A stretch of DNA of 64,000 nt from the NCBI RefSeq assembly GCF_000279145.1, contig NC_018178.1, positions 868,001 through 932,000 of the forward strand, written 5' to 3'. Below, one piece after another: positions 1 to 64,000 of this stretch. Below the pieces are notes generated by a model. The model was not told where the DNA came from. It saw only the letters and a list, made by a program, of their open reading frames with translations, and searched no databases. The position numbers and the translations under genes were made by a program. This DNA is from Melioribacter roseus P3M-2 (GTDB taxonomy: Bacteria; Bacteroidota; Ignavibacteria; Ignavibacteriales; Melioribacteraceae). Numbering within the stretch: position 1 is the stretch's first letter; each line of letters begins with the position of its first letter.

Positions 1-163
1 TAATAAAATCATTTATTTCACTTACGGGATATTTCGGGAAAAAATTTTGCGACGAGGTATCTTCCGAAGGAAGATAAAAATTAAATCCGCCTGTAAAGTT
101 TTGTCCGTTTATTGTAATTAAAGGAAGAATCACAAACCAAAGGAGCCGTTTTGTCAACTTCAT
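1..163 (-). CDS. Start of an exported protein, cut by window edge
   Basis: Reading the minus strand from the ATG at 163-161 gives a hydrophobic signal-like start (MKLTKRLLWFVILPLITING) followed by about 33 residues that run off the window. The ATG overlaps the TGA of the upstream GH5 gene in an ATGA arrangement, so translation is probably coupled and the product belongs to the same operon. The visible part, with the piece NFTGGFNFYLPSEDTSSQ, has no domain I can name. By context it may be another secreted carbohydrate-active protein, but that is inference. Confidence 0.6.
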   Translation of the reverse strand, partial: MKLTKRLLWFVILPLITINGQNFTGGFNFYLPSEDTSSQNFFPKYPVSEINDFI

Positions 164-1203
164 CGCTTGCTCTGTTTAGTTAAAAGTTCGAATAATGGAG
201 CATTATGCGAGCGGATGTAATTTCGTATCGTATTGCCCGAAAGCGTCAGGTCGGATTCGTTCCATCCGCCGGTAGCAGAAGCACCGGGCTTCAGAGCCGC
301 TGAGCTTTCGTTTTTATCCATAACCGACCAGTTGCAACTGCTCAATTTATTTTGTTCCATAAAGTCGAACCATAGATTTGCTTCGTTCAAATCGATATTG
401 CCGTTGCCGCTGGCTTCGCTCAAACCGTATTCGGTTACAAATAGAGCCGCGCCGTTTGCGAGAGCGTTTGAGGCTTTTGTTCTGTTGTATTGCCTGTGAG
501 TGCTGGAATAAAAATGGAGCGAATAAGCGACGTTTACGTCGTCAATCGGGTCTTTTGCCGCGACGTCTACGTCCTGAGACCATGTGGGATTGCCCACGAC
601 GATTAAATTGTCGGGGTCGTATTCTCTGATGGTTTTAATCACTTCCACTGCGTACGGCTTTACGACTTTGCTCCACGACACCTGCATCGGCTCGTTGTAA
701 ATTTCGTAAATCAGATTCGGTTTGTCGCCGTATTTTTGAGCTATTGCCTTGAAAAATTCCTTGGCTTCTTCCAGGTGATTTTCGGCGTGATGGTCGTGCC
801 AGTCGACAATTACATAAATGCCCAGATTAATCGCGGCGTTTATAACCGTTTCGGCTTTTTGCATTTCCGCTTCGGGATTGGAAAGATAACCGCCGCTTTC
901 GACTCCGATAGAAGCTCTTACAATCGTACACTTCCAATCGTCTCTTAACCATTTGACGCACTCTTCATTATAGTATTTACCGCCCCATTGACTCCAGAAC
1001 AAACTCATTCCTCTCAGCACTACGGCGGTGTCTGCTTTCCCGACAATTCTGTTTCCGGCTGTTTTCAGAGGTCCGATCAACTCAACAATTGTTTTTGGAC
1101 TTGCATCTTCAGCAGGATTCGTAACCGCCTGGCTTTCATCCTTGCAATTGAAAAAGGAAAAGGAAATTAGCGTTAAAAGAAGAAGGATATTTTTAATAGA
1201 CAT
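160..1203 (-). CDS. GH5 cellulase (endoglucanase), lipoprotein
   Basis: A 347-residue glycoside hydrolase family 5 enzyme, expected to cleave internal beta-1,4 bonds of cellulose or related glucans by the retaining mechanism. The N-terminus is a lipoprotein signal with lipobox SFFNC (Cys20), so it is probably anchored in the envelope facing outward. The family signature NLIYEIYNEP supplies the acid/base Glu171. The nucleophile is probably Glu258 in LFVTEYG. The DWHDHH segment near residue 135 matches the conserved GH5 substrate-site histidine region. It lies 14 bp after the GH3 beta-glucosidase gene, so the pair can turn cellulose into cello-oligosaccharides and then glucose. The subfamily and exact substrate (cellulose, glucomannan, lichenan) cannot be settled from sequence alone. 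Confidence 0.9.
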   Translation of the reverse strand: MSIKNILLLLTLISFSFFNCKDESQAVTNPAEDASPKTIVELIGPLKTAGNRIVGKADTAVVLRGMSLFWSQWGGKYYNEECVKWLRDDWKCTIVRASIGVESGGYLSNPEAEMQKAETVINAAINLGIYVIVDWHDHHAENHLEEAKEFFKAIAQKYGDKPNLIYEIYNEPMQVSWSKVVKPYAVEVIKTIREYDPDNLIVVGNPTWSQDVDVAAKDPIDDVNVAYSLHFYSSTHRQYNRTKASNALANGAALFVTEYGLSEASGNGNIDLNEANLWFDFMEQNKLSSCNWSVMDKNESSAALKPGASATGGWNESDLTLSGNTIRNYIRSHNAPLFELLTKQSKR

Positions 1204-1217
1204 TATCGCTCCGGATT

Positions 1218-3428
1218 TTATTGAATTAATTCGAATTCCGTTTCCATCAAATCTTTGGAATTAGGTCCTACCATAAGTTTGAACTTGCCCGGTTCAAGAA
1301 CGTAATTCATATTTATATCGAAAAATTTCAGACGTTCGACCGGCAGTTCGAATTCGACCGTTTTTGTTTCTCCGGGTTTCAAATTTATTTTCCTGAAATC
1401 TTTCAACTCTTTAACCGGACGCGTTACGCTTCCGACGAGGTCTCTGACGTATACCTGAACAATTTCTTGCGCTTCGTATTTTCCCGTGTTGGCAACATCC
1501 ACGCTGAAACGCACGGTTTCGCCGGCTCGAACTTTGTCCGTTTTCAATTTCAAATTAGAATACTCGAATGTAGTATAGCTGAGACCGTAGCCGAACGGAT
1601 AGAGAGGTTCCAGACTGAAATCGATGTAATACGAAGTGTATCTCGGGTTCTCCGGATTGTAAGGACGACCCGAATTTTTATGATTATAATAGAGCGGAAT
1701 TTGACCGACTCCTTTAGGGAACGTAACCGTAAGTTTGCCGGACGGCACGAAATCGCCGAACAGAATATCGGCAACGGCGCTTCCGTGCTCGCAGCCGAGA
1801 TACCACGATTCGATTATTGCAGGAATATTTTCAGACACCCAGTTTATAGTCAGAGGTCTGCCGTTCATCAAAATCGCTATTACGGGCTTTCCGGTTTTAT
1901 TTATTTCTTTAATCAATTCTTCCTGAACGCCGGGCAGATCGAGAGTGGCTCTCGAATGCGCTTCGCCGCTCATATCGCGGGTTTCTCCGATAACCACAAT
2001 CGCCACGTCGGATTTCTTGACCGCTTCGACAGCTTCCGCAAAACCCGATTTATCGTTGCCGCGCACTTTGCACCCTTCGGCGTAATTAATCTTAATCCTG
2101 TCGCCGACTTTATTTTTCAATCCTTCCAGTATCGATACAACCGTTTCTGGCGTTCCCTGCTGCGACCACGGACCGAGCGGATCGTCTTTCGAAGCCGCAA
2201 GCTCGCCGATTAACGCTATCGACTTGATATTCTTATCCAAAGGAAGAAGGTTGTTTTCGTTCTTTAACAGAACCACCGATTCAAGCGCGACTTGCTTTGC
2301 CGCTTTTCGTAAATCGTCATTCAACGTAACTTCGGCTTCGCGCGCAGGGTCGGAGTATCTGTAAGGATCGTCGAATAAACCGAGTCTGAATTTTGCTTTG
2401 AGGATTCGTCTTACGGCGTTATCGATATATTTAACGTCTACCTTTCCTTCTTTAACAAGCTCCGCCAGATGATAATGATAGCCGTTGCTTTCCATGTCCA
2501 TATCTACCGAGGCTTCGATTGCAATTTTAGTCGCCTCTTTCAAATCATGAGCGATTCCGTGAATCATAAACTCGCCGATCGTATTCCAATCTGTTAAAAC
2601 AAACGCGTCCGAATGCCATTCGTTTCTGAGTATTTGAGTCAGCAATAATTTGTTTGCCGAGGAAGGGATTCCGCCAATTTCATTGAAAGCCGACATTAAC
2701 GAACCGACGCCCGCGTCGACGGCGGCTTTGAAAGGGGGCAGATGAATTTCCCTCAACGTACGTTCCGATATATCGACGGTGTTATAATCTTTTCCGCCTT
2801 CAACCGCTCCGTATCCTGCAAAATGTTTCGCGCAAGCGAGTATTGTATTGATATCGCTCAAACTTTTCCCCTGATAACCTTTAACTCTGGCGGCGGCCAT
2901 AACCGCTCCGAGATACGGGTCTTCGCCGCTGCCTTCCATTATACGTCCCCATCTCGGGTCTCTTGCAATATCGACCATGGGACTGAATGTCCAGTGGACG
3001 CCCGCAGCCGATGTTTCAATTGCCTGCATGCGCGCCGAAAGTTCGACCAATTCCGGATTCCAGCTGCAAGCTTCAGCAAGCGGAATTGGGAATGTTGTTT
3101 TATATCCGTGAATAACGTCGAGTCCGAAAATCAATGGTATTCCAAGTCTGCTTTCTTCCACGGCGATTCTCTGGAGCCGTTTGGTTTGTTCGGCTCCCAC
3201 TATATTTAAAAACGAACCGATTTGTCCACGTCGAATTAATTCTTCATGTCCCTCTTTCGGTTTTCTCGTTCTCGTTCCCGTATCCCATCCCGCGCTGTAT
3301 TGAACGAGTTGTCCGACTTTTTCGTCGAGGGTCATTAAAGCGAGAACCGAATCGACTTTTTGATCGAGAGTTTTATTCTGCGCGAAGACAAGAGCGCCGA
3401 CGAAAAACAATAGGAGATATTTTTTCAT
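1218..3428 (-). CDS. bglX: GH3 beta-glucosidase, exported
   Basis: A 736-residue family 3 glycosidase with a Sec signal (MKKYLLLFFVGALVFAQ), so probably periplasmic. It releases glucose from the non-reducing ends of cello-oligosaccharides. Order of parts: a TIM-like domain with KHFAGYG near residue 201 and the nucleophile Asp280 in AFVLTDW; an alpha/beta sandwich domain from about residue 380 with the MSGEAHSR segment; and a C-terminal fibronectin-III-like domain from about 650. Length and layout fit BglX-type enzymes. It sits between a ROK kinase gene and a GH5 cellulase gene on the same strand, which supports a role in cellobiose use. Specificity for beta-glucosides rather than beta-xylosides is inferred from context. 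Confidence 0.92.
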   Translation of the reverse strand: MKKYLLLFFVGALVFAQNKTLDQKVDSVLALMTLDEKVGQLVQYSAGWDTGTRTRKPKEGHEELIRRGQIGSFLNIVGAEQTKRLQRIAVEESRLGIPLIFGLDVIHGYKTTFPIPLAEACSWNPELVELSARMQAIETSAAGVHWTFSPMVDIARDPRWGRIMEGSGEDPYLGAVMAAARVKGYQGKSLSDINTILACAKHFAGYGAVEGGKDYNTVDISERTLREIHLPPFKAAVDAGVGSLMSAFNEIGGIPSSANKLLLTQILRNEWHSDAFVLTDWNTIGEFMIHGIAHDLKEATKIAIEASVDMDMESNGYHYHLAELVKEGKVDVKYIDNAVRRILKAKFRLGLFDDPYRYSDPAREAEVTLNDDLRKAAKQVALESVVLLKNENNLLPLDKNIKSIALIGELAASKDDPLGPWSQQGTPETVVSILEGLKNKVGDRIKINYAEGCKVRGNDKSGFAEAVEAVKKSDVAIVVIGETRDMSGEAHSRATLDLPGVQEELIKEINKTGKPVIAILMNGRPLTINWVSENIPAIIESWYLGCEHGSAVADILFGDFVPSGKLTVTFPKGVGQIPLYYNHKNSGRPYNPENPRYTSYYIDFSLEPLYPFGYGLSYTTFEYSNLKLKTDKVRAGETVRFSVDVANTGKYEAQEIVQVYVRDLVGSVTRPVKELKDFRKINLKPGETKTVEFELPVERLKFFDINMNYVLEPGKFKLMVGPNSKDLMETEFELIQ

Positions 3429-3575
3429 GATTTTAATCCTATAGATTTTTTAAAACAAATAGAATCCTTCCGAACAGGATATAAACTAACGCTTAAGTTT
3501 ATTTTCTCTTTTAATGCCCGTTTACATAAAATCTTTAAATCACCACATACCGCAAAGCGCAATCGGGAAACCCCG

Positions 3576-4541
3576 TTAAATTTTTTCCAATTCGTTCCAG
3601 ATAAGCGCGGCGGCTCCCATAATCCCAGCTCCTTTGCCCGGAAGAGCAGAAGGAATAATTTTCACTTTGTTCTTGAATATATTCAGCATCTGCCTTTCCA
3701 TATATTTTTTCGTCGGTTTGATAATCAGGTCGCCGGCAAGAGCCAGTCCGCCGTAGAGTATTATTGCTTCGGGACTCAGATGCACTACGGTATCTGCCAA
3801 TTTGAATCCGAGCGCTTTTGCCGTATAATCAAAAGCTTCGAGAGCGATTTTATCTCCTTTTACCGCGGCATTGTAAATATCCTTTGCCGATAATTTTTCG
3901 CAGTTCAATTTTCTCAATGAACTCGGATACGGATATTTAGCCATCAACTCGAGCGCCGTTCTTTTGATTCCCGTAGCCGAGGCATACGTTTCGAGACAAC
4001 CCAGTCTTCCGCACCCGCATAATCTGCCGTTGGGATCGTATGTAGTGTGTCCGAGTTCGCCGGCAAAGCCGTCGCTGCCGTAAACAAGATTTCCGTCGAC
4101 TACAATGCCGCTGCCGAGTCCCGTGCCCAAAGTAATAACGATGAAATTTTTCATTCCTTTCGCCGCCCCGAAAATCATTTCTCCCAGAGCCGCTGCGTTT
4201 GCGTCGTTTGTGATGACCACGGGCAAATCGGAAAATTCTTTTATAAGTTTAACTACATTGACTTTACCCCAATTCAAATTGGGCGGCTTTTCAACCGTGC
4301 CTTTATAGTAATTTGCATTCGGCGCTCCAATGCCTATTCCCACCAATTCATATTTTTTTTCAAATTTCTTAAACGACTTATTTGCCGCATTAAATATTCT
4401 TTCGAATAATTGCCTCGCGTCCAATTCCGCTTTTGTCGGCAGCGAAGCGTCGTAAATCAGTTTCCCTTTCCGATCGACGAATCCGAATGCGGTATTTGTT
4501 CCCCCGACATCGATTCCCATTACCAGCTGAATTTTGCTCAT
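3576..4541 (-). CDS. ROK family glucokinase
   Basis: A 321-residue ROK (repressor, ORF, kinase) protein without an N-terminal helix-turn-helix, so a sugar kinase rather than a repressor. The phosphate-binding motif DVGGTNT is at residues 11-17, a second motif is TLGTGLGSGIV, and the zinc-binding ROK signature CGCGRLGCLE lies near residues 173-184. It should phosphorylate glucose in the cytoplasm with ATP. Placement next to the GH3 and GH5 genes makes it the probable first step after glucose is released and imported. Related ROK kinases act on N-acetylglucosamine, fructose or mannose, so the glucose call leans on context. Confidence 0.85.
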   Translation of the reverse strand: MSKIQLVMGIDVGGTNTAFGFVDRKGKLIYDASLPTKAELDARQLFERIFNAANKSFKKFEKKYELVGIGIGAPNANYYKGTVEKPPNLNWGKVNVVKLIKEFSDLPVVITNDANAAALGEMIFGAAKGMKNFIVITLGTGLGSGIVVDGNLVYGSDGFAGELGHTTYDPNGRLCGCGRLGCLETYASATGIKRTALELMAKYPYPSSLRKLNCEKLSAKDIYNAAVKGDKIALEAFDYTAKALGFKLADTVVHLSPEAIILYGGLALAGDLIIKPTKKYMERQMLNIFKNKVKIIPSALPGKGAGIMGAAALIWNELEKI

Positions 4542-4689
4542 TTTTACATTTCTCCCGTTATCCGAAAAATGGTTAAACCAAATTATTAAACAAATTTTAT
4601 GCCTTTCCGTAAGTACAGAAAACGGCGCATTTGAAGCAAAAAGAAAATTCCGGTTATTAAATTAATACAAATGATTATTAATTTAATAA

Positions 4690-5270
4690 ATTTTCGGGTG
4701 GCTCCGGTTATCTCGATACGCTTCGCTACTCGATAACCGTTACAAAAAAGGTTTTCGAGTTTTTCCGATTTTTAATCGGAAAAGTATCGAGAAAACCGTC
4801 ATCCGGGAATTATCTCAAACCGTTTCCTTCGACAGCTCCGCTACTCGATAACCGTTCTCAAAATAAAGGTTTTCGAGTGTTTTCGATTTTTAATCGGAAA
4901 AGTATCGAGAAAACCGTCGTCCGGGAATGATCTCAAAACGTTTCTTTCGACAGCTTCGCTACTCGATAACCGTCACTGATAAAAAGGTTTGCTGGTTTTT
5001 CTGTTTTAATCGGGAACACATCGAGAAAACCGCCGTTTGGAAATTATCTCAAAACGTTTCTTTCGACAGCTCCGCTACTCGATAACCGTCACAAAAAAGG
5101 TTTTCGAGTTTTTCCGATTTTTAATCGGAAAAGTATCGAGAAAACCGTCATCCGGGAGTTATCTCAAACCGCTTCCTTCGACAGCTACGCTACTCGATAA
5201 CCGTTCTCAAAATAAAGGTTTTCGAGTTTTTCCGATTTTTAATCGGAAAAGTATCGAGAAAACCGCCGTC
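4690..5270. repeat. Five ~115-bp palindromic intergenic repeats
   Basis: The 741-bp gap between the ROK and lipoprotein genes is filled by near-identical units. The word CTCGATAACCG recurs with its CGATA at 4731, 4846, 4964, 5080 and 5195, giving spacings of 115, 118, 116 and 115 bp. Each unit holds two dyads: CCGATTTTTAATCGG inside TTTTCGAG...CTCGAGAAAA-like flanks, and a CTTCGACAGCTCCGCTACTCG segment. The outermost left copy also pairs CGGTTATC with GATAACCG (4705-4740). No convincing gene lies here; a short open frame at 5037-5303 is repeat sequence. The units resemble REP-type extragenic palindromes. Confidence 0.85.
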
Positions 5271-5282
5271 AACAACAAAAAA

Positions 5283-6014
5283 TCAGAAGGACAATTTCAG
5301 TGAAAATTCGAGTTCGAGCGGTTCAAACATATTGGCGAATCTTTGCAAACGTGCTCCTTCCCGGCTGCCTCTCATGCCTCCCCCGAAATCCCCAGTCATA
5401 CGAGCCGGTTCTTCGGTTTCGATTTTCACCTTTATTAAATTGTCATCGTCCCGGTTTATCAATCCGGTTCCGATTGGCATCTGCAATTCATAAATGATCT
5501 CGGATTCAAAACGGTTTATGTCGGCGATAATACCGTAAGTATTATCAGATTTATTAATCAATGCCAGAGGATAATTTTCTTCGTTGAGTATTTCGATTTC
5601 ATTTTGATTTTCCAGAAACTCTTGCAGCCGTTTTTCGAACATCTTACGCATCTCTTCCCTGTTTCCGAGCATATCTCTATTAAAATCGCCGGTTCTTCTT
5701 TCCCGGTAAACTATCGGAAACTTCAGACCGACTTTCCGATTATCTGATTCGACCCATAACGTTAGTCCCCCTCTCAATACCGGCGCAAAACTCCTGAAGT
5801 CTCCGAAAGTAATACAAAGGTACAGATTCTGATTGTCGTTCGTGTAGGCGGCCCCGATTTTTTTGTCCTCGAAATTATAAAACTTGCCTTTCCATTCGGA
5901 AGGATTAGCGTCGATAATAACATTTGTTACTTCGCTCTTTTCTAAAAGTATGGCAGACGAGCAGCCGGATATTAAGAGCGTTAAAATTATTATTCCTCTT
6001 CTTATGCTTTTCAT
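5283..6014 (-). CDS. Lipoprotein with CBM9-like fold (putative)
   Basis: A 243-residue lipoprotein with lipobox LISGC near residue 18. After the anchor, IDANPSEWKGKFYNFEDKKIGAAYTNDNQNLYLCITF looks like the start of a CBM9-like/DOMON-type beta-sandwich, as seen in proteins that bind carbohydrate ends or heme: an 'I-D-G-x-x-x-E-W' opening, then a 'NDxxNLYL' strand. It is the gene after the GH9 cellulase on the same strand (60-bp gap), so a substrate-binding accessory role is reasonable. No catalytic residues are recognisable. The name is a structural guess; a plain hypothetical lipoprotein is the safe reading. Confidence 0.6.
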   Translation of the reverse strand: MKSIRRGIIILTLLISGCSSAILLEKSEVTNVIIDANPSEWKGKFYNFEDKKIGAAYTNDNQNLYLCITFGDFRSFAPVLRGGLTLWVESDNRKVGLKFPIVYRERRTGDFNRDMLGNREEMRKMFEKRLQEFLENQNEIEILNEENYPLALINKSDNTYGIIADINRFESEIIYELQMPIGTGLINRDDDNLIKVKIETEEPARMTGDFGGGMRGSREGARLQRFANMFEPLELEFSLKLSF

Positions 6015-6074
6015 AATTCACCCGGTTTGATTTACGTATTTTTTGACAACGCAAATCCGAACCGGGTTTATAAA

Positions 6075-7757
6075 TTATTTGAAATAGCCGCTTACAAAAA
6101 CCAGAGGAGCATTCCAATTGATGGCAATTTCGTTTGACGACCAGCTGCCGGTATCGTCCGCGTAACACATTGCGGGAGGAGTATTTTTGTCGAATAATTT
6201 TAACAGAACAGGATCCTGAAGGTTTTGATTCGGACCTCCGGACAAGAATCCCGGCACAGGCTCTTCTATGCCGTCGGATGCAGTCGGACGATGATGCGGA
6301 TGACGGACGTAATCGGCGCCGATACCGGTAACAAACGAAATTTTATGCGCGTTAGCTCCCAGAATATAATTCAATTGTCCTAACGCCAGATTATAAAAAT
6401 TCTTATCGCCGGTTATTTCATAGCCTATAATTAAAATTAGCGCATTGTTCAGGACGTCCGAGTTGCAACCCCAACGATATTCTCCCGGCAGAATAGTAAC
6501 CCCGTAGCCGTCTCTGTCGCTTTTTGCGGTAAGGTAATCCGAATAAGCAAGCAATTCCGCTTTGATTTTATCTTTAATATCTTCCGGAATATTTCTTTTG
6601 GAACTATTGGCGAGAATGGTAAAGTACGCCAGGTCGTTGAGTTGCGACCAGCTGATCGATTTAAAACGGAAATTATTTTTGCGCGCATATATTGTAAAAT
6701 AATCGAGATATTCCTTGTCGCCTGTGGACATAAATAATTCCGCCGCAGCCCAGGCTCTTTCGTCGGAATCGTCCCGATCGCCGTATTCGCCCGTAACCGT
6801 GCCTTCGGGATTTTTAAAGCCTCCCGTCGGTATTATTCCGGGATTATCAGATAAAAATTTCCATGCCGCGGTAGCCGCATCGAGATACTTTTTAGCGAGG
6901 TCTTTATCGTAGTCTTTTATCAAACGGGACGCTTTAGCCAAAACAGCCGCAAAGTCTGCCGTCGCGGTCGAAGAAACGTGATAGATCAAACGTCCTTCTT
7001 CAACGTCTTTATCCGGCATTACAAAGTCTTCGAATTTTTCTTTAGTAACTTTTGTGAATACAGCGCCGTCCTCCCTCTGCATTTTCAGCATCCAATCGAT
7101 TTCGAATAAAGCTTCGTCGAGAATATCGGGAATACGGTTTCCGCTTTCGGGAATATTCAAGCTGTCGCTCAAAAATTTAGCGGGGAAAAATTCGTATGCC
7201 ATCAACAATGTTCCTACGGTAACGCCCGCGTTAACTACATACTTACCGTAATCGCCAGCATCGTGCCAGCCTCCTGTAACGTCTTTGTAGCCTTCTCCCG
7301 CAAGTGGATGAAACCGCGCGTCTTTTGTATGGCATTTACCGTATTTAAATTCTCCCGCATATTTACTTTCGAGTCCGACTCCGCATCTTTGATAATAATA
7401 CGATTTTAAAGACGCGTTGAATAAATTATTATAAACGGTATCAGATATTTCGAACTGCGGCGATTTTTTCCCGTTGGCAAGCGCAATATAATATTTACCC
7501 GGCGTTTCAAAACCTGAAAAATCTCCTTTATAAACATCCATTCCGGTGGCGGGATCGTTTTTGGCTTTTAATTCAATTGCGCCTTTAAATACTAACTTGT
7601 CGTCTACAACGTCATGCAGGTAGAACGAATCCGCCGGCTCGTTTATAAAAAAATACTTCGGCGCATCGATTAAATATCCCGCCTGATTAATCGAAAAACC
7701 GCCGGCTTTTGTTAGTAAGGAAATAAAAAACAAGACTAAAAACGCAGCCTTTTTCAT
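6075..7757 (-). CDS. GH9 cellulase, exported
   Basis: A 560-residue family 9 glycosidase with a Sec signal (MKKAAFLVLFFISLLTKAGG). Residues 20-105 form the Ig-like domain usual in this subgroup. The catalytic (alpha/alpha)6 barrel starts near 110 and carries GGWHDAGDYGKY (Asp166 and the base Asp169), the HHRP substrate motif near residue 490, and the general acid Glu543 in SSNEIAINWNAP. All the residues needed for inverting hydrolysis of beta-1,4-glucan are present. There is no dockerin or C-terminal sorting tail, so export beyond the periplasm is not shown. It lies between the large amylase gene and the CBM9-like lipoprotein gene on one strand. Confidence 0.93.
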   Translation of the reverse strand: MKKAAFLVLFFISLLTKAGGFSINQAGYLIDAPKYFFINEPADSFYLHDVVDDKLVFKGAIELKAKNDPATGMDVYKGDFSGFETPGKYYIALANGKKSPQFEISDTVYNNLFNASLKSYYYQRCGVGLESKYAGEFKYGKCHTKDARFHPLAGEGYKDVTGGWHDAGDYGKYVVNAGVTVGTLLMAYEFFPAKFLSDSLNIPESGNRIPDILDEALFEIDWMLKMQREDGAVFTKVTKEKFEDFVMPDKDVEEGRLIYHVSSTATADFAAVLAKASRLIKDYDKDLAKKYLDAATAAWKFLSDNPGIIPTGGFKNPEGTVTGEYGDRDDSDERAWAAAELFMSTGDKEYLDYFTIYARKNNFRFKSISWSQLNDLAYFTILANSSKRNIPEDIKDKIKAELLAYSDYLTAKSDRDGYGVTILPGEYRWGCNSDVLNNALILIIGYEITGDKNFYNLALGQLNYILGANAHKISFVTGIGADYVRHPHHRPTASDGIEEPVPGFLSGGPNQNLQDPVLLKLFDKNTPPAMCYADDTGSWSSNEIAINWNAPLVFVSGYFK

Positions 7758-7873
7758 GATATGACCCTTGAAATTTGTCTCTAAATTTTTTCAAAGATAA
7801 TTAAAATTCCCGATAATTCGTACAGGTTTGGCAACGTTTTATAAAGAAGACAAGCTTTTTACGATAAAATAAG

Positions 7874-7890
7874 GAGGCGTGATATGCCTC
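7874..7890 (-). terminator. Hairpin after amylase gene
   Basis: Downstream of the amylase stop codon on the minus strand there is a 5-bp stem GAGGC/GCCTC with a 7-nt loop, followed by CTTATTTT. It could be a weak intrinsic terminator. The same GGAGGCGTGAYAT core occurs in the palindromic element at 23066-23140, so it may instead be a REP fragment. Confidence 0.45.
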
Positions 7891-7944
7891 AAGCAAGACG
7901 CACACGCCGTTAAAAATCTGATATTAATGATTTCGCGGCAGATA

Positions 7945-10800
7945 CTATTTGATTAATACGATCTTCTGCGTCTTAATAAATCCGTTCAGATTATAATTGA
8001 CAAAATAGATACCGCTCGACAAGTTAAACTTGTTTGCCTTCAAGTAATACTTATGATTGCCTGCTTCCTGAATTTCATTTACGAGATCGGATATCTCTTC
8101 CCCTAGCGGGTTGAACAGTTTAATTACGACGCTGCTTTTTTGCGGCAGCTCCCATTCCAACAATGTGACAGAACTGAAAGGGTTCGGGTGGTTTTGATAA
8201 ACATAAAAATTTTCTTTGATTTCGTTATTCCCGTTTTCCGAAGAAGAATCCTTCCGCGTCGAAATTCTGACAGACGTATAAAGTTTATATTCTCCGGCTT
8301 TTAGCTTGATAAATGTCGTTCCGTTATCAACTTTAATACTGTCGCCGGTAAAGTATTCGTACCAATATCCGTTGTTAGGAAATTGCGGGTACGCAGAACC
8401 AGAAGCGACGCCAAAATTACCGATAATTTTGACATTCATAGACGAGTCGACGAGCGTAATCTCTTTAATCGGATCCGAAACATTAAGCACAAAATTATCG
8501 GTAGAAAATGCGCCGTATGTTTTCTTAAGATTAATTAATTCAGAAAAAAATTCGAAAAGTTTTTGTCGGTCGGAATGCTCGGGCAGTGTATAGTAATCCC
8601 ATCTTATCGGTTTTTCGCCCAGTCTGCCGTTATAATCGATAGAATAGTCGTATCCCAATTCTTCGAATTGCCATAGCATTTTCGGACCGGGAACTGTAAT
8701 GAAAAAAACTGCCGCCAGTTTAATTCTGTCGAGCGCAGTACTCAATTCTTTGACATCGTAATCGCCGTTTGAATTTCCCCACGTTAAATTTTTATACATA
8801 AGTCGTTCTTCGTCGTGACTTTCCATATATCCTACCAGAGCGGGAGTTGTAAAGCCTCTGGACTTATATGAAATTCTGCCGAAATCCGATTTGCCTTCTT
8901 CGTTCCATCCCATAGCGGCTTCCGAATAATTATAATTGAGATTGCCCCAGAGCATCATTCCGTACGAGGCAAGTTCTTTTTCCTCCGTATCCGGAGCAAA
9001 ATGTTCCAGAATCACGTATGCCTCGGGGTCTGTTTCCCACAGTTTGTCAGCCATCCGTTTTAGAATTTTGATTCTAGACGGGTCGTAGCTTCCGCCGTCG
9101 CCCGGCGTATTCGTAAAGCCTTTGGAAAAGTCGAAACGAAATCCGTCGGCTTTGAATTCTTTCAACCAATAAGAAGTTACACGGTCGACGTAGTATTTGG
9201 TATTATTACTTTCATGATTAAAATCGTATCCCCAGGAAAACACCTGATTCGGCGAAGTCTGATTGAACCACGGATTATTCGAAGCCGGTCTTCCCTGAGT
9301 AGTATCCCAATACATTCGTACTAGCGGATTCAAACCGTAAGCGTGATTTAATACGATATCGAGTATTACAGCTATACCGCTTGAATGACACGAATCTACA
9401 AATTCTTTCAGCTTATCAGCCGGACCGTAGTATTTATCCACCGCAAAGTGCATCATCGGGTTGTAACCCCAGCTTGAATTTCCCTCGAATTCCATTACCG
9501 GCATAAGCTCGATTGCATTAACGCCTAGTTTTTTAAAATAACCGATAGTATCAATCAATGCAGCGAAATCGTGAGTTTCCACAAAATCTCTTACTAACAT
9601 TTCATAAATAACAAGATTTTCTTTCGGAGGTTTTTCGAAGTCGGTTGTTTTCCAGACGTATTCCTTTCGAGTTGCACTCAATACGCTTACTATATTTTCG
9701 GTTTTGCCGTAAGGATATGATATTAAATCCGGATAAACAGAAGATGTAATATAACTGTCGTTCCACGGGTCCAAGATTTTTTCCGAGTACGGATCGGGTA
9801 TTCTTATTTTACCGTCTATAAGATATTGGAAAGCATATTCGGTTCCGGGTTGAAGGTTATCGAGTTTAATCCAGTAAAGAACGCTATCCTCCCGCGCTTC
9901 GTACCTCTTCAATAAATATTCTGAATTAACTTTCCAATCGTTAAAATCGCCTATCAGATAAACAAACTTTTTATACGGCGCAAACAGAACAAGGTAAACT
10001 TCATTACCGTTATAATTTATACCGTGTTCAAAATTACCGGGCAGCGGTTCATCAACTTGTTGCGGAACCGCGACAATTACGAATTCAGCCGTATCGCTGA
10101 TGCCCGTAGTATCCTCCGCAATAATTTCGATATAATTTGTTTCGCTGCTTTTGTCGGGAGTAAAAAGATAAGATAGCGTATCTGTATAGACGACGCTTAC
10201 GGTTTCCGAATTAATCAACAGTTTCATCATAGCTGCTTTCGCGCCGATCGCCGCACTCTTTGCTCTGATCAAAACAGGGTTATAATTTTCCGTAAAGTAC
10301 GGAGACCTCAAGGGATCGCCGTATAATGCCCGGACATCGGGAGAATTTATTACAACCGTTATTCCGGGCTCATACAACGGGACAAACACATCTTCGGTTT
10401 GCTTCGTGCCGTCGCTGCTGCGTAGAACGAAACAAAGTTGCACTATATCAACAGACGGGTCGTTAACGTTATAAAATTTTCTCGGATTGTTGATTGTAAT
10501 TCGGTAAGTATTATCGGCGATTCTGACGAGCCTGGGCTGGGTTGAATTATTTCCCCAGGCGCCTATTACATTTTGCCAGATAAGAATTGAACCGTCGCTA
10601 TATCGAAGCGAAACTCCTGTGTGAGCGTAGACATCGCCGTTGTATCCCGCTATTTTATTCGAATGAGTGGCGTTTGTTACATCGAACGTAATTACTATTG
10701 AATCCGTTTGCGATGGATATTGAGGGACGGTTGTAAATTGTGTCTGAGCCGACAGATTGCTCATAAAAAACGATAACAAAACAATTATTCTGAGTTTCAT
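7945..10800 (-). CDS. Large secreted GH13 alpha-amylase with T9SS tail
   Basis: A 951-residue protein with a Sec signal ending SNLSAQ. Residues 20-240 look like starch-binding or Ig-like beta domains, and about 255-345 is a CBM48/E-set-type domain (VYLIGDFNDWKVN). The GH13 barrel follows with region I DIVLNHAYG, region II GFRFDFSKGF (nucleophile Asp), region III EHF (acid/base Glu) and region IV MESHDEE. The last ~80 residues (NHPNPFSSVT through FIKTQKIVLIK) match the Por/type IX secretion sorting domain, so the enzyme should cross the outer membrane and stay on the surface or be released. It lies just after the SusCDE genes, beyond a terminator. It should cut alpha-1,4 bonds; branching or pullulanase-like activity is not excluded. 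Confidence 0.9.
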   Translation of the reverse strand: MKLRIIVLLSFFMSNLSAQTQFTTVPQYPSQTDSIVITFDVTNATHSNKIAGYNGDVYAHTGVSLRYSDGSILIWQNVIGAWGNNSTQPRLVRIADNTYRITINNPRKFYNVNDPSVDIVQLCFVLRSSDGTKQTEDVFVPLYEPGITVVINSPDVRALYGDPLRSPYFTENYNPVLIRAKSAAIGAKAAMMKLLINSETVSVVYTDTLSYLFTPDKSSETNYIEIIAEDTTGISDTAEFVIVAVPQQVDEPLPGNFEHGINYNGNEVYLVLFAPYKKFVYLIGDFNDWKVNSEYLLKRYEAREDSVLYWIKLDNLQPGTEYAFQYLIDGKIRIPDPYSEKILDPWNDSYITSSVYPDLISYPYGKTENIVSVLSATRKEYVWKTTDFEKPPKENLVIYEMLVRDFVETHDFAALIDTIGYFKKLGVNAIELMPVMEFEGNSSWGYNPMMHFAVDKYYGPADKLKEFVDSCHSSGIAVILDIVLNHAYGLNPLVRMYWDTTQGRPASNNPWFNQTSPNQVFSWGYDFNHESNNTKYYVDRVTSYWLKEFKADGFRFDFSKGFTNTPGDGGSYDPSRIKILKRMADKLWETDPEAYVILEHFAPDTEEKELASYGMMLWGNLNYNYSEAAMGWNEEGKSDFGRISYKSRGFTTPALVGYMESHDEERLMYKNLTWGNSNGDYDVKELSTALDRIKLAAVFFITVPGPKMLWQFEELGYDYSIDYNGRLGEKPIRWDYYTLPEHSDRQKLFEFFSELINLKKTYGAFSTDNFVLNVSDPIKEITLVDSSMNVKIIGNFGVASGSAYPQFPNNGYWYEYFTGDSIKVDNGTTFIKLKAGEYKLYTSVRISTRKDSSSENGNNEIKENFYVYQNHPNPFSSVTLLEWELPQKSSVVIKLFNPLGEEISDLVNEIQEAGNHKYYLKANKFNLSSGIYFVNYNLNGFIKTQKIVLIK

Positions 10801-10960
10801 TTTCTTGCTTCGATAATTATTAATAAATAATGGACGACAGAAAAATCCTTATGATAAAAATCTCACGTTTTATACACACTCTGTGAGCATAAAGAGATTT
10901 TAGATTAAACAGGTCTTGCTTTTTTTATTTCAATAGCGTTATTAACCAACCGGCTTTGAT

Positions 10961-10993
10961 AAAAGGAAGGCTGCCTCACGGCGGCAGCCTTCC
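10961..10993 (-). terminator. Strong intrinsic terminator after SusE-like gene
   Basis: A perfect 11-bp stem (GGAAGGCTGCC at 10965-10975 pairing with 10983-10993) with a 7-nt loop is followed on the minus strand by TTTTATC. It lies 12 bp past the SusE-like stop codon and probably ends or attenuates the SusCDE transcript before the amylase gene. Confidence 0.85.
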
Positions 10994-11005
10994 GAAATAC
11001 TGGAA

Positions 11006-12067
11006 TTAGTTTTTCTTGATTGTATATGTAAGCTTGACGGGATCGAATCGTATTGTGTAATTTCCCGCTTCGGGCAGAGGAATATTGTCGCCTCCGGCGT
11101 CGAGCGTGCCGTCGCCCCCGGTATCTCCGTAATTCAACGCCCAGTCGTCGTTAGCTCTGAACTTAAATTCTCCGGCATTAAAGTCTGCGGTTATTTCCCA
11201 TACTTTTCTCTGTCCGTTGTAGAACATATCGACATCCTGCGACCAATCATACGGCGGCACTGCCGAGCCGATAATTCCCCAATCGTCCGTTTTGGTCAAC
11301 GAAATCGTAAGCGCGTCGACATCCACATTGAAACTATACGTTCCGGCATTTACAACGTAGTTTCCACCGTTAGGGTCAAGGACTCCGCTATAATTATCGC
11401 CAGACTGAGTCAACGTGCCTCCGTAATTCGGACCGTTCCAGTTGGGCGAAAGAGTTACTTTAAATTCGGTTGTCGGATTATCGCCGTCTTTAAGGCGGAT
11501 AATACCCTGATAAACCGAATTAAAACCATACGAGAATAATCTGCCGTTTTCTGCGCCAGGCGACCAGCCCTGGTAAGAACCTGGAACATAAATCATCGGA
11601 TAGTTAATTACGGCGTCATATGGAACAAACGCGGCGGACTTAACCTCGGAATAGACCGTTTCCACATAAGGGCTGACTGTGGCGGCAACTCTGTAATAGA
11701 CGGTTACATTTTCCCCGATGGAATAATTCCACGACAGTATAAGCGTGTTAATAGCGTCGACCGTAGCGCTTCCGCTTAACTGTTGAGTTGTAATTAGATT
11801 TGCAACGTTTTCCGAGAAATCGCTTTTAGGAGATAACTGCACCGTATAAGCGATCGACGCTTTGAAACCGAAATCCGCCTCGGACCAGGAGAATCTGACG
11901 AGACTGTCGGCATTGTTTACGTTAAAGGGCACATTCAGGGATAAATTAGCCAATTCAGGTCCGGCGGGATTCGAGCTGATTGTCGGTTCCGTTATATCCC
12001 GTTCGCACGAGATCATCAAAAGACCGACCAACGCCATTAGTATAGTTGTTAATGTTATTCTTTTCAT
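11006..12067 (-). CDS. SusE/SusF-like starch-binding lipoprotein
   Basis: A 353-residue outer-membrane lipoprotein with lipobox LLMISC. I chose the ATG at 12067 because it follows AAGGAAGATAAAA; an upstream in-frame ATG at 12139 would run into the SusD gene. The N-terminal ~100 residues form a SusE-like fibronectin-type domain (PELANLSLNVPFNVNNADS onward). The rest holds two tandem beta domains of similar layout, ending ITLSLTKTDDWGIIGSA-like and NYTIRFDPVKLTYTIKKN, typical of the starch-binding repeats of SusE/SusF. It is the third gene of SusC-SusD-SusE and should hold malto-oligosaccharides at the cell surface. Other glycans are possible. Confidence 0.85.
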   Translation of the reverse strand: MKRITLTTILMALVGLLMISCERDITEPTISSNPAGPELANLSLNVPFNVNNADSLVRFSWSEADFGFKASIAYTVQLSPKSDFSENVANLITTQQLSGSATVDAINTLILSWNYSIGENVTVYYRVAATVSPYVETVYSEVKSAAFVPYDAVINYPMIYVPGSYQGWSPGAENGRLFSYGFNSVYQGIIRLKDGDNPTTEFKVTLSPNWNGPNYGGTLTQSGDNYSGVLDPNGGNYVVNAGTYSFNVDVDALTISLTKTDDWGIIGSAVPPYDWSQDVDMFYNGQRKVWEITADFNAGEFKFRANDDWALNYGDTGGDGTLDAGGDNIPLPEAGNYTIRFDPVKLTYTIKKN

Positions 12068-12101
12068 TTTTATCTTCCTTAAACTGTAATACTTATCATT
12101 A

Positions 12102-13718
12102 TTAATAACCCGGGTTTTGAACAAGATTCGGATTGGCATTTAAATCATTTATCGGAATAGGATAAAGGTCTCTGAACGAAGGCGTTTGAATACCTTCTTT
12201 AACTTTTCCTTTCCATTGCCATACATAAGGACCGCTTGTAAATTGTCCGAAGCGAACCAAATCCGTTCTGCGGTGTCCTTCCCAGTATAATTCACGTCCC
12301 CGTTCATCCAGGATGAAATCGAGAGTAAGATCCGATGCGGTTATATTACCCGAATCATTACCGTATGCGCGTTGTCTCAAGGCGTTTATGTAGCTGACGG
12401 CAGTTCCGATATCGCCGCCCGAGCCTCCTCTCAATACCGCTTCGGCATACATAAGATAAGCGTCGGCAAGACGGAACATCGGGAAATCCGTACTCACAAA
12501 CGTGGCATGAGCATTAGGAGCCGGTCCTCCGTTCGAACTGATATTCTTGAATTTAGTTACGCCGATTCCTTCCGTAAACGTGCCAACGTTGTTGATATCC
12601 CATTTCCAGGTAGATTTATCGAAAAAGAACATGGCTCTTTTATCGGGACCCTGATACTGAGGGTCGGAATCGAAATCGCTCTCTTTAAGATTAAATTTGG
12701 CGACGAAATTTTTAATCGTTCTAATACCGCCCCAGCCTCCGTCAATACCGTTTAAGGGCATTCCGCCTCCATTGGAAGCGTGCACAATAAATGTCATACC
12801 TCCGTATTGCTGGGTGTTCTGTCCGTCGAAGGTAATCGGGAAAATAATTTCCGGACTCGAATTGTTGTCGGCGGTAAACAAATGTTCGTAACTGTTGTCG
12901 AGAGAATAGCCCGCCGAAATAACTTTATTCAAATACGTGAGTGCGTCTGTATATCGTTCGGTTCCTGTATATACTTTTGCATTGAGATACAGTTTTGCCA
13001 GCAGGAACCATGCAGCGCCTCTGTCGGCACGCGCATATTCATTTTGTCTTGCCGGCATCAACTCGTTTTCGATTTCCTTCAACTCATTTTCGATATATTC
13101 GAAAAGCTCCGTACGCGTTATTCTTCTCGGGAAGAATGCGCCCGGCAGGTCTTCTTCCGTAACAAAAGGTACATTGCCGAACATATCGATAGCGTGCCAG
13201 TACGAAAGAGCTCTTAAAAAGCGGGCTTCCGCTTTATATGTTTTTAACTCTGTTTGAAACGCTCCGGAAGTAGTATCAATGGCTTTGTCGGCATTTCTTA
13301 TAAATTCATTACATATCGATATCGTATAGAATATTCTCGAATAGAGAGCCGAAATAAAGACATCATTGGGCGACCATGTATGCCAGTGGAAATCTTTAAT
13401 TGTAGCGTCGTCCCATGCAATAATGGCTTCGTCCGTCGGAAGTTCCTGCAGACCCCAATACTGGCGCAGGTAGTTTCCGAAATTTTCGTCTATGCCGGCG
13501 ATGTCCGGATTGCCTCCGCCGCCGCCGGTTTGACCGCTCAATGCGTAACTGGCATATAGTTTAGCCAGAGCTTTTTTATATGCCGATTGATCCTTAAATA
13601 CGTTATTTAATGTATTTACATTCGGATCTATTGGCTCTACATTCAAATCGTTTACGCACGACGTAAAGAAGAATGCAGAGAGAATTATTGCCGTTATAAA
13701 TAATGTAATTTTTTTCAT
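12102..13718 (-). CDS. SusD/RagB-family surface glycan-binding lipoprotein
   Basis: A 538-residue lipoprotein with lipobox FFTSC near residue 20. It has the SusD pattern: an N-terminal helical TPR-like scaffold (EFIRNADKAID, EARFLRALSYWHAIDMFGNV, the usual RALxYFxLxxxFGxVP motif) and the C-terminal RagB segment LDFILDERGRELYWEGHRRTD. It caps the SusC barrel and delivers oligosaccharides to it. It begins 20 bp downstream of SusC on the same strand, the canonical pair order. The adjacent amylases and alpha-glucosidase suggest starch or maltodextrin as ligand. Confidence 0.95.
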   Translation of the reverse strand: MKKITLFITAIILSAFFFTSCVNDLNVEPIDPNVNTLNNVFKDQSAYKKALAKLYASYALSGQTGGGGGNPDIAGIDENFGNYLRQYWGLQELPTDEAIIAWDDATIKDFHWHTWSPNDVFISALYSRIFYTISICNEFIRNADKAIDTTSGAFQTELKTYKAEARFLRALSYWHAIDMFGNVPFVTEEDLPGAFFPRRITRTELFEYIENELKEIENELMPARQNEYARADRGAAWFLLAKLYLNAKVYTGTERYTDALTYLNKVISAGYSLDNSYEHLFTADNNSSPEIIFPITFDGQNTQQYGGMTFIVHASNGGGMPLNGIDGGWGGIRTIKNFVAKFNLKESDFDSDPQYQGPDKRAMFFFDKSTWKWDINNVGTFTEGIGVTKFKNISSNGGPAPNAHATFVSTDFPMFRLADAYLMYAEAVLRGGSGGDIGTAVSYINALRQRAYGNDSGNITASDLTLDFILDERGRELYWEGHRRTDLVRFGQFTSGPYVWQWKGKVKEGIQTPSFRDLYPIPINDLNANPNLVQNPGY

Positions 13719-13737
13719 CTTTTTTCCCTTTTAAATA

Positions 13738-16700
13738 TTAGTAGTTAAGGCTGATAGTCATCATATATGTACGCGGACGCGGATAGATGTTATTATCGAT
13801 TCCGTTAACTACTTCAGGATCCAATCCGCTATACTCGGTAATTACGAATACATTCTGCACAGACAAACCGATACGCCCACCAATATTATTTCCGAACAAC
13901 GATGAAAAATTATAACCGACGCTTATGACATCCATTCTGAAAAACGACGCGTTTTCAAGATAGAAACTCGACCAGTATTGAGCCGTAGTAAAGTTCGTCT
14001 TTTTAACATCGGTTAAAATATTCGACAGAAAACCGCTCTGATTATATATCTGTTGATAGAGCGCTCTGTTGGAAGCGTTATTGTTGTAGACATAGTTACC
14101 AAGACTTAATCTGCCGGAAAAACTAAAGTCGAAATCCTTGTAATTAATTCGCGACGAAATACCAATAAGATAATCTGGGTCGGGGGATTTCATGTAATAT
14201 TTATTCAGTTCATTGCCTGCCACGTTGCCACCCTGTCCGCTCTTATCTACGTAAAGTCCTTCAATAGGATTGCCGTTTTGATCATAGACCTGTGTAAACA
14301 GGAAGAATACGCGCGCAGGATATCCGACTGCAAATTTTTGAACCGTATTTCCGACGCCGCCGGCAATGCCGCCCGTATTGACCCCGGGATAATTCGGGTC
14401 GTCGGTTAGCGTAAGTTTGGTAATTTCATTTTTGTTATAAGTCATATTAATGCCCAGATCCCACGAAAAATCCGATTCGAGTATGGGAGTAATATTCAAA
14501 CCGACTTCAACGCCTTTATTTACCATCGAGCCGACGTTTGTCAACAAGTAATTCGAGAAGTTGCTGCCTACGGGAATCGGAATACTGTTCAACAAATTGT
14601 CCGAATTATTCTTATAAACGTCTATCGAACCGGTAACTCGATTATTCAACAGAGAGAAATCGAGACCTGCATTTAACGATGTGAGAACTTCCCACTTGAT
14701 ATTGGCGTCGTAAGCATCGGGTCGAAGCGTAGGATAGAACTGGTCGCCGAACTGATAATAAGCGCCCGGAGTGCTCAAAGTATACGTCGGTATATAAGGA
14801 TAGTAATTATCTCCGATATCCTGCTGACCGGTTTTACCCCAGCTGAGACGGAGTTTAAGTTCGTTAACAAGGTCGGACTTGCCGATAAACGGTTCTTCGG
14901 TCATTTTCCATGCGAACGCAACGGCGGGAAAAGTTCCCCATCTGTTGTTTTCGGCAAATCTCGACGAACCGTCGTATCTTATAGTTGCGGTAAGCAAATA
15001 CTTGTCCAACAATGTATAGTTGAGACGTCCGAAAAATGAAATTAAGAAATATTCGTTTTTATACGGAGTAACGCGGGCGCCGGGCACCGTGGGATCCCAT
15101 GCGCGATTCGAATTTTCTCCTTCGTTATAGAAATGCTGATAAGAATAACCGCCCGTGAAATCGAATTTATTTACGCCCAATTCTTTCTTGTAATTCAGAT
15201 AAAGGTCTAATAAGCTGTTTGTCTTCTTCTGCCAGTACTCTCTTATTTGAAATTCGGGCTCCCTGTAAGACCACGAAGCCAACGTATCCGTAATATCGCT
15301 GCCGTCGGTTTTATAATAATCGTAGCCTAAATTCAAAGTCGCTTTCAATCCCGGCAGATACGGGATATTATAATCGAATTTACCGCCGACAATATAGCGG
15401 GTTGCGTTCGACGTATTGTCTCGGTATTCCAGACGAGCCACAGGGTTATGAGTAGCGATATTATTGGGCAGTCCGTTAAGAGGGTCGCCGGAGCTGAGTT
15501 CCGTCCAGGCTGTATAACCGCCGTAACGGGTGTTTCCGTTTTTAACCGGCTGTGTCGGGTCAAACTCTACAGCAGAACCGATAGCGTCGGGATTAGAAAA
15601 ATTGTTGCCCACCCATGACGCCGTACCGTTTATTTCCATTGTCAAATTTCCGTCCAACAAAGAAGGCGATAAATTAAGAGTTACATTTTTTCTGTCGATA
15701 TTGTTATACTTAAGAATACCGTCCTGGTATAAGTAACCGAGAGAAAGACGATACGGCACCGAACCGATTGAATGACGAATACTAATGTTGTGTTCGGTTT
15801 CCGGAGCCACCTGATAAATTTCTTTTTGCCAATCGGTATTGGCGTTTCCCAGACGATCCAGAGCGGCTGAAGTTAAACCATGATTTTCCACTCTGTCCTG
15901 AACAAGCGCTCTGAATTCGTCGCCGCTGAATACCGGCATATAATTATAAGGGGACGACAAAGAAAAATTTCCGGTGTAATTAACCAGCATTTTTTCTGTG
16001 CCCTTCAGTCCTTTTTTAGTTTTGATTATAATAACGCCGTTAGATGCTCTCGACCCGTAGATAGCGGTAGCCGAAGCGTCTTTAAGTATTGTGATCGATT
16101 CGATGTCGTTGGGATTAATTGTCGAAAGCGGATTTGCCATTCCTCCTATTCCCGTGCTTTCAAGCGGGATATTATCGATTACAATAAGAGGATCGTTGTT
16201 TGCCGTTATAGACGAGCCTCCGCGTATTCTGATTTGAGCCGCCGCGCCCGCTTCGCCGTTTAAAGTATTGGCAACCACGCCCGGCGCTTTGCCTATTAGC
16301 AATTCCTGCGGCGAGGTAATAACTCGCTTGTCAAAATCCTTCGCCGAAAATGCCGCAACCGAGCCGGTAGCATCGGCTTTTTTTACTTCGCCGTATCCTA
16401 TACCGACAACCACCACTTCGGTCAATTGCTCAGCTTCCACATTCATGGCAATTTCCAGATACTTCTGGTCGACAATGGTAACCTCCACTTGCGCATAGCC
16501 GACGCTGGAAATAACAAGCACGGAGCCTTTCTTTACTTTCAATCTGAACTCTCCGTTAACATCTGTAGCCGTACCGTTGGTGGTGCCTTTTTCGATAATG
16601 TTGGCGCCGATGATCGGAGAGCCATCTTCGGCGTCAGTAACCTTTCCGCGCAGTTCCCATTCCTGGGCATAAATAACCGAGCCCGCCTGCATTATTAAAA

Positions 16701-16851
16701 ACGCTATAAGCAAAAGTATTCCCTTGCTTATAGTCAGACAGTCGGTTCTTTTAGCTGATAGTAAACTGCCTTTACTAAGCGTTAAACTTAAATGGCTGTC
16801 CGCATTATCGCATGAGTTCGCCATCAAGTTTTCATTTTTGGGTTTCGTCAT
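13738..16851 (-). CDS. SusC/RagA TonB-dependent outer-membrane transporter
   Basis: A 1037-residue SusC-family receptor. The start is supported by GGGAGG a few bases upstream. The signal peptide is unusually deep (hydrophobic stretch near residues 42-62, ending VIYAQ), preceded by ~40 polar residues. Then come a CarboxypepD_reg-like domain (WELRGKVTDAEDGSPIIGAN), a TonB-box-like stretch (LTEVVVVGIGYGEVKKAD), the plug (IRIRGGSSITANNDPLIVID), and a 22-strand barrel ending YMMTISLNY with terminal aromatic. It imports oligosaccharides across the outer membrane using TonB energy. It forms the SusCD pair with the next gene. The 132-bp gap upstream is a likely promoter site. Confidence 0.95.
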   Translation of the reverse strand: MTKPKNENLMANSCDNADSHLSLTLSKGSLLSAKRTDCLTISKGILLLIAFLIMQAGSVIYAQEWELRGKVTDAEDGSPIIGANIIEKGTTNGTATDVNGEFRLKVKKGSVLVISSVGYAQVEVTIVDQKYLEIAMNVEAEQLTEVVVVGIGYGEVKKADATGSVAAFSAKDFDKRVITSPQELLIGKAPGVVANTLNGEAGAAAQIRIRGGSSITANNDPLIVIDNIPLESTGIGGMANPLSTINPNDIESITILKDASATAIYGSRASNGVIIIKTKKGLKGTEKMLVNYTGNFSLSSPYNYMPVFSGDEFRALVQDRVENHGLTSAALDRLGNANTDWQKEIYQVAPETEHNISIRHSIGSVPYRLSLGYLYQDGILKYNNIDRKNVTLNLSPSLLDGNLTMEINGTASWVGNNFSNPDAIGSAVEFDPTQPVKNGNTRYGGYTAWTELSSGDPLNGLPNNIATHNPVARLEYRDNTSNATRYIVGGKFDYNIPYLPGLKATLNLGYDYYKTDGSDITDTLASWSYREPEFQIREYWQKKTNSLLDLYLNYKKELGVNKFDFTGGYSYQHFYNEGENSNRAWDPTVPGARVTPYKNEYFLISFFGRLNYTLLDKYLLTATIRYDGSSRFAENNRWGTFPAVAFAWKMTEEPFIGKSDLVNELKLRLSWGKTGQQDIGDNYYPYIPTYTLSTPGAYYQFGDQFYPTLRPDAYDANIKWEVLTSLNAGLDFSLLNNRVTGSIDVYKNNSDNLLNSIPIPVGSNFSNYLLTNVGSMVNKGVEVGLNITPILESDFSWDLGINMTYNKNEITKLTLTDDPNYPGVNTGGIAGGVGNTVQKFAVGYPARVFFLFTQVYDQNGNPIEGLYVDKSGQGGNVAGNELNKYYMKSPDPDYLIGISSRINYKDFDFSFSGRLSLGNYVYNNNASNRALYQQIYNQSGFLSNILTDVKKTNFTTAQYWSSFYLENASFFRMDVISVGYNFSSLFGNNIGGRIGLSVQNVFVITEYSGLDPEVVNGIDNNIYPRPRTYMMTISLNY

Positions 16852-16983
16852 ATTTTCCTCCCGCCATTGTGTAATGATATTGTTTTGTAATTAAATTAGT
16901 TTGTTGTTTTTGAATCAAACCATATCCCCCGTTTAACGATACAATGAAACTTTTGCATTTAGATTTAATTATTTTCATGACCT

Positions 16984-18780
16984 TTATTGTAATATCATTA
17001 TCTGATAACCGTTTAATGAAATCTTTTCGCTGCAGTTAATTTTATTTCCCGAAACGAGGTCTCTCATCGTTCCCGCTTTGTTGATATCAAACTTTTCAGG
17101 TTCGCCTTTAATGTTGGCAATAACAATTATCTCTTCTCCATCGAGGATTCTTTTATATGCTAGTATATTTTGCGTTTCAAGTTCTTCCATAAAAATTACT
17201 TTTCCGACCGACAAGGCTTTATTACCGTTTCTAATGCGGGCCATTTTTTTGTACCAATCGAAAAGTTGTTTGTCGAAAAAGACTGAATCCGCCGGACGAT
17301 CCTTTCCGAGCGGATGGGATTTTTCGACTTCGTAATTAAACTCTTCCCATACCATCGGTTTGCGGCAGTCGGGATCGTCGCCGCCCCACATGCCGGCTTC
17401 GTCGCCATAATAAATTTGAGGCGCGCCCGGCAGCGTAAATTGCAAAGCAACGGCAAGTTTCTGTTTCTCTCTTTCGATTTCATTCGGCTTTCTTACGTCG
17501 AAGCCAGGATTTTGTCCCGGATTGCCCGAATGGTCGTACATGTTGTCGGGATTGACAATCAACGAAGCGTGGCGCTCCGTGTCGTGACTTCCCATCAAAT
17601 TCATCATTGCATAATAATTAACGCCGTATTGATTCATCATAGTTTTGATTGTGTCGATAAAGCCGCGAACGCCTGTAAAATATTTTTCAGAAAAAACGAG
17701 GTCTTTAATGGCTCTTGTAAACCTGTAATTCATTACGGCGTCGAATTGAGTTTGAAGCCACGGCGCGGCATTGAACATTTCATAATTATTCCAATCTTTC
17801 CACCATACTTCTCCGACCAGATAAGCGTCGGGATTGATTTCTCTCACCCATTTTCTGAATTTCATCCAGAATTTATGATTAACCATTTCAGCCACATCGA
17901 GCCGCCAGCCGTCGATTCCGTCTTCCGGATTGCCGTCTCCGTTCGGATCCATCCATCTTTTCACTATTAAATGAATATGTTCAGCCGGACCTTCGACAAT
18001 ACCGTTTTCGTCTTCTTTTATTTCAGGCAAATCTTTTACTCCGTACCAGCCTTCATAATCGAATTCGTTTTCCGGAGTGTTAGGGTCGTCCCACTTTTTA
18101 ATCGTATACCAATCTTTATATCTGGAGTTCTGTTGATTCTTAACGATATCCTTAAAAGCCCAGAAATTATTTCCGGTATGGTTAAAAACTCCGTCGATAA
18201 TAATTTTAATGCCTCTTTTATGGGCTTCTTTAATCAATTCAAGGAAGAGCTTGTCTGCCGAAGTCCATTGCCATGTAGACGGATCTGCCGGATTTTCTTT
18301 CTCCCAGATTGCTTTGTCGCCTTCGGGATCGGGTCCGAAATTATTGTCGATGTGATGGTACATCGAGGCGTCGTATTTATGGAGCGACGGCGATTCAAAA
18401 ACGGGATTGAGATAAATTGCCGTTATGCCTAGCTCTTTCAAATAGTCGAGTTTGTCGATAATTCCCCGAATATCGCCTCCGTATCTTCTCAAGCCGGCGT
18501 TTCTGTAAAAGTCGAAACCGGTTTTCTTTTCCCACGGCTGAAGTTTGTACCAGTCGGAAGTCCACGGATGAATTTGCCAGCCTTCCGGCGTAAAATAAGG
18601 CCAGGCGCCTTCCATATCTTCGGGTTTCGGATCGTTCGATTTGTCGCCGTTATTGAAACGTTCGGGAAAGATCTGATACCAGACCGCTTCTTTTGCCCAC
18701 TGCGGCGGCTCGTTGAATTTTGTTTGTCCGCACACAAGCGCTGCCGAAATGAAGATTAATGCCGTCGTAAAAATTTTCAT
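16984..18780 (-). CDS. GH13 alpha-amylase/neopullulanase-like, exported
   Basis: A 598-residue GH13 enzyme with a Sec signal (MKIFTTALIFISAALVCGQ), probably periplasmic. Catalytic regions are intact: DGVFNHTG, GWRLDVAEMV (nucleophile Asp), VGEVWW (acid/base Glu) and MGSHDTER. The long insert with WYQIFPERFNNGD near residue 35 and the domain layout resemble cyclomaltodextrinase/neopullulanase enzymes, which would fit SusA-type cutting of imported maltodextrins. It is 7 bp downstream of the GH31 alpha-glucosidase gene, in one transcription unit with the symporter. The product pattern cannot be read from sequence. Confidence 0.9.
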   Translation of the reverse strand: MKIFTTALIFISAALVCGQTKFNEPPQWAKEAVWYQIFPERFNNGDKSNDPKPEDMEGAWPYFTPEGWQIHPWTSDWYKLQPWEKKTGFDFYRNAGLRRYGGDIRGIIDKLDYLKELGITAIYLNPVFESPSLHKYDASMYHHIDNNFGPDPEGDKAIWEKENPADPSTWQWTSADKLFLELIKEAHKRGIKIIIDGVFNHTGNNFWAFKDIVKNQQNSRYKDWYTIKKWDDPNTPENEFDYEGWYGVKDLPEIKEDENGIVEGPAEHIHLIVKRWMDPNGDGNPEDGIDGWRLDVAEMVNHKFWMKFRKWVREINPDAYLVGEVWWKDWNNYEMFNAAPWLQTQFDAVMNYRFTRAIKDLVFSEKYFTGVRGFIDTIKTMMNQYGVNYYAMMNLMGSHDTERHASLIVNPDNMYDHSGNPGQNPGFDVRKPNEIEREKQKLAVALQFTLPGAPQIYYGDEAGMWGGDDPDCRKPMVWEEFNYEVEKSHPLGKDRPADSVFFDKQLFDWYKKMARIRNGNKALSVGKVIFMEELETQNILAYKRILDGEEIIVIANIKGEPEKFDINKAGTMRDLVSGNKINCSEKISLNGYQIMILQ

Positions 18781-18787
18781 ATTATGC

Positions 18788-21181
18788 CTAATATTTTAAT
18801 TCGATTTTTATGTTGTCCGAAGCCAGCGTTTGTATACTCAACCGGTTGTTGTCGAAATTAAACTCATCCGTCATGCTTCCGTTGACTATTACCTCGGCGG
18901 GTTTTTCGACGCCCACAAAGAGAAACTCGTATTTTTTCACGCCGCTTTCGTAGCCCTTATGTTCTTTATTTGTAGTGAGAATGATATTTTTATCTTTCTT
19001 GTCAAGTATAAACTTTGTAACAGCATACTTGCCGTTTTTATATTCGTAAGAAACGCCGTCGTCTTCGTAGAATTTATATTCGGAGCTTGCCGCCGGGAAT
19101 ATCAAAAAGCGGAGCGAGTCGATCTCTTTTTCGCCAACATAATTAACGACTTCCTGAATCGGAATAATACCTCCCGCTCTTACAAAAAGCAGAATTTCAT
19201 CGAGCGGAACTTCTTTAATTATCCATCCGCCTCCTTCGACAACGCTGTTGTTCGTCCAGTCGTACCACTTTCCGTCGGGCAGGTAAAGCTTTTTGAATTT
19301 ATCGTAAGAAATCAACACGGGCGCAACCAGCAAATTTTCGCCCAACATATATTGATATTGAGCTTCGTGACTGTAAGCGTTAGCATCGTCTTGATAGTTA
19401 ACGAACATAGCCCTCATAATCGGCAAGCCCGTTACCGACGAATTATAAAATTCGTTATACCAGAACGGCAGCAAACGATACCTCGTTTCGATCGCTTTGC
19501 GCACGTCTTTTTCGACAAATTCGCTGTAGTTATACGGTTCGCGTTGACGCGTGTCGACCGCGGAATGTCCTCTGAAAAACGGGGTAAATGCTCCCAGTTG
19601 ATACCATCTTCTGTAAAGATTATCCGATGGCTCGCCGATAAAACCGCCCACGTCCGAACCGATAAACGGAACTCCGCTTAAGCCCATACCGAGAGACATT
19701 GTACAGGCAAGAATTAGATGCTCGTCGTTTGCGACGTTATCGCCCGTCCAGACAGCGGCATATCTTTGAATTCCGGAATAACCGGCGCGCGTTAATATAA
19801 AATGCCTTTTATTCGAATGTCTTTTTAATCCTTCCGCCGTGGAGCGCGCCATCGACAATGCATAAACGTTATGTATTTTTTTGTGTGTTGCGGTAAAACC
19901 GTTGTCGTCAAAGAGAACGATATCCGGGAAATTTTGTCCCCATACGGCAGGTTCGTTCATATCGTTCCAGAAACCGTCCACTCCCTGATCAAGCAAAAGC
20001 GAGAGTTTGTCGCCCCACCATTTTCGTGTTTCTTCCTTGGTAAAATCCGGGAAGTACGACCAGCTCGGCCATACTTCGCCCTGATAGTATTCGCCGTCTG
20101 GATACTTTGCAAAAAGATCGTTTTCGAGTCCTTCTTTTGCCACAAAATAGTCGGGATCGGCTTTAACTCCGGGATCGATTATCGGAACGACTTTAAATCC
20201 CATATCTTCCAAGTCCGAGAGCATTTTTTCGGGTTGCGGAAAACGTTCCTTATTCCACGTAAAAACGCGGTAGCCCTCCATATAGTGAATGTCGAGATAG
20301 AGCACGTCGCACGGGATTTTGCGATCGCGAAACGCCTGCGCTACTCTGCGCACCGACGACTCGGGATAATAACTGTATCTGCTCTGTTGGTATCCGATAG
20401 CCCATTTCGGAGGCAGTTCCATTCTGCCGGTCAATTTCGTATAATCTGAGATAACTCTTTTAACGTCCGGACCGTAAATAAAATAGTAGTCCATTTCGCC
20501 CTTTTCCGCGCCGAACCAGTAAAAACGATTGTTGCTAGCGCCGAAATTGAAATGCGATTTGTAAGGATTATCGAAAAATATTCCGTATGCTTTGTAATTA
20601 TTGATTCCGATAAAGAAAGGTATAGATTGATACAATTCGTCCTTACGGGTATCGTAACCAGGGAAATCGGTATTCCAGAGCGTATACTGTTTACCGTTTT
20701 TTAAGAGTCCGTCGGATTTTTCGCCGAGTCCGTAGAATTTTTCGTTTGCGTTCAACTCTTTGAAACATCTTATATCGTCGCCGTCAAAAGCCACTCCGAA
20801 GCTTTTGTGATCCGCATTGAGGAGGTTATTATTTTTGTCGTAAATCGAAACGCGGCAGGGATTTTTGGCAATCTTTAAGGTTAATTCCGCAGTGGCAATT
20901 ATAAATTCATCGTTCGACTCGTGAAAGCTGAAATCGGATTTTTCGGGCATTTCATAAATCACGGCGTATGACGGCGCCGGATCAAAATCGTTTTTCTGGG
21001 TATATCTGAATCTGATTATATTCCTGTCGAGAACGTAAAGATTGAATTTTGCATTTTCCAGCGTAAATTCGATGCGATTATCGAACTTTTTATAATTTGT
21101 AATTTTGCCCGCAAATTTGAATTCCGCCGTAATTTCAACGGTAACCAGGAATAATAAAAGTATGACTGTAAATTTTTTCAT
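18788..21181 (-). CDS. GH31 alpha-glucosidase, exported
   Basis: A 797-residue family 31 enzyme with a Sec signal (MKKFTVILLLFLVTVEITA), the SusB-like step that releases glucose from maltodextrins. Parts: N-terminal beta-sandwich, then the barrel with the nucleophile Asp in DGFWNDMNEPAVW near residue 400 and the acid/base Asp in AVWTGDN, then C-terminal beta domains (LPDGKWYDW; FYEDDGVSYEY). The DMNEP form is typical of alpha-glucosidases. It sits between the symporter and the GH13 enzyme, 14 and 7 bp apart, clearly one operon. An alpha-xylosidase is less likely given the starch-type neighbours. Confidence 0.93.
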   Translation of the reverse strand: MKKFTVILLLFLVTVEITAEFKFAGKITNYKKFDNRIEFTLENAKFNLYVLDRNIIRFRYTQKNDFDPAPSYAVIYEMPEKSDFSFHESNDEFIIATAELTLKIAKNPCRVSIYDKNNNLLNADHKSFGVAFDGDDIRCFKELNANEKFYGLGEKSDGLLKNGKQYTLWNTDFPGYDTRKDELYQSIPFFIGINNYKAYGIFFDNPYKSHFNFGASNNRFYWFGAEKGEMDYYFIYGPDVKRVISDYTKLTGRMELPPKWAIGYQQSRYSYYPESSVRRVAQAFRDRKIPCDVLYLDIHYMEGYRVFTWNKERFPQPEKMLSDLEDMGFKVVPIIDPGVKADPDYFVAKEGLENDLFAKYPDGEYYQGEVWPSWSYFPDFTKEETRKWWGDKLSLLLDQGVDGFWNDMNEPAVWGQNFPDIVLFDDNGFTATHKKIHNVYALSMARSTAEGLKRHSNKRHFILTRAGYSGIQRYAAVWTGDNVANDEHLILACTMSLGMGLSGVPFIGSDVGGFIGEPSDNLYRRWYQLGAFTPFFRGHSAVDTRQREPYNYSEFVEKDVRKAIETRYRLLPFWYNEFYNSSVTGLPIMRAMFVNYQDDANAYSHEAQYQYMLGENLLVAPVLISYDKFKKLYLPDGKWYDWTNNSVVEGGGWIIKEVPLDEILLFVRAGGIIPIQEVVNYVGEKEIDSLRFLIFPAASSEYKFYEDDGVSYEYKNGKYAVTKFILDKKDKNIILTTNKEHKGYESGVKKYEFLFVGVEKPAEVIVNGSMTDEFNFDNNRLSIQTLASDNIKIELKY

Positions 21182-21195
21182 TACGTCTCCTTATT

Positions 21196-22782
21196 TCAAC
21201 TGAAAAAAAACCAGATGCCGATTGTAAGAAAGAGAACCACACCCGAGAGAACGATTGATTTTTTATCGTAAACTCCGCTTGCAGCTGTAAATTGAAAAAT
21301 CGGGTTAGCATAACGCGATTTTAAAATTGCGTTAAAGAGAAACATCACCGTCAAAGTGAAAACAAAAAGTAATATTGCAAAATGGAGATAGTTGATATTA
21401 ATCAGAAATGACAGAGCGCCGTTGCTAATATAACCGCTTCTGTCCATCGATTCGACCGCAAAGCGTAACAAACCGACGGTTTCGCCCGCCGCAAGTGCAA
21501 GGAAAACCGATTTGACATTAATATTTTTCACAAAAAGCGCGGCTATAAATGCGGCTGTAATCGGCGCGCTCACGTAAGCCTGAGCGCTCTGAAGGAACAG
21601 ATAAATCTGATTATTAATTATTTTTACGAAGGGCACCAGCACCAAAGTCAATACGACCACAATAATGGTGGTCATCCTTCCAACCAGAACCAGAGTTCTT
21701 TCCGTGGCGTCCGGATGCGACGGTTTATAAAAATCGATCGTATAGACAACCGCTATACTGTTGAATGCAGCCGACAGAGACGACATCATGGCGCCAAAAA
21801 ATCCGGCTATTATTAATCCTTTTACGCCTGCCGGTATAATATCGCTTACCAGTAGCGACGTATAAGCATAATTCCCTTTCAATTCGGGATAAAGAACTAC
21901 CGCCGTCATGCCGGGAATTACGAACAGAAAAATCGGAAAGATTTTAAGGAAACCGGCAAAGAGCGTGCCTTTGCGCGCGTCATCAACGCTTCGAGCGGCA
22001 AGTATCCTTTGAACTATATAATTATCCGCACACCAATACCAGAAAGCAATAATCGGCGCGCCGAACAGAATGCCCGTCCAAGGGAATTCCGGATCGTCCA
22101 TCGGTTTGAACATCTGGAAATAATCCGCGGGTAATTTTTGAAACAGTTGTTCTACGCCGCCTACTTCCCTCAATCCGATAAAGGCAAAAATTGCCGAAGT
22201 TATAAGAAACAAAACGCCCTGAAAAATCTGCGTTCTTATTACAGCCGAAAAGCCTCCGATCAAAGTATAAATTCCGCTGGCGAGGATTATTATAATTGCC
22301 GACGAAAACAAACTCCATCCCAGCACTGCATTGAACAAAATTCCGCCGGCAAAAAGAGTCACCAGTATTTTAGTAAAAAAGTGAGAGAAAATTGTCAGTC
22401 CCGCAAAAAGTTTCCTGTTTTTTTCTCCGTATACAATTCCGAAGAACTGAGGCGAAGTCAGCGCGCCCGACTTTTTATACAAAGGCGCCAACGCCCATCC
22501 CAACAGAACAAGAAGGAAAATGGCTATCAGTTCGTATTGTCCTACAGCCAGTCCTCTTTGAGAGCCCGACTCAGCCAATCCGATTAAATGTTCGCTCGAA
22601 ATATTCGTAACAAATAACGAAAAACCGACTACAACCCAATTTAAATTCCTGCCCGCCAGGAAATAATCGTCTACTCCCTTGTCTTTGAATTTTGAATAAA
22701 GACCGACGGCTATAATTACCAGGAGATATCCGATTATTATTATTCCGTCATATATATTTATAACATTATTCATGGGAAACAA
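21196..22782 (-). CDS. Sodium/solute symporter (SSS), probable glucose uptake
   Basis: A 528-residue inner-membrane protein with about 14 hydrophobic segments, of the SSS/SGLT family. Recognisable pieces are YFLAGRNLNWVVVGFSLFVTNISSEHLIGLAESG near residue 40 and NDEFPWTGILFGAPIIAFWYWCADNYIVQRILAAR-like residues near 245, both typical of the SGLT subgroup. It should bring sugar in with sodium. It is the first gene of the symporter-GH31-GH13 unit, so glucose from maltodextrins is the probable substrate. Such genes are often misnamed; galactose or myo-inositol transport cannot be ruled out. Confidence 0.88.
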   Translation of the reverse strand: MFPMNNVINIYDGIIIIGYLLVIIAVGLYSKFKDKGVDDYFLAGRNLNWVVVGFSLFVTNISSEHLIGLAESGSQRGLAVGQYELIAIFLLVLLGWALAPLYKKSGALTSPQFFGIVYGEKNRKLFAGLTIFSHFFTKILVTLFAGGILFNAVLGWSLFSSAIIIILASGIYTLIGGFSAVIRTQIFQGVLFLITSAIFAFIGLREVGGVEQLFQKLPADYFQMFKPMDDPEFPWTGILFGAPIIAFWYWCADNYIVQRILAARSVDDARKGTLFAGFLKIFPIFLFVIPGMTAVVLYPELKGNYAYTSLLVSDIIPAGVKGLIIAGFFGAMMSSLSAAFNSIAVVYTIDFYKPSHPDATERTLVLVGRMTTIIVVVLTLVLVPFVKIINNQIYLFLQSAQAYVSAPITAAFIAALFVKNINVKSVFLALAAGETVGLLRFAVESMDRSGYISNGALSFLININYLHFAILLFVFTLTVMFLFNAILKSRYANPIFQFTAASGVYDKKSIVLSGVVLFLTIGIWFFFS

Positions 22783-22914
22783 TTACAATCAAATTAAATA
22801 CCAACTTGCGAACGGCTTTAATAAGAATAGGAGCGTTTTTTTAAACGGGAGACGAATGTCGATTATTATATTTATAATCGGGTGTTATTATAATAATAAG
22901 AGACGGATGGTTAC

Positions 22915-22992
22915 AATTATTTCACCCCGCTGGGGTTTTGTTTTGTTATTCGGTTGTTGTTTTACAATAATGCCACCCCTGCGGGGTTGGCA
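22915..22992 (-). repeat. REP-like palindromic doublet, minus orientation
   Basis: Read on the minus strand the element starts AACCCCGCAGGGGTGGCATT, passes through ACCGAATAACAAAACAAAA and ends CCCCAGCGGGGTGAAAT. Each end is a short GC hairpin (CCCCGCAGGGG; CCCCAGCGGGG) and the middle is AT-rich. It is the inverted partner of the element at 23066-23140. Confidence 0.75.
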
Positions 22993-23065
22993 ATAAAATT
23001 ATTCGGCTGTAAATAAATTTCGTCGGTACGATTAATTTTTCTTGGAATTTGAGCAGAGCAAAATA

Positions 23066-23140
23066 AACGCCGGAGGCGTGACATTATTATAGCGCCGAAT
23101 TATCAATAAGAAACAAAACCCCGAAGGGGTGACATATTTT
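23066..23140 (+). repeat. REP-like palindromic doublet, plus orientation
   Basis: The element reads GCCGGAGGCGTGACATTATT, an AT-rich middle with GCCGAATTATCAATAAG, then AACAAAACCCCGAAGGGGTG and ACAT. It matches the minus-strand element at 22915-22992 over nearly its whole length. Pairs like this look like BIME arrangements of REP sequences. Confidence 0.75.
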
Positions 23141-23258
23141 TTTCCCGACGTTTGATTTGTCGATTCTCCGGTCCGGATTTTTTGATTAATCTCGTTTTTT
23201 GAAAAAATTTCTTTTAACTTAGAGTTCAAATTTCAATGAAAAATGAAAGAGGTATAAA

Positions 23259-24506
23259 ATGTTTGACGAGAACTACAAATTCACGGCGGTCGATCGTTTT
23301 TTGAAATACGTAAAAATCGAAACCACTTCCGATGAAGAATCGACAACATTCCCGAGCGACCCGAAACAACTCGAACTTTCAAAACTCCTGGTTGAAGAAT
23401 TAAAAGAGATTGGAATGCAGGACGTAGAGATGGACGAATACGGTTATGTTATGGCTACATTGCCCTCGAACGTCGACAAAGACGTTCCGGCAATCGGTTT
23501 TATTGCCCACGTCGACACGTCGCCTGCCGTAAGCGGAAAAGACGTTAAACCGGTAATTCACAAAAACTATCAGGGAGGCGATATTGTATTGCCGGGCGAC
23601 CCTTCGAAAATAATCAAGGCGGATGAAAATCCCGAACTGAAAGATATGATCGGTTTCGACATTATAACAAGCGACGGAACGACCCTACTGGGAGCCGACG
23701 ACAAAGCGGGCATAGCCGAAATAATAGACGCTATGAACTATTTAATTCAACATCCCGAAATCAAACACGGAAAAATACGAGTATGCTTTACTCCCGACGA
23801 AGAAGTCGGAAGAGGAACCGAAAAATTCGACGTTATAAAATTCGGAGCTAAGTACGCATACACAATCGACGGCTCAACGCGCGGAGAAGTAGAAATTGAA
23901 ACATTCAGCGCCGACGCCGTAGTTATCAAATTTCACGGCAAAAATGTGCATCCCGGATACGCAAAAGGCAAAATGATCAACGCTATTAAAATAGCGGCAA
24001 ATTTTATCGATATGCTGCCGAAGGACAGACTTTCACCCGAGACAACGGAAAAACGCGAAGGTTATGTTCACCCTACATCCGTAACGGGCAACGAAACCGA
24101 AACCGTGGTAAAATTTATCATTCGGGATTTCGACGCCGATAAATTAAAAGAATACGAATCTATGTTGAAAGAACTGGCGGAAAAAGCCGTTGCTAATTAC
24201 CCCGGTTCTTCTTTCGATTTCGAAGTGATAGAACAATACAGAAATATGAAATACGTATTAGACCAGCATCCCCAGGTCGAAGCCTACGCTATCGAGGCGT
24301 TGAATCGTTTGGGTATTAAACCGATCAAATCGGCAATCAGAGGCGGCACAGACGGAGCCCGGCTGAGTTATATGGGACTTCCGACGCCGAATCTTTTTGC
24401 AGGCGGACACAATTTCCACGCCTACACAGAATATATTGCAGTACAGGATATCGAAGCTGCGGTTAAAATGATTGTTACTCTCGCTCAAATCTGGGCGGAG
24501 AAATAA
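23259..24506 (+). CDS. pepT: Peptidase T (tripeptidase)
   Basis: A 415-residue M20-family metallopeptidase that removes N-terminal residues from tripeptides in the cytoplasm. Metal-binding and catalytic motifs are present: GFIAHVDTSPA (His ligand), LLGADDKAGIAEI (bridging Asp), CFTPDEEVGRG (catalytic Glu and ligand Glu), the YTIDGSTRGEVEIETF segment typical of PepT, and GGTDGARLS plus NLFAGGHNFHAYTE near the C-terminus. Length is normal for PepT (~410). GAAAGAGG lies 7 bp before the ATG. A terminator follows, so it seems to be a single-gene unit. Confidence 0.95.
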   Translation: MFDENYKFTAVDRFLKYVKIETTSDEESTTFPSDPKQLELSKLLVEELKEIGMQDVEMDEYGYVMATLPSNVDKDVPAIGFIAHVDTSPAVSGKDVKPVIHKNYQGGDIVLPGDPSKIIKADENPELKDMIGFDIITSDGTTLLGADDKAGIAEIIDAMNYLIQHPEIKHGKIRVCFTPDEEVGRGTEKFDVIKFGAKYAYTIDGSTRGEVEIETFSADAVVIKFHGKNVHPGYAKGKMINAIKIAANFIDMLPKDRLSPETTEKREGYVHPTSVTGNETETVVKFIIRDFDADKLKEYESMLKELAEKAVANYPGSSFDFEVIEQYRNMKYVLDQHPQVEAYAIEALNRLGIKPIKSAIRGGTDGARLSYMGLPTPNLFAGGHNFHAYTEYIAVQDIEAAVKMIVTLAQIWAEK

Positions 24507-24521
24507 GCATGGCCGGTACAG

Positions 24522-24550
24522 GAGCCGCAAATATACGCGGCTCTTCTATT
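24522..24550 (+). terminator. Terminator after pepT
   Basis: A 7-bp stem GAGCCGC/GCGGCTC with an 8-nt loop is followed by TTCTATT, 15 bp past the pepT stop codon. Confidence 0.7.
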
Positions 24551-24568
24551 AAATGAACAGGTAGATAG

Positions 24569-26304
24569 ATGAGCTGGATTTTAGGCGTCGTTGGACAAAT
24601 ACAAGAAGATTTAAAACGGATAATTTCAACCATTTCCGACCCTGTAATAAATGTTCATGAAGAAAAAAATTTTTATTTATTATCGGGGGGTTCTAAATCT
24701 ACTCAGGTATCCGTCGTTAATTCAGAGGAAGGTTTTATAGTCGTAGGCAACGGAATTGTTCCGGACGAAAAGAAAAATTTTTATCAAGCGAAGAATGGAA
24801 GCAACTCTTTGAAAGACGCACCGATATATACAAGCTGGACGGTCATTTTGCGCTTGTAACTTGGAATAAAAATAGTATACTGTTCCAAACCGACATAATA
24901 GGCTTGCGCGATATATATCTATATCGCTTATCAAAAAATACGATCCTTTTTTCTACCCGCATTGATTGGCTGCAAAAAATAAGCGACGCCGAATTGGATT
25001 TTCAAAAATTCGGCAGCCGCTGGCTGTTATTCAGTCAGATTACGACCGAGTCCGTCTTCAAAAACGTAATACGATTAGTAGCGGGAAAATCCGCAACCAT
25101 TAATCGTCAAACGCTTGAGATAAAACTAAACGAATATAATTGGTTGCCGGATTCAAACGAGATTGCCGACGTCGAATTACTTTTCGAATCAGAGCTCAAA
25201 TCGGTAACAACATTCCCCCTGTTTCAGAATACTGTTTCTCTTAGTTTATCCGGCGGACTCGACTCCCGCTTGTTATTTTCGATACTTCTAAATACCCCCG
25301 AAAAAAAATGGGACGCACATTCGTTTGGTTTGGTTAATCACCCCGATTCATTGATTGCAAAAGAAATATCTCAAACTTTCGGAATTGAACATAGACAGTT
25401 CTATAATCCTAACGCCGATAATATAATAGCCGAGTTAGAAAAATATTTATTACAAACGATTATTAATACTTCCGCCCTCTCTTATCTTCAATTGAGGCAT
25501 TATTCGCTTTTAAATGAAAGTCAAAAAATTATTATCGACGGAGCATTCGGAGAAATATACAGAAAAGAATTTTTGAAAAAACTTAGGATTCTTGGATTTG
25601 CTCCAATCAAAGAAAAAAACATAAACAGATTATATGAACTTTTCCTCTCGCCAAAACCCGATTTCTTTTCAAATGACATAAAAAAAACCATGATAAAAGG
25701 CGCACGCATTCAAATTGATGAACTCATAGATAATTTGCCTGACGTCGAAGACATCGGAATTAACAATTATTCTAATTTGTTGGCAATTAAAACAAAACTG
25801 CCGAATCATTTTTGTTGCGAACAGTCGAGAATCGATGATATCGTAAAATCTTATATGCCGTATGTACAGCCGTCAATATTAAAATATAGCTTTTCGGTAA
25901 ATACTTCCGGAAAAAATATATTTAAAAAAATCATAAAACGTCAGCGTCCCGAATTAACAAGATTTCCGCTTGTTAAAGGAGAAACGGTTTACCCGTATTA
26001 CCTAAACGGTATCGGGATGAATATCTACAAAAGATTAAAAGAAAAATTTTTCAGACACACGTTCCGGAATGAGTACATTGCAATATTCAAGAAATTATTA
26101 CTACCTTATCTTAACGAACTGCTCGAAACCAATCAATTATATAATTCGGACATTTACAATAAAAACATATTAAGGAATTATCTTAAAAGAGCTAACGACG
26201 AGGCGGGAATTGAAACGATTATTTTTCTCGATTGGTTTTTATGCTTCGAAATATTCTATCGTCAGATAAAAAGTTCATCATTAAATATCATGAAGAAAAA
26301 ATGA
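24569..26304 (+). pseudogene. Asparagine-synthase-like gene with a frameshift
   Basis: Two frames together encode one ~578-residue protein. The first (24569-24859) gives the start of a class II amidotransferase-like domain. The second continues it: LSSEEWKQLFERRTDIYKL, DGHFALVTWN, TDIIGLRDIYLYR, then the synthetase domain with the pyrophosphate motif LSGGLDSRLLFS. The reading frame must change near 24773-24782, in the run AAAAATTTTT. The residue after Met1 is Ser, not the catalytic Cys of glutamine-using enzymes, so glutaminase activity is not expected; such homologues often use ammonia or form amide bonds in peptide modification. It may be a real mutation, a sequencing error, or programmed slippage. 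The stop codon overlaps the next gene as ATGA. Confidence 0.75.
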
Positions 26305-27149
26305 AGCAACTCAAACGCGCTACCGATATTGCTCTCGGAATAAACATTTTCCTTTTCATTATTAAAGCGGTAGTGGGAGTATTGTCGAACTCGATAGCCG
26401 TAATTTCCGAAGCCCTCAACTCGTTTACGGACATACTCGTTTCAATCGGAATCAAAATAGCCGTTAAAATTTCGAAAGACAAACCCGATCAAAAACATCA
26501 ATTCGGACATAATGCGGCGCAGCCGATTGCAGCTTTCATACTGGCGGTTTTTGCGTTTGTAGTAGGAATCAATATCGTCGAAGAATCGATTAAAAGATTG
26601 ATAGAACCTCGACCGATCGATCCGATACCCGAAGTTTATATCGTGCTTATTGTTACGATAATAACCAAAATAATACTCAGCCGTTACCAGATAAACGTGA
26701 GCAGAAAATATAAAAGTCCGGCTATAAAAGCCGCTTCGGTCGACAGCATTAACGACGTTTTGGCATCGTCCATTGCATTGATCGGATTTTGGGGCAGCGC
26801 ATACAACCTCGAATATTTCGACAGCGTTGCGGGCATTATGGTGGCCATGTTCATTTTCAAATCAGGTTACGAAGTCGGTCGCGAAAACATCGATTATTTA
26901 ATGGGTCGATCGGCTCCGGCCGAATTCGATTCAGAACTCAGAAAAATTACAATGGAAATACACGGCGTAAAAGGTATTAACGACCTCCGCTCTCACTTCG
27001 TAGGCGACAAATATCATATCGAAATTCACATCGAGGTAGATAAAGATATTCCGACTTCAATTTCTCACGACATCGGCAATAAAGTGCGTCAAACGCTTGA
27101 GGAACTCGACGAAATCCAAAAGGTTTTCGTACACGTCGACCCCGTGTAA
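26301..27149 (+). CDS. CDF-family divalent cation exporter
   Basis: A 282-residue cation diffusion facilitator that exports Zn2+, Fe2+ or Mn2+ in exchange for protons. I place the start at the ATG at 26301 (MKQLKRATDIALG), which overlaps the preceding stop as ATGA; an upstream in-frame ATG at 26232 lies inside the previous gene. About six hydrophobic segments come first, with the signature NSIAVISEALNSFTDILVS and a second metal site in KAASVDSINDVLASS. The cytoplasmic C-terminal domain (GVKGINDLRSHFVGDKYHIEIHIEVD) is complete. Metal specificity is unclear: the usual HxxxD site reads SxxxN in the first motif, which is unusual for a zinc exporter. Confidence 0.88.
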   Translation: MKQLKRATDIALGINIFLFIIKAVVGVLSNSIAVISEALNSFTDILVSIGIKIAVKISKDKPDQKHQFGHNAAQPIAAFILAVFAFVVGINIVEESIKRLIEPRPIDPIPEVYIVLIVTIITKIILSRYQINVSRKYKSPAIKAASVDSINDVLASSIALIGFWGSAYNLEYFDSVAGIMVAMFIFKSGYEVGRENIDYLMGRSAPAEFDSELRKITMEIHGVKGINDLRSHFVGDKYHIEIHIEVDKDIPTSISHDIGNKVRQTLEELDEIQKVFVHVDPV

Positions 27150-27203
27150 ATTGAATTTTTGTCGATAATTTTTGTTATTATTTGTGTCAATATTTATAAA
27201 GAA

Positions 27204-28889
27204 GTGAGAAAATTGAAAAAACAAACGTTATTGGAAGTACTTAAAACAAGCTGCGAAAAGTACGCCGGCAACAATGCCGTTGCGTATATTGATCAACCCC
27301 CGCTCACATACCGGCAATTCAAAGAAAAAGTAGAAACCGTTTCCGCATATCTGAAATCAAACGGCATTATAGCGGGCGACAAAGTGGCAATTTTGAGCGA
27401 GAATCAACCGAACTGGGCGGTCACTTATTTTGCAATTACCACCATGGGAGCAATAGCCGTGCCGGTAATGACGGAGTTCAGCGCTTCGGAAGTTCAGCAT
27501 GTGCTACGGCATTCCGAAACGAAAGCTATTTTCGTTTCGTCCAAACAGTTTTCCAAAATAGAAGACTTCGACAACAAAAATTTATCCCTCCGAATATTGA
27601 TCGACGATTTTTCGATTATACCGGAAAACGCCAAAAGCGATATCCTGAAGGAGATACTCAACAGCGGCAAAAAAGAATTTTCAAGGATCAAAGAAGCGGC
27701 TCTCAAATTCGTCGGGATAATCGCCGAGGAAGTTGAAGAAGAAACGCCGGCGTTAATACTCTATACATCGGGCACGACGGGTCATTCCAAAGGGGTATTG
27801 TTAACTCACAAGAATATTGTTTCGAATGCGCTCGACACGCTTTCGATTGTGGAAGTTACTTCCACGGACAGAATGTTGTCGATACTGCCTTTGTTCCATA
27901 CAATCGAATCGACTCTCGGTCTCGTCACCCCGTTTATAGCGGGCGCTTCGATAACATATTTATCCAAGCCGCCGACGGCGACCGTATTGCTTCCCGCGCT
28001 TCAAAAAGTAAAACCGACAATTATACTTGCGGTACCGCTTATTATCGAAAAAATTTATAAACTGAGGGTGCTGCCCGAAATAAACAAAAAACTTATTACG
28101 CGCAAATTGTACGGCATCCCGTATTTCAGGAAAAAGATCAATACGGTTGCGGGCAAAAAGCTGATGCAAACATTCGGAGGAGAATTGAAAATGATGTGCA
28201 TAGGCGGCGCCGCGCTTGCGGCGGACGTCGAGCTTTTCCTCAAAGAGTCGCATTTCCCATACGCAGTCGGCTACGGTTTGACGGAAACCTCGCCTCTGGC
28301 AACGGGCACTAAACCGGAACTTGTAAAATTCAGGTCGGCAGGCAAAGCTTTGCCGAACGTAAGCGTTAAGATCGACAATCCCGACCCGGTTACGGGCGAA
28401 GGCGAAGTATTGATTAAAGGACCGAACGTTATGAAGGGTTATTATAAAGACCCCGAGAAAACAAATGAAGTTTTCACCGAAGACGGTTGGTTCCGGAGCG
28501 GCGACCTGGGTTATATCGACGAAGAAGGTTACTTGTTTATTAAAGGTCGTTCGAAAAACGTTATTATCGGTCCGAACGGCAAGAACATTTATCCGGAAGA
28601 AATCGAAGCGCTTATCAACGAATCGACTTACGCGCTGGAGTCGCTCGTACTGGAAAGCAACGGTCAACTGATTGCCCGCGTCTATCTCAACTACGACGTA
28701 ATCGACAAAGAGACCGAAAACATGGACGATTCGCAATCAAGGCAATTCATTACCAGAATACTCGAAGAAATTAAAACAAACGTTAATTCCCGCGTCAACA
28801 AATTTTCCCGACTAAATAAAATCGTAGAACAACAGGAGCCATTCGAAAAAACTCCTACGCAAAAAATTAAAAGATATCTCTATACATAA
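27204..28889 (+). CDS. Long-chain acyl-CoA synthetase (AMP-forming)
   Basis: An ANL-superfamily enzyme of about 561 residues that activates fatty acids with ATP and CoA. Motifs: P-loop LILYTSGTTGHSKGVLLTHKN, GYGLTETSPLAT, and WFRSGDLGYIDEEGYLFIKG followed by RSKNVIIGPNGKNIYPEEIE. The start is uncertain. No ATG fits; GTG at 27204 and TTG at 27213 (LKKQTLLEVL) are the best, the latter 4 bp after GAAGTGAG. The frame is open to 27159 but the added residues look non-coding. It lies 54 bp after the CDF gene, and no lipid genes are nearby. Confidence 0.88.
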   Translation: MRKLKKQTLLEVLKTSCEKYAGNNAVAYIDQPPLTYRQFKEKVETVSAYLKSNGIIAGDKVAILSENQPNWAVTYFAITTMGAIAVPVMTEFSASEVQHVLRHSETKAIFVSSKQFSKIEDFDNKNLSLRILIDDFSIIPENAKSDILKEILNSGKKEFSRIKEAALKFVGIIAEEVEEETPALILYTSGTTGHSKGVLLTHKNIVSNALDTLSIVEVTSTDRMLSILPLFHTIESTLGLVTPFIAGASITYLSKPPTATVLLPALQKVKPTIILAVPLIIEKIYKLRVLPEINKKLITRKLYGIPYFRKKINTVAGKKLMQTFGGELKMMCIGGAALAADVELFLKESHFPYAVGYGLTETSPLATGTKPELVKFRSAGKALPNVSVKIDNPDPVTGEGEVLIKGPNVMKGYYKDPEKTNEVFTEDGWFRSGDLGYIDEEGYLFIKGRSKNVIIGPNGKNIYPEEIEALINESTYALESLVLESNGQLIARVYLNYDVIDKETENMDDSQSRQFITRILEEIKTNVNSRVNKFSRLNKIVEQQEPFEKTPTQKIKRYLYT

Positions 28890-28950
28890 AAAGAGAAAGA
28901 AACAATTTCAATTTGTCAATGTATGAATACAAAATAATTCGGAACATTCA

Positions 28951-31023
28951 ATGAAAAAATTAATTCTTTTACTCAGCTTCGCATTCTTGTCCGGTTTTAT
29001 CAACGCTCAAAACGTTGAAGAGGTTATCAACAAAGATCATTCGATCGATTCTAACAAAGTGGTGCTTCCCGAGGAAACAAATGAACGGGTGGCTCAGGTA
29101 ATAACGAGAATTCTAAGCCGGTACCATTTTCGGAAAGAACCTCTTTCCGACACTCTCTCTTCGTTAATTTTCGACCAGTATATTAAGAACCTGGACAATT
29201 CCAAGCTTTATTTTCTCAAACAAGATATATATCAATTCGAGAAATATCGCCGCGAATTCGACAATTATCTGGAGAGCGGAAATCTGAACGTGCCGTTCGA
29301 AATATTCAATCTCTACAAAAAAAGATTGGGCGAACGCGTAAAATACGTTGAAAAAATCCTGGAGCATGAATTCGATTTTACTAAAGACGAATATTTCCGG
29401 CCCGACAGGGACAGCGCCGACTGGGCCCGGACAGAAGAAGAATTAAATGAATTGTGGAGACTGCGCTTAAAAAACGACGCGTTGAATTTGATACTTTCCG
29501 GTAAAGATTGGAAAGGCGCCGTCGACGTTTTGTTAAAACGTTACAGAAACTATCATAAAATCATTTTACAATACGAGTCCGAAGACGTTTTTTCCGTTTT
29601 TATGAATTCGGTAAGTCAGGTATACGACCCGCATTCCGATTATCTGTCGCCTTCGGCGTCGGATAATTTCGATATCAGCATGAAGCTTTCGCTCGAAGGA
29701 ATCGGCGCCACTCTGCGTCAGGACTACGATTACACCGTAGTCGTTAGCATTGTGCCCGGAGGGCCCGCAGATAAAAGCGGACTTTTGCGCGCCGACGATA
29801 AAATTATCGGCGTGGCTCAGGGCGAAGACGGCGAGATGGTCGACGTCGTTGGATGGAGGCTCGACGACGTTATTAAATTAATTCGCGGCAAAAAAGGAAC
29901 TCTCGTGCGTTTATTGATTTTAAAAGCCGAAGACGGAGCCAACGCTCAACCGACTGAAATTAAAATTGTACGCGACGAAGTGAAGCTCGAAGAGCAGGCG
30001 GCAAAAAGCGAAATAATTAATATCGAGGAAGAGGGACTCAAATTCAAACTGGGCGTAATAAAACTTCCTTCCTTTTACAGCGATTTCGAAGCGCAACAGA
30101 AAGGATTGAAAGACTACAGAAGCACCACGCGCGACGTAAAAAAGATACTCGACGAGTTCAAGCAAGAAAAAGTCGACGGCGTAATTCTCGATTTGAGAAA
30201 CAACGGCGGCGGCTCGTTGCAGGAAGCGATTAATCTCACCGGACTGTTCATCAAAGCCGGACCCGTCGTGCAGGTTAAAAATATTATGAACATAATCGAA
30301 GTCAACAGCGATCGCGATTCGAATATTTATTACGACGGACCGCTTGCCGTGCTCGTAAATCGATTCAGCGCTTCGGCGTCCGAAATTCTCTCAGGCGCAA
30401 TTCAGGATTATGGACGCGGACTTGTAATCGGAGAAAATACTTTCGGAAAAGGCACGGTTCAAAATCTCCTCGATTTGAACAGTCAAATTCCGATCAAAGA
30501 CAAAAAACTGGGCAAATTGAAATTAACCATTGCAAAATTTTACAGAGTTACCGGCAATTCGACTCAGAACAAAGGCATAGAACCCGACGTGGAATTCCCT
30601 GCGCCTTACGAATCGAAAGATTTCGGAGAAAGCGCTTACGACAGGGCTCTCCCCTACGATACGATCAATCCGGTTCAGTACGAACCGTACGATAATCTGA
30701 CGAACTTAATTCCGTTACTGGAACAGAAACACGAGAGCCGCGCTCAAAAAGACCCCGAATATCAATTCCTTCTCGAAGAAATAAAAGAGTTCAAAAAGAA
30801 CCGACAGAAAAAACTGTTCACCCTGAATCTCGAAAAGAGAAAAGCCGAAAAAGAAAAAGCCGACGCCGAGAAAAAAAGAAGAGAAGAAGAAAAAGCCAAA
30901 TTGCTCGGCATTGACATAAAGGAAAAGAAAGAAACTTCCACGGAAGACTCCTGGATAAAAGACTACGAATTAAAAGAGACCGGCAGAATACTGGCGGATT
31001 TCATTTTAGCCAAAGTCGGTTAA
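28951..31023 (+). CDS. prc: C-terminal processing protease (Prc/Tsp type)
   Basis: A 690-residue S41 protease with a Sec signal (MKKLILLLSFAFLSGFINAQ), acting in the periplasm on protein C-termini. Domains: an N-terminal helical region (residues 40-230), a PDZ domain (about 240-340; GGPADKSGLLRADDKIIGV), the S41 core with nucleophile Ser in NRFSASASEILSG and lysine base in ENTFGKGTVQN, and a charged coiled C-terminal tail (Prc C-terminal domain, EKRKAEKEKADAEKKRREEE region). Length and layout match the long Prc class rather than the shorter CtpA. A terminator follows directly. Confidence 0.93.
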   Translation: MKKLILLLSFAFLSGFINAQNVEEVINKDHSIDSNKVVLPEETNERVAQVITRILSRYHFRKEPLSDTLSSLIFDQYIKNLDNSKLYFLKQDIYQFEKYRREFDNYLESGNLNVPFEIFNLYKKRLGERVKYVEKILEHEFDFTKDEYFRPDRDSADWARTEEELNELWRLRLKNDALNLILSGKDWKGAVDVLLKRYRNYHKIILQYESEDVFSVFMNSVSQVYDPHSDYLSPSASDNFDISMKLSLEGIGATLRQDYDYTVVVSIVPGGPADKSGLLRADDKIIGVAQGEDGEMVDVVGWRLDDVIKLIRGKKGTLVRLLILKAEDGANAQPTEIKIVRDEVKLEEQAAKSEIINIEEEGLKFKLGVIKLPSFYSDFEAQQKGLKDYRSTTRDVKKILDEFKQEKVDGVILDLRNNGGGSLQEAINLTGLFIKAGPVVQVKNIMNIIEVNSDRDSNIYYDGPLAVLVNRFSASASEILSGAIQDYGRGLVIGENTFGKGTVQNLLDLNSQIPIKDKKLGKLKLTIAKFYRVTGNSTQNKGIEPDVEFPAPYESKDFGESAYDRALPYDTINPVQYEPYDNLTNLIPLLEQKHESRAQKDPEYQFLLEEIKEFKKNRQKKLFTLNLEKRKAEKEKADAEKKRREEEKAKLLGIDIKEKKETSTEDSWIKDYELKETGRILADFILAKVG

Positions 31024-31027
31024 ACTG

Positions 31028-31075
31028 AACGCTTTCCCGGAATCGATTGAATATTTCGGGAAAGCGTTTCTTACT
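31028..31075 (+). terminator. Terminator after protease gene
   Basis: A 12-bp stem AACGCTTTCCCG/CGGGAAAGCGTT (31028-31039 with 31057-31068) is followed by TCTTACTTTT. It insulates the metal operon downstream. Confidence 0.9.
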
Positions 31076-31115
31076 TTTCCAAAATTAACTTCCATCGAAT
31101 TCCCTCTTAAAAAAA

Positions 31116-31142
31116 TTTAAAAGAATTTAAATTTCTTTAAAT
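31116..31142. promoter_or_regulatory. Putative activator site (UAS) of the cus operon
   Basis: An AT-rich imperfect dyad, left half TTTAAAAGAA, centre TTTAAA, right half TTTCTTTAAAT (overlapping by one T). Its centre lies about 88 bp upstream of the start expected from the sigma-54-type promoter at 31192-31207. The same 12-mer ATTTCTTTAAAT occurs at 57116-57127 at the same distance from another such promoter. I infer an enhancer-binding-protein site. Confidence 0.55.
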
Positions 31143-31191
31143 CCGACTTGCCTCAGCTTTTATTTTTGCTTCATTTGCACGTTTTCCCGGA

Positions 31192-31207
31192 CGGCACGGC
31201 TTTTGCA
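31192..31207 (+). promoter_or_regulatory. Sigma-54-type promoter of the cus operon
   Basis: The sequence CGGCACGGCTTTTGCA has the invariant GG (31193-31194) and GC (31205-31206) separated by exactly 10 bp, and fits the consensus TGGCACG-N4-TTGCA at all but the first base. The predicted start is near 31217. Confidence 0.65.
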
Positions 31208-31220
31208 TTTATACCCGCCT

Positions 31221-31319
31221 ATGATTAACGACCAATACATACAACTTTCTTTAATGCTGCTCTATATCGCTTTGATAGCGGTATTATGCATTTTGATAAC
31301 AAAAATCGGTAAAAAATAA
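31221..31319 (+). CDS. Possible small membrane peptide
   Basis: A 32-codon frame, beginning MINDQYIQLSL and ending ITKIGKK, that would form a single membrane helix with a basic C-terminus. It lies just before the TolC-like gene. There is no Shine-Dalgarno sequence, and the predicted transcription start is only about 4 bp upstream, so it would have to be read from a leaderless message. It may be a chance frame. Confidence 0.35.
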   Translation: MINDQYIQLSLMLLYIALIAVLCILITKIGKK

Positions 31320-31334
31320 TTACGGGAAATTGTT

Positions 31335-32609
31335 ATGACAAGAACCAAATTGCTTTTGATTTTGCTATTATTTACTTATCCTCTTGCCGCTCAATCTTAC
31401 GACTCGAATCTCGATAAACTTATCGACGAGGCTATCAGGGTAAGTCCCAAACTAAAAATGCTCCGCGTCAAACAAAGCGTGTCGGAATCGAGAATACCGC
31501 AGGTTTCCAATTTGCCCGATCCGACGCTTACATTCGGCGCAATGAACCTTCCGGTTAATTCATTTAAATTCACTCAGGAGCCGATGACTTCCAAAATTAT
31601 CGGTCTGAGTCAAGCCGTGCCGTTCCCCGGTAAATTAAGCGCTGCAGAAAAGGCGCAGGCTAAGGACGTCGAAATAAATCAACAGGAAATCGACGACGCG
31701 GCAAACGAAATTATCAACGAAGTTCAAAAAAACTATTACGACCTCAGATTCTATCGCGAAGCCATACGCATTGCAAAGAAAAGCAAAAATTTGCTCGACA
31801 AAATCGCAGAGGTTGTAAGAACAAAGTACGCAGTTTCGAAAGCTAGCCAACAAAACCTTATACAAATTGAAGTGGAAATAACAAAAATAAACGACAAAAT
31901 AGAAGAATTGAAAAGTATGGAAAATTCGGCTTTAACGGCGTTAAACTCGCTATTGTTGAAAGAGCCTGCTTCTCCTATCGAGACCGATTCAATCCCCGGA
32001 ATTCATAATTACGCAATTGATTTTAACGGACTGGTTAAAACCGCCGAAGAGAACAGGCCTTTTTTAAAAGGGATTCTTCTGGCAAAAGAAAAATCGAAAT
32101 TGACGGAAGCTTTGTCGGAATACGAATTTTATCCGAACTTCAACTTTTCAATTCAATACTCGCAACGGGACAAAATTGCTGCTACGAACGCGCCATTGAA
32201 CGATTTTCTTTCTTTTGTAGTCGGATTGAATATTCCGCTCGACTACGGCGGGAAAAAATCGTCAAAAGTGGAAGAAGCAAGATTAATGCAGCAACTTTAT
32301 GCCGATCAGTATAATCTTGCTCTTCAGACTCTTTATAAAAATTTCGGAGCGTCGCTGGCAAGACTAAACGAGTTCAAGGAAAGAGAAAAATTAATCGAGG
32401 ACGGATTGCTGCCGCAAGCCGTTCAGTCATTGAACGCCGCGCTGGCAAATTATCAGGTCGGCGAAATCGATTTTATTAACGTTCTCGACGCTCAAAATAA
32501 AGTTTATGAAATCGAAACCAATCTTTACAAAATAAGAACTAATTTTTTTAAGGAAATATCTCAACTCGAATTCTTAACTGGCAAAAGAATCAATAAGGAG
32601 CAATTCTGA
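31335..32609 (+). CDS. TolC-type outer-membrane efflux protein (CusC-like)
   Basis: A 424-residue outer-membrane factor with a Sec signal (MTRTKLLLILLLFTYPLAAQ). It shows the two-fold TolC pattern: long amphipathic helices with SKASQQNLIQIEVEITKIND in the first half and LANYQVGEIDFINVLDAQNKVYEIE in the second, the usual 'Y..G..d..nvldaq' motif. Length suits CusC/CzcC. It should provide the outer-membrane duct for the RND pump encoded by the next two genes. Its TGA overlaps the next ATG by one base (TGATG), so translation is coupled. Confidence 0.9.
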   Translation: MTRTKLLLILLLFTYPLAAQSYDSNLDKLIDEAIRVSPKLKMLRVKQSVSESRIPQVSNLPDPTLTFGAMNLPVNSFKFTQEPMTSKIIGLSQAVPFPGKLSAAEKAQAKDVEINQQEIDDAANEIINEVQKNYYDLRFYREAIRIAKKSKNLLDKIAEVVRTKYAVSKASQQNLIQIEVEITKINDKIEELKSMENSALTALNSLLLKEPASPIETDSIPGIHNYAIDFNGLVKTAEENRPFLKGILLAKEKSKLTEALSEYEFYPNFNFSIQYSQRDKIAATNAPLNDFLSFVVGLNIPLDYGGKKSSKVEEARLMQQLYADQYNLALQTLYKNFGASLARLNEFKEREKLIEDGLLPQAVQSLNAALANYQVGEIDFINVLDAQNKVYEIETNLYKIRTNFFKEISQLEFLTGKRINKEQF

Positions 32610-34303
32610 TGAATAAGAAAATAATATTAATCGCATTGGTCGCGCTTGGAATAGCGGCAGCCGGATATTTTTTGTTTACGCAGGAAAAGAGCGTTCAAAC
32701 AACCGAAAATAAAACGGAAGAAAAGCAGCTCTGGACGTGCGGAATGCACCCGGAAATTATTTTGGAAGAGCCGGGCGACTGCCCGATTTGCGGTATGAAA
32801 TTAGTTCCTAAAAAAGGAACGGGCAAATCGAGCGGCGAAAGGAAAATTCTCTATTGGCGCGCACCGATGGACCCGAATGAAATTTACGACCATCCCGGCA
32901 AATCGAAAATGGGAATGGATCTGGTTCCGGTATACGAAGACGAAGCCGGCTCCTCCGGAATTGTTACAATCGACCCGGCGGTAGTTCAAAACATGAACGT
33001 TAAGACCGAAAAAGTAAAATCGATGCGACTTTCGAACATTGTCGTTACAAACGGAATTCTTACGACAAACGAACAAACCGATTACATAGTGACGACCAGG
33101 GTCAACGGGTGGATTGAGAAATTGTATATTAACTATACCGGACAAAAAGTGCATAAAGGCGACCGGCTGATGGATATCTACTCGCCCGAACTTGTCGCAG
33201 CCCAGCAGGAATTATTGTCCGCTATAGCCTATAAAAACGCCGTCAGCAAAACGGACGTAAACGATATTCTCGAAAGCGGCGATATGCTCATCAAGAACGC
33301 TATCAGGAAACTGGAGCTTCTTGAAATGTCCGACTCGGACATTAAAAAACTGATCGAGACGAAAGAAGTTAAAACCTACGCTACTCTCTACGCTCAGAAA
33401 AACGGAACCGTAATTTCGAAAAATGTGCTCGAAGGACAAAAAGTTATGCCGGGCATGCCGCTGCTTCAAATTTCGGATTTATCGTTATTGTGGCTGACCG
33501 CGGATATTTATGAATACGAACTCTCAAAAATAGAGTTAGGATCGAAATCCGAAATCCGTTTTAATTTTCTGCCGGATAAAATATTTACAGGAAAAGTAAG
33601 CTTTATATATCCGACAATCGAGCCCAAAACAAGAACGGCAAAAGTCAGGCTCGACATACCGAATAAAAGCGACTTGTTAAAACCCGCTATGCTCGCAAAT
33701 GTTACGATTTACGGCAAAGACCTGGGCGTTAAGCCCGTAGCGCCCGAAAACGCTGTAATACGCAGCGGAAGAAAAGATATCGTTATCATATCGTTGGGCG
33801 AAGGAAAATTCAAACCGCAGGAGATAAAACTCGGCGGATATGCAGACGGATATTATCAGGTTCTCGGCGGTTTAACAGAAGGAACTACCATAGTTACATC
33901 CGCTCAGTTCCTCATCGATTCCGAAAGCAATTTAAGAGCGGCTGTCAGCCAGTTTACATCCGGTTCGGCCGAAGTAATCAAATCCCCGCAAGATACTACT
34001 GCTTCCCACAATACGAATATCGAAATGAAGAGCGGCGAAACGCACGATGCGCACTCGCATGATAACATGAACAACGCCGGCATGGAAAAAGGTAAAAAGA
34101 ATGAATCGATTGTCCGGGAAGGCGTTATCGATTTGAAAGCGATCGACAGGAATAAAGACGGAAAAGTATATCAGGATTTGATGGACTGGAACGTTATCTC
34201 GGACGAACCCGGAAGGTGTCCGCTATGTAATATGATTTTATCCGAAGTAACTATAGAAGAAGCAAAACAAAATTTAATCGAACACGGTTTCCAAGTTAAG
34301 TAA
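32609..34303 (+). CDS. CusB-like RND adaptor with extra metal-binding domains
   Basis: A 564-residue periplasmic adaptor of a heavy-metal RND pump. After a membrane anchor (residues 5-25) come two heavy-metal-binding modules: WTCGMHPEIILEEPGDCPIC followed by GMKLVP near residues 43-68, and YWRAPMDPNEIYDHPGKSKM with GMDLVPVY near 82-110. The adaptor core follows (lipoyl, hairpin and beta-barrel domains). A polar His/Met stretch near 470-500 leads to a C-terminal module with an EF-hand-like loop DRNKDGKVYQD and CPLCNMIL. That last module also ends the secreted protein at 38117-38542. The layout is CusB-like for Cu+/Ag+; the tail could act like CusF in handing metal to the pump. Confidence 0.9.
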   Translation: MNKKIILIALVALGIAAAGYFLFTQEKSVQTTENKTEEKQLWTCGMHPEIILEEPGDCPICGMKLVPKKGTGKSSGERKILYWRAPMDPNEIYDHPGKSKMGMDLVPVYEDEAGSSGIVTIDPAVVQNMNVKTEKVKSMRLSNIVVTNGILTTNEQTDYIVTTRVNGWIEKLYINYTGQKVHKGDRLMDIYSPELVAAQQELLSAIAYKNAVSKTDVNDILESGDMLIKNAIRKLELLEMSDSDIKKLIETKEVKTYATLYAQKNGTVISKNVLEGQKVMPGMPLLQISDLSLLWLTADIYEYELSKIELGSKSEIRFNFLPDKIFTGKVSFIYPTIEPKTRTAKVRLDIPNKSDLLKPAMLANVTIYGKDLGVKPVAPENAVIRSGRKDIVIISLGEGKFKPQEIKLGGYADGYYQVLGGLTEGTTIVTSAQFLIDSESNLRAAVSQFTSGSAEVIKSPQDTTASHNTNIEMKSGETHDAHSHDNMNNAGMEKGKKNESIVREGVIDLKAIDRNKDGKVYQDLMDWNVISDEPGRCPLCNMILSEVTIEEAKQNLIEHGFQVK

Positions 34304-34317
34304 ATAAGGAGCTCCAG

Positions 34318-37300
34318 ATGTTTACCGATGAAAAACAAAAAGAAGGTTTAATTGCCAAATTAATAGAATGGTCTTTGAATAATAAGTTCTTGGTAATTCT
34401 TTTTACAGTGGCTTTAATCCTGGGAGGAATCTGGTCTGTTTTAAACACTAAAATAGACGCCATCCCCGATTTGAGCGACGTTCAGGTTATTATCTATACC
34501 GAATATCCGGGTCAGGGACCGCGAATCGTTGAAGACCAGGTAACTTATCCCCTTACGACAAAAATGCTGTCGGTGCCTTACGCAAAAGACGTGCGCGGTT
34601 ATTCTTTTTTCGGGTTCTCGATGGTTTATATAATATTTGAAGACGGAACGGATATTTATTGGGCAAGGAGCCGGGTTCTGGAATATCTGTCGGGTCTCCG
34701 CAGTTCTCTGCCGCAGGGAGTGTCGCCCGAATTGGGACCGGACGCAACCGGCTTAGGATGGGTTTATCAATACGTATTGAATTCCGACAAAAGAAGTCTT
34801 CAGGAACTCCGTTCGATTCAGGATTATTTTCTCAAGTACGAGCTTTCTTCGATTCCGGGAGTATCCGAAGTTGCAAGCATCGGCGGATACGTAAAACAAT
34901 ATCAGGTCAACGTAGATCCTACAAAACTGGCTTCTTACAATATACCGCTTCAGAAAGTTAAGACCGCTATACAACGCAGTAACAACGACGTCGGCGGACG
35001 ACTCCTTGAAATGGGCGAAACCGAGTTTATGGTGCGCGGTCTCGGATACATAAAAAGCGCAGACGATCTGAAAAACGTTTCGATCGGAGTTTCTCCAACT
35101 ACAGGAACGCCTATTTATCTTAAAGATGTAGCCACAATAAACATAGGTCCCGAACTTCGCAGAGGACTTGCCGATTGGAACGGCGAAGGCGAAACAGTAG
35201 GAGGAATTATAGTATTGCGCTACGGCGAGGACGCTCTTACCGTTATAAACAAAGTAAAAGAGCGGCTTGAAGAACTTAAAAAATCATTGCCCGAAGACGT
35301 TAAAATAGAAACGGCTTACGACCGTTCGTCGTTGATTAATAGCGCCATCGACAACCTCAAAGGGAAATTACTTGAAGAAACGATTATAGTTGCGCTGGTA
35401 ATAATTGCCTTTCTGCTCCATATCCGGAGTTCTTTCGTGGCAATTTTTACGCTGCCTACAGCCGTTCTCGTGTCATTCATACTAATGAAGCTGCAGGGTA
35501 TCAACGCAAACATAATGTCGCTCGGAGGCATAGCTATTGCAATAGGCGCTATGGTGGACGCGTCGATTGTTCTTGTTGAAAACGCCGCGAAGCACTTATC
35601 CGAAGAGTATGACAAGCCTCCGGAAAAGCAGAGACCTCACTGGAAGATTATTGCCGAGTCCGCCAAAGAAGTAGGACCTTCGATATTCTACTCGCTTCTA
35701 GTAATTACCATCTCCTTTCTGCCTGTCTTTACATTGGAACAGCAGGAAGGAAGATTGTTCAAACCGTTGGCGTTTACAAAAACGTACGCTATGGCGGGCG
35801 CGGCAATTCTTGCAGTTACAATCGTTCCTATATTGCTCGGTTATTTTGTGCGCGGGCGCATGCGAAAAGAAGAAGACAATCCTATTACAAAAGTTCTCGT
35901 CAGACTGTATCATCCCATAGTCGATTTTGTAATGCGGAGAAGATGGTGGGTAATGTCCGGAGCGTTAGTAATAATTTTATTTACAATATATCCTTATTCG
36001 AAATTAGGTTCGGAATTCATGCCTCCTTTATACGAAGGCGATTTGCTTTATATGCCGACTACTCTGCCCGGTATATCCGTTACAAAAGCAAGGGAGTTAT
36101 TGCAGCAGACCGATAAAATAATCAAGTCGTTTCCCGAAGTCGAATCGGTATTCGGCAAAATAGGAAGAGCCGAAACGGCAACCGACCCTGCGCCGCTTAC
36201 TATGGTGGAGACCACAATTCGATTGAAGCCCCGCGATCAATGGCGCGAGGGAATGACTCCCGATAAATTAGTCGAAGAACTCGACGCCGCTATTAAAATA
36301 CCCGGACTTACCAACGCATGGACTATGCCCATTAAAACCCGGATCGATATGCTTTCGACAGGGATAAAAACTCCCGTAGGAATTAAAATTGCCGGACCCG
36401 ATTTAAATGTGCTGCAAAAACTCGGAAAAGAAGTTGAAGAAATCATGAAAACAGTTCCCGGCACGCGTTCTGCATACGCCGAAAGGTCGGTCGGAGGCAA
36501 CTACGTCGATTTCAGGATTGACCGCGACGCTATCGCCAGATACGGTCTTACGGTTGGTGACGTCCAGGATGTATTTATGTCGGCTGTCGGCGGAATGAAC
36601 ATTACCAAAACCGTCGAAGGGTTGGAAAGATATCCGGTGAATCTCCGTTACATGCGCGATTACCGTGAAAACATCGACGCTTTAAAACGGGTGCTCGTGC
36701 CTCTTCCTTCCGGCGGAAATATACCTTTGGAACAGTTGGGTCAGATTGAAATCAAAAAGGGACCGCCGAGCATAAAATCCGAAAACGCGCGTCCAAACAC
36801 GTGGGTTTATGTCGATTTGAATCAAGACGCCGATGTGGGCACATATATTAGCAGGGCAAAAGAAATAATCGGTGATAAATTGCAATTGCCCGCGGGATAC
36901 TCGATCAAATGGTCGGGTCAGTATGAATACATGGAAAGATCTTCCAAACACCTTATGATGGTTGTGCCGCTTACTTTGTTAATTGTAATAGTGCTTCTGT
37001 ACATGAATACCAAGTCCGCATGGAAAACGGGCGTGGTATTGCTGGCGCTTCCTTTTTCAATGGTCGGAGCCATCTGGTACTTATACATCGCAGGTTTCAA
37101 TCTGAGCGTTGCCGTTTGGGTTGGCATAATAGCGCTGCTGGGAGTAGACGCCGAGACAGGCGTTGTTATGCTTCTCTATCTCGATCTGGCATACGAAAAA
37201 TATAAAAAGGAAGGAATGATGAAATCACTTTCCGACCTGCGCAATTCGATTTTTGAAGGCGCGGTTAAAAGAATTCGTCCGAAGATGATGACCGTAATGA

Positions 37301-37500
37301 CCACTCTGCTCGGTTTGCTTCCTATTATAATAGGAATCGGCACCGGATCGGACGTAATGAAAAGAATTGCGGCTCCGATGGTAGGCGGTATTATAACCAG
37401 TATGATAATGGAACTTACGGTTTATCCTGCAATTTACTATACGATTAAAAGAAGAGAAGTAAGAAAAATGTTGAATGCCTCAGACAAAACCGAGGCTTGA
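34318..37500 (+). CDS. cusA: CusA-like heavy-metal RND efflux pump
   Basis: A 1060-residue inner-membrane transporter of the HME-RND class. It has the two-fold RND plan: one transmembrane helix near residues 30-47, a large periplasmic loop, helices near 355-510, then the same again. Signatures: IDAIPDLSDVQVIIYTEYPG after the first helix, GAIGAMVDASIVLVENAAKH in the proton relay (written AIGAMVDASIVLVENA in the protein), and GVDAETGVVMLLYLDLAYE. It exports monovalent copper/silver or divalent Zn/Co/Cd; the copper-type neighbours favour Cu/Ag. GGAGCTCC lies before the ATG. It is the third gene of the CusCBA set. Confidence 0.93.
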   Translation: MFTDEKQKEGLIAKLIEWSLNNKFLVILFTVALILGGIWSVLNTKIDAIPDLSDVQVIIYTEYPGQGPRIVEDQVTYPLTTKMLSVPYAKDVRGYSFFGFSMVYIIFEDGTDIYWARSRVLEYLSGLRSSLPQGVSPELGPDATGLGWVYQYVLNSDKRSLQELRSIQDYFLKYELSSIPGVSEVASIGGYVKQYQVNVDPTKLASYNIPLQKVKTAIQRSNNDVGGRLLEMGETEFMVRGLGYIKSADDLKNVSIGVSPTTGTPIYLKDVATINIGPELRRGLADWNGEGETVGGIIVLRYGEDALTVINKVKERLEELKKSLPEDVKIETAYDRSSLINSAIDNLKGKLLEETIIVALVIIAFLLHIRSSFVAIFTLPTAVLVSFILMKLQGINANIMSLGGIAIAIGAMVDASIVLVENAAKHLSEEYDKPPEKQRPHWKIIAESAKEVGPSIFYSLLVITISFLPVFTLEQQEGRLFKPLAFTKTYAMAGAAILAVTIVPILLGYFVRGRMRKEEDNPITKVLVRLYHPIVDFVMRRRWWVMSGALVIILFTIYPYSKLGSEFMPPLYEGDLLYMPTTLPGISVTKARELLQQTDKIIKSFPEVESVFGKIGRAETATDPAPLTMVETTIRLKPRDQWREGMTPDKLVEELDAAIKIPGLTNAWTMPIKTRIDMLSTGIKTPVGIKIAGPDLNVLQKLGKEVEEIMKTVPGTRSAYAERSVGGNYVDFRIDRDAIARYGLTVGDVQDVFMSAVGGMNITKTVEGLERYPVNLRYMRDYRENIDALKRVLVPLPSGGNIPLEQLGQIEIKKGPPSIKSENARPNTWVYVDLNQDADVGTYISRAKEIIGDKLQLPAGYSIKWSGQYEYMERSSKHLMMVVPLTLLIVIVLLYMNTKSAWKTGVVLLALPFSMVGAIWYLYIAGFNLSVAVWVGIIALLGVDAETGVVMLLYLDLAYEKYKKEGMMKSLSDLRNSIFEGAVKRIRPKMMTVMTTLLGLLPIIIGIGTGSDVMKRIAAPMVGGIITSMIMELTVYPAIYYTIKRREVRKMLNASDKTEA

Positions 37501-37501
37501 T

Positions 37502-37597
37502 ATGTCAACTCTATTAATTTCTATACTGACGGCGGCGATAATAGCCGCCGTTATTATCAAAATAAGGAACATTAAAAAAAACGACTGCTGTCACTAA
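37502..37597 (+). CDS. Small Cys-ending membrane peptide
   Basis: A 31-residue frame starting MSTLLISILTAAIIAAVIIK and ending NDCCH, one membrane helix followed by a basic stretch and a Cys-Cys-His end. It starts one base after the cusA stop and 12 bp before the P-II-like gene. Its layout recalls FeoB-associated Cys-rich peptides. GAGG lies about 7 bp upstream of the ATG. Function unknown; the metal-ligand-like end and operon position make a role in metal transfer plausible. Confidence 0.5.
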   Translation: MSTLLISILTAAIIAAVIIKIRNIKKNDCCH

Positions 37598-37609
37598 ATC
37601 GGAGTTATT

Positions 37610-38542
37610 ATGAAAGAGATAAAGGCTTACATAAGAAGAGAGCGCGCAGACTTAATAATTCAGAATCTCGAAAGCGCGGGAGTTAAGGGTATGACAGTTA
37701 TCGACGTCTACGCTCTGTGCGAATGGGCTGACCAGGATTCTTTCAGTTATTCGATTGAATTCGTGGAAAAGTACTCGAAAGTTATAAAACTGGAAATCGT
37801 CTGCGACGACGAAGAAGTAGAGAAACTTTCGGAAATAATTTTACGCTATGGACATACGGGAAAATCCGGCGACGGAATGATCTTCATTTCCCCCGTCGAA
37901 ACGTCCATAAAAATAAAAACAAAAGAAAAAACAAAATTTAACATGAACTATAAATTATTAACATTATTCGCGAAAGTAAAAAAGCGCACAGGCGAACGGG
38001 AATATTTCTGCAGTTATATAGCCCGCGACGGAAAGCCCGTTCAAGCCAGGATTACAAAATCCACGTACGATTTTTTAAAACAAAATTCATCTTCAAACAA
38101 AAAAAGGAGCTACAAAATGAAACGACTAAAATCTATCGACGCTGCCATACTGGCGCTAATTTTTGCCTTTGCATCTATTTCTTTTGCGCAAAGCAACTCA
38201 GATTCGACAAAATCGCAGCATAAAATGATGCACGACAAAAACCATAAAATGCATGAAATGATGAAGGATTCGGCAATGCACACCGAAACCATGGATATGC
38301 ATAAGATGAGGGGTTCCGATCATCATATGACGAAAAAAAGCCCGCTCATTCGCGAGGGAATAATCGACCTGGAGGCAATTGACGAAAACAAAGACGGCAA
38401 AGTCTTTCAGGACCAAATGGATTGGAACGTAATATCCGACAACCCCGGCTTTTGCCCGATTTGCGAAATGAAATTAAAAGAGACAACCCTCGATCAAGCT
38501 AAGAAAAAATTACTCGAACACGGCTATAAGGTAAAACAATAG
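37610..38542 (+). CDS. P-II-like protein, open in frame into the next gene
   Basis: Residues 1-105 form a P-II/GlnB-like domain (start MKEIKAYIRRERADLIIQNL; end GKSGDGMIFISPVETSIKIK). P-II proteins of this kind occur beside CusA-type pumps and may sense a ligand that controls them. Instead of stopping near residue 110 as usual, the frame continues through an unfamiliar 60-residue stretch (EYFCSYIARDGKPVQARITK) and then reads, without a stop codon, into a complete signal peptide and the metal-binding protein at 38117. A strong internal ribosome site argues that the distal part is mostly made separately. Loss of the original stop is the simplest explanation. Confidence 0.7.
   Translation: MKEIKAYIRRERADLIIQNLESAGVKGMTVIDVYALCEWADQDSFSYSIEFVEKYSKVIKLEIVCDDEEVEKLSEIILRYGHTGKSGDGMIFISPVETSIKIKTKEKTKFNMNYKLLTLFAKVKKRTGEREYFCSYIARDGKPVQARITKSTYDFLKQNSSSNKKRSYKMKRLKSIDAAILALIFAFASISFAQSNSDSTKSQHKMMHDKNHKMHEMMKDSAMHTETMDMHKMRGSDHHMTKKSPLIREGIIDLEAIDENKDGKVFQDQMDWNVISDNPGFCPICEMKLKETTLDQAKKKLLEHGYKVKQ
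38117..38542 (+). CDS. Secreted Met/His-rich metal-binding protein
   Basis: A 141-residue protein starting at the ATG at 38117, 7 bp after AAAAAGGAGC. It has a Sec signal (MKRLKSIDAAILALIFAFAS through SFAQ), a Met/His-rich stretch (HKMMHDKNHKMHEMMKD, MDMHKMRGSDHHM), and a C-terminal module with EF-hand-like DENKDGKVFQD and CPICEMKL. The module matches the CusB tail encoded at 34100-34300. It probably binds Cu+ in the periplasm and serves the pump, in the role CusF plays in enterobacteria, though it is not CusF-like in fold. It is the last gene before a terminator. Confidence 0.75.
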   Translation: MKRLKSIDAAILALIFAFASISFAQSNSDSTKSQHKMMHDKNHKMHEMMKDSAMHTETMDMHKMRGSDHHMTKKSPLIREGIIDLEAIDENKDGKVFQDQMDWNVISDNPGFCPICEMKLKETTLDQAKKKLLEHGYKVKQ

Positions 38543-38549
38543 AAAAAGG

Positions 38550-38580
38550 GGGCAGCCCGTTTTGCCGGGCTGCCCGTTTA
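38550..38580 (+). terminator. Terminator of the cus operon
   Basis: A perfect 10-bp stem GGGCAGCCCG/CGGGCTGCCC (38550-38559 with 38566-38575) is followed by GTTTATTT, 8 bp past the stop codon. Confidence 0.9.
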
Positions 38581-38611
38581 TTTAAATAGAAATTTATTCA
38601 AGGCAAACACC

Positions 38612-39010
38612 ATGAAAACAAAATTCACATTACCGCTGGCGGCAATAATTCTCTTGTTTCTCTCTTATAATCATGCTGTCGCTCAAACCGCGTCTCCCAG
38701 AGCAACGGTCGAACCGCAAGCGTATGATTTTGGCGATATCGGAGGCGATTCTACCGTTACCGCATATTTCTTAATCAAAAACGCCGGAACAGACACGCTT
38801 CATATATTGAGCGCGCGAGCTTCATGCGGGTGTACGGCTGTTTTACCGGATAAACGCAAGCTTGCCCCCGGCGAAACAAGCAGTCTTAAAGTTTCTTTCA
38901 ACCCAAAAGGAAAATCGGGTAAGCAACTAAAATACGTATATCTTGAAACGGACGACCCTCTTAATAAGAGACTGAAAATAACAATACATGCAAACATTAC
39001 ATCCAATTGA
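38612..39010 (+). CDS. DUF1573 secreted protein
   Basis: A 132-residue protein with a Sec signal ending NHAVAQ and one DUF1573 domain (YDFGDIGGDSTVTAYFLIKN; SARASCGCTAVLPDKRKLAP; GETSSLKVSF), an Ig-like fold common in this group of bacteria. The SCGC motif is the family hallmark; the role of the domain is not settled. It is the first gene of the plus-strand envelope cluster that runs to about 45606. Confidence 0.85.
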   Translation: MKTKFTLPLAAIILLFLSYNHAVAQTASPRATVEPQAYDFGDIGGDSTVTAYFLIKNAGTDTLHILSARASCGCTAVLPDKRKLAPGETSSLKVSFNPKGKSGKQLKYVYLETDDPLNKRLKITIHANITSN

Positions 39011-39040
39011 CGTTTTAATAATTTTTATGAGAGGTCTTTT

Positions 39041-39955
39041 ATGATTTGTAACAACTGCGGACTCAATAATAACGACGAAAACAAATTTTGCACTAATTGC
39101 GGCGTCAAACTTGAAAAAGCAACCGTCTCTTGCAACATGTGCGGCGCGGACAACGATTCTTCAAATACATATTGCGTATCGTGCGGAGCCAAAATCAAGG
39201 CGGCTGTGCAGCAGGGCGAACTTCGGCCCAAGAAAAACAAACGCAATCCCTCAAAGACTATCAAAGGGAAACATCGCTCGAACAATTATAATATCGAGAA
39301 AAGACTGAATTTCAAACCATTAATAATAACGATAGGGGTTTTCGTCGCCTCTCTGGCAATATACACTATCATCGATAAAAATATAAATAAAGACAATCTT
39401 TACAAGCCTGCTAATTTTGAAATTAAGAGCGGCAATCCCGCCGTAGAAGCAAAAGTTTACGAGATCGCTTCTAAATTCGTTTGCTCTTGCGGCACCTGCG
39501 GCGAAGAATCGCTCGAGCTTTGTACGTGTCCCCGCGCCGCCGAGGAAAGGCAGTTTATCAGAGAATACGTCGAAAAAAATGCGAATTCATCCGACATAAT
39601 AATGGCGCTTGCAAATAAATACGGATACCTTAAGTCTGAATACGCAAAAAGTTACAATGTGGATAAATCGCGAGTCTGGAATACTACGGAGATAAAATAC
39701 CCTTCAAGTCCGGCTAAAGGAATTAACGCGAGCGCGCAAAGCGCAACTTTTGCCGACATAAATAATATTTATTCGGCTTTTAATTGTCCTTGCGGTCAAT
39801 GCGGCATAGACGAACTTAAAGATTGCAATTGCAATCATCCGAACGGAGCGACGGAAGTCAAAAAATTCATTAGAGATAGGATTGCCGAGAACAAATATAG
39901 CGTCGATCAAATTATTGAGCTTGTAGATAAACGATACGGCGGAAAAAAAATATAA
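39041..39955 (+). CDS. Zinc-ribbon membrane protein with two CcmH-like domains
   Basis: A 304-residue protein with an odd order of parts. Two CxxC zinc ribbons (CNNCGLNNNDENKFCTNCG; CNMCGADNDSSNTYCVSCG) occupy residues 1-50, a basic linker follows, then one membrane helix near 92-110. Outside it are two related ~55-residue domains: FVCSCGTCGEESLELCTCPR with a helical tail (near 145-195), and FNCPCGQCGIDELKDCNCNH with a matching tail (near 245-300). Both resemble the CcmH/NrfF redox domain of cytochrome c maturation, with more cysteines. Heme or metal thiol chemistry is possible. GAGAGG precedes the ATG. I know no named protein with this arrangement. Confidence 0.7.
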   Translation: MICNNCGLNNNDENKFCTNCGVKLEKATVSCNMCGADNDSSNTYCVSCGAKIKAAVQQGELRPKKNKRNPSKTIKGKHRSNNYNIEKRLNFKPLIITIGVFVASLAIYTIIDKNINKDNLYKPANFEIKSGNPAVEAKVYEIASKFVCSCGTCGEESLELCTCPRAAEERQFIREYVEKNANSSDIIMALANKYGYLKSEYAKSYNVDKSRVWNTTEIKYPSSPAKGINASAQSATFADINNIYSAFNCPCGQCGIDELKDCNCNHPNGATEVKKFIRDRIAENKYSVDQIIELVDKRYGGKKI

Positions 39956-39997
39956 TTACGCATTTGTCTTTAATCAAGAATAACAACGGAGTTAACC

Positions 39998-40657
39998 ATG
40001 TCGATTAATAATTACTGTCCCGAATGCGGAAACAAGATTAACGAGTCGGTTATTTATTGCCCAAATTGCGGAAAAAAAATTCATAATGACGAGAGCAAGC
40101 GCGATCGTATTATCGGTAAAACGAGCCGTCGCGGCAACAACCTGTACATCGCGGGAATTATAGTTCTTTTCGTAATATTCTTAATATATTACTTCAATTC
40201 CGAACCGAGCAAAGCATATTCAATTATAAAAGAACAACCTCGAGTGACCGACAATGTCGACTATCCTCAGAGCCGTTTCGATCATATAATAACCGTCGCC
40301 TTTGAAAAAGACGGAAAAATAATCATACCGCTTGAACTCGTTAAAGAGAATAAATTTGCGCGTTTTCAGGTGGCAGGTTTGCCTGAATCAACGCCGCCGA
40401 TACTGGCTTACTTAACCGAAGACGGAAAAGTAGTAACCGCAATCAGCATGTGCGAGCCTTGCAACTCTACGGAGTTTCACATACAAGGCGGCGACCTCGT
40501 ATGCAACTCATGCGGCACCACGTGGGATCTTAATAATCTGGACGCAATAAGCGGATCATGCGGGAAATATCCTCCCGACCCCATTCCAAGCAAGATTGTC
40601 GGGAATGAAATTCAGATTGAGAAACAATTTGTAACAAACTGGAGAAGACGGGTCTGA
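39998..40657 (+). CDS. Zinc-ribbon membrane protein with DUF2318-like domain
   Basis: A 219-residue protein: N-terminal zinc ribbon (CPECGNKINESVIYCPNCG), membrane helix near residues 48-67, then an outer domain whose Cys pattern MCEPCNSTEFHIQGGDLVCN then SCGTTWDL resembles DUF2318, a predicted metal or Fe-S protein. DUF2318 proteins are encoded beside FtsX-type permeases and LolD-type ATPases in bacterial iron-uptake loci (for example the Campylobacter p19 region). Here the next two genes are exactly such a permease and ATPase, the first starting 2 bp downstream. The family call is from motif pattern and context. Confidence 0.7.
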   Translation: MSINNYCPECGNKINESVIYCPNCGKKIHNDESKRDRIIGKTSRRGNNLYIAGIIVLFVIFLIYYFNSEPSKAYSIIKEQPRVTDNVDYPQSRFDHIITVAFEKDGKIIIPLELVKENKFARFQVAGLPESTPPILAYLTEDGKVVTAISMCEPCNSTEFHIQGGDLVCNSCGTTWDLNNLDAISGSCGKYPPDPIPSKIVGNEIQIEKQFVTNWRRRV

Positions 40658-40659
40658 AT

Positions 40660-41820
40660 ATGAAAATATATTCCATTGCATTACAGAGTATAAAAAGGAA
40701 AAAGTCAAAAAATATATTATTAATCGCGGGACTTTTGCTTTCGGTCGCCTCAGTAATAACAATTATGACGGTAAGCAAAAACATCAACGAAAATGTAGCC
40801 GCGGCGCTTGACGAATACGGGGCAAATATACTAGTGACGCCAAAATCGGACAATCTTTCATTAAATTACGCTGGCATTTCGATAAGCAGCACGTCGTACG
40901 AGTCCCACGAGCTCAACAACGAAGACATTATTAAAATAAGAAACATAAAAAACAAAAAGAACATAAGCATTGTAGCGCCCAAACTTTTTGTACTCACAGA
41001 GATATCAGGGAAAAATGTAATTGTAGCGGGAATTAAAACAAATGAGGAATTCAGACTAAAAAAATGGTGGAAGCTGCGCGGAAAAAAACCAGACGCGTCA
41101 GACGAAATCTTTATCGGGGCTAATCTGGCGGGATTATTGTCCCTTAGAGTCAAAGACACGCTTACCATATCCGGCGAAAAATTTATAATAACGGGCGTAT
41201 TAGAAAAAACCGGGGCACAAGACGACGGTATGCTCTTTATGTCGGTCGATAAAGCTCAATCGCTTTTTTCGAAAGGCAATAAAATCAGTCTTATTGAGAT
41301 AGCTGCGCTATGCTACGATTGCCCAATCGACGAAATTGTCAGCCAAATTTCTGCGAAGCTGCCGGGCGCATCCGTTACGCCCATCAAACAAGCTATCGAA
41401 TCCAAAATGACAGCCATTCATCGCTTCGAGCACTTTTCCCTCGGCGTATCGGCAATTATACTTATAATAAGCATGTTGATTGTATTCACAAATATTAACG
41501 CTTCGGTAAACGAAAGAACGCGGGAAATCGGAATTTTTCAAGCTGTCGGTTTCAGAAGAATTCATATTATGCAGATTATTCTGCTTGAAGTGATAATGAT
41601 AAGTCTGACGGCGGGCGCGCTTGGCTACATAACCGGAATTTTAGCGGCTAAATTCATCGTTCCAATACTCTCAATGAATTCAAACGTCAGCGTCGGTTAC
41701 GATATTAATATCTTATTTCTATCACTTATTTTCTCGGTCTTACTCGGTATGCTCGGAGGATTTTATCCCGCCTACAGAGCGACGAGATTGGACCCAACCG
41801 CCGCATTCAGAGCATTATAA
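40660..41820 (+). CDS. FtsX/MacB-type ABC transporter permease
   Basis: A 386-residue permease. One helix near residues 22-42, a periplasmic MacB-PCD-like domain (about 45-250), then the FtsX domain with three helices (about 265-380; VNERTREIGIFQAVGFRRIH is the usual cytoplasmic coupling segment), ending YPAYRATRLDPTAAFRAL. Such permeases with LolD-type ATPases usually do mechanical work in the periplasm rather than carry solutes through the membrane. It starts 2 bp after the DUF2318-like gene and is followed 6 bp later by its ATPase. Confidence 0.9.
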   Translation: MKIYSIALQSIKRKKSKNILLIAGLLLSVASVITIMTVSKNINENVAAALDEYGANILVTPKSDNLSLNYAGISISSTSYESHELNNEDIIKIRNIKNKKNISIVAPKLFVLTEISGKNVIVAGIKTNEEFRLKKWWKLRGKKPDASDEIFIGANLAGLLSLRVKDTLTISGEKFIITGVLEKTGAQDDGMLFMSVDKAQSLFSKGNKISLIEIAALCYDCPIDEIVSQISAKLPGASVTPIKQAIESKMTAIHRFEHFSLGVSAIILIISMLIVFTNINASVNERTREIGIFQAVGFRRIHIMQIILLEVIMISLTAGALGYITGILAAKFIVPILSMNSNVSVGYDINILFLSLIFSVLLGMLGGFYPAYRATRLDPTAAFRAL

Positions 41821-41826
41821 AGGAAT

Positions 41827-42540
41827 ATGGTTATGAATTTTATTGAAATTAAAAATCTTGTAAAACAGTATTATACGGGCGCTGAAGAAGTGCGAGCCGT
41901 AAACGGCATCTCCATGAATATTCAGAAAAATGAATTCATTATATTGCTTGGACAATCCGGGTCGGGAAAAAGCACGCTTTTAACGGCTATCGGAGGACTA
42001 AACAAACCGACATCCGGCAGCGTTATTGTCGATCAAATAGATATATACCGTCTTAACAATTCGCGTCTCGCCGACTTCCGTAAAGAATATATCGGATTCA
42101 TATTCCAAAATTTCCAATTGATGCCTTACCTGACCGTAGAAGAAAACATTATGATGCCCTTGTCAATTACGGAATTAAGTTCCGAAGAACAAAGAGCAAG
42201 AGTAGACGCCTTAATAAAAAAAATAAGTTTAACGGGCAAATCCAAGAGATTAATCCACGAATTAAGCGGCGGAGAACAACAAAGAGTCGCTATAGCAAGA
42301 GCGCTCGTAAACGATCCTCTGATAATATTGGCGGACGAACCGACGGGTAATTTGGATTCCCGCACCGGAGCGGCAATTATGGATTTGTTTTCGGAACTAA
42401 ACGACGAAGGGAAAACGATTATAATTGTCACTCACAATAAAGAATACGTCCATTACTCAACGAAGTGCGTAGAGCTGCACGACGGCTCCGTCAAAAATAT
42501 TGAAATCTTCAAAAACGCTATGGCGCCGGCGGAAATATGA
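41827..42540 (+). CDS. LolD/MacB-type ABC ATPase
   Basis: A 237-residue ATP-binding subunit with Walker A GQSGSGKST, Q-loop FQNFQLMPYLTVEENI, signature LSGGEQQRVAIARA, Walker B IILADEPTGNLDS and switch histidine in VTHNKEY. The LTVEEN and GNLDS forms are typical of the LolD/MacB/FtsE group. A second in-frame ATG lies two codons in (41833); AAAGGAA suits either. It partners the preceding permease. The stop codon overlaps the next gene as ATGA. Confidence 0.95.
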   Translation: MVMNFIEIKNLVKQYYTGAEEVRAVNGISMNIQKNEFIILLGQSGSGKSTLLTAIGGLNKPTSGSVIVDQIDIYRLNNSRLADFRKEYIGFIFQNFQLMPYLTVEENIMMPLSITELSSEEQRARVDALIKKISLTGKSKRLIHELSGGEQQRVAIARALVNDPLIILADEPTGNLDSRTGAAIMDLFSELNDEGKTIIIVTHNKEYVHYSTKCVELHDGSVKNIEIFKNAMAPAEI

Positions 42541-43673
42541 AAGCATGTCTTAACATAGCGTTCATTTTTGCGCTTCTGGCGTATTCCGTCTTCACTTACG
42601 CCCAAATTCGACCCGACAGCGCAAATAGTTCAACCTCAGTTAACGATTCGCTCCTCTTTAATACGAACAACTCGGCGGCTCGCCCAAAAGAAAACGATTC
42701 AATATACGTTCAATCAGGGAATTTCTTTTTTGAAAAAAATATGTATCGCGAAGCAGCTGAACAATATTACGCCGCATACAGACTCAATCCCGAAAATAAG
42801 CCCTTAAAATTCAGACTGGCAGAAACCTATTATCTACTAAACGATTTTAAAGCGGCGAAAGAATTATTCGAAGAACTTCAGTATGAAACGGAAGACAACG
42901 CGATAATACCGGAATATCTGGGACAGATTGCAATAGCCGAAAGAGATTATCCTTCTATAAAAAAATATTTTAATCGTATCCTCGAAATAGACTCTACAAA
43001 TATGGACGCCCTGAATACTCTGGGAGCGCTGGCAATGTTCAACGACGATAACTATACGGCGGAAGTTTTATTGAGGAAATCGGTTGAATTCCATCCGAGA
43101 AATATCAACGGACTGTATAATCTCGGAACGCTTTATTTATTAAATAATCGCTTTAATCAAGCGGAGGAATATCTTTTAAAGGCGTATTTTATTGACAGTC
43201 TGGATTCGAAAATAACGTACACGCTTGGATTGCTTTACATTGGCTTAGAAAGATACATAAAAGCCGAGCGATTTCTTAATATTTCTCTTTCTCTCCTGCA
43301 AAATAACCCGGACGCCTGGATAGCTCTGTATATTACGCAAAAAAAACTTAACAAACTCAAGGACGCCCGAAACGCTATCGAAAAGATAGAAGAACTTTTT
43401 CCCGACAATGCGCACATAAATCTATTGAAAGCCGACTATTATTATTCAACAAACGACTTAAACGAAGCAATCTATTACGCCGAAAAAGAAATTAAAAATA
43501 ATCCCGAACAGATAATAGGCTATCAAATCCTTTCGACTCTATATAGACTGGCGGGCAATCCGGAAAAAGCCGGATATTATAAAAACATTATAAACAATAA
43601 GCCGCGATTATTGGATTCGATAGCCGTTCCTATAATAAATTATTTAGACATAGCGCTGATAATAACAAATTAA
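42537..43673 (+). CDS. Exported TPR-repeat protein
   Basis: A 378-residue protein with a Sec signal (FALLAYSVFTYAQ) and about eight TPR-like helical hairpins from residue 55 to 350 (for example YREAAEQYYAAYRLNPENKP, MDALNTLGALAMFNDDNYTA, RNINGLYNLGTLYLLNNRFN). TPR solenoids act as binding scaffolds. Translation is coupled to the ABC ATPase by a 4-bp overlap, so it is probably a periplasmic partner of the transporter. No catalytic part is visible. Confidence 0.8.
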   Translation: MKACLNIAFIFALLAYSVFTYAQIRPDSANSSTSVNDSLLFNTNNSAARPKENDSIYVQSGNFFFEKNMYREAAEQYYAAYRLNPENKPLKFRLAETYYLLNDFKAAKELFEELQYETEDNAIIPEYLGQIAIAERDYPSIKKYFNRILEIDSTNMDALNTLGALAMFNDDNYTAEVLLRKSVEFHPRNINGLYNLGTLYLLNNRFNQAEEYLLKAYFIDSLDSKITYTLGLLYIGLERYIKAERFLNISLSLLQNNPDAWIALYITQKKLNKLKDARNAIEKIEELFPDNAHINLLKADYYYSTNDLNEAIYYAEKEIKNNPEQIIGYQILSTLYRLAGNPEKAGYYKNIINNKPRLLDSIAVPIINYLDIALIITN

Positions 43674-43687
43674 CTTGAGGTAATCTT

Positions 43688-44242
43688 ATGAAAAAACTAA
43701 CGCTAATATTAACCGTTTCGCTTTTATTTCTGGCTGGCTGTATGGCGCCGGGATTTCATATGATAGGGATGCACTCGTCCGATCACGAAACGGCAGCCGT
43801 CGCTCCTATTTTCAAAGAAGTTATTTATAACGAATATAAGTTCAGCGCGGAATTTTCAACCGACTTCCAAACTAATCAGTCACATTACAGCCTGGAAATT
43901 TTCAATCTTTCCTCCGAAGATTTGGTAACTGATGCCGAAGCGCGGTTTGAAGTATTAAAGATTAGCGAGCCTCAGGAAACGCTCTTTGCAAAACCGTTAT
44001 ACCCCGACGGCTTAAAAAGGTTTTCCGTCAGCCGCCCCATTGAATCGGATCGTCAAATCGTAGGGCGGTTTTTAGTATACGCCGTCGAAGGAAAACAATT
44101 AGAAACTCCGCTGGAAATTTCTTTCGATTTTGATAAAATTCATTATAAACACAATCACGTCGGGGAGAACGGAATAAGCGAATGGTGGTATATAGGCGCC
44201 GCCGGCATGGCTGTAATGATGTTTCTATGGCATATATTTTAG
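43688..44242 (+). CDS. Hypothetical lipoprotein with C-terminal helix
   Basis: A 184-residue lipoprotein (lipobox LFLAGC). The body is predicted beta-rich (residues 45-150) and ends in a short hydrophobic helix (WWYIGAAGMAVMMFLWHIF) that would anchor the C-terminus. Histidines HMIGMHSSDH follow the lipid site and IHYKHNHVGE precedes the helix, possible metal ligands. It lies 14 bp after the TPR gene in the envelope cluster. I do not recognise the family. Confidence 0.65.
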   Translation: MKKLTLILTVSLLFLAGCMAPGFHMIGMHSSDHETAAVAPIFKEVIYNEYKFSAEFSTDFQTNQSHYSLEIFNLSSEDLVTDAEARFEVLKISEPQETLFAKPLYPDGLKRFSVSRPIESDRQIVGRFLVYAVEGKQLETPLEISFDFDKIHYKHNHVGENGISEWWYIGAAGMAVMMFLWHIF

Positions 44243-44255
44243 AGCTCTTTTATCG

Positions 44256-44996
44256 ATGCAAAGCGTAAAAATCACATATTTATTACCGTTTCTATTCTTT
44301 TTCATGTTTTTTTATCAAATAGCGGCAGTCGCCCAGAACGGGTGGTCGTTTACAACGCAAGTGGAATACACAGGTATTAGAAACGGCGTTATTAACAATA
44401 CTATTCGAATAAGCGGCGCAGGCAATTGGAATATTGCGCATTCTACAGAACTAATATACGCCAGGGATAAAATCAACTCTTCAGCAAACGACGTTTTGAC
44501 GGCTCGGAATATCTTTTACAATTTCCCCGCAAGCTCATTATATGGAGACGCGGAATCCAACGGCGAAGACGAAATGAATTCCGTTACGACAGCGATTAAT
44601 TCCTATGCCAGGCTTCCTTTTGCGTTTTGCAACGAATATCGAGGCGATTATGAATATGGCTTTTCATTTACAATCCGAAAATATTTCGCTCATATGTACG
44701 GATTCGGAGGCGCCGGCTACATAATAATCAACAGCGCATCACATCCCGAATTCAACAGGGCGGCTGCATACGGAATCGGTATCGGCAAACGTTTCTACGA
44801 TAAAACAATTAACGTCTATGTTTATCTGCACGGTTATAAAGCATACGACAATTTTTTCGATAACGCGGAATTCATATCTTGGGGAATAAATTATAATTTT
44901 TCGTTACGCACGACTTTTTTCCTCTTAAGCACGCTTGAAGTAAGCGAAATCTTCTCCGAGTACTCGTTTTCATACGGTCTTAAATGGAGTTTATAA
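44256..44996 (+). CDS. Putative outer-membrane beta-barrel protein
   Basis: A 246-residue exported protein (signal ends AAVAQ) made of alternating amphipathic strands (WSFTTQVEYTGIRNGVINNT, YEYGFSFTIRKYFAHMYGFG, YSFSYGLKWSL) and ending in an aromatic-rich strand, as small outer-membrane barrels do. No specific family is recognised. It could be the outer-membrane component of the ABC/DUF2318-like cluster. Confidence 0.6.
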   Translation: MQSVKITYLLPFLFFFMFFYQIAAVAQNGWSFTTQVEYTGIRNGVINNTIRISGAGNWNIAHSTELIYARDKINSSANDVLTARNIFYNFPASSLYGDAESNGEDEMNSVTTAINSYARLPFAFCNEYRGDYEYGFSFTIRKYFAHMYGFGGAGYIIINSASHPEFNRAAAYGIGIGKRFYDKTINVYVYLHGYKAYDNFFDNAEFISWGINYNFSLRTTFFLLSTLEVSEIFSEYSFSYGLKWSL

Positions 44997-45018
44997 TAAT
45001 TACAAAAAAGGAGCGTTT

Positions 45019-45606
45019 ATGAATAAATTAAAAGTATTAATTATTTTACTGGCGCCAATATTAATAACGGCGCATGAAGGACACCAAAACAGCAAACCCG
45101 ACACCGTCACAACTGTTAACGGGGACACAATCGCAATTAACGGGAAGCCCGTTTCCGCCCTCGCCGAAAAACCTAACGCGAACGGCTCCGAAGCGGAAGA
45201 GAAAACTTTCGAGTTGGATATTAGAAAATCATTATTTTCGCACCTGCACAACAAATTAGTTCATTTTCCAATAGCCTTTTCTCTTGCCGCACTTTTACTT
45301 ATGTTTTTTTATCTAAAAGACGAGCGTTATAGACCCGCTTTGCTTGCGCTCGTATCATTGGCGTTCTTAACGGCTGTGGGAGCCTATTTTACAGGCGAAC
45401 AACAGAAAGCGGCGTTTGAAAATACAAGCCGGTGGTGGGTAGCCGATTTACACGAGCTGTTCGGAATCATTACGTCCGTAACAATATTATTTTGGTTAAT
45501 TTCTCTTTTATCCGTCAGATACAAAAAGATAACTATAATTTTATCTTTAGTCGTCGCCGCTCTGGTATTTGTAACGGGCTTTTTAGGCGGAACGTTAGCG
45601 CATTAA
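45019..45606 (+). CDS. DUF2231 membrane protein
   Basis: A 195-residue protein: signal-like start followed by HEGHQ, a ~50-residue polar stretch (DTVTTVNGDTIAINGKPVSA), then four membrane helices with the DUF2231 pattern LHNKLVHFPIAFSLAAL and DLHELFGIITSV. The conserved histidines of this family may bind heme or metal. AAAAAAGGAG precedes the ATG. Last clear member of the envelope cluster. Confidence 0.75.
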   Translation: MNKLKVLIILLAPILITAHEGHQNSKPDTVTTVNGDTIAINGKPVSALAEKPNANGSEAEEKTFELDIRKSLFSHLHNKLVHFPIAFSLAALLLMFFYLKDERYRPALLALVSLAFLTAVGAYFTGEQQKAAFENTSRWWVADLHELFGIITSVTILFWLISLLSVRYKKITIILSLVVAALVFVTGFLGGTLAH

Positions 45607-45635
45607 ACATACATTCTAATATACGACATAACCCG

Positions 45636-46004
45636 ATGGAACTAACATATAAAGACAAAAGCGAATTTCTCAGGGGCTTTTTAACGCTAATCAGAAAAGA
45701 CGGCGCCATTTGCAATTACGAGCGAAAGATGGCTTTAATAATCGGCAGACATTTCGGTTTCGCCGAGGATTTTTGTATTGAAGCGTTGGACACTCTGCTC
45801 GAAAACGAATACATTTCCGAAGCCCCTCCTGTTTTTTCCAATAGGGAAGTCGCGCGTTATTTTATAAGCGAAACATACAATATCCTTGAGCAAATACACG
45901 AGCTGAGCTTAGCGGAACTAAAATGGCTCGATTCGGTATCGCAAGCAAATCACATCGACAGGCGCAACTTCCCATTTTTGCTTCAACTGTCGGAAAATTA
46001 CTAA
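45636..46004 (+). CDS. Small hypothetical cytoplasmic protein
   Basis: A 122-residue all-helical protein, start ATG at 45636 (MELTYKDKSEFLRGFLTLIR). An upstream extension of the frame to 45432 overlaps the DUF2231 gene and is not believable. The segment RKDGAICNYERKMALIIGRH is loosely like TerB or other stress-response helical bundles, but the match is too weak to name. The ribosome site is poor. Confidence 0.55.
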   Translation: MELTYKDKSEFLRGFLTLIRKDGAICNYERKMALIIGRHFGFAEDFCIEALDTLLENEYISEAPPVFSNREVARYFISETYNILEQIHELSLAELKWLDSVSQANHIDRRNFPFLLQLSENY

Positions 46005-46054
46005 AAAGTCTGCAAACGCCGGAAAATTTATTTTTATGCGAATATCGCTTGCCT

Positions 46055-46071
46055 ATATCGATCTACGATAT
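46055..46071. promoter_or_regulatory. Inverted repeat upstream of padR
   Basis: A perfect dyad ATATCG-ATCTA-CGATAT ends 28 bp before the PadR start codon; further ATATCG and TTCGATA words flank it. PadR-type repressors commonly control their own operon, so this is a candidate operator. It does not match the common ATGT-N8-ACAT form. Confidence 0.4.
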
Positions 46072-46099
46072 TATGTTTCGATAACAAAAGGAATTTATT

Positions 46100-46411
46100 A
46101 TGGAAGACAAATTATTAAAAGATTTGTTTTTGGGTTTTATCAAAGCGCATATTCTTCATCACGCAAATAAAGAGCGAATTTATGGACAGGAGTTTAGCGA
46201 AGAGTTAAAACGACACGGCTACCACATTTCATACGGAACTTTATACCCAATATTTCACAAACTTGAAGAGCAGGGATATTTAATATCCGAAACCGAAAAT
46301 GTTAACGGGAAAATACGCCGTTATTATTCCATTACAAAAAACGGCAAAAAAATTTTAGAAAAAGCCAAACAACAGGCAAAAGAACTTGTTGACGAATTAT
46401 ACGAAATATAA
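46100..46411 (+). CDS. PadR-family transcriptional regulator
   Basis: A 103-residue winged-helix protein: IYGQEFSEELKRHGYHISYG then TLYPIFHKLEEQGYL is the recognition region, and YYSITKNGKKILEKAK the wing and dimer helix. It lacks the long C-terminal domain of PadR-s2, so it is the short PadR class that often senses small molecules or envelope stress. AAAAGGAA precedes the ATG. It is the first gene of a three-gene unit with a membrane protein and a ferredoxin, which it probably represses. Confidence 0.9.
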   Translation: MEDKLLKDLFLGFIKAHILHHANKERIYGQEFSEELKRHGYHISYGTLYPIFHKLEEQGYLISETENVNGKIRRYYSITKNGKKILEKAKQQAKELVDELYEI

Positions 46412-46423
46412 AAAGGGGGATAA

Positions 46424-47056
46424 ATGAACGCTTACAAAGCGCTCGAAATATGGACGGCTCAAACGCTGCTCGATTTAGGAATTCTTTTTTCAATTATCTC
46501 GGCTTTTCTTCATATAGGCAGACCATACTTTGAACGAATCTTATCAAGAATGACTTTGAGAGTAGCCGCCGATCTCTGGTGGTTAATCTACATTATTCTC
46601 AGAGACGGACTGCTGTTTTTTTCCGTACTCTTTATTTTCTTAAATGTGAATCTCGATTTGATGGCAGATATAAAAATCGGTTTGCCATTCGTACCGTTTG
46701 GTATGGTTGTCTTAGTAATTTCTCTAATTATAAAAGTATTCAGAAACACTGAAGATTATAATAAGCTTTCGAAAATAAATAACTACATTATAGCATTCGG
46801 AGCCTTTCTGAATTTTATTGGTTATGTGTTGGTGATGGAAGCTCCCGGAGACGAATATCCGGCAGCCAAACAGCCTTTCTGGCAAACGACGAAATCACTT
46901 CGTTCAAATCTTAATCCCGAACTTTCTACCGTAGTTTTTTACATAACCTTTGTATTGCTAATTCTAACATTTACTGCGGCGTTATATTATTTCTCCCGAC
47001 AATTTAGAAGTAATACTACTGACAAAATAAAGGGAAAAGAAAATGTACAGGCTTAA
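46424..47056 (+). CDS. Hypothetical multi-helix membrane protein
   Basis: A 210-residue protein with about five or six membrane helices (near residues 12-30, 48-70, 82-105, 120-140 and 168-192). A conserved-looking polar loop EAPGDEYPAAKQPFWQTTKS lies between the last two. The family is unknown to me. It overlaps the ferredoxin gene by 14 bp, so the two are translated together; it may be a membrane electron-transfer partner or anchor. AAAGGGGG precedes the ATG. Confidence 0.7.
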   Translation: MNAYKALEIWTAQTLLDLGILFSIISAFLHIGRPYFERILSRMTLRVAADLWWLIYIILRDGLLFFSVLFIFLNVNLDLMADIKIGLPFVPFGMVVLVISLIIKVFRNTEDYNKLSKINNYIIAFGAFLNFIGYVLVMEAPGDEYPAAKQPFWQTTKSLRSNLNPELSTVVFYITFVLLILTFTAALYYFSRQFRSNTTDKIKGKENVQA

Positions 47057-47345
47057 GTTAAACGCAAAAGACTGCATCTCCTGCGGAATATGTACGGATG
47101 TCTGTTTAACAAAAGCAATTGATATGAGAATTCACAGCGGCAAATCAATTGAAGGTAATTATTTGTCATTTCTTGAATTCAACGATAAAACCAATAAAGA
47201 ATCATTGCCTGAGAAAATGATGACATTCCCTTTCATGAAAAATTCAGAATTGTGCAACGGCTGTATGGTTTGCGTTGAGGAATGTCCTACTTCCGCAATT
47301 GCTATCGACTTACATATTAAAGCATATAATTCGTTAACTCACTGA
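47043..47345 (+). CDS. Two-[4Fe-4S] ferredoxin
   Basis: A 100-residue ferredoxin with two full cluster motifs, CISCGICTDVCLTKAI near residues 11-26 and CNGCMVCVEECPTSAI near 75-90, separated by an inserted ~45-residue linker that is longer than in classical 2[4Fe-4S] ferredoxins. It lacks a signal and is cytoplasmic. With the overlapping membrane protein it may form a small electron-transfer module under PadR control. Confidence 0.88.
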   Translation: MYRLKLNAKDCISCGICTDVCLTKAIDMRIHSGKSIEGNYLSFLEFNDKTNKESLPEKMMTFPFMKNSELCNGCMVCVEECPTSAIAIDLHIKAYNSLTH

Positions 47346-47348
47346 AAC

Positions 47349-47370
47349 GGCACTTAAATGCCTTTTTTCT
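47349..47370 (+). terminator. Terminator after ferredoxin gene
   Basis: GGCACTTAAATGCC forms a short imperfect stem followed by TTTTTTCTTATTT, just past the ferredoxin stop. The stem is weak but the T-run is long. Confidence 0.5.
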
Positions 47371-47539
47371 TATTTACGTCCGGTATTCTTCCGAGATAAT
47401 TTGATAAAAGACGCTCGACTTATCAAATAAACGCAAAATGCATAAGCTCTTATTATAGTAAGATCCTACGCCTTACAGAGGCAATTTCTTGCCGAAAAGC
47501 AATACATTCAAATGTACATTTAATTTATTCAAATAAAAA

Positions 47540-47893
47540 TTAGAATACCAGCGTTTTATCCGAATCCACTGTCCATGCGGTTAATTCTGCCATTGCGCTT
47601 ATTTGACATCCTTCAATTAAAGGAAGATTTTTTATTCCACGCGCATCGGCACAAGTGCCGCAAATTTTTACTTTTCCGCCTTTTGAAATAACGGACTTTA
47701 ACATTCTTTCAATATTGTAATAGCCATTTGGCGTAGTTTGATTTGGCAAAGCGCATGTTGCGGCGTCTGCCATCAAAAATATTCTTACTTCCGCATCTTG
47801 ATAATCTTTTTGAACTTGCATTGCAAGTCGAAGCGCATTGTATGCTTTTTCTGTTCCATATGGAGCGTCGTTGATAACGATTAAATACTTCAT
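47540..47893 (-). CDS. DsrE-family protein
   Basis: A 117-residue DsrE/DsrF-like protein (MKYLIVINDAPYGTEKAYNA; VRIFLMADAATCALPNQTTP; VKICGTCADARGI). The family handles sulfur-relay or persulfide chemistry. Two cysteines in CGTC and one in AATC are in places where family members carry sulfur. It is the last gene of the copper-ATPase unit on the minus strand, 15 bp after the methyltransferase. Confidence 0.85.
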   Translation of the reverse strand: MKYLIVINDAPYGTEKAYNALRLAMQVQKDYQDAEVRIFLMADAATCALPNQTTPNGYYNIERMLKSVISKGGKVKICGTCADARGIKNLPLIEGCQISAMAELTAWTVDSDKTLVF

Positions 47894-47908
47894 TGTTTCT
47901 CCTATGAT

Positions 47909-48476
47909 TTACTTGTATGCAATAATTCCATAATGATATGGAGGCAGCGATATTTCTTTATTAATGATTTTAAAATTTGCCTTCAACAGCCATTCAATGC
48001 ATTGAAGAGGCGTTGGACGTATCTCCAGCGATGGACCGCGCGGAGTATCCGTAGAATGGATCCAATGTATAACTCCAACTTTACCTTGTGATTTTATAAT
48101 TCGATAAGCTTCATTTAAAAGAATTAAAGGATTTTCCGCATGAAGAATATTAAAGAGCATAACATAATCAACCGAGCTATCTTCCATTCCAGTTCCTTCA
48201 TTTACAAAATCACGTTTTATTACTCTTATATTTGAAATATTTTCTGCTGTAATTCTTTCTTTCAACCGATTAATCATTTCATCATCGATATCAATAGCAT
48301 GCAAAGTACCTTTAATAATTTTTGCCGCGGGAATTGAAAAAAGTTCCGTAGCCCGAACCAAATTCAACCACGTCAAAAATTGTTTCATCTAGATGAAGCT
48401 TAGAAAGAATTAATTGCATATCAAAAAAAGATTCCCAATAGGATTCTTCCGGCATTCCGCTTTCTCTGATTTTCAT
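47909..48476 (-). pseudogene. SAM methyltransferase with a frameshift
   Basis: The start ATG (48476) opens MKIRESGMPEESYWESFFDM and runs to the SAM motif VVEFGSGYGTF, then hits a stop. The second half in another frame continues SIPAAKIIKGTLHAIDIDDE through to the C-terminus (end YGIIAYK). Removing one A from the run of six at 48337-48342 (plus strand) restores GSGYGTFSIPAAK, a perfect motif I. The whole protein would be ~188 residues. The change lies in a homopolymer, so a sequencing error and a real mutation are equally possible. It lies between the cupredoxin and DsrE genes. Confidence 0.75.
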
Positions 48477-48517
48477 CAAAGTCTTCAAACTCTCTTATAT
48501 TTAAGCAACAAAAGTAA

Positions 48518-48895
48518 CTATTTCACAATCAACTTCCCTTTAACCATTCCCATACCGCACTGAAAAACGTACTCGCCCGGTTTGTCTATTTTTAATTCAA
48601 CCGGGATGGTTTTAAATGGAGTTAAAGTCGCGCGTTTATTGAAATCGGAAAACACAACTTCTTCGGTACAGCTGGCGGTTTCTTCTCTTATGAAATTGAG
48701 TCTGATTGGTTTACCGGCTTCGAAAATTAAAACATCGGGCGTGTATCCGCCTTTTACATTTATTACGGCTTCCTGAATTCCGGATTCGCTTGCTTCAACT
48801 TTAACCGCCTTTTTCTCGGAGAACCAGAAATACCAGGCTACAAGCGCGGAAAGTCCCAAACCTCCGAAAAGTACAATTATCTGGTCGATAGTCAT
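48518..48895 (-). CDS. Membrane-anchored cupredoxin-like protein
   Basis: A 125-residue protein with an N-terminal helix (IIVLFGGLGLSALVAWYFWF) and a cupredoxin domain (GGYTPDVLIFEAGKPIRLNF; ETASCTEEVVF; GEYVFQCGMGMVKGKLIVK). The cysteine in ASCTEEV and CGMGM at the C-terminal loop are possible copper ligands, while the classical histidines are missing, as in the Cupredoxin_1 proteins found beside CopA. It lies 12 bp downstream of the CopA gene and may pass copper to or from the pump. Confidence 0.85.
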   Translation of the reverse strand: MTIDQIIVLFGGLGLSALVAWYFWFSEKKAVKVEASESGIQEAVINVKGGYTPDVLIFEAGKPIRLNFIREETASCTEEVVFSDFNKRATLTPFKTIPVELKIDKPGEYVFQCGMGMVKGKLIVK

Positions 48896-48907
48896 TTTAT
48901 TTTCTCC

Positions 48908-51595
48908 TTATAATTTTGGTCTAAATCTTCTCAGACGGTTGGCATTTGTAACCACCGTTACTGAACTGAAAGCCATTGCAGCGCCTGCTATAATAGGCGA
49001 TAACAATATACCGAAGAAAGGATAAAGCATTCCGGCAGCTATCGGTATTCCGATCCCATTATAGAAAAATGAACCGAATAAATTTTCTTTAATATTTTTC
49101 ATCGTCGCTTTCGAAAGTTGAATAGCCGTAACCACGCCTTTAAGACTTCCTTTAATAAGCGTAATATCCGAAGCTTCGATTGCAACATCAGTTCCGGTTC
49201 CAATTGCAAGACCGATATCTGCCTGCGCGAGAGCGGGCGCGTCGTTTATACCGTCGCCGACCATTGCGACTTTTTTCCCTTCGTTCTGAAGTTTCTGAAC
49301 ATTAAAAGCTTTGTCTTCCGGCAGAACTTCCGCAAGCACTCTGTCGATACCGACCTGTCGCGCAATAGCGTTAGCCGTTCGACTGTTGTCGCCGGTTATC
49401 ATCACAACTTCAAGTCCCATCTTTTTCAATTGAGCAATAGCTTCTTTAGAATCTTTTTTAATTACGTCGGCTACGGCTACGATTCCGGCTGCTTTATTGT
49501 CAATTGCGACATACATCGGAGTTTTGCCTTCGTCAGCCAGGCTTTCGCTTACGGATTGCAGATCGCCCAGATCGATATTGAATTTCATCATTAATTTCAG
49601 ATTGCCCAAAAGAACTTTTCTTCCGTTAATCTCCGCTTCGATGCCATGCCCGGGAATAGCATTAAAGTTTTTCGGATCGTACAATTCAAGATTTTTATCC
49701 GCTGCGCCTTTGACAATCGCTTCCGCAAGCGGATGCTCCGAAGCTTTTTCGGCGCTGGCGCTCAACGCAAGAACGGTATTTTTGTCAAAGCCGTTAACGG
49801 CGATTACATCAGTTAACGAAGGCTTTCCTTCGGTTATTGTTCCGGTTTTATCGAGAACAATCGTATCGAGTTTTTGAGCTGTTTCCAACGCTTCGCCGCT
49901 TCTGATCAATATTCCGTTTTCCGCGCCTTTACCTACTCCAACCATGAGCGATATAGGCGTTGCCAATCCCAGAGCGCAAGGGCATGCAATTACAAGAACA
50001 GTTACAAATACAATCAAAGCGTAGACTAATTGAGGCTCGGGACCGAAGATATACCAGACGACAAAAGATAAAATTGCCAGTATAATTACCGCCGGCACAA
50101 AATAGCCCGATACCTGATCGACTATTCTTTGTATAGGAGCTTTAGAACTCTGTGCCTGTTCGACCATCTGAATTATTTGAGCAAGCGCCGTATCCTTTCC
50201 AACTTTTGTAGCTTTGAATTTGAACGAGCCTGTTTTGTTGATTGTAGCGCCTATAACTTCGTCGCCCGCATGTTTTTCCACGGGAATCGGCTCGCCGGTA
50301 ATCATCGATTCGTCAATTGAAGAAGAGCCTTCAATAACAATACCGTCGACAGGAATTTTCTCTCCCGGTCTTACGATTATTATGTCGTCCAGAACTACTT
50401 CTTCAACGGGAGTATCGACTTCTTTGCCTTCTCTAATAACCCGCGCTGTTTTTGCCTGAAGACCGATTAATTTTTTTATGGCTTCGGAGCTTTTTCCTTT
50501 AGCTTTAATTTCAAGCGCCATTCCAAGCACAACCAGAGCCACAACCACAAAGACGACGTCATAGAATTGATCGGCCAATTCCGCTTTGGGAAAGAGAGAA
50601 GGGAAATAAGTAGCTATTGTAGAATAAATCCACGCGGCGGAAATTCCGATTGCAATCAATGTATGCATATTTGCAGATCGATTTTTAAAAGCCGACCAGG
50701 CTCCGGTAAAAAATTGAGAACCCGACCAGAACATAACCGGCAAAGCAAGCAAGCCCATCGCCATCCATATGTAACGCAGAGTTTCGCTTCCGCGCTGAAA
50801 TTCGGCCGGCAATCCCCACAGAGTAGGATAACTAAAAAACACAACCGGGATTGCCAGTATGCCTGCGAATATGAATTTTTTCATTAACGTTTTATATTCT
50901 TTTTCGCGGGCAATCTGATTTTCGTCAACCGGTTCTCCTTCTTTAGCCTTATCCGGTTTTACCCCTGCGGTATCGAACGTTTCATATCCTAATTTTTCTA
51001 TTACCTTCTTAATGTCCGAGACATTAATCATTCCTGGTATATAATTTATAACCGCCGATTCGGTCGCAAGGTCGACGCTTGCCGAGATTACGCCTTTTGT
51101 TTCATTCAACTCTTTTTCAATTTTAGTGACGCACGAAGCGCAATGCATTCCGCCGATTCCCAACTTAAGTACGGAGCGGCCTGTTTTATATCCCGCTTTT
51201 TTGATCGCTTCGATTATATCGTCCGTTTTTACGCTTTCAGAATCGTAATCGACGTATGCAGTAGCGGTAGCGTAATTTACTACCGCCGATTTAACGCCGG
51301 GGAGTTTTTTAACCTCTTTTTCGATTGTAAGGGCGCAGGTCGAGCAATGCATATCAACGATTGGAAGTTGCGCTTTTTGAAGTCCGTATAACGTAGATCT
51401 GTACGAAGGCCCGTCGTCTTCGGATTTATTTATATAAGACTCCGGGTTAAGAGCAAACTTTTGCCGGCAATCTTCCGAACAAAACTCAAATATTTTTCCA
51501 CTTAATTCCAGGTAAAACTGCGAAGGGCTTTTAACCTGCATTCCGCAAACGGGGTCGTAAGCAATATTTTTTTTCGTGTTTCGAGAGCTTTCCAT
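48908..51595 (-). CDS. copA: CopA-type copper P-type ATPase with YHS domain
   Basis: An 895-residue P1B-type ATPase that exports Cu+ from the cytoplasm. Order: YHS domain (residues 12-57, DPVCGMQV and FCSEDC), two heavy-metal-associated domains with MHCSTC (Cys84, Cys87) and MHCASC (Cys152, Cys155), then eight membrane helices with the CPC motif in [12 protein letters not shown], phosphorylation site DKTGT, TGE-type loop ITGEPIPV and [10 protein letters not shown]. All catalytic residues are present. The fused N-terminal YHS domain is less usual. It is the third gene of a unit that begins with the Met-rich protein. Confidence 0.95.
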
Positions 51596-51619
51596 TTCGT
51601 TGCCTCTACTAAAATAGTT

Positions 51620-51838
51620 TTAGGAAATATCTTTTTTAATGCGTTCGTATTCTTCTTTCGAAATTTCTCCCTTAGCGTAACGTTTTTTCAGTATTTCAAG
51701 GGGCGTTTCTTTAGGATAAACATTTTCCGACTGTTTTTGGTTGGTAGTTTTAATTATCAAATAAACAATAATCGCAATGACAATCAGCCAGAATATCCAT
51801 CCAAATCCCATCCATCCAAATCCCATATCGTGAAACAT
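51620..51838 (-). CDS. Small SHOCT-domain membrane protein
   Basis: A 72-residue protein: a Trp/Gly/Met-rich start (MFHDMGFGWMGFGWIFWLIV) forming one membrane helix, then a SHOCT motif at the C-terminus (PLEILKKRYAKGEISKEEYE). Such proteins are common beside copper ATPases. It lies between the Met-rich protein and CopA, in one operon. Confidence 0.85.
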   Translation of the reverse strand: MFHDMGFGWMGFGWIFWLIVIAIIVYLIIKTTNQKQSENVYPKETPLEILKKRYAKGEISKEEYERIKKDIS

Positions 51839-51852
51839 GACAGTCTCCTTAA

Positions 51853-52251
51853 TTATTTTTTGTGGTGTTTTTCGTGTTCGGATTCATTCATAACTTTTGT
51901 CGAATCCGATTTCATCATATCGTGATTCATCATTTTGTCTCCCATCATGCCCTTATCGCCGCGCATCATTTTCATCATCATCATATGCATGTCGGGGTTA
52001 TCCATCATCATCTTACACATCTGCATCATGCCGGTGGAATCGCTTTTTACGTGTTCCATCATTTTCTGCATCATCATGCCTCTCATGTGTTCGTCCGATG
52101 CGATTTTATCCATACATTCCTGCATGTTTTTGTCCTGCATCATCATGTGATCTGTTTTTTTCTCTGCAGGTTTTTCCTGCGCATATAGCGCGATTGAAAA
52201 GATCATAACCGTTACGGTTACCACGGCGAAAGAAATTCTTTTTGTTAACAT
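51853..52251 (-). CDS. Met/His-rich periplasmic copper-binding protein
   Basis: A 132-residue protein with a Sec signal (IFSIALYAQ) and an extreme methionine content: about 30 Met in the mature part, in runs such as KMMMDNPDMHMMMMKMM, plus a histidine-rich tail (SEHEKHHKK). Met-rich sequences bind Cu+ and Ag+ in the periplasm. It is the first gene of the copper-ATPase unit, right behind the sigma-54-type promoter at 52290-52305. No fold is recognised; it is probably a metal sponge. Confidence 0.8.
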   Translation of the reverse strand: MLTKRISFAVVTVTVMIFSIALYAQEKPAEKKTDHMMMQDKNMQECMDKIASDEHMRGMMMQKMMEHVKSDSTGMMQMCKMMMDNPDMHMMMMKMMRGDKGMMGDKMMNHDMMKSDSTKVMNESEHEKHHKK

Positions 52252-52289
52252 TTTTTACTCCTTTTGTTTTAATTTAGTTTATGCACAAG

Positions 52290-52305
52290 TTGCAAAAACC
52301 CTGCC
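52290..52305 (-). promoter_or_regulatory. Sigma-54-type promoter of the copA unit
   Basis: On the minus strand the sequence TGGCAGGGTTTTTGCA has GG (52304-52303) and GC (52293-52292) exactly 10 bp apart; it fits TGGCAC-N5-TTGCA with one mismatch. The predicted start is near 52281, 30 bp before the ATG of the Met-rich gene. Confidence 0.65.
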
Positions 52306-52365
52306 ATAATTTTTTGTTTGATTTTCATCGGAAATCAACGATTTAACAAACTATTAATTAACAAT

Positions 52366-52394
52366 TTTAAAAAATATTTAGCTTTCTTAAATTC
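52366..52394. promoter_or_regulatory. Putative activator site (UAS) of the copA unit
   Basis: TTTTAAAAAATATTTAG followed by CTTTCTTAAATT resembles the palindrome at 31116-31142 base for base over most of its length. Its centre is about 99 bp upstream of the predicted start, one helical turn further than in the other two good cases. Confidence 0.5.
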
Positions 52395-52469
52395 AACGCT
52401 ATAGATTTCCATGTGCATGCTTTCCGCGCCTTTTTGTCGAAGTATTTTGTACGCGCCAAATTCACATCT

Positions 52470-53636
52470 TTATGAAGGTCGCGCTGAAATTCGATCATCG
52501 TTTTGTTTCGGCACGCAGGCGCGCCTGCACCAAACACAATTGCAATTAACGTGCATACATTGTTTATCAATCAACCTCGATTTATACCACATTTTTGCAA
52601 TATGATAGAATATTTTTTTTGAAAACGAGGGATTGTAATGCTTTCTTAACGGCGGAATAATGTCGTCTAAATTTTGAAGTTTTTTTAGAATGTAAGAATA
52701 TCCGGAATTCGTAAGATGAGCAAAGAGCCACCTGTTTGCTAAGGAAGTTCGAAGTTTCGGGAATAAATAATTTTTACATAGTTCGGCATAATCTTCATTC
52801 TTTATTATACTTTGAGCGGCATAGTAGCCTGAAAGCATCGCATATTTGATTCCGAACCCCCAAAGCCCATCCTGGAAACCGGCGTTCTCGCCTACGTAGA
52901 GTATTTTATTCTTTTTTGTTACGGGAGTAAAATAATTTACAAATCCGCCAAATTCTTTCGGGGAATTAATATCGATATCGATTTGAGATTTCAGAACATT
53001 TAGAGCCCGTTCGAAATAACGTCTCTCATTTTTAAAATCTTCGAACATACAAGTAGCAAAAGTGGCTCTGCCGTTATTAACGAGCAAGTAAGCGTAAGCT
53101 TTGGGAGCTATCCTGTTGTCTACAAAACCAATAAATTGGTCCTTAACCGAAGCGTTAAATATTATTCCCTTGGCAATAGCGTCAGCCGCTTTGGGTCCAG
53201 TGCCGGCTATTGTAATATTATCGGCAGCAGATTCAATTTTTTTATTCCAGACAATATTAACGCCCGCCTCCAAAGCCTGATGTTTAAGCCCCTGGTCGAG
53301 GGAATTTTTACCGCTTCCTCTTTCAATTAAATAAAACAATGGGCGTGATGTTTTAACCTGAATCCTTTCTCTTTTCGGACCGACAAAACACCCGTCGTTA
53401 CCGCTGTAAGGGCGACATAAGAAATTAATTTCGACGCCGATATTTTTCAGCAATTCCAGAGTATCCTGTTCATCCGACCAATTTTCTAATCCCTGGTAGT
53501 CGCCGTTGAATCTTAAGCCCACATCGGAATTTTGTTCATACACATCTACATTATAACCGGCTTTTTTCAACGCAATTGCGGCAGTTAAGCCTCCCGGACC
53601 CGCGCCGACGATTGATATAGTATTGTTATCGCGCAT
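52470..53636 (-). CDS. FAD-dependent oxidoreductase (geranylgeranyl-reductase-like)
   Basis: A 388-residue flavoprotein with an N-terminal FAD-binding Rossmann motif (SIVGAGPGGLTAAIALKKAG) and a later GENAGFQDGLWGFGIKYAML segment typical of the geranylgeranyl-reductase/lycopene-cyclase-like group. The C-terminus is cysteine-rich (CMHVNCNCVWCRRAC), possibly a metal or Fe-S site. The substrate is unknown. It follows a YHS-domain gene by 16 bp within the metal island, which suggests a redox role linked to metal handling. Confidence 0.8.
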   Translation of the reverse strand: MRDNNTISIVGAGPGGLTAAIALKKAGYNVDVYEQNSDVGLRFNGDYQGLENWSDEQDTLELLKNIGVEINFLCRPYSGNDGCFVGPKRERIQVKTSRPLFYLIERGSGKNSLDQGLKHQALEAGVNIVWNKKIESAADNITIAGTGPKAADAIAKGIIFNASVKDQFIGFVDNRIAPKAYAYLLVNNGRATFATCMFEDFKNERRYFERALNVLKSQIDIDINSPKEFGGFVNYFTPVTKKNKILYVGENAGFQDGLWGFGIKYAMLSGYYAAQSIIKNEDYAELCKNYLFPKLRTSLANRWLFAHLTNSGYSYILKKLQNLDDIIPPLRKHYNPSFSKKIFYHIAKMWYKSRLIDKQCMHVNCNCVWCRRACVPKQNDDRISARPS

Positions 53637-53652
53637 AGCGCCATCTTATCAT

Positions 53653-53859
53653 TCAATGATGATGCGAATGCCCCGGTTCTTCATCTTTTTTTATATAATT
53701 CTCCGGCTGCTGGTCAAATTGTATTCTGCATAAATCCGAACAGAAATAATATTTTTTCCCTTCGTAATGAGACGCCGGCGCTTTGTCGATGTCTTTAATT
53801 ACCATACCGCATACCGGGTCCTGAATTTGACGCGTATCTTTTGTTTTTCCGTGTTCCAT
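53653..53859 (-). CDS. Small YHS-domain protein, His-tailed
   Basis: A 68-residue protein that is almost only a YHS domain (QDPVCGMVIKDIDKAPASHY; KYYFCSDLCRIQF) with a histidine-rich end (GHSHHH). YHS domains bind metals, often copper in such islands. It lies between the His-rich membrane peptide and the FAD-enzyme gene. AGGAGG precedes the ATG. Confidence 0.9.
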   Translation of the reverse strand: MEHGKTKDTRQIQDPVCGMVIKDIDKAPASHYEGKKYYFCSDLCRIQFDQQPENYIKKDEEPGHSHHH

Positions 53860-53910
53860 TTTATCCTCCTGTTTTATACGACTATTTTAAAATTTCTACG
53901 GCTTTCTATT

Positions 53911-54078
53911 TTAGCTGCAGCATCCGTGGCGTCTGCCCGAATGATTATGTCCATGTGATTGCTCATGTCGATGTTCTCTCATATCGCTATGAGGGTCAGC
54001 TTCGACTTTTCTGTTTCTGAAATAGCCGATTAAGCCGAAAACCGCTATTAAACCGAATACAAACAGCAAAAAATCCAT
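53911..54078 (-). CDS. Small His-rich membrane peptide
   Basis: A 55-residue frame starting MDFLLFVFGLIAVFGLIGYF (one membrane helix) and ending with a histidine-rich tail (HSDMREHRHEQSHGHNHSGR) and CCS. ACGGAGGATAAA stands right before the ATG, a strong ribosome site. It should be anchored in the inner membrane and bind metal with its tail. First gene behind the promoter candidate at 54113-54128. Confidence 0.75.
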   Translation of the reverse strand: MDFLLFVFGLIAVFGLIGYFRNRKVEADPHSDMREHRHEQSHGHNHSGRRHGCCS

Positions 54079-54112
54079 TTTATCCTCCGTTCCGTTATGA
54101 TACGTTCAATAT

Positions 54113-54128
54113 TGCAAAAAGCATACCC
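54113..54128 (-). promoter_or_regulatory. Weaker sigma-54-type promoter candidate
   Basis: On the minus strand GGGTATGCTTTTTGCA has GG and GC spaced by 10 bp and a good -12 part (TTTTTGCA), but the -24 part deviates (GGTATG instead of GGCACG). It precedes the His-rich peptide, YHS and FAD-enzyme genes. Confidence 0.4.
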
Positions 54129-54190
54129 GAATATTATTATCGTAAAAACGTCAAATTTTCCGGTTTTCGGTTTATTCGTCGAAACAAAAT

Positions 54191-54223
54191 TTAATTTTCT
54201 TAAAAGCGAATTAAGAAAATTAA
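54191..54223. promoter_or_regulatory. Perfect 13-bp inverted repeat (UAS or terminator)
   Basis: TTAATTTTCTTAA and TTAAGAAAATTAA are perfect complements separated by 7 bp. It lies directly after the DUF302 stop codon and could serve as its terminator, but the stem is almost pure AT. The TTTTCTTAA half-sites match those at the other three metal promoters, and its centre is about 104 bp upstream of the start predicted from 54113-54128. Confidence 0.5.
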
Positions 54224-54224
54224 T

Positions 54225-54611
54225 TTAGAGGCTGTCGATTACCTTCCTTAATTTTGCTTGAATTTCTCCCGCTATCGGACTTAGCGATTCATTTTTAATC
54301 GCCTGCATCGAAGCTACAGGGTCTACAGCCGCCACTTCTATTTTGTTTTCTTCCTGTTCTATTACAATTACATTGCACGGCAGCATTGTCCCGATTTTAT
54401 CTTCGGCCTGAAGAGCCTTGTATGCATAAGGCGGATTGCATGCGCCTAATATTTTATACTTTTTGAAATCGACGTCTAATTTCTTTTTTAATGTTTCCTT
54501 AACGTCAATTTCCGTAAGAACGCCGAATCCTTCAGACTTGAGCGCTTGCGTAACCTTTTCTATTGCGTCTTCGAAGTTGGCTTCGATTGTTTTTGTGAAA
54601 TAGTAACTCAT
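54225..54611 (-). CDS. DUF302 protein
   Basis: A 128-residue DUF302 protein (FGVLTEIDVKETLKKKLDVD; YKILGACNPPYAYKALQAED; IGTMLPCNVIVIEQ). The family is widespread near metal and sulfur genes and its biochemical role is not known. Cysteines in GACNPP and LPCNV are the conserved ones. It follows the broken multicopper oxidase by 13 bp. Confidence 0.9.
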   Translation of the reverse strand: MSYYFTKTIEANFEDAIEKVTQALKSEGFGVLTEIDVKETLKKKLDVDFKKYKILGACNPPYAYKALQAEDKIGTMLPCNVIVIEQEENKIEVAAVDPVASMQAIKNESLSPIAGEIQAKLRKVIDSL

Positions 54612-54624
54612 TTTTTACTCCTAT

Positions 54625-55105
54625 TTATTTGATGTAACCGTGTTCCAGATTTAATATCGACTCTCTGTCGTCGAAATGTTTATTCCAAACTTGTTCGATT
54701 GAATAGACGATCGAAAATTGAATTCTGTGCTCGTTATTCGTAATAAGGCACGCCGTCCATACGCCACGGCGCATGCATACCATGCCAATGGATTGTATGG
54801 TTTAACTCGGTCTTATTCCTGAAGATAACTCTGACATTGTCGCCTCTGTTTACACGTATTTCAGGTCCGGGAACCGAATTATTAAAAGCGAGGGTGTGAA
54901 TAACAAACCCAGGCGCAATTTCGCGCCGTGCAATATCAATAAAAAGTTCATATTCTTTTAGAATCCCGTTATTTCTGACGGGCTCCAGTACATTGGGGAA
55001 ATTTTTCTTATTACGCTCAACGGCTTCTTTCCCTAACAGGTCGGCCGGCATAAATGCGGCGGCGGAAATAATAGCGGCGTTGTTTATAAATTCCCTCCTT
55101 TTCAA
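54625..55105 (-). pseudogene. Truncated multicopper oxidase remnant
   Basis: The frame 55105-54734 encodes only the first ~123 residues of a multicopper oxidase: a Tat-like start (KRREFINNAAIISAAAFMPA), the first cupredoxin domain and the first copper motif TIHWHGMHAPW, then it stops after DGVPYYE. Full enzymes need ~450 more residues and three further copper motifs. Right after the break another frame reads TNNEHRIQFSIVYSIEQVWN then KHFDDRESILNLEHGYIK and a stop, which looks like the end of a different gene. A large internal deletion that joined two genes explains both. No oxidase activity is expected. Confidence 0.75.
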
Positions 55106-55314
55106 GGGCGCCTCCGTTAATTTATTTTAAATACGCTTCATTCTATTTTTTATTATCTGCATGAATCGGGATTAATTTGGGAACAGTTTACATTATTCGT
55201 TATTTTGAAATTATTGCCCGCCGTGTCAAAGTAAAGTTAAAGAATTCTATACAATGAATCAAAGCTCCAAACAATCAGATATATATTATGTTCCCGAATT
55301 ACGGTCGACGCTTA

Positions 55315-55587
55315 TCATTGTTGACGCTTCTCTTTATTTTTAATTTTAATATATTTTTCCGGACTCAAATCGAATTTTGCTTTGCATGTTTCCGAACAGA
55401 AAAAATATGTTTTGCCTTTATAGACCGACTCCTGAGCCAGAAGTATATTATGAATAACAATGCCGCAAACGGGGTCGGCTATAAATTTACCGCTGTTATT
55501 TTTATTCGCTTTGCCATCCATACCCATTCCATCGTTAGATTCATCAAATTGCTTATCAGTACATGAGCGGAATATAATACAGGGCAA
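55315..55587 (-). CDS. Small YHS-domain protein
   Basis: A protein of up to 90 residues with one YHS domain (ADPVCGIVIHNILLAQESVY; KTYFFCSETCKAKFDL) and a basic end. The start is uncertain: the frame opens with a TTG directly after the stop of the preceding YHS gene, while the first in-frame ATG is at 55527 and lacks a clear ribosome site. It lies downstream of another YHS gene on the same strand. Confidence 0.8.
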   Translation of the reverse strand: MPCIIFRSCTDKQFDESNDGMGMDGKANKNNSGKFIADPVCGIVIHNILLAQESVYKGKTYFFCSETCKAKFDLSPEKYIKIKNKEKRQQ

Positions 55588-55821
55588 TCAGAATCGATAA
55601 CCTTTTATATAAAGCATCGACTTGTCGCAATCGCATTTATCCGGCTTTATGCCATTCAATTCGATTGACGAATCAAAGAAATCGACGTAACTTTCGGGAG
55701 CTTTGACGAACAACGATTTGCATTTGGGGCAGCAGAAATAGTACATCCTGCCATTATATGCAATCCGCGGCGCCGATTCGATGTTATTCAACTCCATTCC
55801 GCATACCGGATCGATTTCCAT
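55588..55821 (-). CDS. Small YHS-domain protein
   Basis: A 77-residue YHS protein (IDPVCGMELNNIESAPRIAY; YYFCCPKCKSLF) with an added CDCDKS near the end. AAGGAGAA lies before the ATG. It follows the small membrane protein at 55826 with a 4-bp gap. Presumed metal carrier in the envelope or cytoplasm; no signal peptide is visible. Confidence 0.88.
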   Translation of the reverse strand: MEIDPVCGMELNNIESAPRIAYNGRMYYFCCPKCKSLFVKAPESYVDFFDSSIELNGIKPDKCDCDKSMLYIKGYRF

Positions 55822-55825
55822 TTGC

Positions 55826-56092
55826 TTATTCTCCTTTTTCGAAGAAATAATTGTCTATCCAGTTATAAATAAGCATAAAAAAGAATCCCAGAACCCAGCC
55901 CCAAATAAACGCCGCAGCCAGTCCTCCCAATACCGTATAAATAGTAATTGAATCGACAAAAGGCATCATGGTTCTAATATAAGGCAAGGCGTCGATATCG
56001 GAAACGAGCGTTTTAATAATCGCCAAAAGGAACAACGCCGCTCCCGCTACGCCTGTAATGATACCGAAATAAACGGAACTATATTTTTTCAT
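55826..56092 (-). CDS. Small two-helix membrane protein
   Basis: An 88-residue protein with two or three hydrophobic segments (YFGIITGVAGAALFLLAIIK; YTVLGGLAAAFIWGWVLGFF). It resembles small bacterial membrane proteins (DUF5676-like) often found in copper/mercury islands. AGGAGGAGAAG precedes the ATG, and the next YHS gene follows after 4 bp. Function unknown. Confidence 0.75.
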   Translation of the reverse strand: MKKYSSVYFGIITGVAGAALFLLAIIKTLVSDIDALPYIRTMMPFVDSITIYTVLGGLAAAFIWGWVLGFFFMLIYNWIDNYFFEKGE

Positions 56093-56101
56093 CTTCTCCT
56101 C

Positions 56102-56671
56102 CTACGATATTTCAGCGTTCTTGGACTTTTCAAAATAATTCAACGTCCCCGAAATTATTAAAGCAGTATAAGCGCTATATATAATAATTTCGACGATGCC
56201 GAGTAAGTAACTATAGAAATTCAAACTTTTGAATCCGGGCAACAGTATCTCCCATATTTTTATCATGCTGTATTGCGGCGGCATTAAAATATCGTAGACG
56301 ACGCACAGCGTAAATACAAGAATCAGAAAGACTGCAAACGATAAGAAAAGACTTTTGAACCTGAGATATATCAACTTAGACTGGTAAGAATTCTTTTTGA
56401 ATTTATCGCGCAGCAGATAATTGTAGATTGGAACCGTAATATAGCCGAATGCATAAGATCCGACCGACACTTCCAGAAGACCAATTAAAATACTGAGAGA
56501 ATCGAGACCGTTAAATCCCGGTAAAAACAAAAGCCATATTTTGTGCATCTGCCAGATAGAGTTGCTTCCCGAGTCGGCTAAAATCAGACCGATGCTTATA
56601 CAAATACCGTAGAATATAGTGAAAATAAAAAAGAGCGACACCGCTACCGGATACGGTTCTAACCTTTTCAT
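56102..56671 (-). CDS. Membrane protein with internal duplication
   Basis: A 189-residue membrane protein made of two similar halves. Each has a helix, then a loop and second helix with a shared core: MHKIWLLFLPGFNGLDSLSI in the first and MIKIWEILLPGFKSLNFYSY in the second, both followed by L-[IL]-G-[IL]-[LV]-E-V/I. The halves resemble the two-helix protein encoded next to it. GAAGGGGGAAG precedes the ATG. Role unknown. Confidence 0.75.
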   Translation of the reverse strand: MKRLEPYPVAVSLFFIFTIFYGICISIGLILADSGSNSIWQMHKIWLLFLPGFNGLDSLSILIGLLEVSVGSYAFGYITVPIYNYLLRDKFKKNSYQSKLIYLRFKSLFLSFAVFLILVFTLCVVYDILMPPQYSMIKIWEILLPGFKSLNFYSYLLGIVEIIIYSAYTALIISGTLNYFEKSKNAEIS

Positions 56672-56703
56672 AACTTCCCCCTTCTTTAAGATTTCAATTA
56701 TCG

Positions 56704-56727
56704 GGGCGGACCTTAAATTGTCCGCCC
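56704..56727 (-). terminator. GC hairpin between two metal-island genes
   Basis: A perfect 8-bp stem GGGCGGAC/GTCCGCCC with an 8-nt loop lies between the small secreted protein and the duplicated membrane protein. No T-run follows on the minus strand, so it may reduce rather than end transcription, or protect the upstream message. Confidence 0.5.
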
Positions 56728-56735
56728 TAATTAAA

Positions 56736-56999
56736 TTACATATGGACTTTACTGCTTCTGAAAGCGCTTGTCCTCTTTTGGAGCGTCCGCTTTACGGCGA
56801 TAACTTTCGCATTGTAAACGTCGAAACCGTGCCGTTTGGATTTAAGAAACCGGCTCGGTTTTTTAGCGGAATAAATCTCCGCCTTCGTCGAGCGATATTT
56901 CATTGCGTTAAAGTTTTTTCCGTAGATATCGGCATTAATGCCGGTAAGTATAAGAGCGGCTGCTAAAAAGGCGGCGGCTTTAAAGAACCTGAGTTTCAT
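56736..56999 (-). CDS. Small basic secreted protein
   Basis: An 87-residue protein starting at the ATG at 56999, right behind AACGGAGGAGCAC (strong ribosome site); a longer frame to 57056 crosses the promoter and is rejected. A Sec signal (LRFFKAAAFLAAALILTGIN) leaves a ~65-residue mature part rich in Lys, Arg, Ser and Tyr, without cysteines. I do not recognise it. It is the gene immediately behind the best sigma-54-type promoter of the window, so it should be strongly induced under the inferred metal control. Confidence 0.7.
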   Translation of the reverse strand: MKLRFFKAAAFLAAALILTGINADIYGKNFNAMKYRSTKAEIYSAKKPSRFLKSKRHGFDVYNAKVIAVKRTLQKRTSAFRSSKVHM

Positions 57000-57033
57000 G
57001 TGCTCCTCCGTTAATTGTGTCCATACGCTAATA

Positions 57034-57049
57034 TGCAACTGTCGTGCCA
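57034..57049 (-). promoter_or_regulatory. Sigma-54-type promoter (best match)
   Basis: On the minus strand TGGCACGACAGTTGCA matches the sigma-54 consensus TGGCACG-N4-TTGCA at every fixed base, with GG (57048-57047) and GC (57036-57035) 10 bp apart. The predicted start is near 57024, 25 bp before the ATG at 56999. Confidence 0.75.
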
Positions 57050-57098
57050 TTGTCAATTATTCATTTTCTATCCATTTACAGCCATTTGTCGCCGGTCA

Positions 57099-57127
57099 TT
57101 TAAATAATCTTAAATATTTCTTTAAAT
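57099..57127. promoter_or_regulatory. Putative activator site (UAS)
   Basis: TTTAAATAATCTTAAATA followed by TTTCTTTAAAT aligns with the site at 31116-31142 (same ends, same TTAAAT centre). Its centre is about 89 bp upstream of the predicted start. Confidence 0.55.
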
Positions 57128-57276
57128 ATTTTTAATGATTATTTCCGCTGACTTATCCGTTTTGCCGGATTTCCGTCGGGACTCAGTTTCTTAATTCCGG
57201 ACTACAAACATTGCCGAGCGAAATAATCTTCAGAGCGTCGCTTTAAATTGCGAGCTTTTTAAGACTAAAAAAGCGT

Positions 57277-57332
57277 AAGTTTGTAAACTTATTCCGATAG
57301 CGGAATGTTTTTATTATGTCAACTAATTGACA
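57277..57332. promoter_or_regulatory. Three clustered palindromes upstream of metal-binding gene
   Basis: AAGTTTGTAAACTT (57277-57290) directly abuts ATTCCGATAGCGGAAT (57291-57306), and TGTCAACTAATTGACA follows at 57317-57332. All three are perfect dyads. The last contains TTGACA, which could be a -35 box with GATTAT 18 bp further on, so it may be an operator over a sigma-70-type promoter for the gene at 57441. Confidence 0.45.
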
Positions 57333-57440
57333 ATACATTTACAAAATAAAGATTATCTTTATGCAAGCGCAGATTTGTTTTAAAATCGATTGTAAAAGCG
57401 CATTATACAATCCAACCAACAACATAAAAAGGAGTACGCT

Positions 57441-57932
57441 ATGAAAATCTTCAAATTAACCCTTATCGTTTTATTGACCGTTTTTATTACGGGCATTCAG
57501 GCTCAGGACAAGAAAGACGACCACGAAGCCAAATGCAAAATGATGGTCGAAAAAATACAAAAGACCGACGCCAACAAAGACGGCAAAGTATTCGCTTGTC
57601 CCAAGTGCGAAGTTTACCAGGATGAAGCGGGAAAATGTTCCAAATGCGGAGCCGAGCTGCACGAAATGACCGTCGACGAAGTTCATAAAGCAATCTGCGG
57701 AAAAGAGAAGGATCACAATCATAAAATGGAAATGAAATCCGCTAAGGATTACGACAAGAACAAGGACGGAAAAGTATTTCAATGCTCAATGTGCCCGAAT
57801 GAAATTTCAGACGAGGCAGGAGAATGTCCTGCATGCGGCATGAAATTAAAAGAGGTTTCCGTAGACGACGCTTGCAAGAATTTAACGAAAGCGAAAGAAA
57901 AGATGGAAATGAAAAAGAAAGAAATGAAATAA
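57441..57932 (+). CDS. Secreted metal-binding protein, duplicated module
   Basis: A 163-residue protein with a Sec signal (LTVFITGIQAQ) and two copies of an EF-hand-like/zinc-ribbon module: DANKDGKVFACPKC then CSKCGAELHEMTVDE, and DKNKDGKVFQCSMC then CPACGMKLKEVSVDD. Between and after them are His/Met-rich stretches (KDHNHKMEMK; KEKMEMKKKEMK). The second copy is clearly related to the C-terminal module of the CusB-like adaptor and of the protein at 38117. AAAAAGGAGT precedes the ATG. Probably a periplasmic metal binder; a terminator follows. Confidence 0.8.
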   Translation: MKIFKLTLIVLLTVFITGIQAQDKKDDHEAKCKMMVEKIQKTDANKDGKVFACPKCEVYQDEAGKCSKCGAELHEMTVDEVHKAICGKEKDHNHKMEMKSAKDYDKNKDGKVFQCSMCPNEISDEAGECPACGMKLKEVSVDDACKNLTKAKEKMEMKKKEMK

Positions 57933-57942
57933 TTTATAGAGC

Positions 57943-57973
57943 GCCCGCCGTTCTTAAGTCCGGCGGGCTTTTT
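57943..57973 (+). terminator. Terminator after metal-binding gene
   Basis: A perfect 8-bp GC stem GCCCGCCG/CGGCGGGC with a 10-nt loop is followed by TTTTTC. It separates two convergent genes. Confidence 0.9.
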
Positions 57974-58224
57974 CAACATCCGCAAACGTTCGACATTCTA
58001 ACCGATATTATAAATTTCGACTTATCGTATCTGTCGTTGTAAATACGTTCCATCAAAGCAAATATCTTGTCCGACTCTCCTTTAATAATGGTCGACATTT
58101 CGCCGATATTATATTCGAGTCCGCATTCTCTTATGATGTCAAGGACGGTTTCCACTTCGGCGATATAATCGTGAGATTGAACCGGAACGAATGCGAATTC
58201 GCAAGTCATTATTTTTTTTGCCAT
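57973..58224 (-). CDS. Thiamine-binding MTH1187/YkoF-like protein
   Basis: An 83-residue protein of the MTH1187/YkoF family (CEFAFVPVQSHDYIAEVETV; ECGLEYNIGEMSTIIKGESD). These small cytoplasmic proteins bind thiamine or related compounds. It ends CGC. Its start overlaps the end of the methyltransferase gene by 16 bp, so the two are co-translated. No thiamine genes or riboswitch are seen here. Confidence 0.82.
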   Translation of the reverse strand: MAKKIMTCEFAFVPVQSHDYIAEVETVLDIIRECGLEYNIGEMSTIIKGESDKIFALMERIYNDRYDKSKFIISVRMSNVCGC

Positions 58225-58877
58225 AGCGCCGCTATAAATCCCGGTTTGTTACTTTTAGCGTATATTTTTTCTTTTTCGACAGACGGTTCGCTTTCGTCCG
58301 GCGGAGTGAATAATGTTTTCTTTATTTCGATCAGCTCGCCCGGATGAATCGAACGGATTTCGTCAATATCGAGTAATCCGGCGTATTTAAAAACGGTGTT
58401 TTCCTTAAAATAATCCGATTGGTACAGTTCGCCCCAACCGCTGTTCTTATTAATGAATCCGATTACAATCTTACCGCCGGGTTTAACGACTCTGAATATT
58501 TCATCGATCCCTTTTTGACGATTGCCGAAGAATTCGACAGCCGCCACACAAATTGCCGAATCGAAAATATTGTCGTCGAACGGCAACAGCGAAACGTCCG
58601 CAAAAACAAAATTGATTTTTAAATTGCGAGAAGCGGCTTTCCATTTGGCAATTTCAATCATATTCTTGGAATTATCAACCCCGGTTACAATACAATCCCG
58701 CCCGGCAAGTTCAATCGAATAATTCCCAGTGCCGCATCCGACATCGAGAACGGTTTCGCCGGGCGACGGATTTAACAACGAATAAATTGCTTGCTTTTCA
58801 AGCAGGTTGACAAAATTGCCCAACGGCGTTTCGTACCATTGGTCGTACTTATCCGCCTCGGAATCGAAAACTGCCAT
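58209..58877 (-). CDS. Class I SAM methyltransferase
   Basis: A 222-residue methyltransferase with motif I VLDVGCGTGNYSIEL near residue 43, VTGVDNSKNMIEIA (motif II), FADVSLLPFDDNIFDSAICV (motif IV region) and RVVKPGGKIVIGF (motif VI). It belongs to the broad Methyltransf_11 group, which includes UbiE and arsenite methyltransferases. It lacks the cysteine trio of ArsM, so an arsenic role is not supported. The substrate is unknown. Confidence 0.88.
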   Translation of the reverse strand: MAVFDSEADKYDQWYETPLGNFVNLLEKQAIYSLLNPSPGETVLDVGCGTGNYSIELAGRDCIVTGVDNSKNMIEIAKWKAASRNLKINFVFADVSLLPFDDNIFDSAICVAAVEFFGNRQKGIDEIFRVVKPGGKIVIGFINKNSGWGELYQSDYFKENTVFKYAGLLDIDEIRSIHPGELIEIKKTLFTPPDESEPSVEKEKIYAKSNKPGFIAALWQKK

Positions 58878-58932
58878 AATATACCGTTTTAATTTTTACG
58901 GTCAAAAATACGATTTTATTGCGATAAAGGGA

Positions 58933-59172
58933 TTACCTGTTGTACTCGTCGACCGCTTTTTTCTCCAACTCTTTTTTCATTTCTTTCGGGAGAATTACTG
59001 TTTCATAAAATTTTCCGTCTTTGCCCTTTTCGTTTGGAGCCGAAAGGAATAAACCGTTGGCGCCGTTTACCAACCGGAACCCTTTAATTACAATACCGTC
59101 GTCGGTTTGAATATCAAAAAACGCGACGGTTTTTCCCCCGCTCTGAACCTTGCTCATTCTGAGTATTTTCAT
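58933..59172 (-). CDS. SpoVG-like small protein
   Basis: A 79-residue protein in which GFRLVNGANGLFLSAPNEKG then KDGKFYETVILPKE matches the core of the SpoVG family, small RNA/DNA-binding regulators. The N-terminal strand region is shorter than in SpoVG of Firmicutes. A single-gene unit, with AGGAG before the ATG. Confidence 0.75.
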   Translation of the reverse strand: MKILRMSKVQSGGKTVAFFDIQTDDGIVIKGFRLVNGANGLFLSAPNEKGKDGKFYETVILPKEMKKELEKKAVDEYNR

Positions 59173-59316
59173 TTTTAACTCCTGCTTATTAAAACAAATA
59201 ATTAACAGGAAAAGACAATTCCGGGATGCGATTCAGCGGCTACTCATTTTTTGAATTATTCGCCCTGCATGCAAAAACAAATTAAATATTTTTTGGTTTT
59301 TGTCCACATTAAATAT
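59173..59316. other. Intergenic DNA, no feature seen
   Basis: AT-rich sequence upstream of the SpoVG-like gene, presumably with its promoter. I see no repeat or gene in it. Confidence 0.5.
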
Positions 59317-59410
59317 TACCAAATTGCCAAGATTACCAAATTGCCAAGATTACCAAATTACCAAGATTACCAAATTGCAAGATTACCAAGATTGCAAGGT
59401 TGCCAAATTG
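59317..59410. repeat. Short minisatellite (CCAAATTGCCAAGATTA units)
   Basis: About five to six imperfect copies of a 17-bp unit CCAAATTGCCAAGATTA, itself built of two ~8-bp halves (CCAAATTG and CCAAGATTA). Later copies lose bases. No gene reads through it. Confidence 0.85.
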
Positions 59411-59481
59411 TAATGGAAGATTCTTAAATATCCTTTTCAGAATAAAGTCTGTCAATAATCGAATTGAAGAGGCTTAGAGGC

Positions 59482-60036
59482 GCACACCGAGTTTATCGAA
59501 GCGTGGATTGAGTAAAGATACGAACACACACTGAGTCTATCAAAGTGTGAATTGAGTGAAGATGCGAACGCACACTGAGTTTATCGAAGTGTGAATTGAG
59601 TGAAGATGCGAACGCACACTGAGTTTATCGAAGTGTGGATTGAGTGAAGATGCGGGCGCACACTGAGTTTATCGAAGTGTGAATTGAGAGAAGATGCTGG
59701 CGCACACTGAGTTTATCGAAGCGTGAATTGAGATAAGATACGAGCGCACGCTGAGTTTATCGAAGCGTGAATTGAGTGAAGATGCGGGCGCACACTGAGT
59801 TTATCGAAGTGTGAATTGAGTGAAGATGCGGGCGCACACTGAGTTTATCGAAGTGTGAATTGAGTGAAGATGCGAACGCACACTGAGTTTATCGAAGCGT
59901 GCATTGCGGAAAGATGTTGACGCACACTGAGTCTATCAAAGTGTGAATCGAGTGAAGATACGAACGCACGCTGAGTTTATCGAAGTGTGAATTGAGTGAA
60001 GATGCGAACGCACACTGAGTTTATCGAAGCGTGCGG
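59482..60036. repeat. Thirteen tandem 44-bp hairpin repeats
   Basis: Thirteen head-to-tail units of about 44 bp, typically GCACACTGAGTTTATCGAAG then TGTGAATTGAGTGAAGATGC and GAAC. Each unit has the dyad CACACT...AGTGTG around GAGTTTATCGA. Some units carry CACGCT...AGCGTG instead, changing both arms together. The last copy breaks off at GCGTGCGGAATAATC. The core (GCTGAGTTTATCGAAGC) is related to the CTTCGACAAGCTCAGC palindromes at 60507-61535. Confidence 0.9.
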
Positions 60037-60153
60037 AATAATCAACATAACATTACCTGCAACTGTTGCCTCAACAAAAAAGATAATATAACCCTCCCCA
60101 CTAGATAGGGACATAACACTTAAAGCGATTAACTTTTGATTAACCGTCGTTAA

Positions 60154-60500
60154 ACGGGATTAAGGAGAACCGGAAAAACAACGCTGCTAAAGAACTTCTT
60201 GAAGATTTTTAATCCGACAATAAAATTTACATAGACCTGGAATGTATCGACAACCGGGAACTTTTTTCCGAAAAAAATTACGATAACATTATATTGTCTC
60301 TCGCTTCACCGGGACTAGATTTCAAAGAGAATGCGCTTATCGGCATAGACGAAATACAACTCCTGCCGGGTATAGTTAGCGCAATCAAATATTTATACGA
60401 TAATTATCGAATAAAATTTATTATAACCGGCTCAAACAACTATTACATAAATAATTTATTCGGCGAGTCATTAGCCGGGAGAAAAAAAGTTTTCGAGCTG
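60154..60500 (+). pseudogene. Broken AAA-type ATPase (AAA_14/DUF4143 group)
   Basis: Frame 1 from 60154 reads TGLRRTGKTTLLKNFL, a Walker A region of the AAA_14 ATPases. About 60 bp later the sense continues in another frame: KIYIDLECIDNRELFSEKNY, then ALIGIDEIQLLPGIVSAIKY (Walker B) and KFIITGSNNYYINNLFGESL, ending at KKVFEL. The start codon is missing, there is at least one frameshift, and a REP-like sequence (from 60504) replaces the rest of the gene. Such ATPases are often in mobile or toxin-antitoxin-like settings. Not functional. Confidence 0.8.
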
Positions 60501-60503
60501 AGT

Positions 60504-61688
60504 ACGCTTCGACAGGCTCAGCGTTCGTGCAAATGCTGTAAGAAAAGTTTCGTATTCAGTACATTGATTTTATCGCGAAATATTACTTTGTAAGCATTCA
60601 AACTGAGTGTACACATACTTCGCTTCGACAAGCTCAGCGTCCGGCAAAGCAATTCTATCCGCCGGAGTCGGGTACGATTAATCCCGCATTCTGCGGGACG
60701 GCTCTCTAGCCTATCGGCTAGTTCGCCAGACTCTATTTTCGAAGCGAACCCGTCCCTGAGGGTGAACGGTGACGCTTCGACAGGCTCAGCGTCCGCTAGA
60801 ACTTAGCAGAAATACCGCTTCGACAGGCTCAGCGTCCATGCAAAGCTATTCTACCCGTCGGAGTCAGGTATGATTAATCCCGCATTCTGCGGGACGGCTC
60901 TCTAGCCTATCGGCTAGTTCGCCGGACTCTATTTTCGGAGTGAACCCGTCCCTGAGGGTGAACGGTAACGCTTCGACAAGCTCAGCGTCCATGCTAAGCA
61001 ATTCTACCCGTCGGAGTCGGGCATGATTAATACAAATATCGCAAACCAATTTTGTAACATCGGATTTTCGGAGTGAGCCCGTCGACTGACGGACGAACGG
61101 AGACCCCGCTGTAAGCGGGGCAATTCTACCTGACGTGTCGGGTACGATTAATCCCGCATTCTGCGGGACGGCTCTCTAGCCTATCGGCTAGTTCGCCGGA
61201 CTCTATTTTCGAAGCGAACCCGTCCCTGAGGGTGAACGGTAACGCTTCGACAAGCTCAGCGTCCATGCTAAGCAATTCTACCCGTCGGAGTCGGGCATGA
61301 TTAATACAAATATCGCAAACCAATTTTGTAACATCGGATTTTCGGAGTGAGCCCGTCGACTGACGGACGAACGGAGACCCCGCTGTAAGCGGGGCAATTC
61401 TACCTGACGTGTCGGGTACGATTAATCCCGCATTCTGCGGGACGGCTCTCTAGCCTATCGGCTAGTTCGCCGGACTCTATTTTCGAAGCGAACCCGTCCC
61501 TGAGGGTGAACGGTAACGCTTCGACAAGCTCAGCGTCCATGCTAAGCAATTCTACCCGTCGGCGTCGGGTACGATTAATCCCGCATTCTGCGGGACGACT
61601 CTCTAGCCTTCCGGCTAGTTCGTCGGACTCTATTTTCGGAGTGAGTCCGTCGACTGACGGACGAACGGAGACCCCGCTGTAAGCGGGG
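60504..61688. repeat. Mosaic of REP-like palindromes
   Basis: About 1.2 kb made of recurring pieces: CTTCGACARGCTCAGCGT at 60507, 60623, 60774, 60818, 60971, 61245 and 61519; TCCCGCATTCTGCGGGA; CTAGCCTATCGGCTAG; CCCCGCTGTAAGCGGGG; and CCGTCCCTGAGGGTGAACGG. Most are hairpins. From 60971 to 61518 two copies of a 274-bp unit look identical. Seven positions also carry split CRISPR-repeat halves (CAATTCTAC and TACGATTAA). Short open frames here are repeat sequence, not genes. Confidence 0.9.
60971..61518. repeat. Perfect tandem duplication, 274-bp period
   Basis: The stretch beginning CTTCGACAAGCTCAGCGTCC at 60971 recurs at 61245 and its first part again at 61519. The first two copies look identical over all 274 bp, so the duplication is recent or kept uniform by recombination. 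Confidence 0.85.
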
Positions 61689-62781
61689 CAATTCTACAAT
61701 AGTACGATTAAGACTGTAAAGGATCGCAACGGCAAGGTAATTAGAAAAGCATTTCAATTCTACAATAGTACGATTAAGACATTGAAGATGATTCTTGCAG
61801 TCATACGGCACACATAATTTCAATTCTACAATAGTACGATTAAGACCCTACCCTGAAGACGTTCTTATTGAATACATAGAGATTTCAATTCTACAATAGT
61901 ACGATTAAGACTCGCTTTTTATCCGCTCCCTCCACATCCCTTGCAAATATTTCAATTCTACAATAGTACGATTAAGACTGCTCGACCCTAACGCCGCCGA
62001 TTATCAAATATATCATTTCAATTCTACAATAGTACGATTAAGACACGAATTAACAACGGTATTTTGGGTGCCATTAGAGGCAATTTCAATTCTACAATAG
62101 TACGATTAAGACGACCACTTACGGATATTGCACTATACTCGAAGATTAATTTCAATTCTACAATAGTACGATTAAGACGGCAATCGCCGGTTGTGGTATG
62201 GAGATATAGAAGTTAATTTCAATTCTACAATAGTACGATTAAGACTTCTTCTTTAACGGCCAGGAATCTGCAACTGAATTCGCATTTCAATTCTACAATA
62301 GTACGATTAAGACTCGTAACTTCTCTCTGCTTCTTCTACTTCGTCTCTCAATTTCAATTCTACAATAGTACGATTAAGACATTATTAACGAAACTACAAA
62401 AGAAAAACTATTAAAATATTTCAATTCTACAATAGTACGATTAAGACACGCCGCCGCCTTTTTTCTGAATCGAGTCGAGTATGATTTCAATTCTACAATA
62501 GTACGATTAAGACTTTTTAATGAAGATTGTTAATTCATTTATTAATTCCTATTTCAATTCTACAATAGTACGATTAAGACTCAAAAATTTTGCTCCGCTG
62601 GTTCCCGGAAATTATTATTTCAATTCTACAATAGTACGATTAAGACGCTCGCATGGGACAATATGTACATGAGCCAGGCTACTCATTTCAATTCTACAAT
62701 AGTACGATTAAGACTTTCTTCAACTAAAAATAAATCATTTTCAATACTATAATTTCAATTCTACAATAGTACGATTAAGAC
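61689..62781 (-). CRISPR. CRISPR array, 17 repeats and 16 spacers
   Basis: The 30-bp repeat, on the minus strand, starts GTCTTAATCGTACTA and ends TTGTAGAATTGAAAT; the ATTGAAAY end is typical of type I-B and III arrays. Repeats begin (plus-strand coordinates) at 61689 (truncated to 26 bp), 61751, 61817, 61882, 61949, 62015, 62083, 62149, 62216, 62284, 62351, 62418, 62484, 62551, 62617, 62685 and 62752. The 16 full repeats look identical; spacers are 35-38 bp. The leader and cas2/cas1 are on the high-coordinate side, so the newest spacer is 62715-62751 and the oldest 61715-61750. I saw no spacer match inside this window. Confidence 0.98.
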
Positions 62782-62930
62782 CCGCTAAATTTCATAATTT
62801 TCAGCCTGTTTTGCAAGTATTTTTTTCACTTTGCGTCGTCGACCTCCGATAGTGCAAAAATCCCGGGGGGTCGACGACTTTTTTGCATTCGAGCTTAATC
62901 AGCCCGTCATTTTTATAGCGTCCGACCGTT
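62782..62930 (-). promoter_or_regulatory. CRISPR leader with long palindrome
   Basis: The 149 bp between the first repeat and the cas2 stop are AT-rich near the array and contain a perfect 10-bp inverted repeat GTCGTCGACC (62835-62844) / GGTCGACGAC (62869-62878) with a 24-bp loop that ends CCCGGG. It should hold the array promoter and the integration-guiding sequence, and may also terminate the cas transcript (TTTTTTGC on one side). Confidence 0.75.
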
Positions 62931-63194
62931 TTATATAAACGAATCGATTTCATTTTTCTCCACGCCTATTATTCCCCTGTCGTGATAGTTTTGCGAATCG
63001 AACCGGTAATAAATTACGCTGTCTTTCTTGTCGTTTATTATATCTTTTATACCGTGTTTCAGGTTTTCAAATCCGCTCTCGGTTAGTTCGCCCTCGAAAA
63101 CGGAATTCTGAACCCAGTTCAAATGCTGTCGTAAAAACTTCATCAACTTTACGCCTCTTTTCGGCGCCGCGTCGTAAACCACAATTACATACAT
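62931..63194 (-). CDS. cas2: CRISPR-associated protein Cas2
   Basis: An 87-residue Cas2 (MYVIVVYDAAPKRGVKLMKF; LNWVQNSVFEGELTESGFEN; VIYYRF). The N-terminal beta-strand with its Asp, the RG turn and the S-V-FEG segment are all typical. With Cas1 it forms the complex that inserts new spacers. It lies 1 bp after cas1 and directly upstream of the leader. Confidence 0.97.
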   Translation of the reverse strand: MYVIVVYDAAPKRGVKLMKFLRQHLNWVQNSVFEGELTESGFENLKHGIKDIINDKKDSVIYYRFDSQNYHDRGIIGVEKNEIDSFI

Positions 63195-63195
63195 T

Positions 63196-64000
63196 TTACC
63201 ACCAGATTGTAAACGGTTTATATTCTTTTTCGCCTATAATATGTTTAATTAACTTATAACATTCCAGTCTTATCAAATGCCTGTAACTTACGTTTCTTTT
63301 AAGCTGCCTGTGTTTTATAGTAGTTTTAAGCTTTTCGTCGAATTCTTTTAGAAATATTTTTCTTCCGTCTTCGGTCAAATAACACTTATTGAGTTCTTTG
63401 CTGAAATGTTTTTCCTGAATTTGATTTTTATTGAGCAAAGAAAAAATAATCCTGTCGGCGAGCAACGGCTTAAATACCTCCGCAATGTCCAAAGCCAGGG
63501 AAAATCTTCTTTCTCCCGGCTCGTGAAGATAACTGATCAGGGGATTTAACTGTGTTCTGTAGATTTCGCTCAACACAACGGTATAGACCAACGAATTGCC
63601 GAAAGATATGAGAGCGTTAATGGGATTGGACGGCGGACGTTTTTCCCGTTTTTCAAAATTAATTTCGGGATTTACTATTAAATTCCACGCCATGTAATAA
63701 TCAGACCTTAAATTGCCTTCGACGCCCATCAACTCCTGCACGTCGCGGCAGTCGGGTATTTTTCGAATAGCCTCTTCGGCTTTGTCGATAAAATACGAAA
63801 GGTCTTTATCGCGACCGTTATAATACTGTAAATTTTTTTTGATGTTTTCCGCCGCTCCGATTATGAATTTTTTAGCAATCTCCAGACGCGCTTCTTTATC
63901 CAGATGCCTTTTAACCTGCTCAACCAATAGCCTGCCCGACAAATAAGGTTCGCGCGGATAAAACGAAGAAGTATAATATCCGTAGTAATTGAAAAGATGA
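63196..64000 (-). CDS. cas1: CRISPR integrase Cas1, 5' end outside window
   Basis: The frame is open to the window edge, giving about 268 residues of a protein that is normally ~330 long; the missing part is the N-terminal beta domain. Visible are HLFNYYGYYTSSFYPREPYL at the edge, ELMGVEGNLRSDYYMAWN (metal-binding Glu), LISYLHEPGERRFSLALDIA with EVFKPLLADR (catalytic His and Asp/Glu). The likely type is I-B, judging from the repeat and Cas1 sequence style. Interference genes must lie beyond 64000. Confidence 0.95.
   Translation of the reverse strand, partial: HLFNYYGYYTSSFYPREPYLSGRLLVEQVKRHLDKEARLEIAKKFIIGAAENIKKNLQYYNGRDKDLSYFIDKAEEAIRKIPDCRDVQELMGVEGNLRSDYYMAWNLIVNPEINFEKREKRPPSNPINALISFGNSLVYTVVLSEIYRTQLNPLISYLHEPGERRFSLALDIAEVFKPLLADRIIFSLLNKNQIQEKHFSKELNKCYLTEDGRKIFLKEFDEKLKTTIKHRQLKRNVSYRHLIRLECYKLIKHIIGEKEYKPFTIWW

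Follow-up and report, generated by a model that had tools for sequence, protein, structure and literature searches.

Four intergenic sites in the copper island of Melioribacter roseus P3M-2, here termed A to D, are probably the sigma-54 promoters of one copper/silver-defence regulon under the control of a distantly encoded kinase-regulator pair. A GG-N10-GC scan of the window (the whole 64,000-nucleotide stretch of DNA analysed) gave as its best intergenic candidates the sites at 57034(-), 31192(+), 52291(-) and 54113(-), all four of them intergenic and upstream of metal genes, each with an AT-rich dyad 50-90 bp further upstream. The initial annotation, which had spoken of four promoter and palindrome sites, was right in this respect.

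Site A is a sigma-54 (-24/-12) promoter with the sequence TGGCACGACAGTTGCA (57034-57049, minus strand), and a pattern search of the window for TGGCACN5TTGCA returned no exact match besides this one. As initially annotated, every fixed base agrees and the site lies 25 nt before the ribosome-binding sequence GGAGGAG, with 34 nt separating it from the ATG at 56999, and transcription is predicted to start at approximately 57022-57024. The palindrome described at 57099-57127 does exist, but a pair of overlapping AT-rich elements describes it better than a single one. The first of these, the putative enhancer (UAS) TTTAAGATTATTTAAA (57099-57114, minus strand), is a TTTAA-N6-TTAAA dyad graded as good, whose end lies 49 bp upstream of the promoter 16-mer, while the second, TTTAAAGAAATATTTAA, adjoins and overlaps it and reaches 57127. 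The operon behind site A begins with a secreted basic protein of 87 aa that belongs to no family (56736-56999, minus strand) and for which the 79 family genomes contain no convincing homolog. It is followed on the same strand by a membrane protein with a DUF5676-like C-terminus (56102-56671), a small membrane protein (55826-56092) and two YHS-domain proteins (55588-55821 and 55315-55587). Homologs of the DUF5676-like protein are confined to genomes possessing the 7TM kinase described below (7/7), and in one lineage the homolog also lies behind a sigma-54 site with an enhancer. An N-terminal fragment of a multicopper oxidase is found at 54734-55105; relatives have full-length genes for this enzyme (569-742 aa) near the kinase-regulator pair.

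The remaining sites also precede metal genes. Site C has the promoter GGGTATGCTTTTTGCA (54113-54128, minus strand) and the enhancer TTTAAGAAAATTAAA (54190-54204, minus strand), and leads to a membrane peptide of 55 aa with a His/Cys-rich tail (53911-54078, minus strand), homologs of which stand behind like sites in relatives (L114, L142), and to a YHS-domain protein (53653-53859, minus strand) whose YHS matches also occur in relatives. At site B, both the promoter TGGCAGGGTTTTTGCA, with one mismatch (52291-52306, minus strand), and the enhancer TTTAAGAAAGCTAAA, which is degenerate (52377-52391, minus strand), lie before a gene for a secreted Met-rich protein (51853-52251, minus strand), homologs of which follow enhancer and sigma-54 sites in three other genomes (G031, G034, G064). 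Downstream are CopA, identified by profile search and sequence as a Cu+-type P1B ATPase with CPC and YN/MxxSS motifs (48908-51595, minus strand), and, behind copA and with support from synteny, a cupredoxin-like membrane-anchored protein (48518-48895, minus strand). Site D, on the plus strand, consists of the promoter CGGCACGGCTTTTGCA (31192-31207), kept in the same-genus genome G050 as CGGCACGTCTTTTGCA, and of two overlapping enhancers, TTTAAAAGAATTTAAA and TTTAAATTTCTTTAAA (31116-31141). It precedes genes for a CusC-like outer-membrane channel (31335-32609), a CusB-like adaptor with a heavy-metal-binding domain (32609-34303) and a CusA-type RND pump (34318-37500). At 37610-38542 a P-II domain and a secreted heavy-metal-binding-domain protein share a single ORF. 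Relatives encode the two separately, behind cusA, and the joint ORF is either a fusion or a sequence error.

The window also has a CRISPR array of 17 repeats spaced at approximately 67 nt, beside cas2 and cas1 on the minus strand (61670-62784 and 62931-63942). Next to it are two tandem arrays (59481-60033 and 60848-61579), one of 44 bp in 12.6 copies and the other of 274 bp, the latter containing pieces that resemble the CRISPR repeat.

With regard to the metal, the score of the CusA-type pump is 1220 bits with CusA of E. coli versus 525 bits with the zinc pump ZneA, and the pump retains the methionine triad for Cu/Ag at the positions of M573, M623 and M672 of E. coli CusA. Together with the copper-type CPC motif of CopA, these features point to copper/silver as the likely substrate of the island. 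The M. roseus genome encodes no protein of the CsoR family (PF02583) and no CusR/CopR/SilR-type regulator above the TIGR01387 cut-off.

A lone sigma-54 consensus site proves nothing in this genome, since the exact consensus gives two matches versus two for the reversed control, and it was rejected as sole evidence. The second exact site (C1:513799; L023, L004), which possibly marks another regulon, is flanked by a Dps-like gene on one side and the gene for a GAF-type sigma-54 activator on the other. The composite of enhancer and promoter (TTTAA-N5/6-TTAAA, 40-70 bp, GGYA-N6-TTGC) behaves differently. In the 3.3-Mb genome of M. roseus it has four matches at three places, all within the island, versus none for the control, so that the genome scan for the site pair proposed with the initial annotation came out in its favour. 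Across the 79 family genomes there are 44 matches versus six for the control, of which the 22 inside genes were counted as chance. Among the 19 intergenic places, 16 lie before cusC-type, Met-rich/copA, His-rich-peptide or YHS genes and three are not before copper genes. As both patterns were derived in part from sites A to D themselves, sigma-54 sites in metal loci were also picked by score alone to limit that bias, and the dyad was present at 8 of the 11 versus 0.24 expected from dinucleotide shuffling (maximum of three in 1000 shuffles). The composite is therefore clearly above chance. That such pairs arise by chance from AT-rich DNA and a relaxed consensus, the genes being really controlled by ordinary housekeeping promoters, is accordingly a very improbable explanation; it would be in keeping with the two-versus-two count for the exact consensus and with a looser form of the composite, which was uninformative in the M. 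roseus genome (10 matches versus seven for the control), but it is opposed by the strict composite counts, by the finding that 16 of the 19 intergenic places, in different genera, lie at metal genes and by the shuffle test, and no sigma-70-like site was found on the strand of the gene.

The geometry of the sites is regular. The sigma-54 core has GG and TTGC in all of 20 sites, and the promoters show the GG at -24 and GC at -12 separated by 10 bp, as well as the TGGCAC-N5-TTGC pattern, by which sigma-54 promoters are recognised. In the same 20 sites the dyads end at -49 to -51, -58 to -61 or -68 to -71 relative to the promoter 16-mer, with one weak extra at -40, a phasing reached in 0 of 10000 trials of a Rayleigh test. 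The three distances correspond to one face of the helix, and an upstream activator site thus stands in fixed relation to the promoter. The very AT-rich motif and its 10-bp period, reminiscent of phased tracts, could also be taken to mean that the palindromes are IHF-like, curvature or UP-like elements which aid the promoters without binding an activator. This is an improbable reading, as what recurs is a dyad built of TTTAAA half-sites, tracts with a T-A junction of this polarity bend DNA little, and the dyad occurs at metal genes and not at sigma-54 sites generally.

A regulatory apparatus suited to such sites is present. The M. roseus genome has rpoN, a check that the initial annotation had called for, and 15 strong sigma-54 activator genes, none of which lies inside the window. 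The candidate regulator (C1:1023587-1024936; L010 family) is of the NtrC type, with REC, sigma-54 AAA+ and Fis HTH domains, and follows the gene for a 7TM histidine kinase of 698 aa (C1:1024936-1027029; L083). As the pair lies approximately 100 kb from the copper island and is unlinked to it, its assignment to the island depends on relatives. Its orthologs there, with 59-89% identity, form a single clade that includes the M. roseus regulator, and their recognition helix LGISLPTLYSKIE is near-invariant. In ten relatives cusCBA follows them directly, and at 36 Ignavibacteria loci, judged where the contig was long enough, they adjoin cusCBA, copA, multicopper oxidase or YHS/membrane genes in nearly all cases, the clear exception being a locus from the same genus (L115). 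The expectation of an activator near metal genes thus holds in relatives but not in M. roseus itself. Sigma-54 control of the island through an upstream enhancer, as initially proposed, is nevertheless well supported by rpoN, the 15 activators, the phased operator and the linked activator family. Several relatives in which the pair accompanies cusCBA have no recognisable sigma-54 site before cusC (e.g., L058, L061, L063). A PAS-type activator (L006) with a Cys motif and the activator nearest to the island (L013) were dropped as candidate copper regulators because the L010 family alone recurs beside copper genes. L006 (C1:523374), whose Cys-rich motif is CKQVFQSDLCTGKC, is a possible metal or redox sensor in its own right.

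Within the order, the kinase family extends over three families and is encoded in 51 of 164 genomes. Within the Melioribacteraceae it is associated with cusC (22/5/13/39, p = 2.5e-6 with kinship ignored), 13 genomes having cusC without the 7TM kinase, and it is present in all 11 genomes with composite sites at metal genes. At its N-terminus are seven predicted TM helices with a TM4-TM5 hairpin, followed by a further TM pair and a HAMP domain, and the protein also carries a PAS domain; the structure model is of moderate confidence (pLDDT 75). HisKA_7TM (PF16927) is matched by 6 of 31 orthologs, and a fold search with the sensor gave weak 7TM matches, none at E < 0.001. Residues H52, H55, C71 and H72 are invariant among the orthologs, and H124 and H126 nearly so, which may reflect metal binding at these His/Cys positions. 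We tentatively suggest, at somewhat less than even odds, that the kinase represents a new class of Cu/Ag sensor, which would bind Cu(I) through HxxH/CH/SHxH and drive the main copper-efflux regulon of the order through a sigma-54 activator; the HxxH would lie in TM2, the CH in TM3 and the SHxH in the TM4-TM5 hairpin, at the outer face of the membrane. It is also conceivable, if unlikely, that sites A to D share their enhancer as described while another of the 15 activators binds it, in response to a signal other than copper itself such as redox state, the quinone pool or envelope stress. The number of activators, the unlinked position of the pair and a multi-TM sensor with a putative ligand, plus a PAS domain, would all suit such an arrangement, but only orthologs of the L010 family recur beside cus/copA genes, and both the presence of the kinase in every genome with metal composite sites and its conserved His/Cys residues argue for the pair.

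The favoured reading of one regulon under this pair builds on what the sequence shows: promoters with phased operators that are confined to metal genes, a regulator linked to copper genes in relatives, and rpoN. On this reading, the 7TM kinase and the NtrC-type regulator would sense copper or silver in the envelope. The regulator, once phosphorylated, would bind at least one TTTAA-N5/6-TTAAA dyad, at a distance of about 50, 60 or 70 bp on the upstream side of -24, and, positioned on one helix face, remodel the sigma-54 closed complex. This would switch on CusCBA, CopA with the Met-rich secreted protein, and the small YHS, His-rich and membrane proteins. Phosphorylation of the regulator, its binding to the dyad operator, the copper/silver signal and the induction of the island by copper are predicted here from genomic data.

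The initial annotation had considered sigma-54 control of copper genes to be new, a claim which does not stand, as CorSR of Myxococcus xanthus has been described as a sigma-54-type two-component system for the curA copper operon (curA; copA, multicopper oxidase), which has four putative sigma-54 promoters (PMC3707914). The present system resembles it in pairing a kinase with a sigma-54-type response regulator for the control of copper genes, in the REC, sigma-54 AAA+ and Fis HTH architecture of that regulator and, in relatives, in linkage to copper genes, the M. roseus pair itself being unlinked. Compared by description, it differs in having a regulon of several operons including CusCBA and a defined phased operator; moreover, CorS combines a single TM helix with a periplasmic sensor, whereas the Melioribacter kinase has a 7TM-type sensor with HAMP and PAS domains. 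ZraSR (HydHG) of E. coli likewise pairs an NtrC-type regulator with a kinase and responds to metal/envelope stress via sigma-54, but equivalog scores are far below the cut-offs (ZraR 374 of 760, ZraS 167 of 479), and ZraSR serves zinc and ZraP, not Cus/CopA, and has a different sensor. CusRS, CopRS and SilRS also provide two-component control of CusCBA-type Cu/Ag efflux; their regulators, however, are OmpR-type and act on sigma-70 promoters, unlike the NtrC-type regulator here. The kinase shares an N-terminal 7TM region with HisKA_7TM kinases such as PrsK, from which it differs by the extra TM pair and HAMP, the conserved HxxH and CH and the linkage to copper genes, its PrsK score being far below the cut-off. 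The word "copper" is absent from the main text of a broad survey of sigma-54 regulons (PMC12316311) and of a Desulfovibrio regulome paper (PMC4641369), and a literature search found, under the terms used, no publication that combines Ignavibacteria, sigma-54 and copper. The logic is hence the same as that of CorSR, while the motif and operator, the 7TM His/Cys sensor, the multi-operon CusCBA regulon and the Ignavibacteriales-wide range look new.

For copper/silver defence in the Ignavibacteriales, on which the literature search brought up no published account, these results supply an operator sequence with its spacing rule as well as candidates for the regulator and the metal sensor. The ATP-dependent activation of sigma-54 would mean near-zero basal expression together with strong induction, properties useful for metal biosensors. 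The results also suggest that sigma-54 control of copper genes, known from Myxococcus, is wider than one would expect from the textbook lists of CueR, CusRS, CsoR and CopY.
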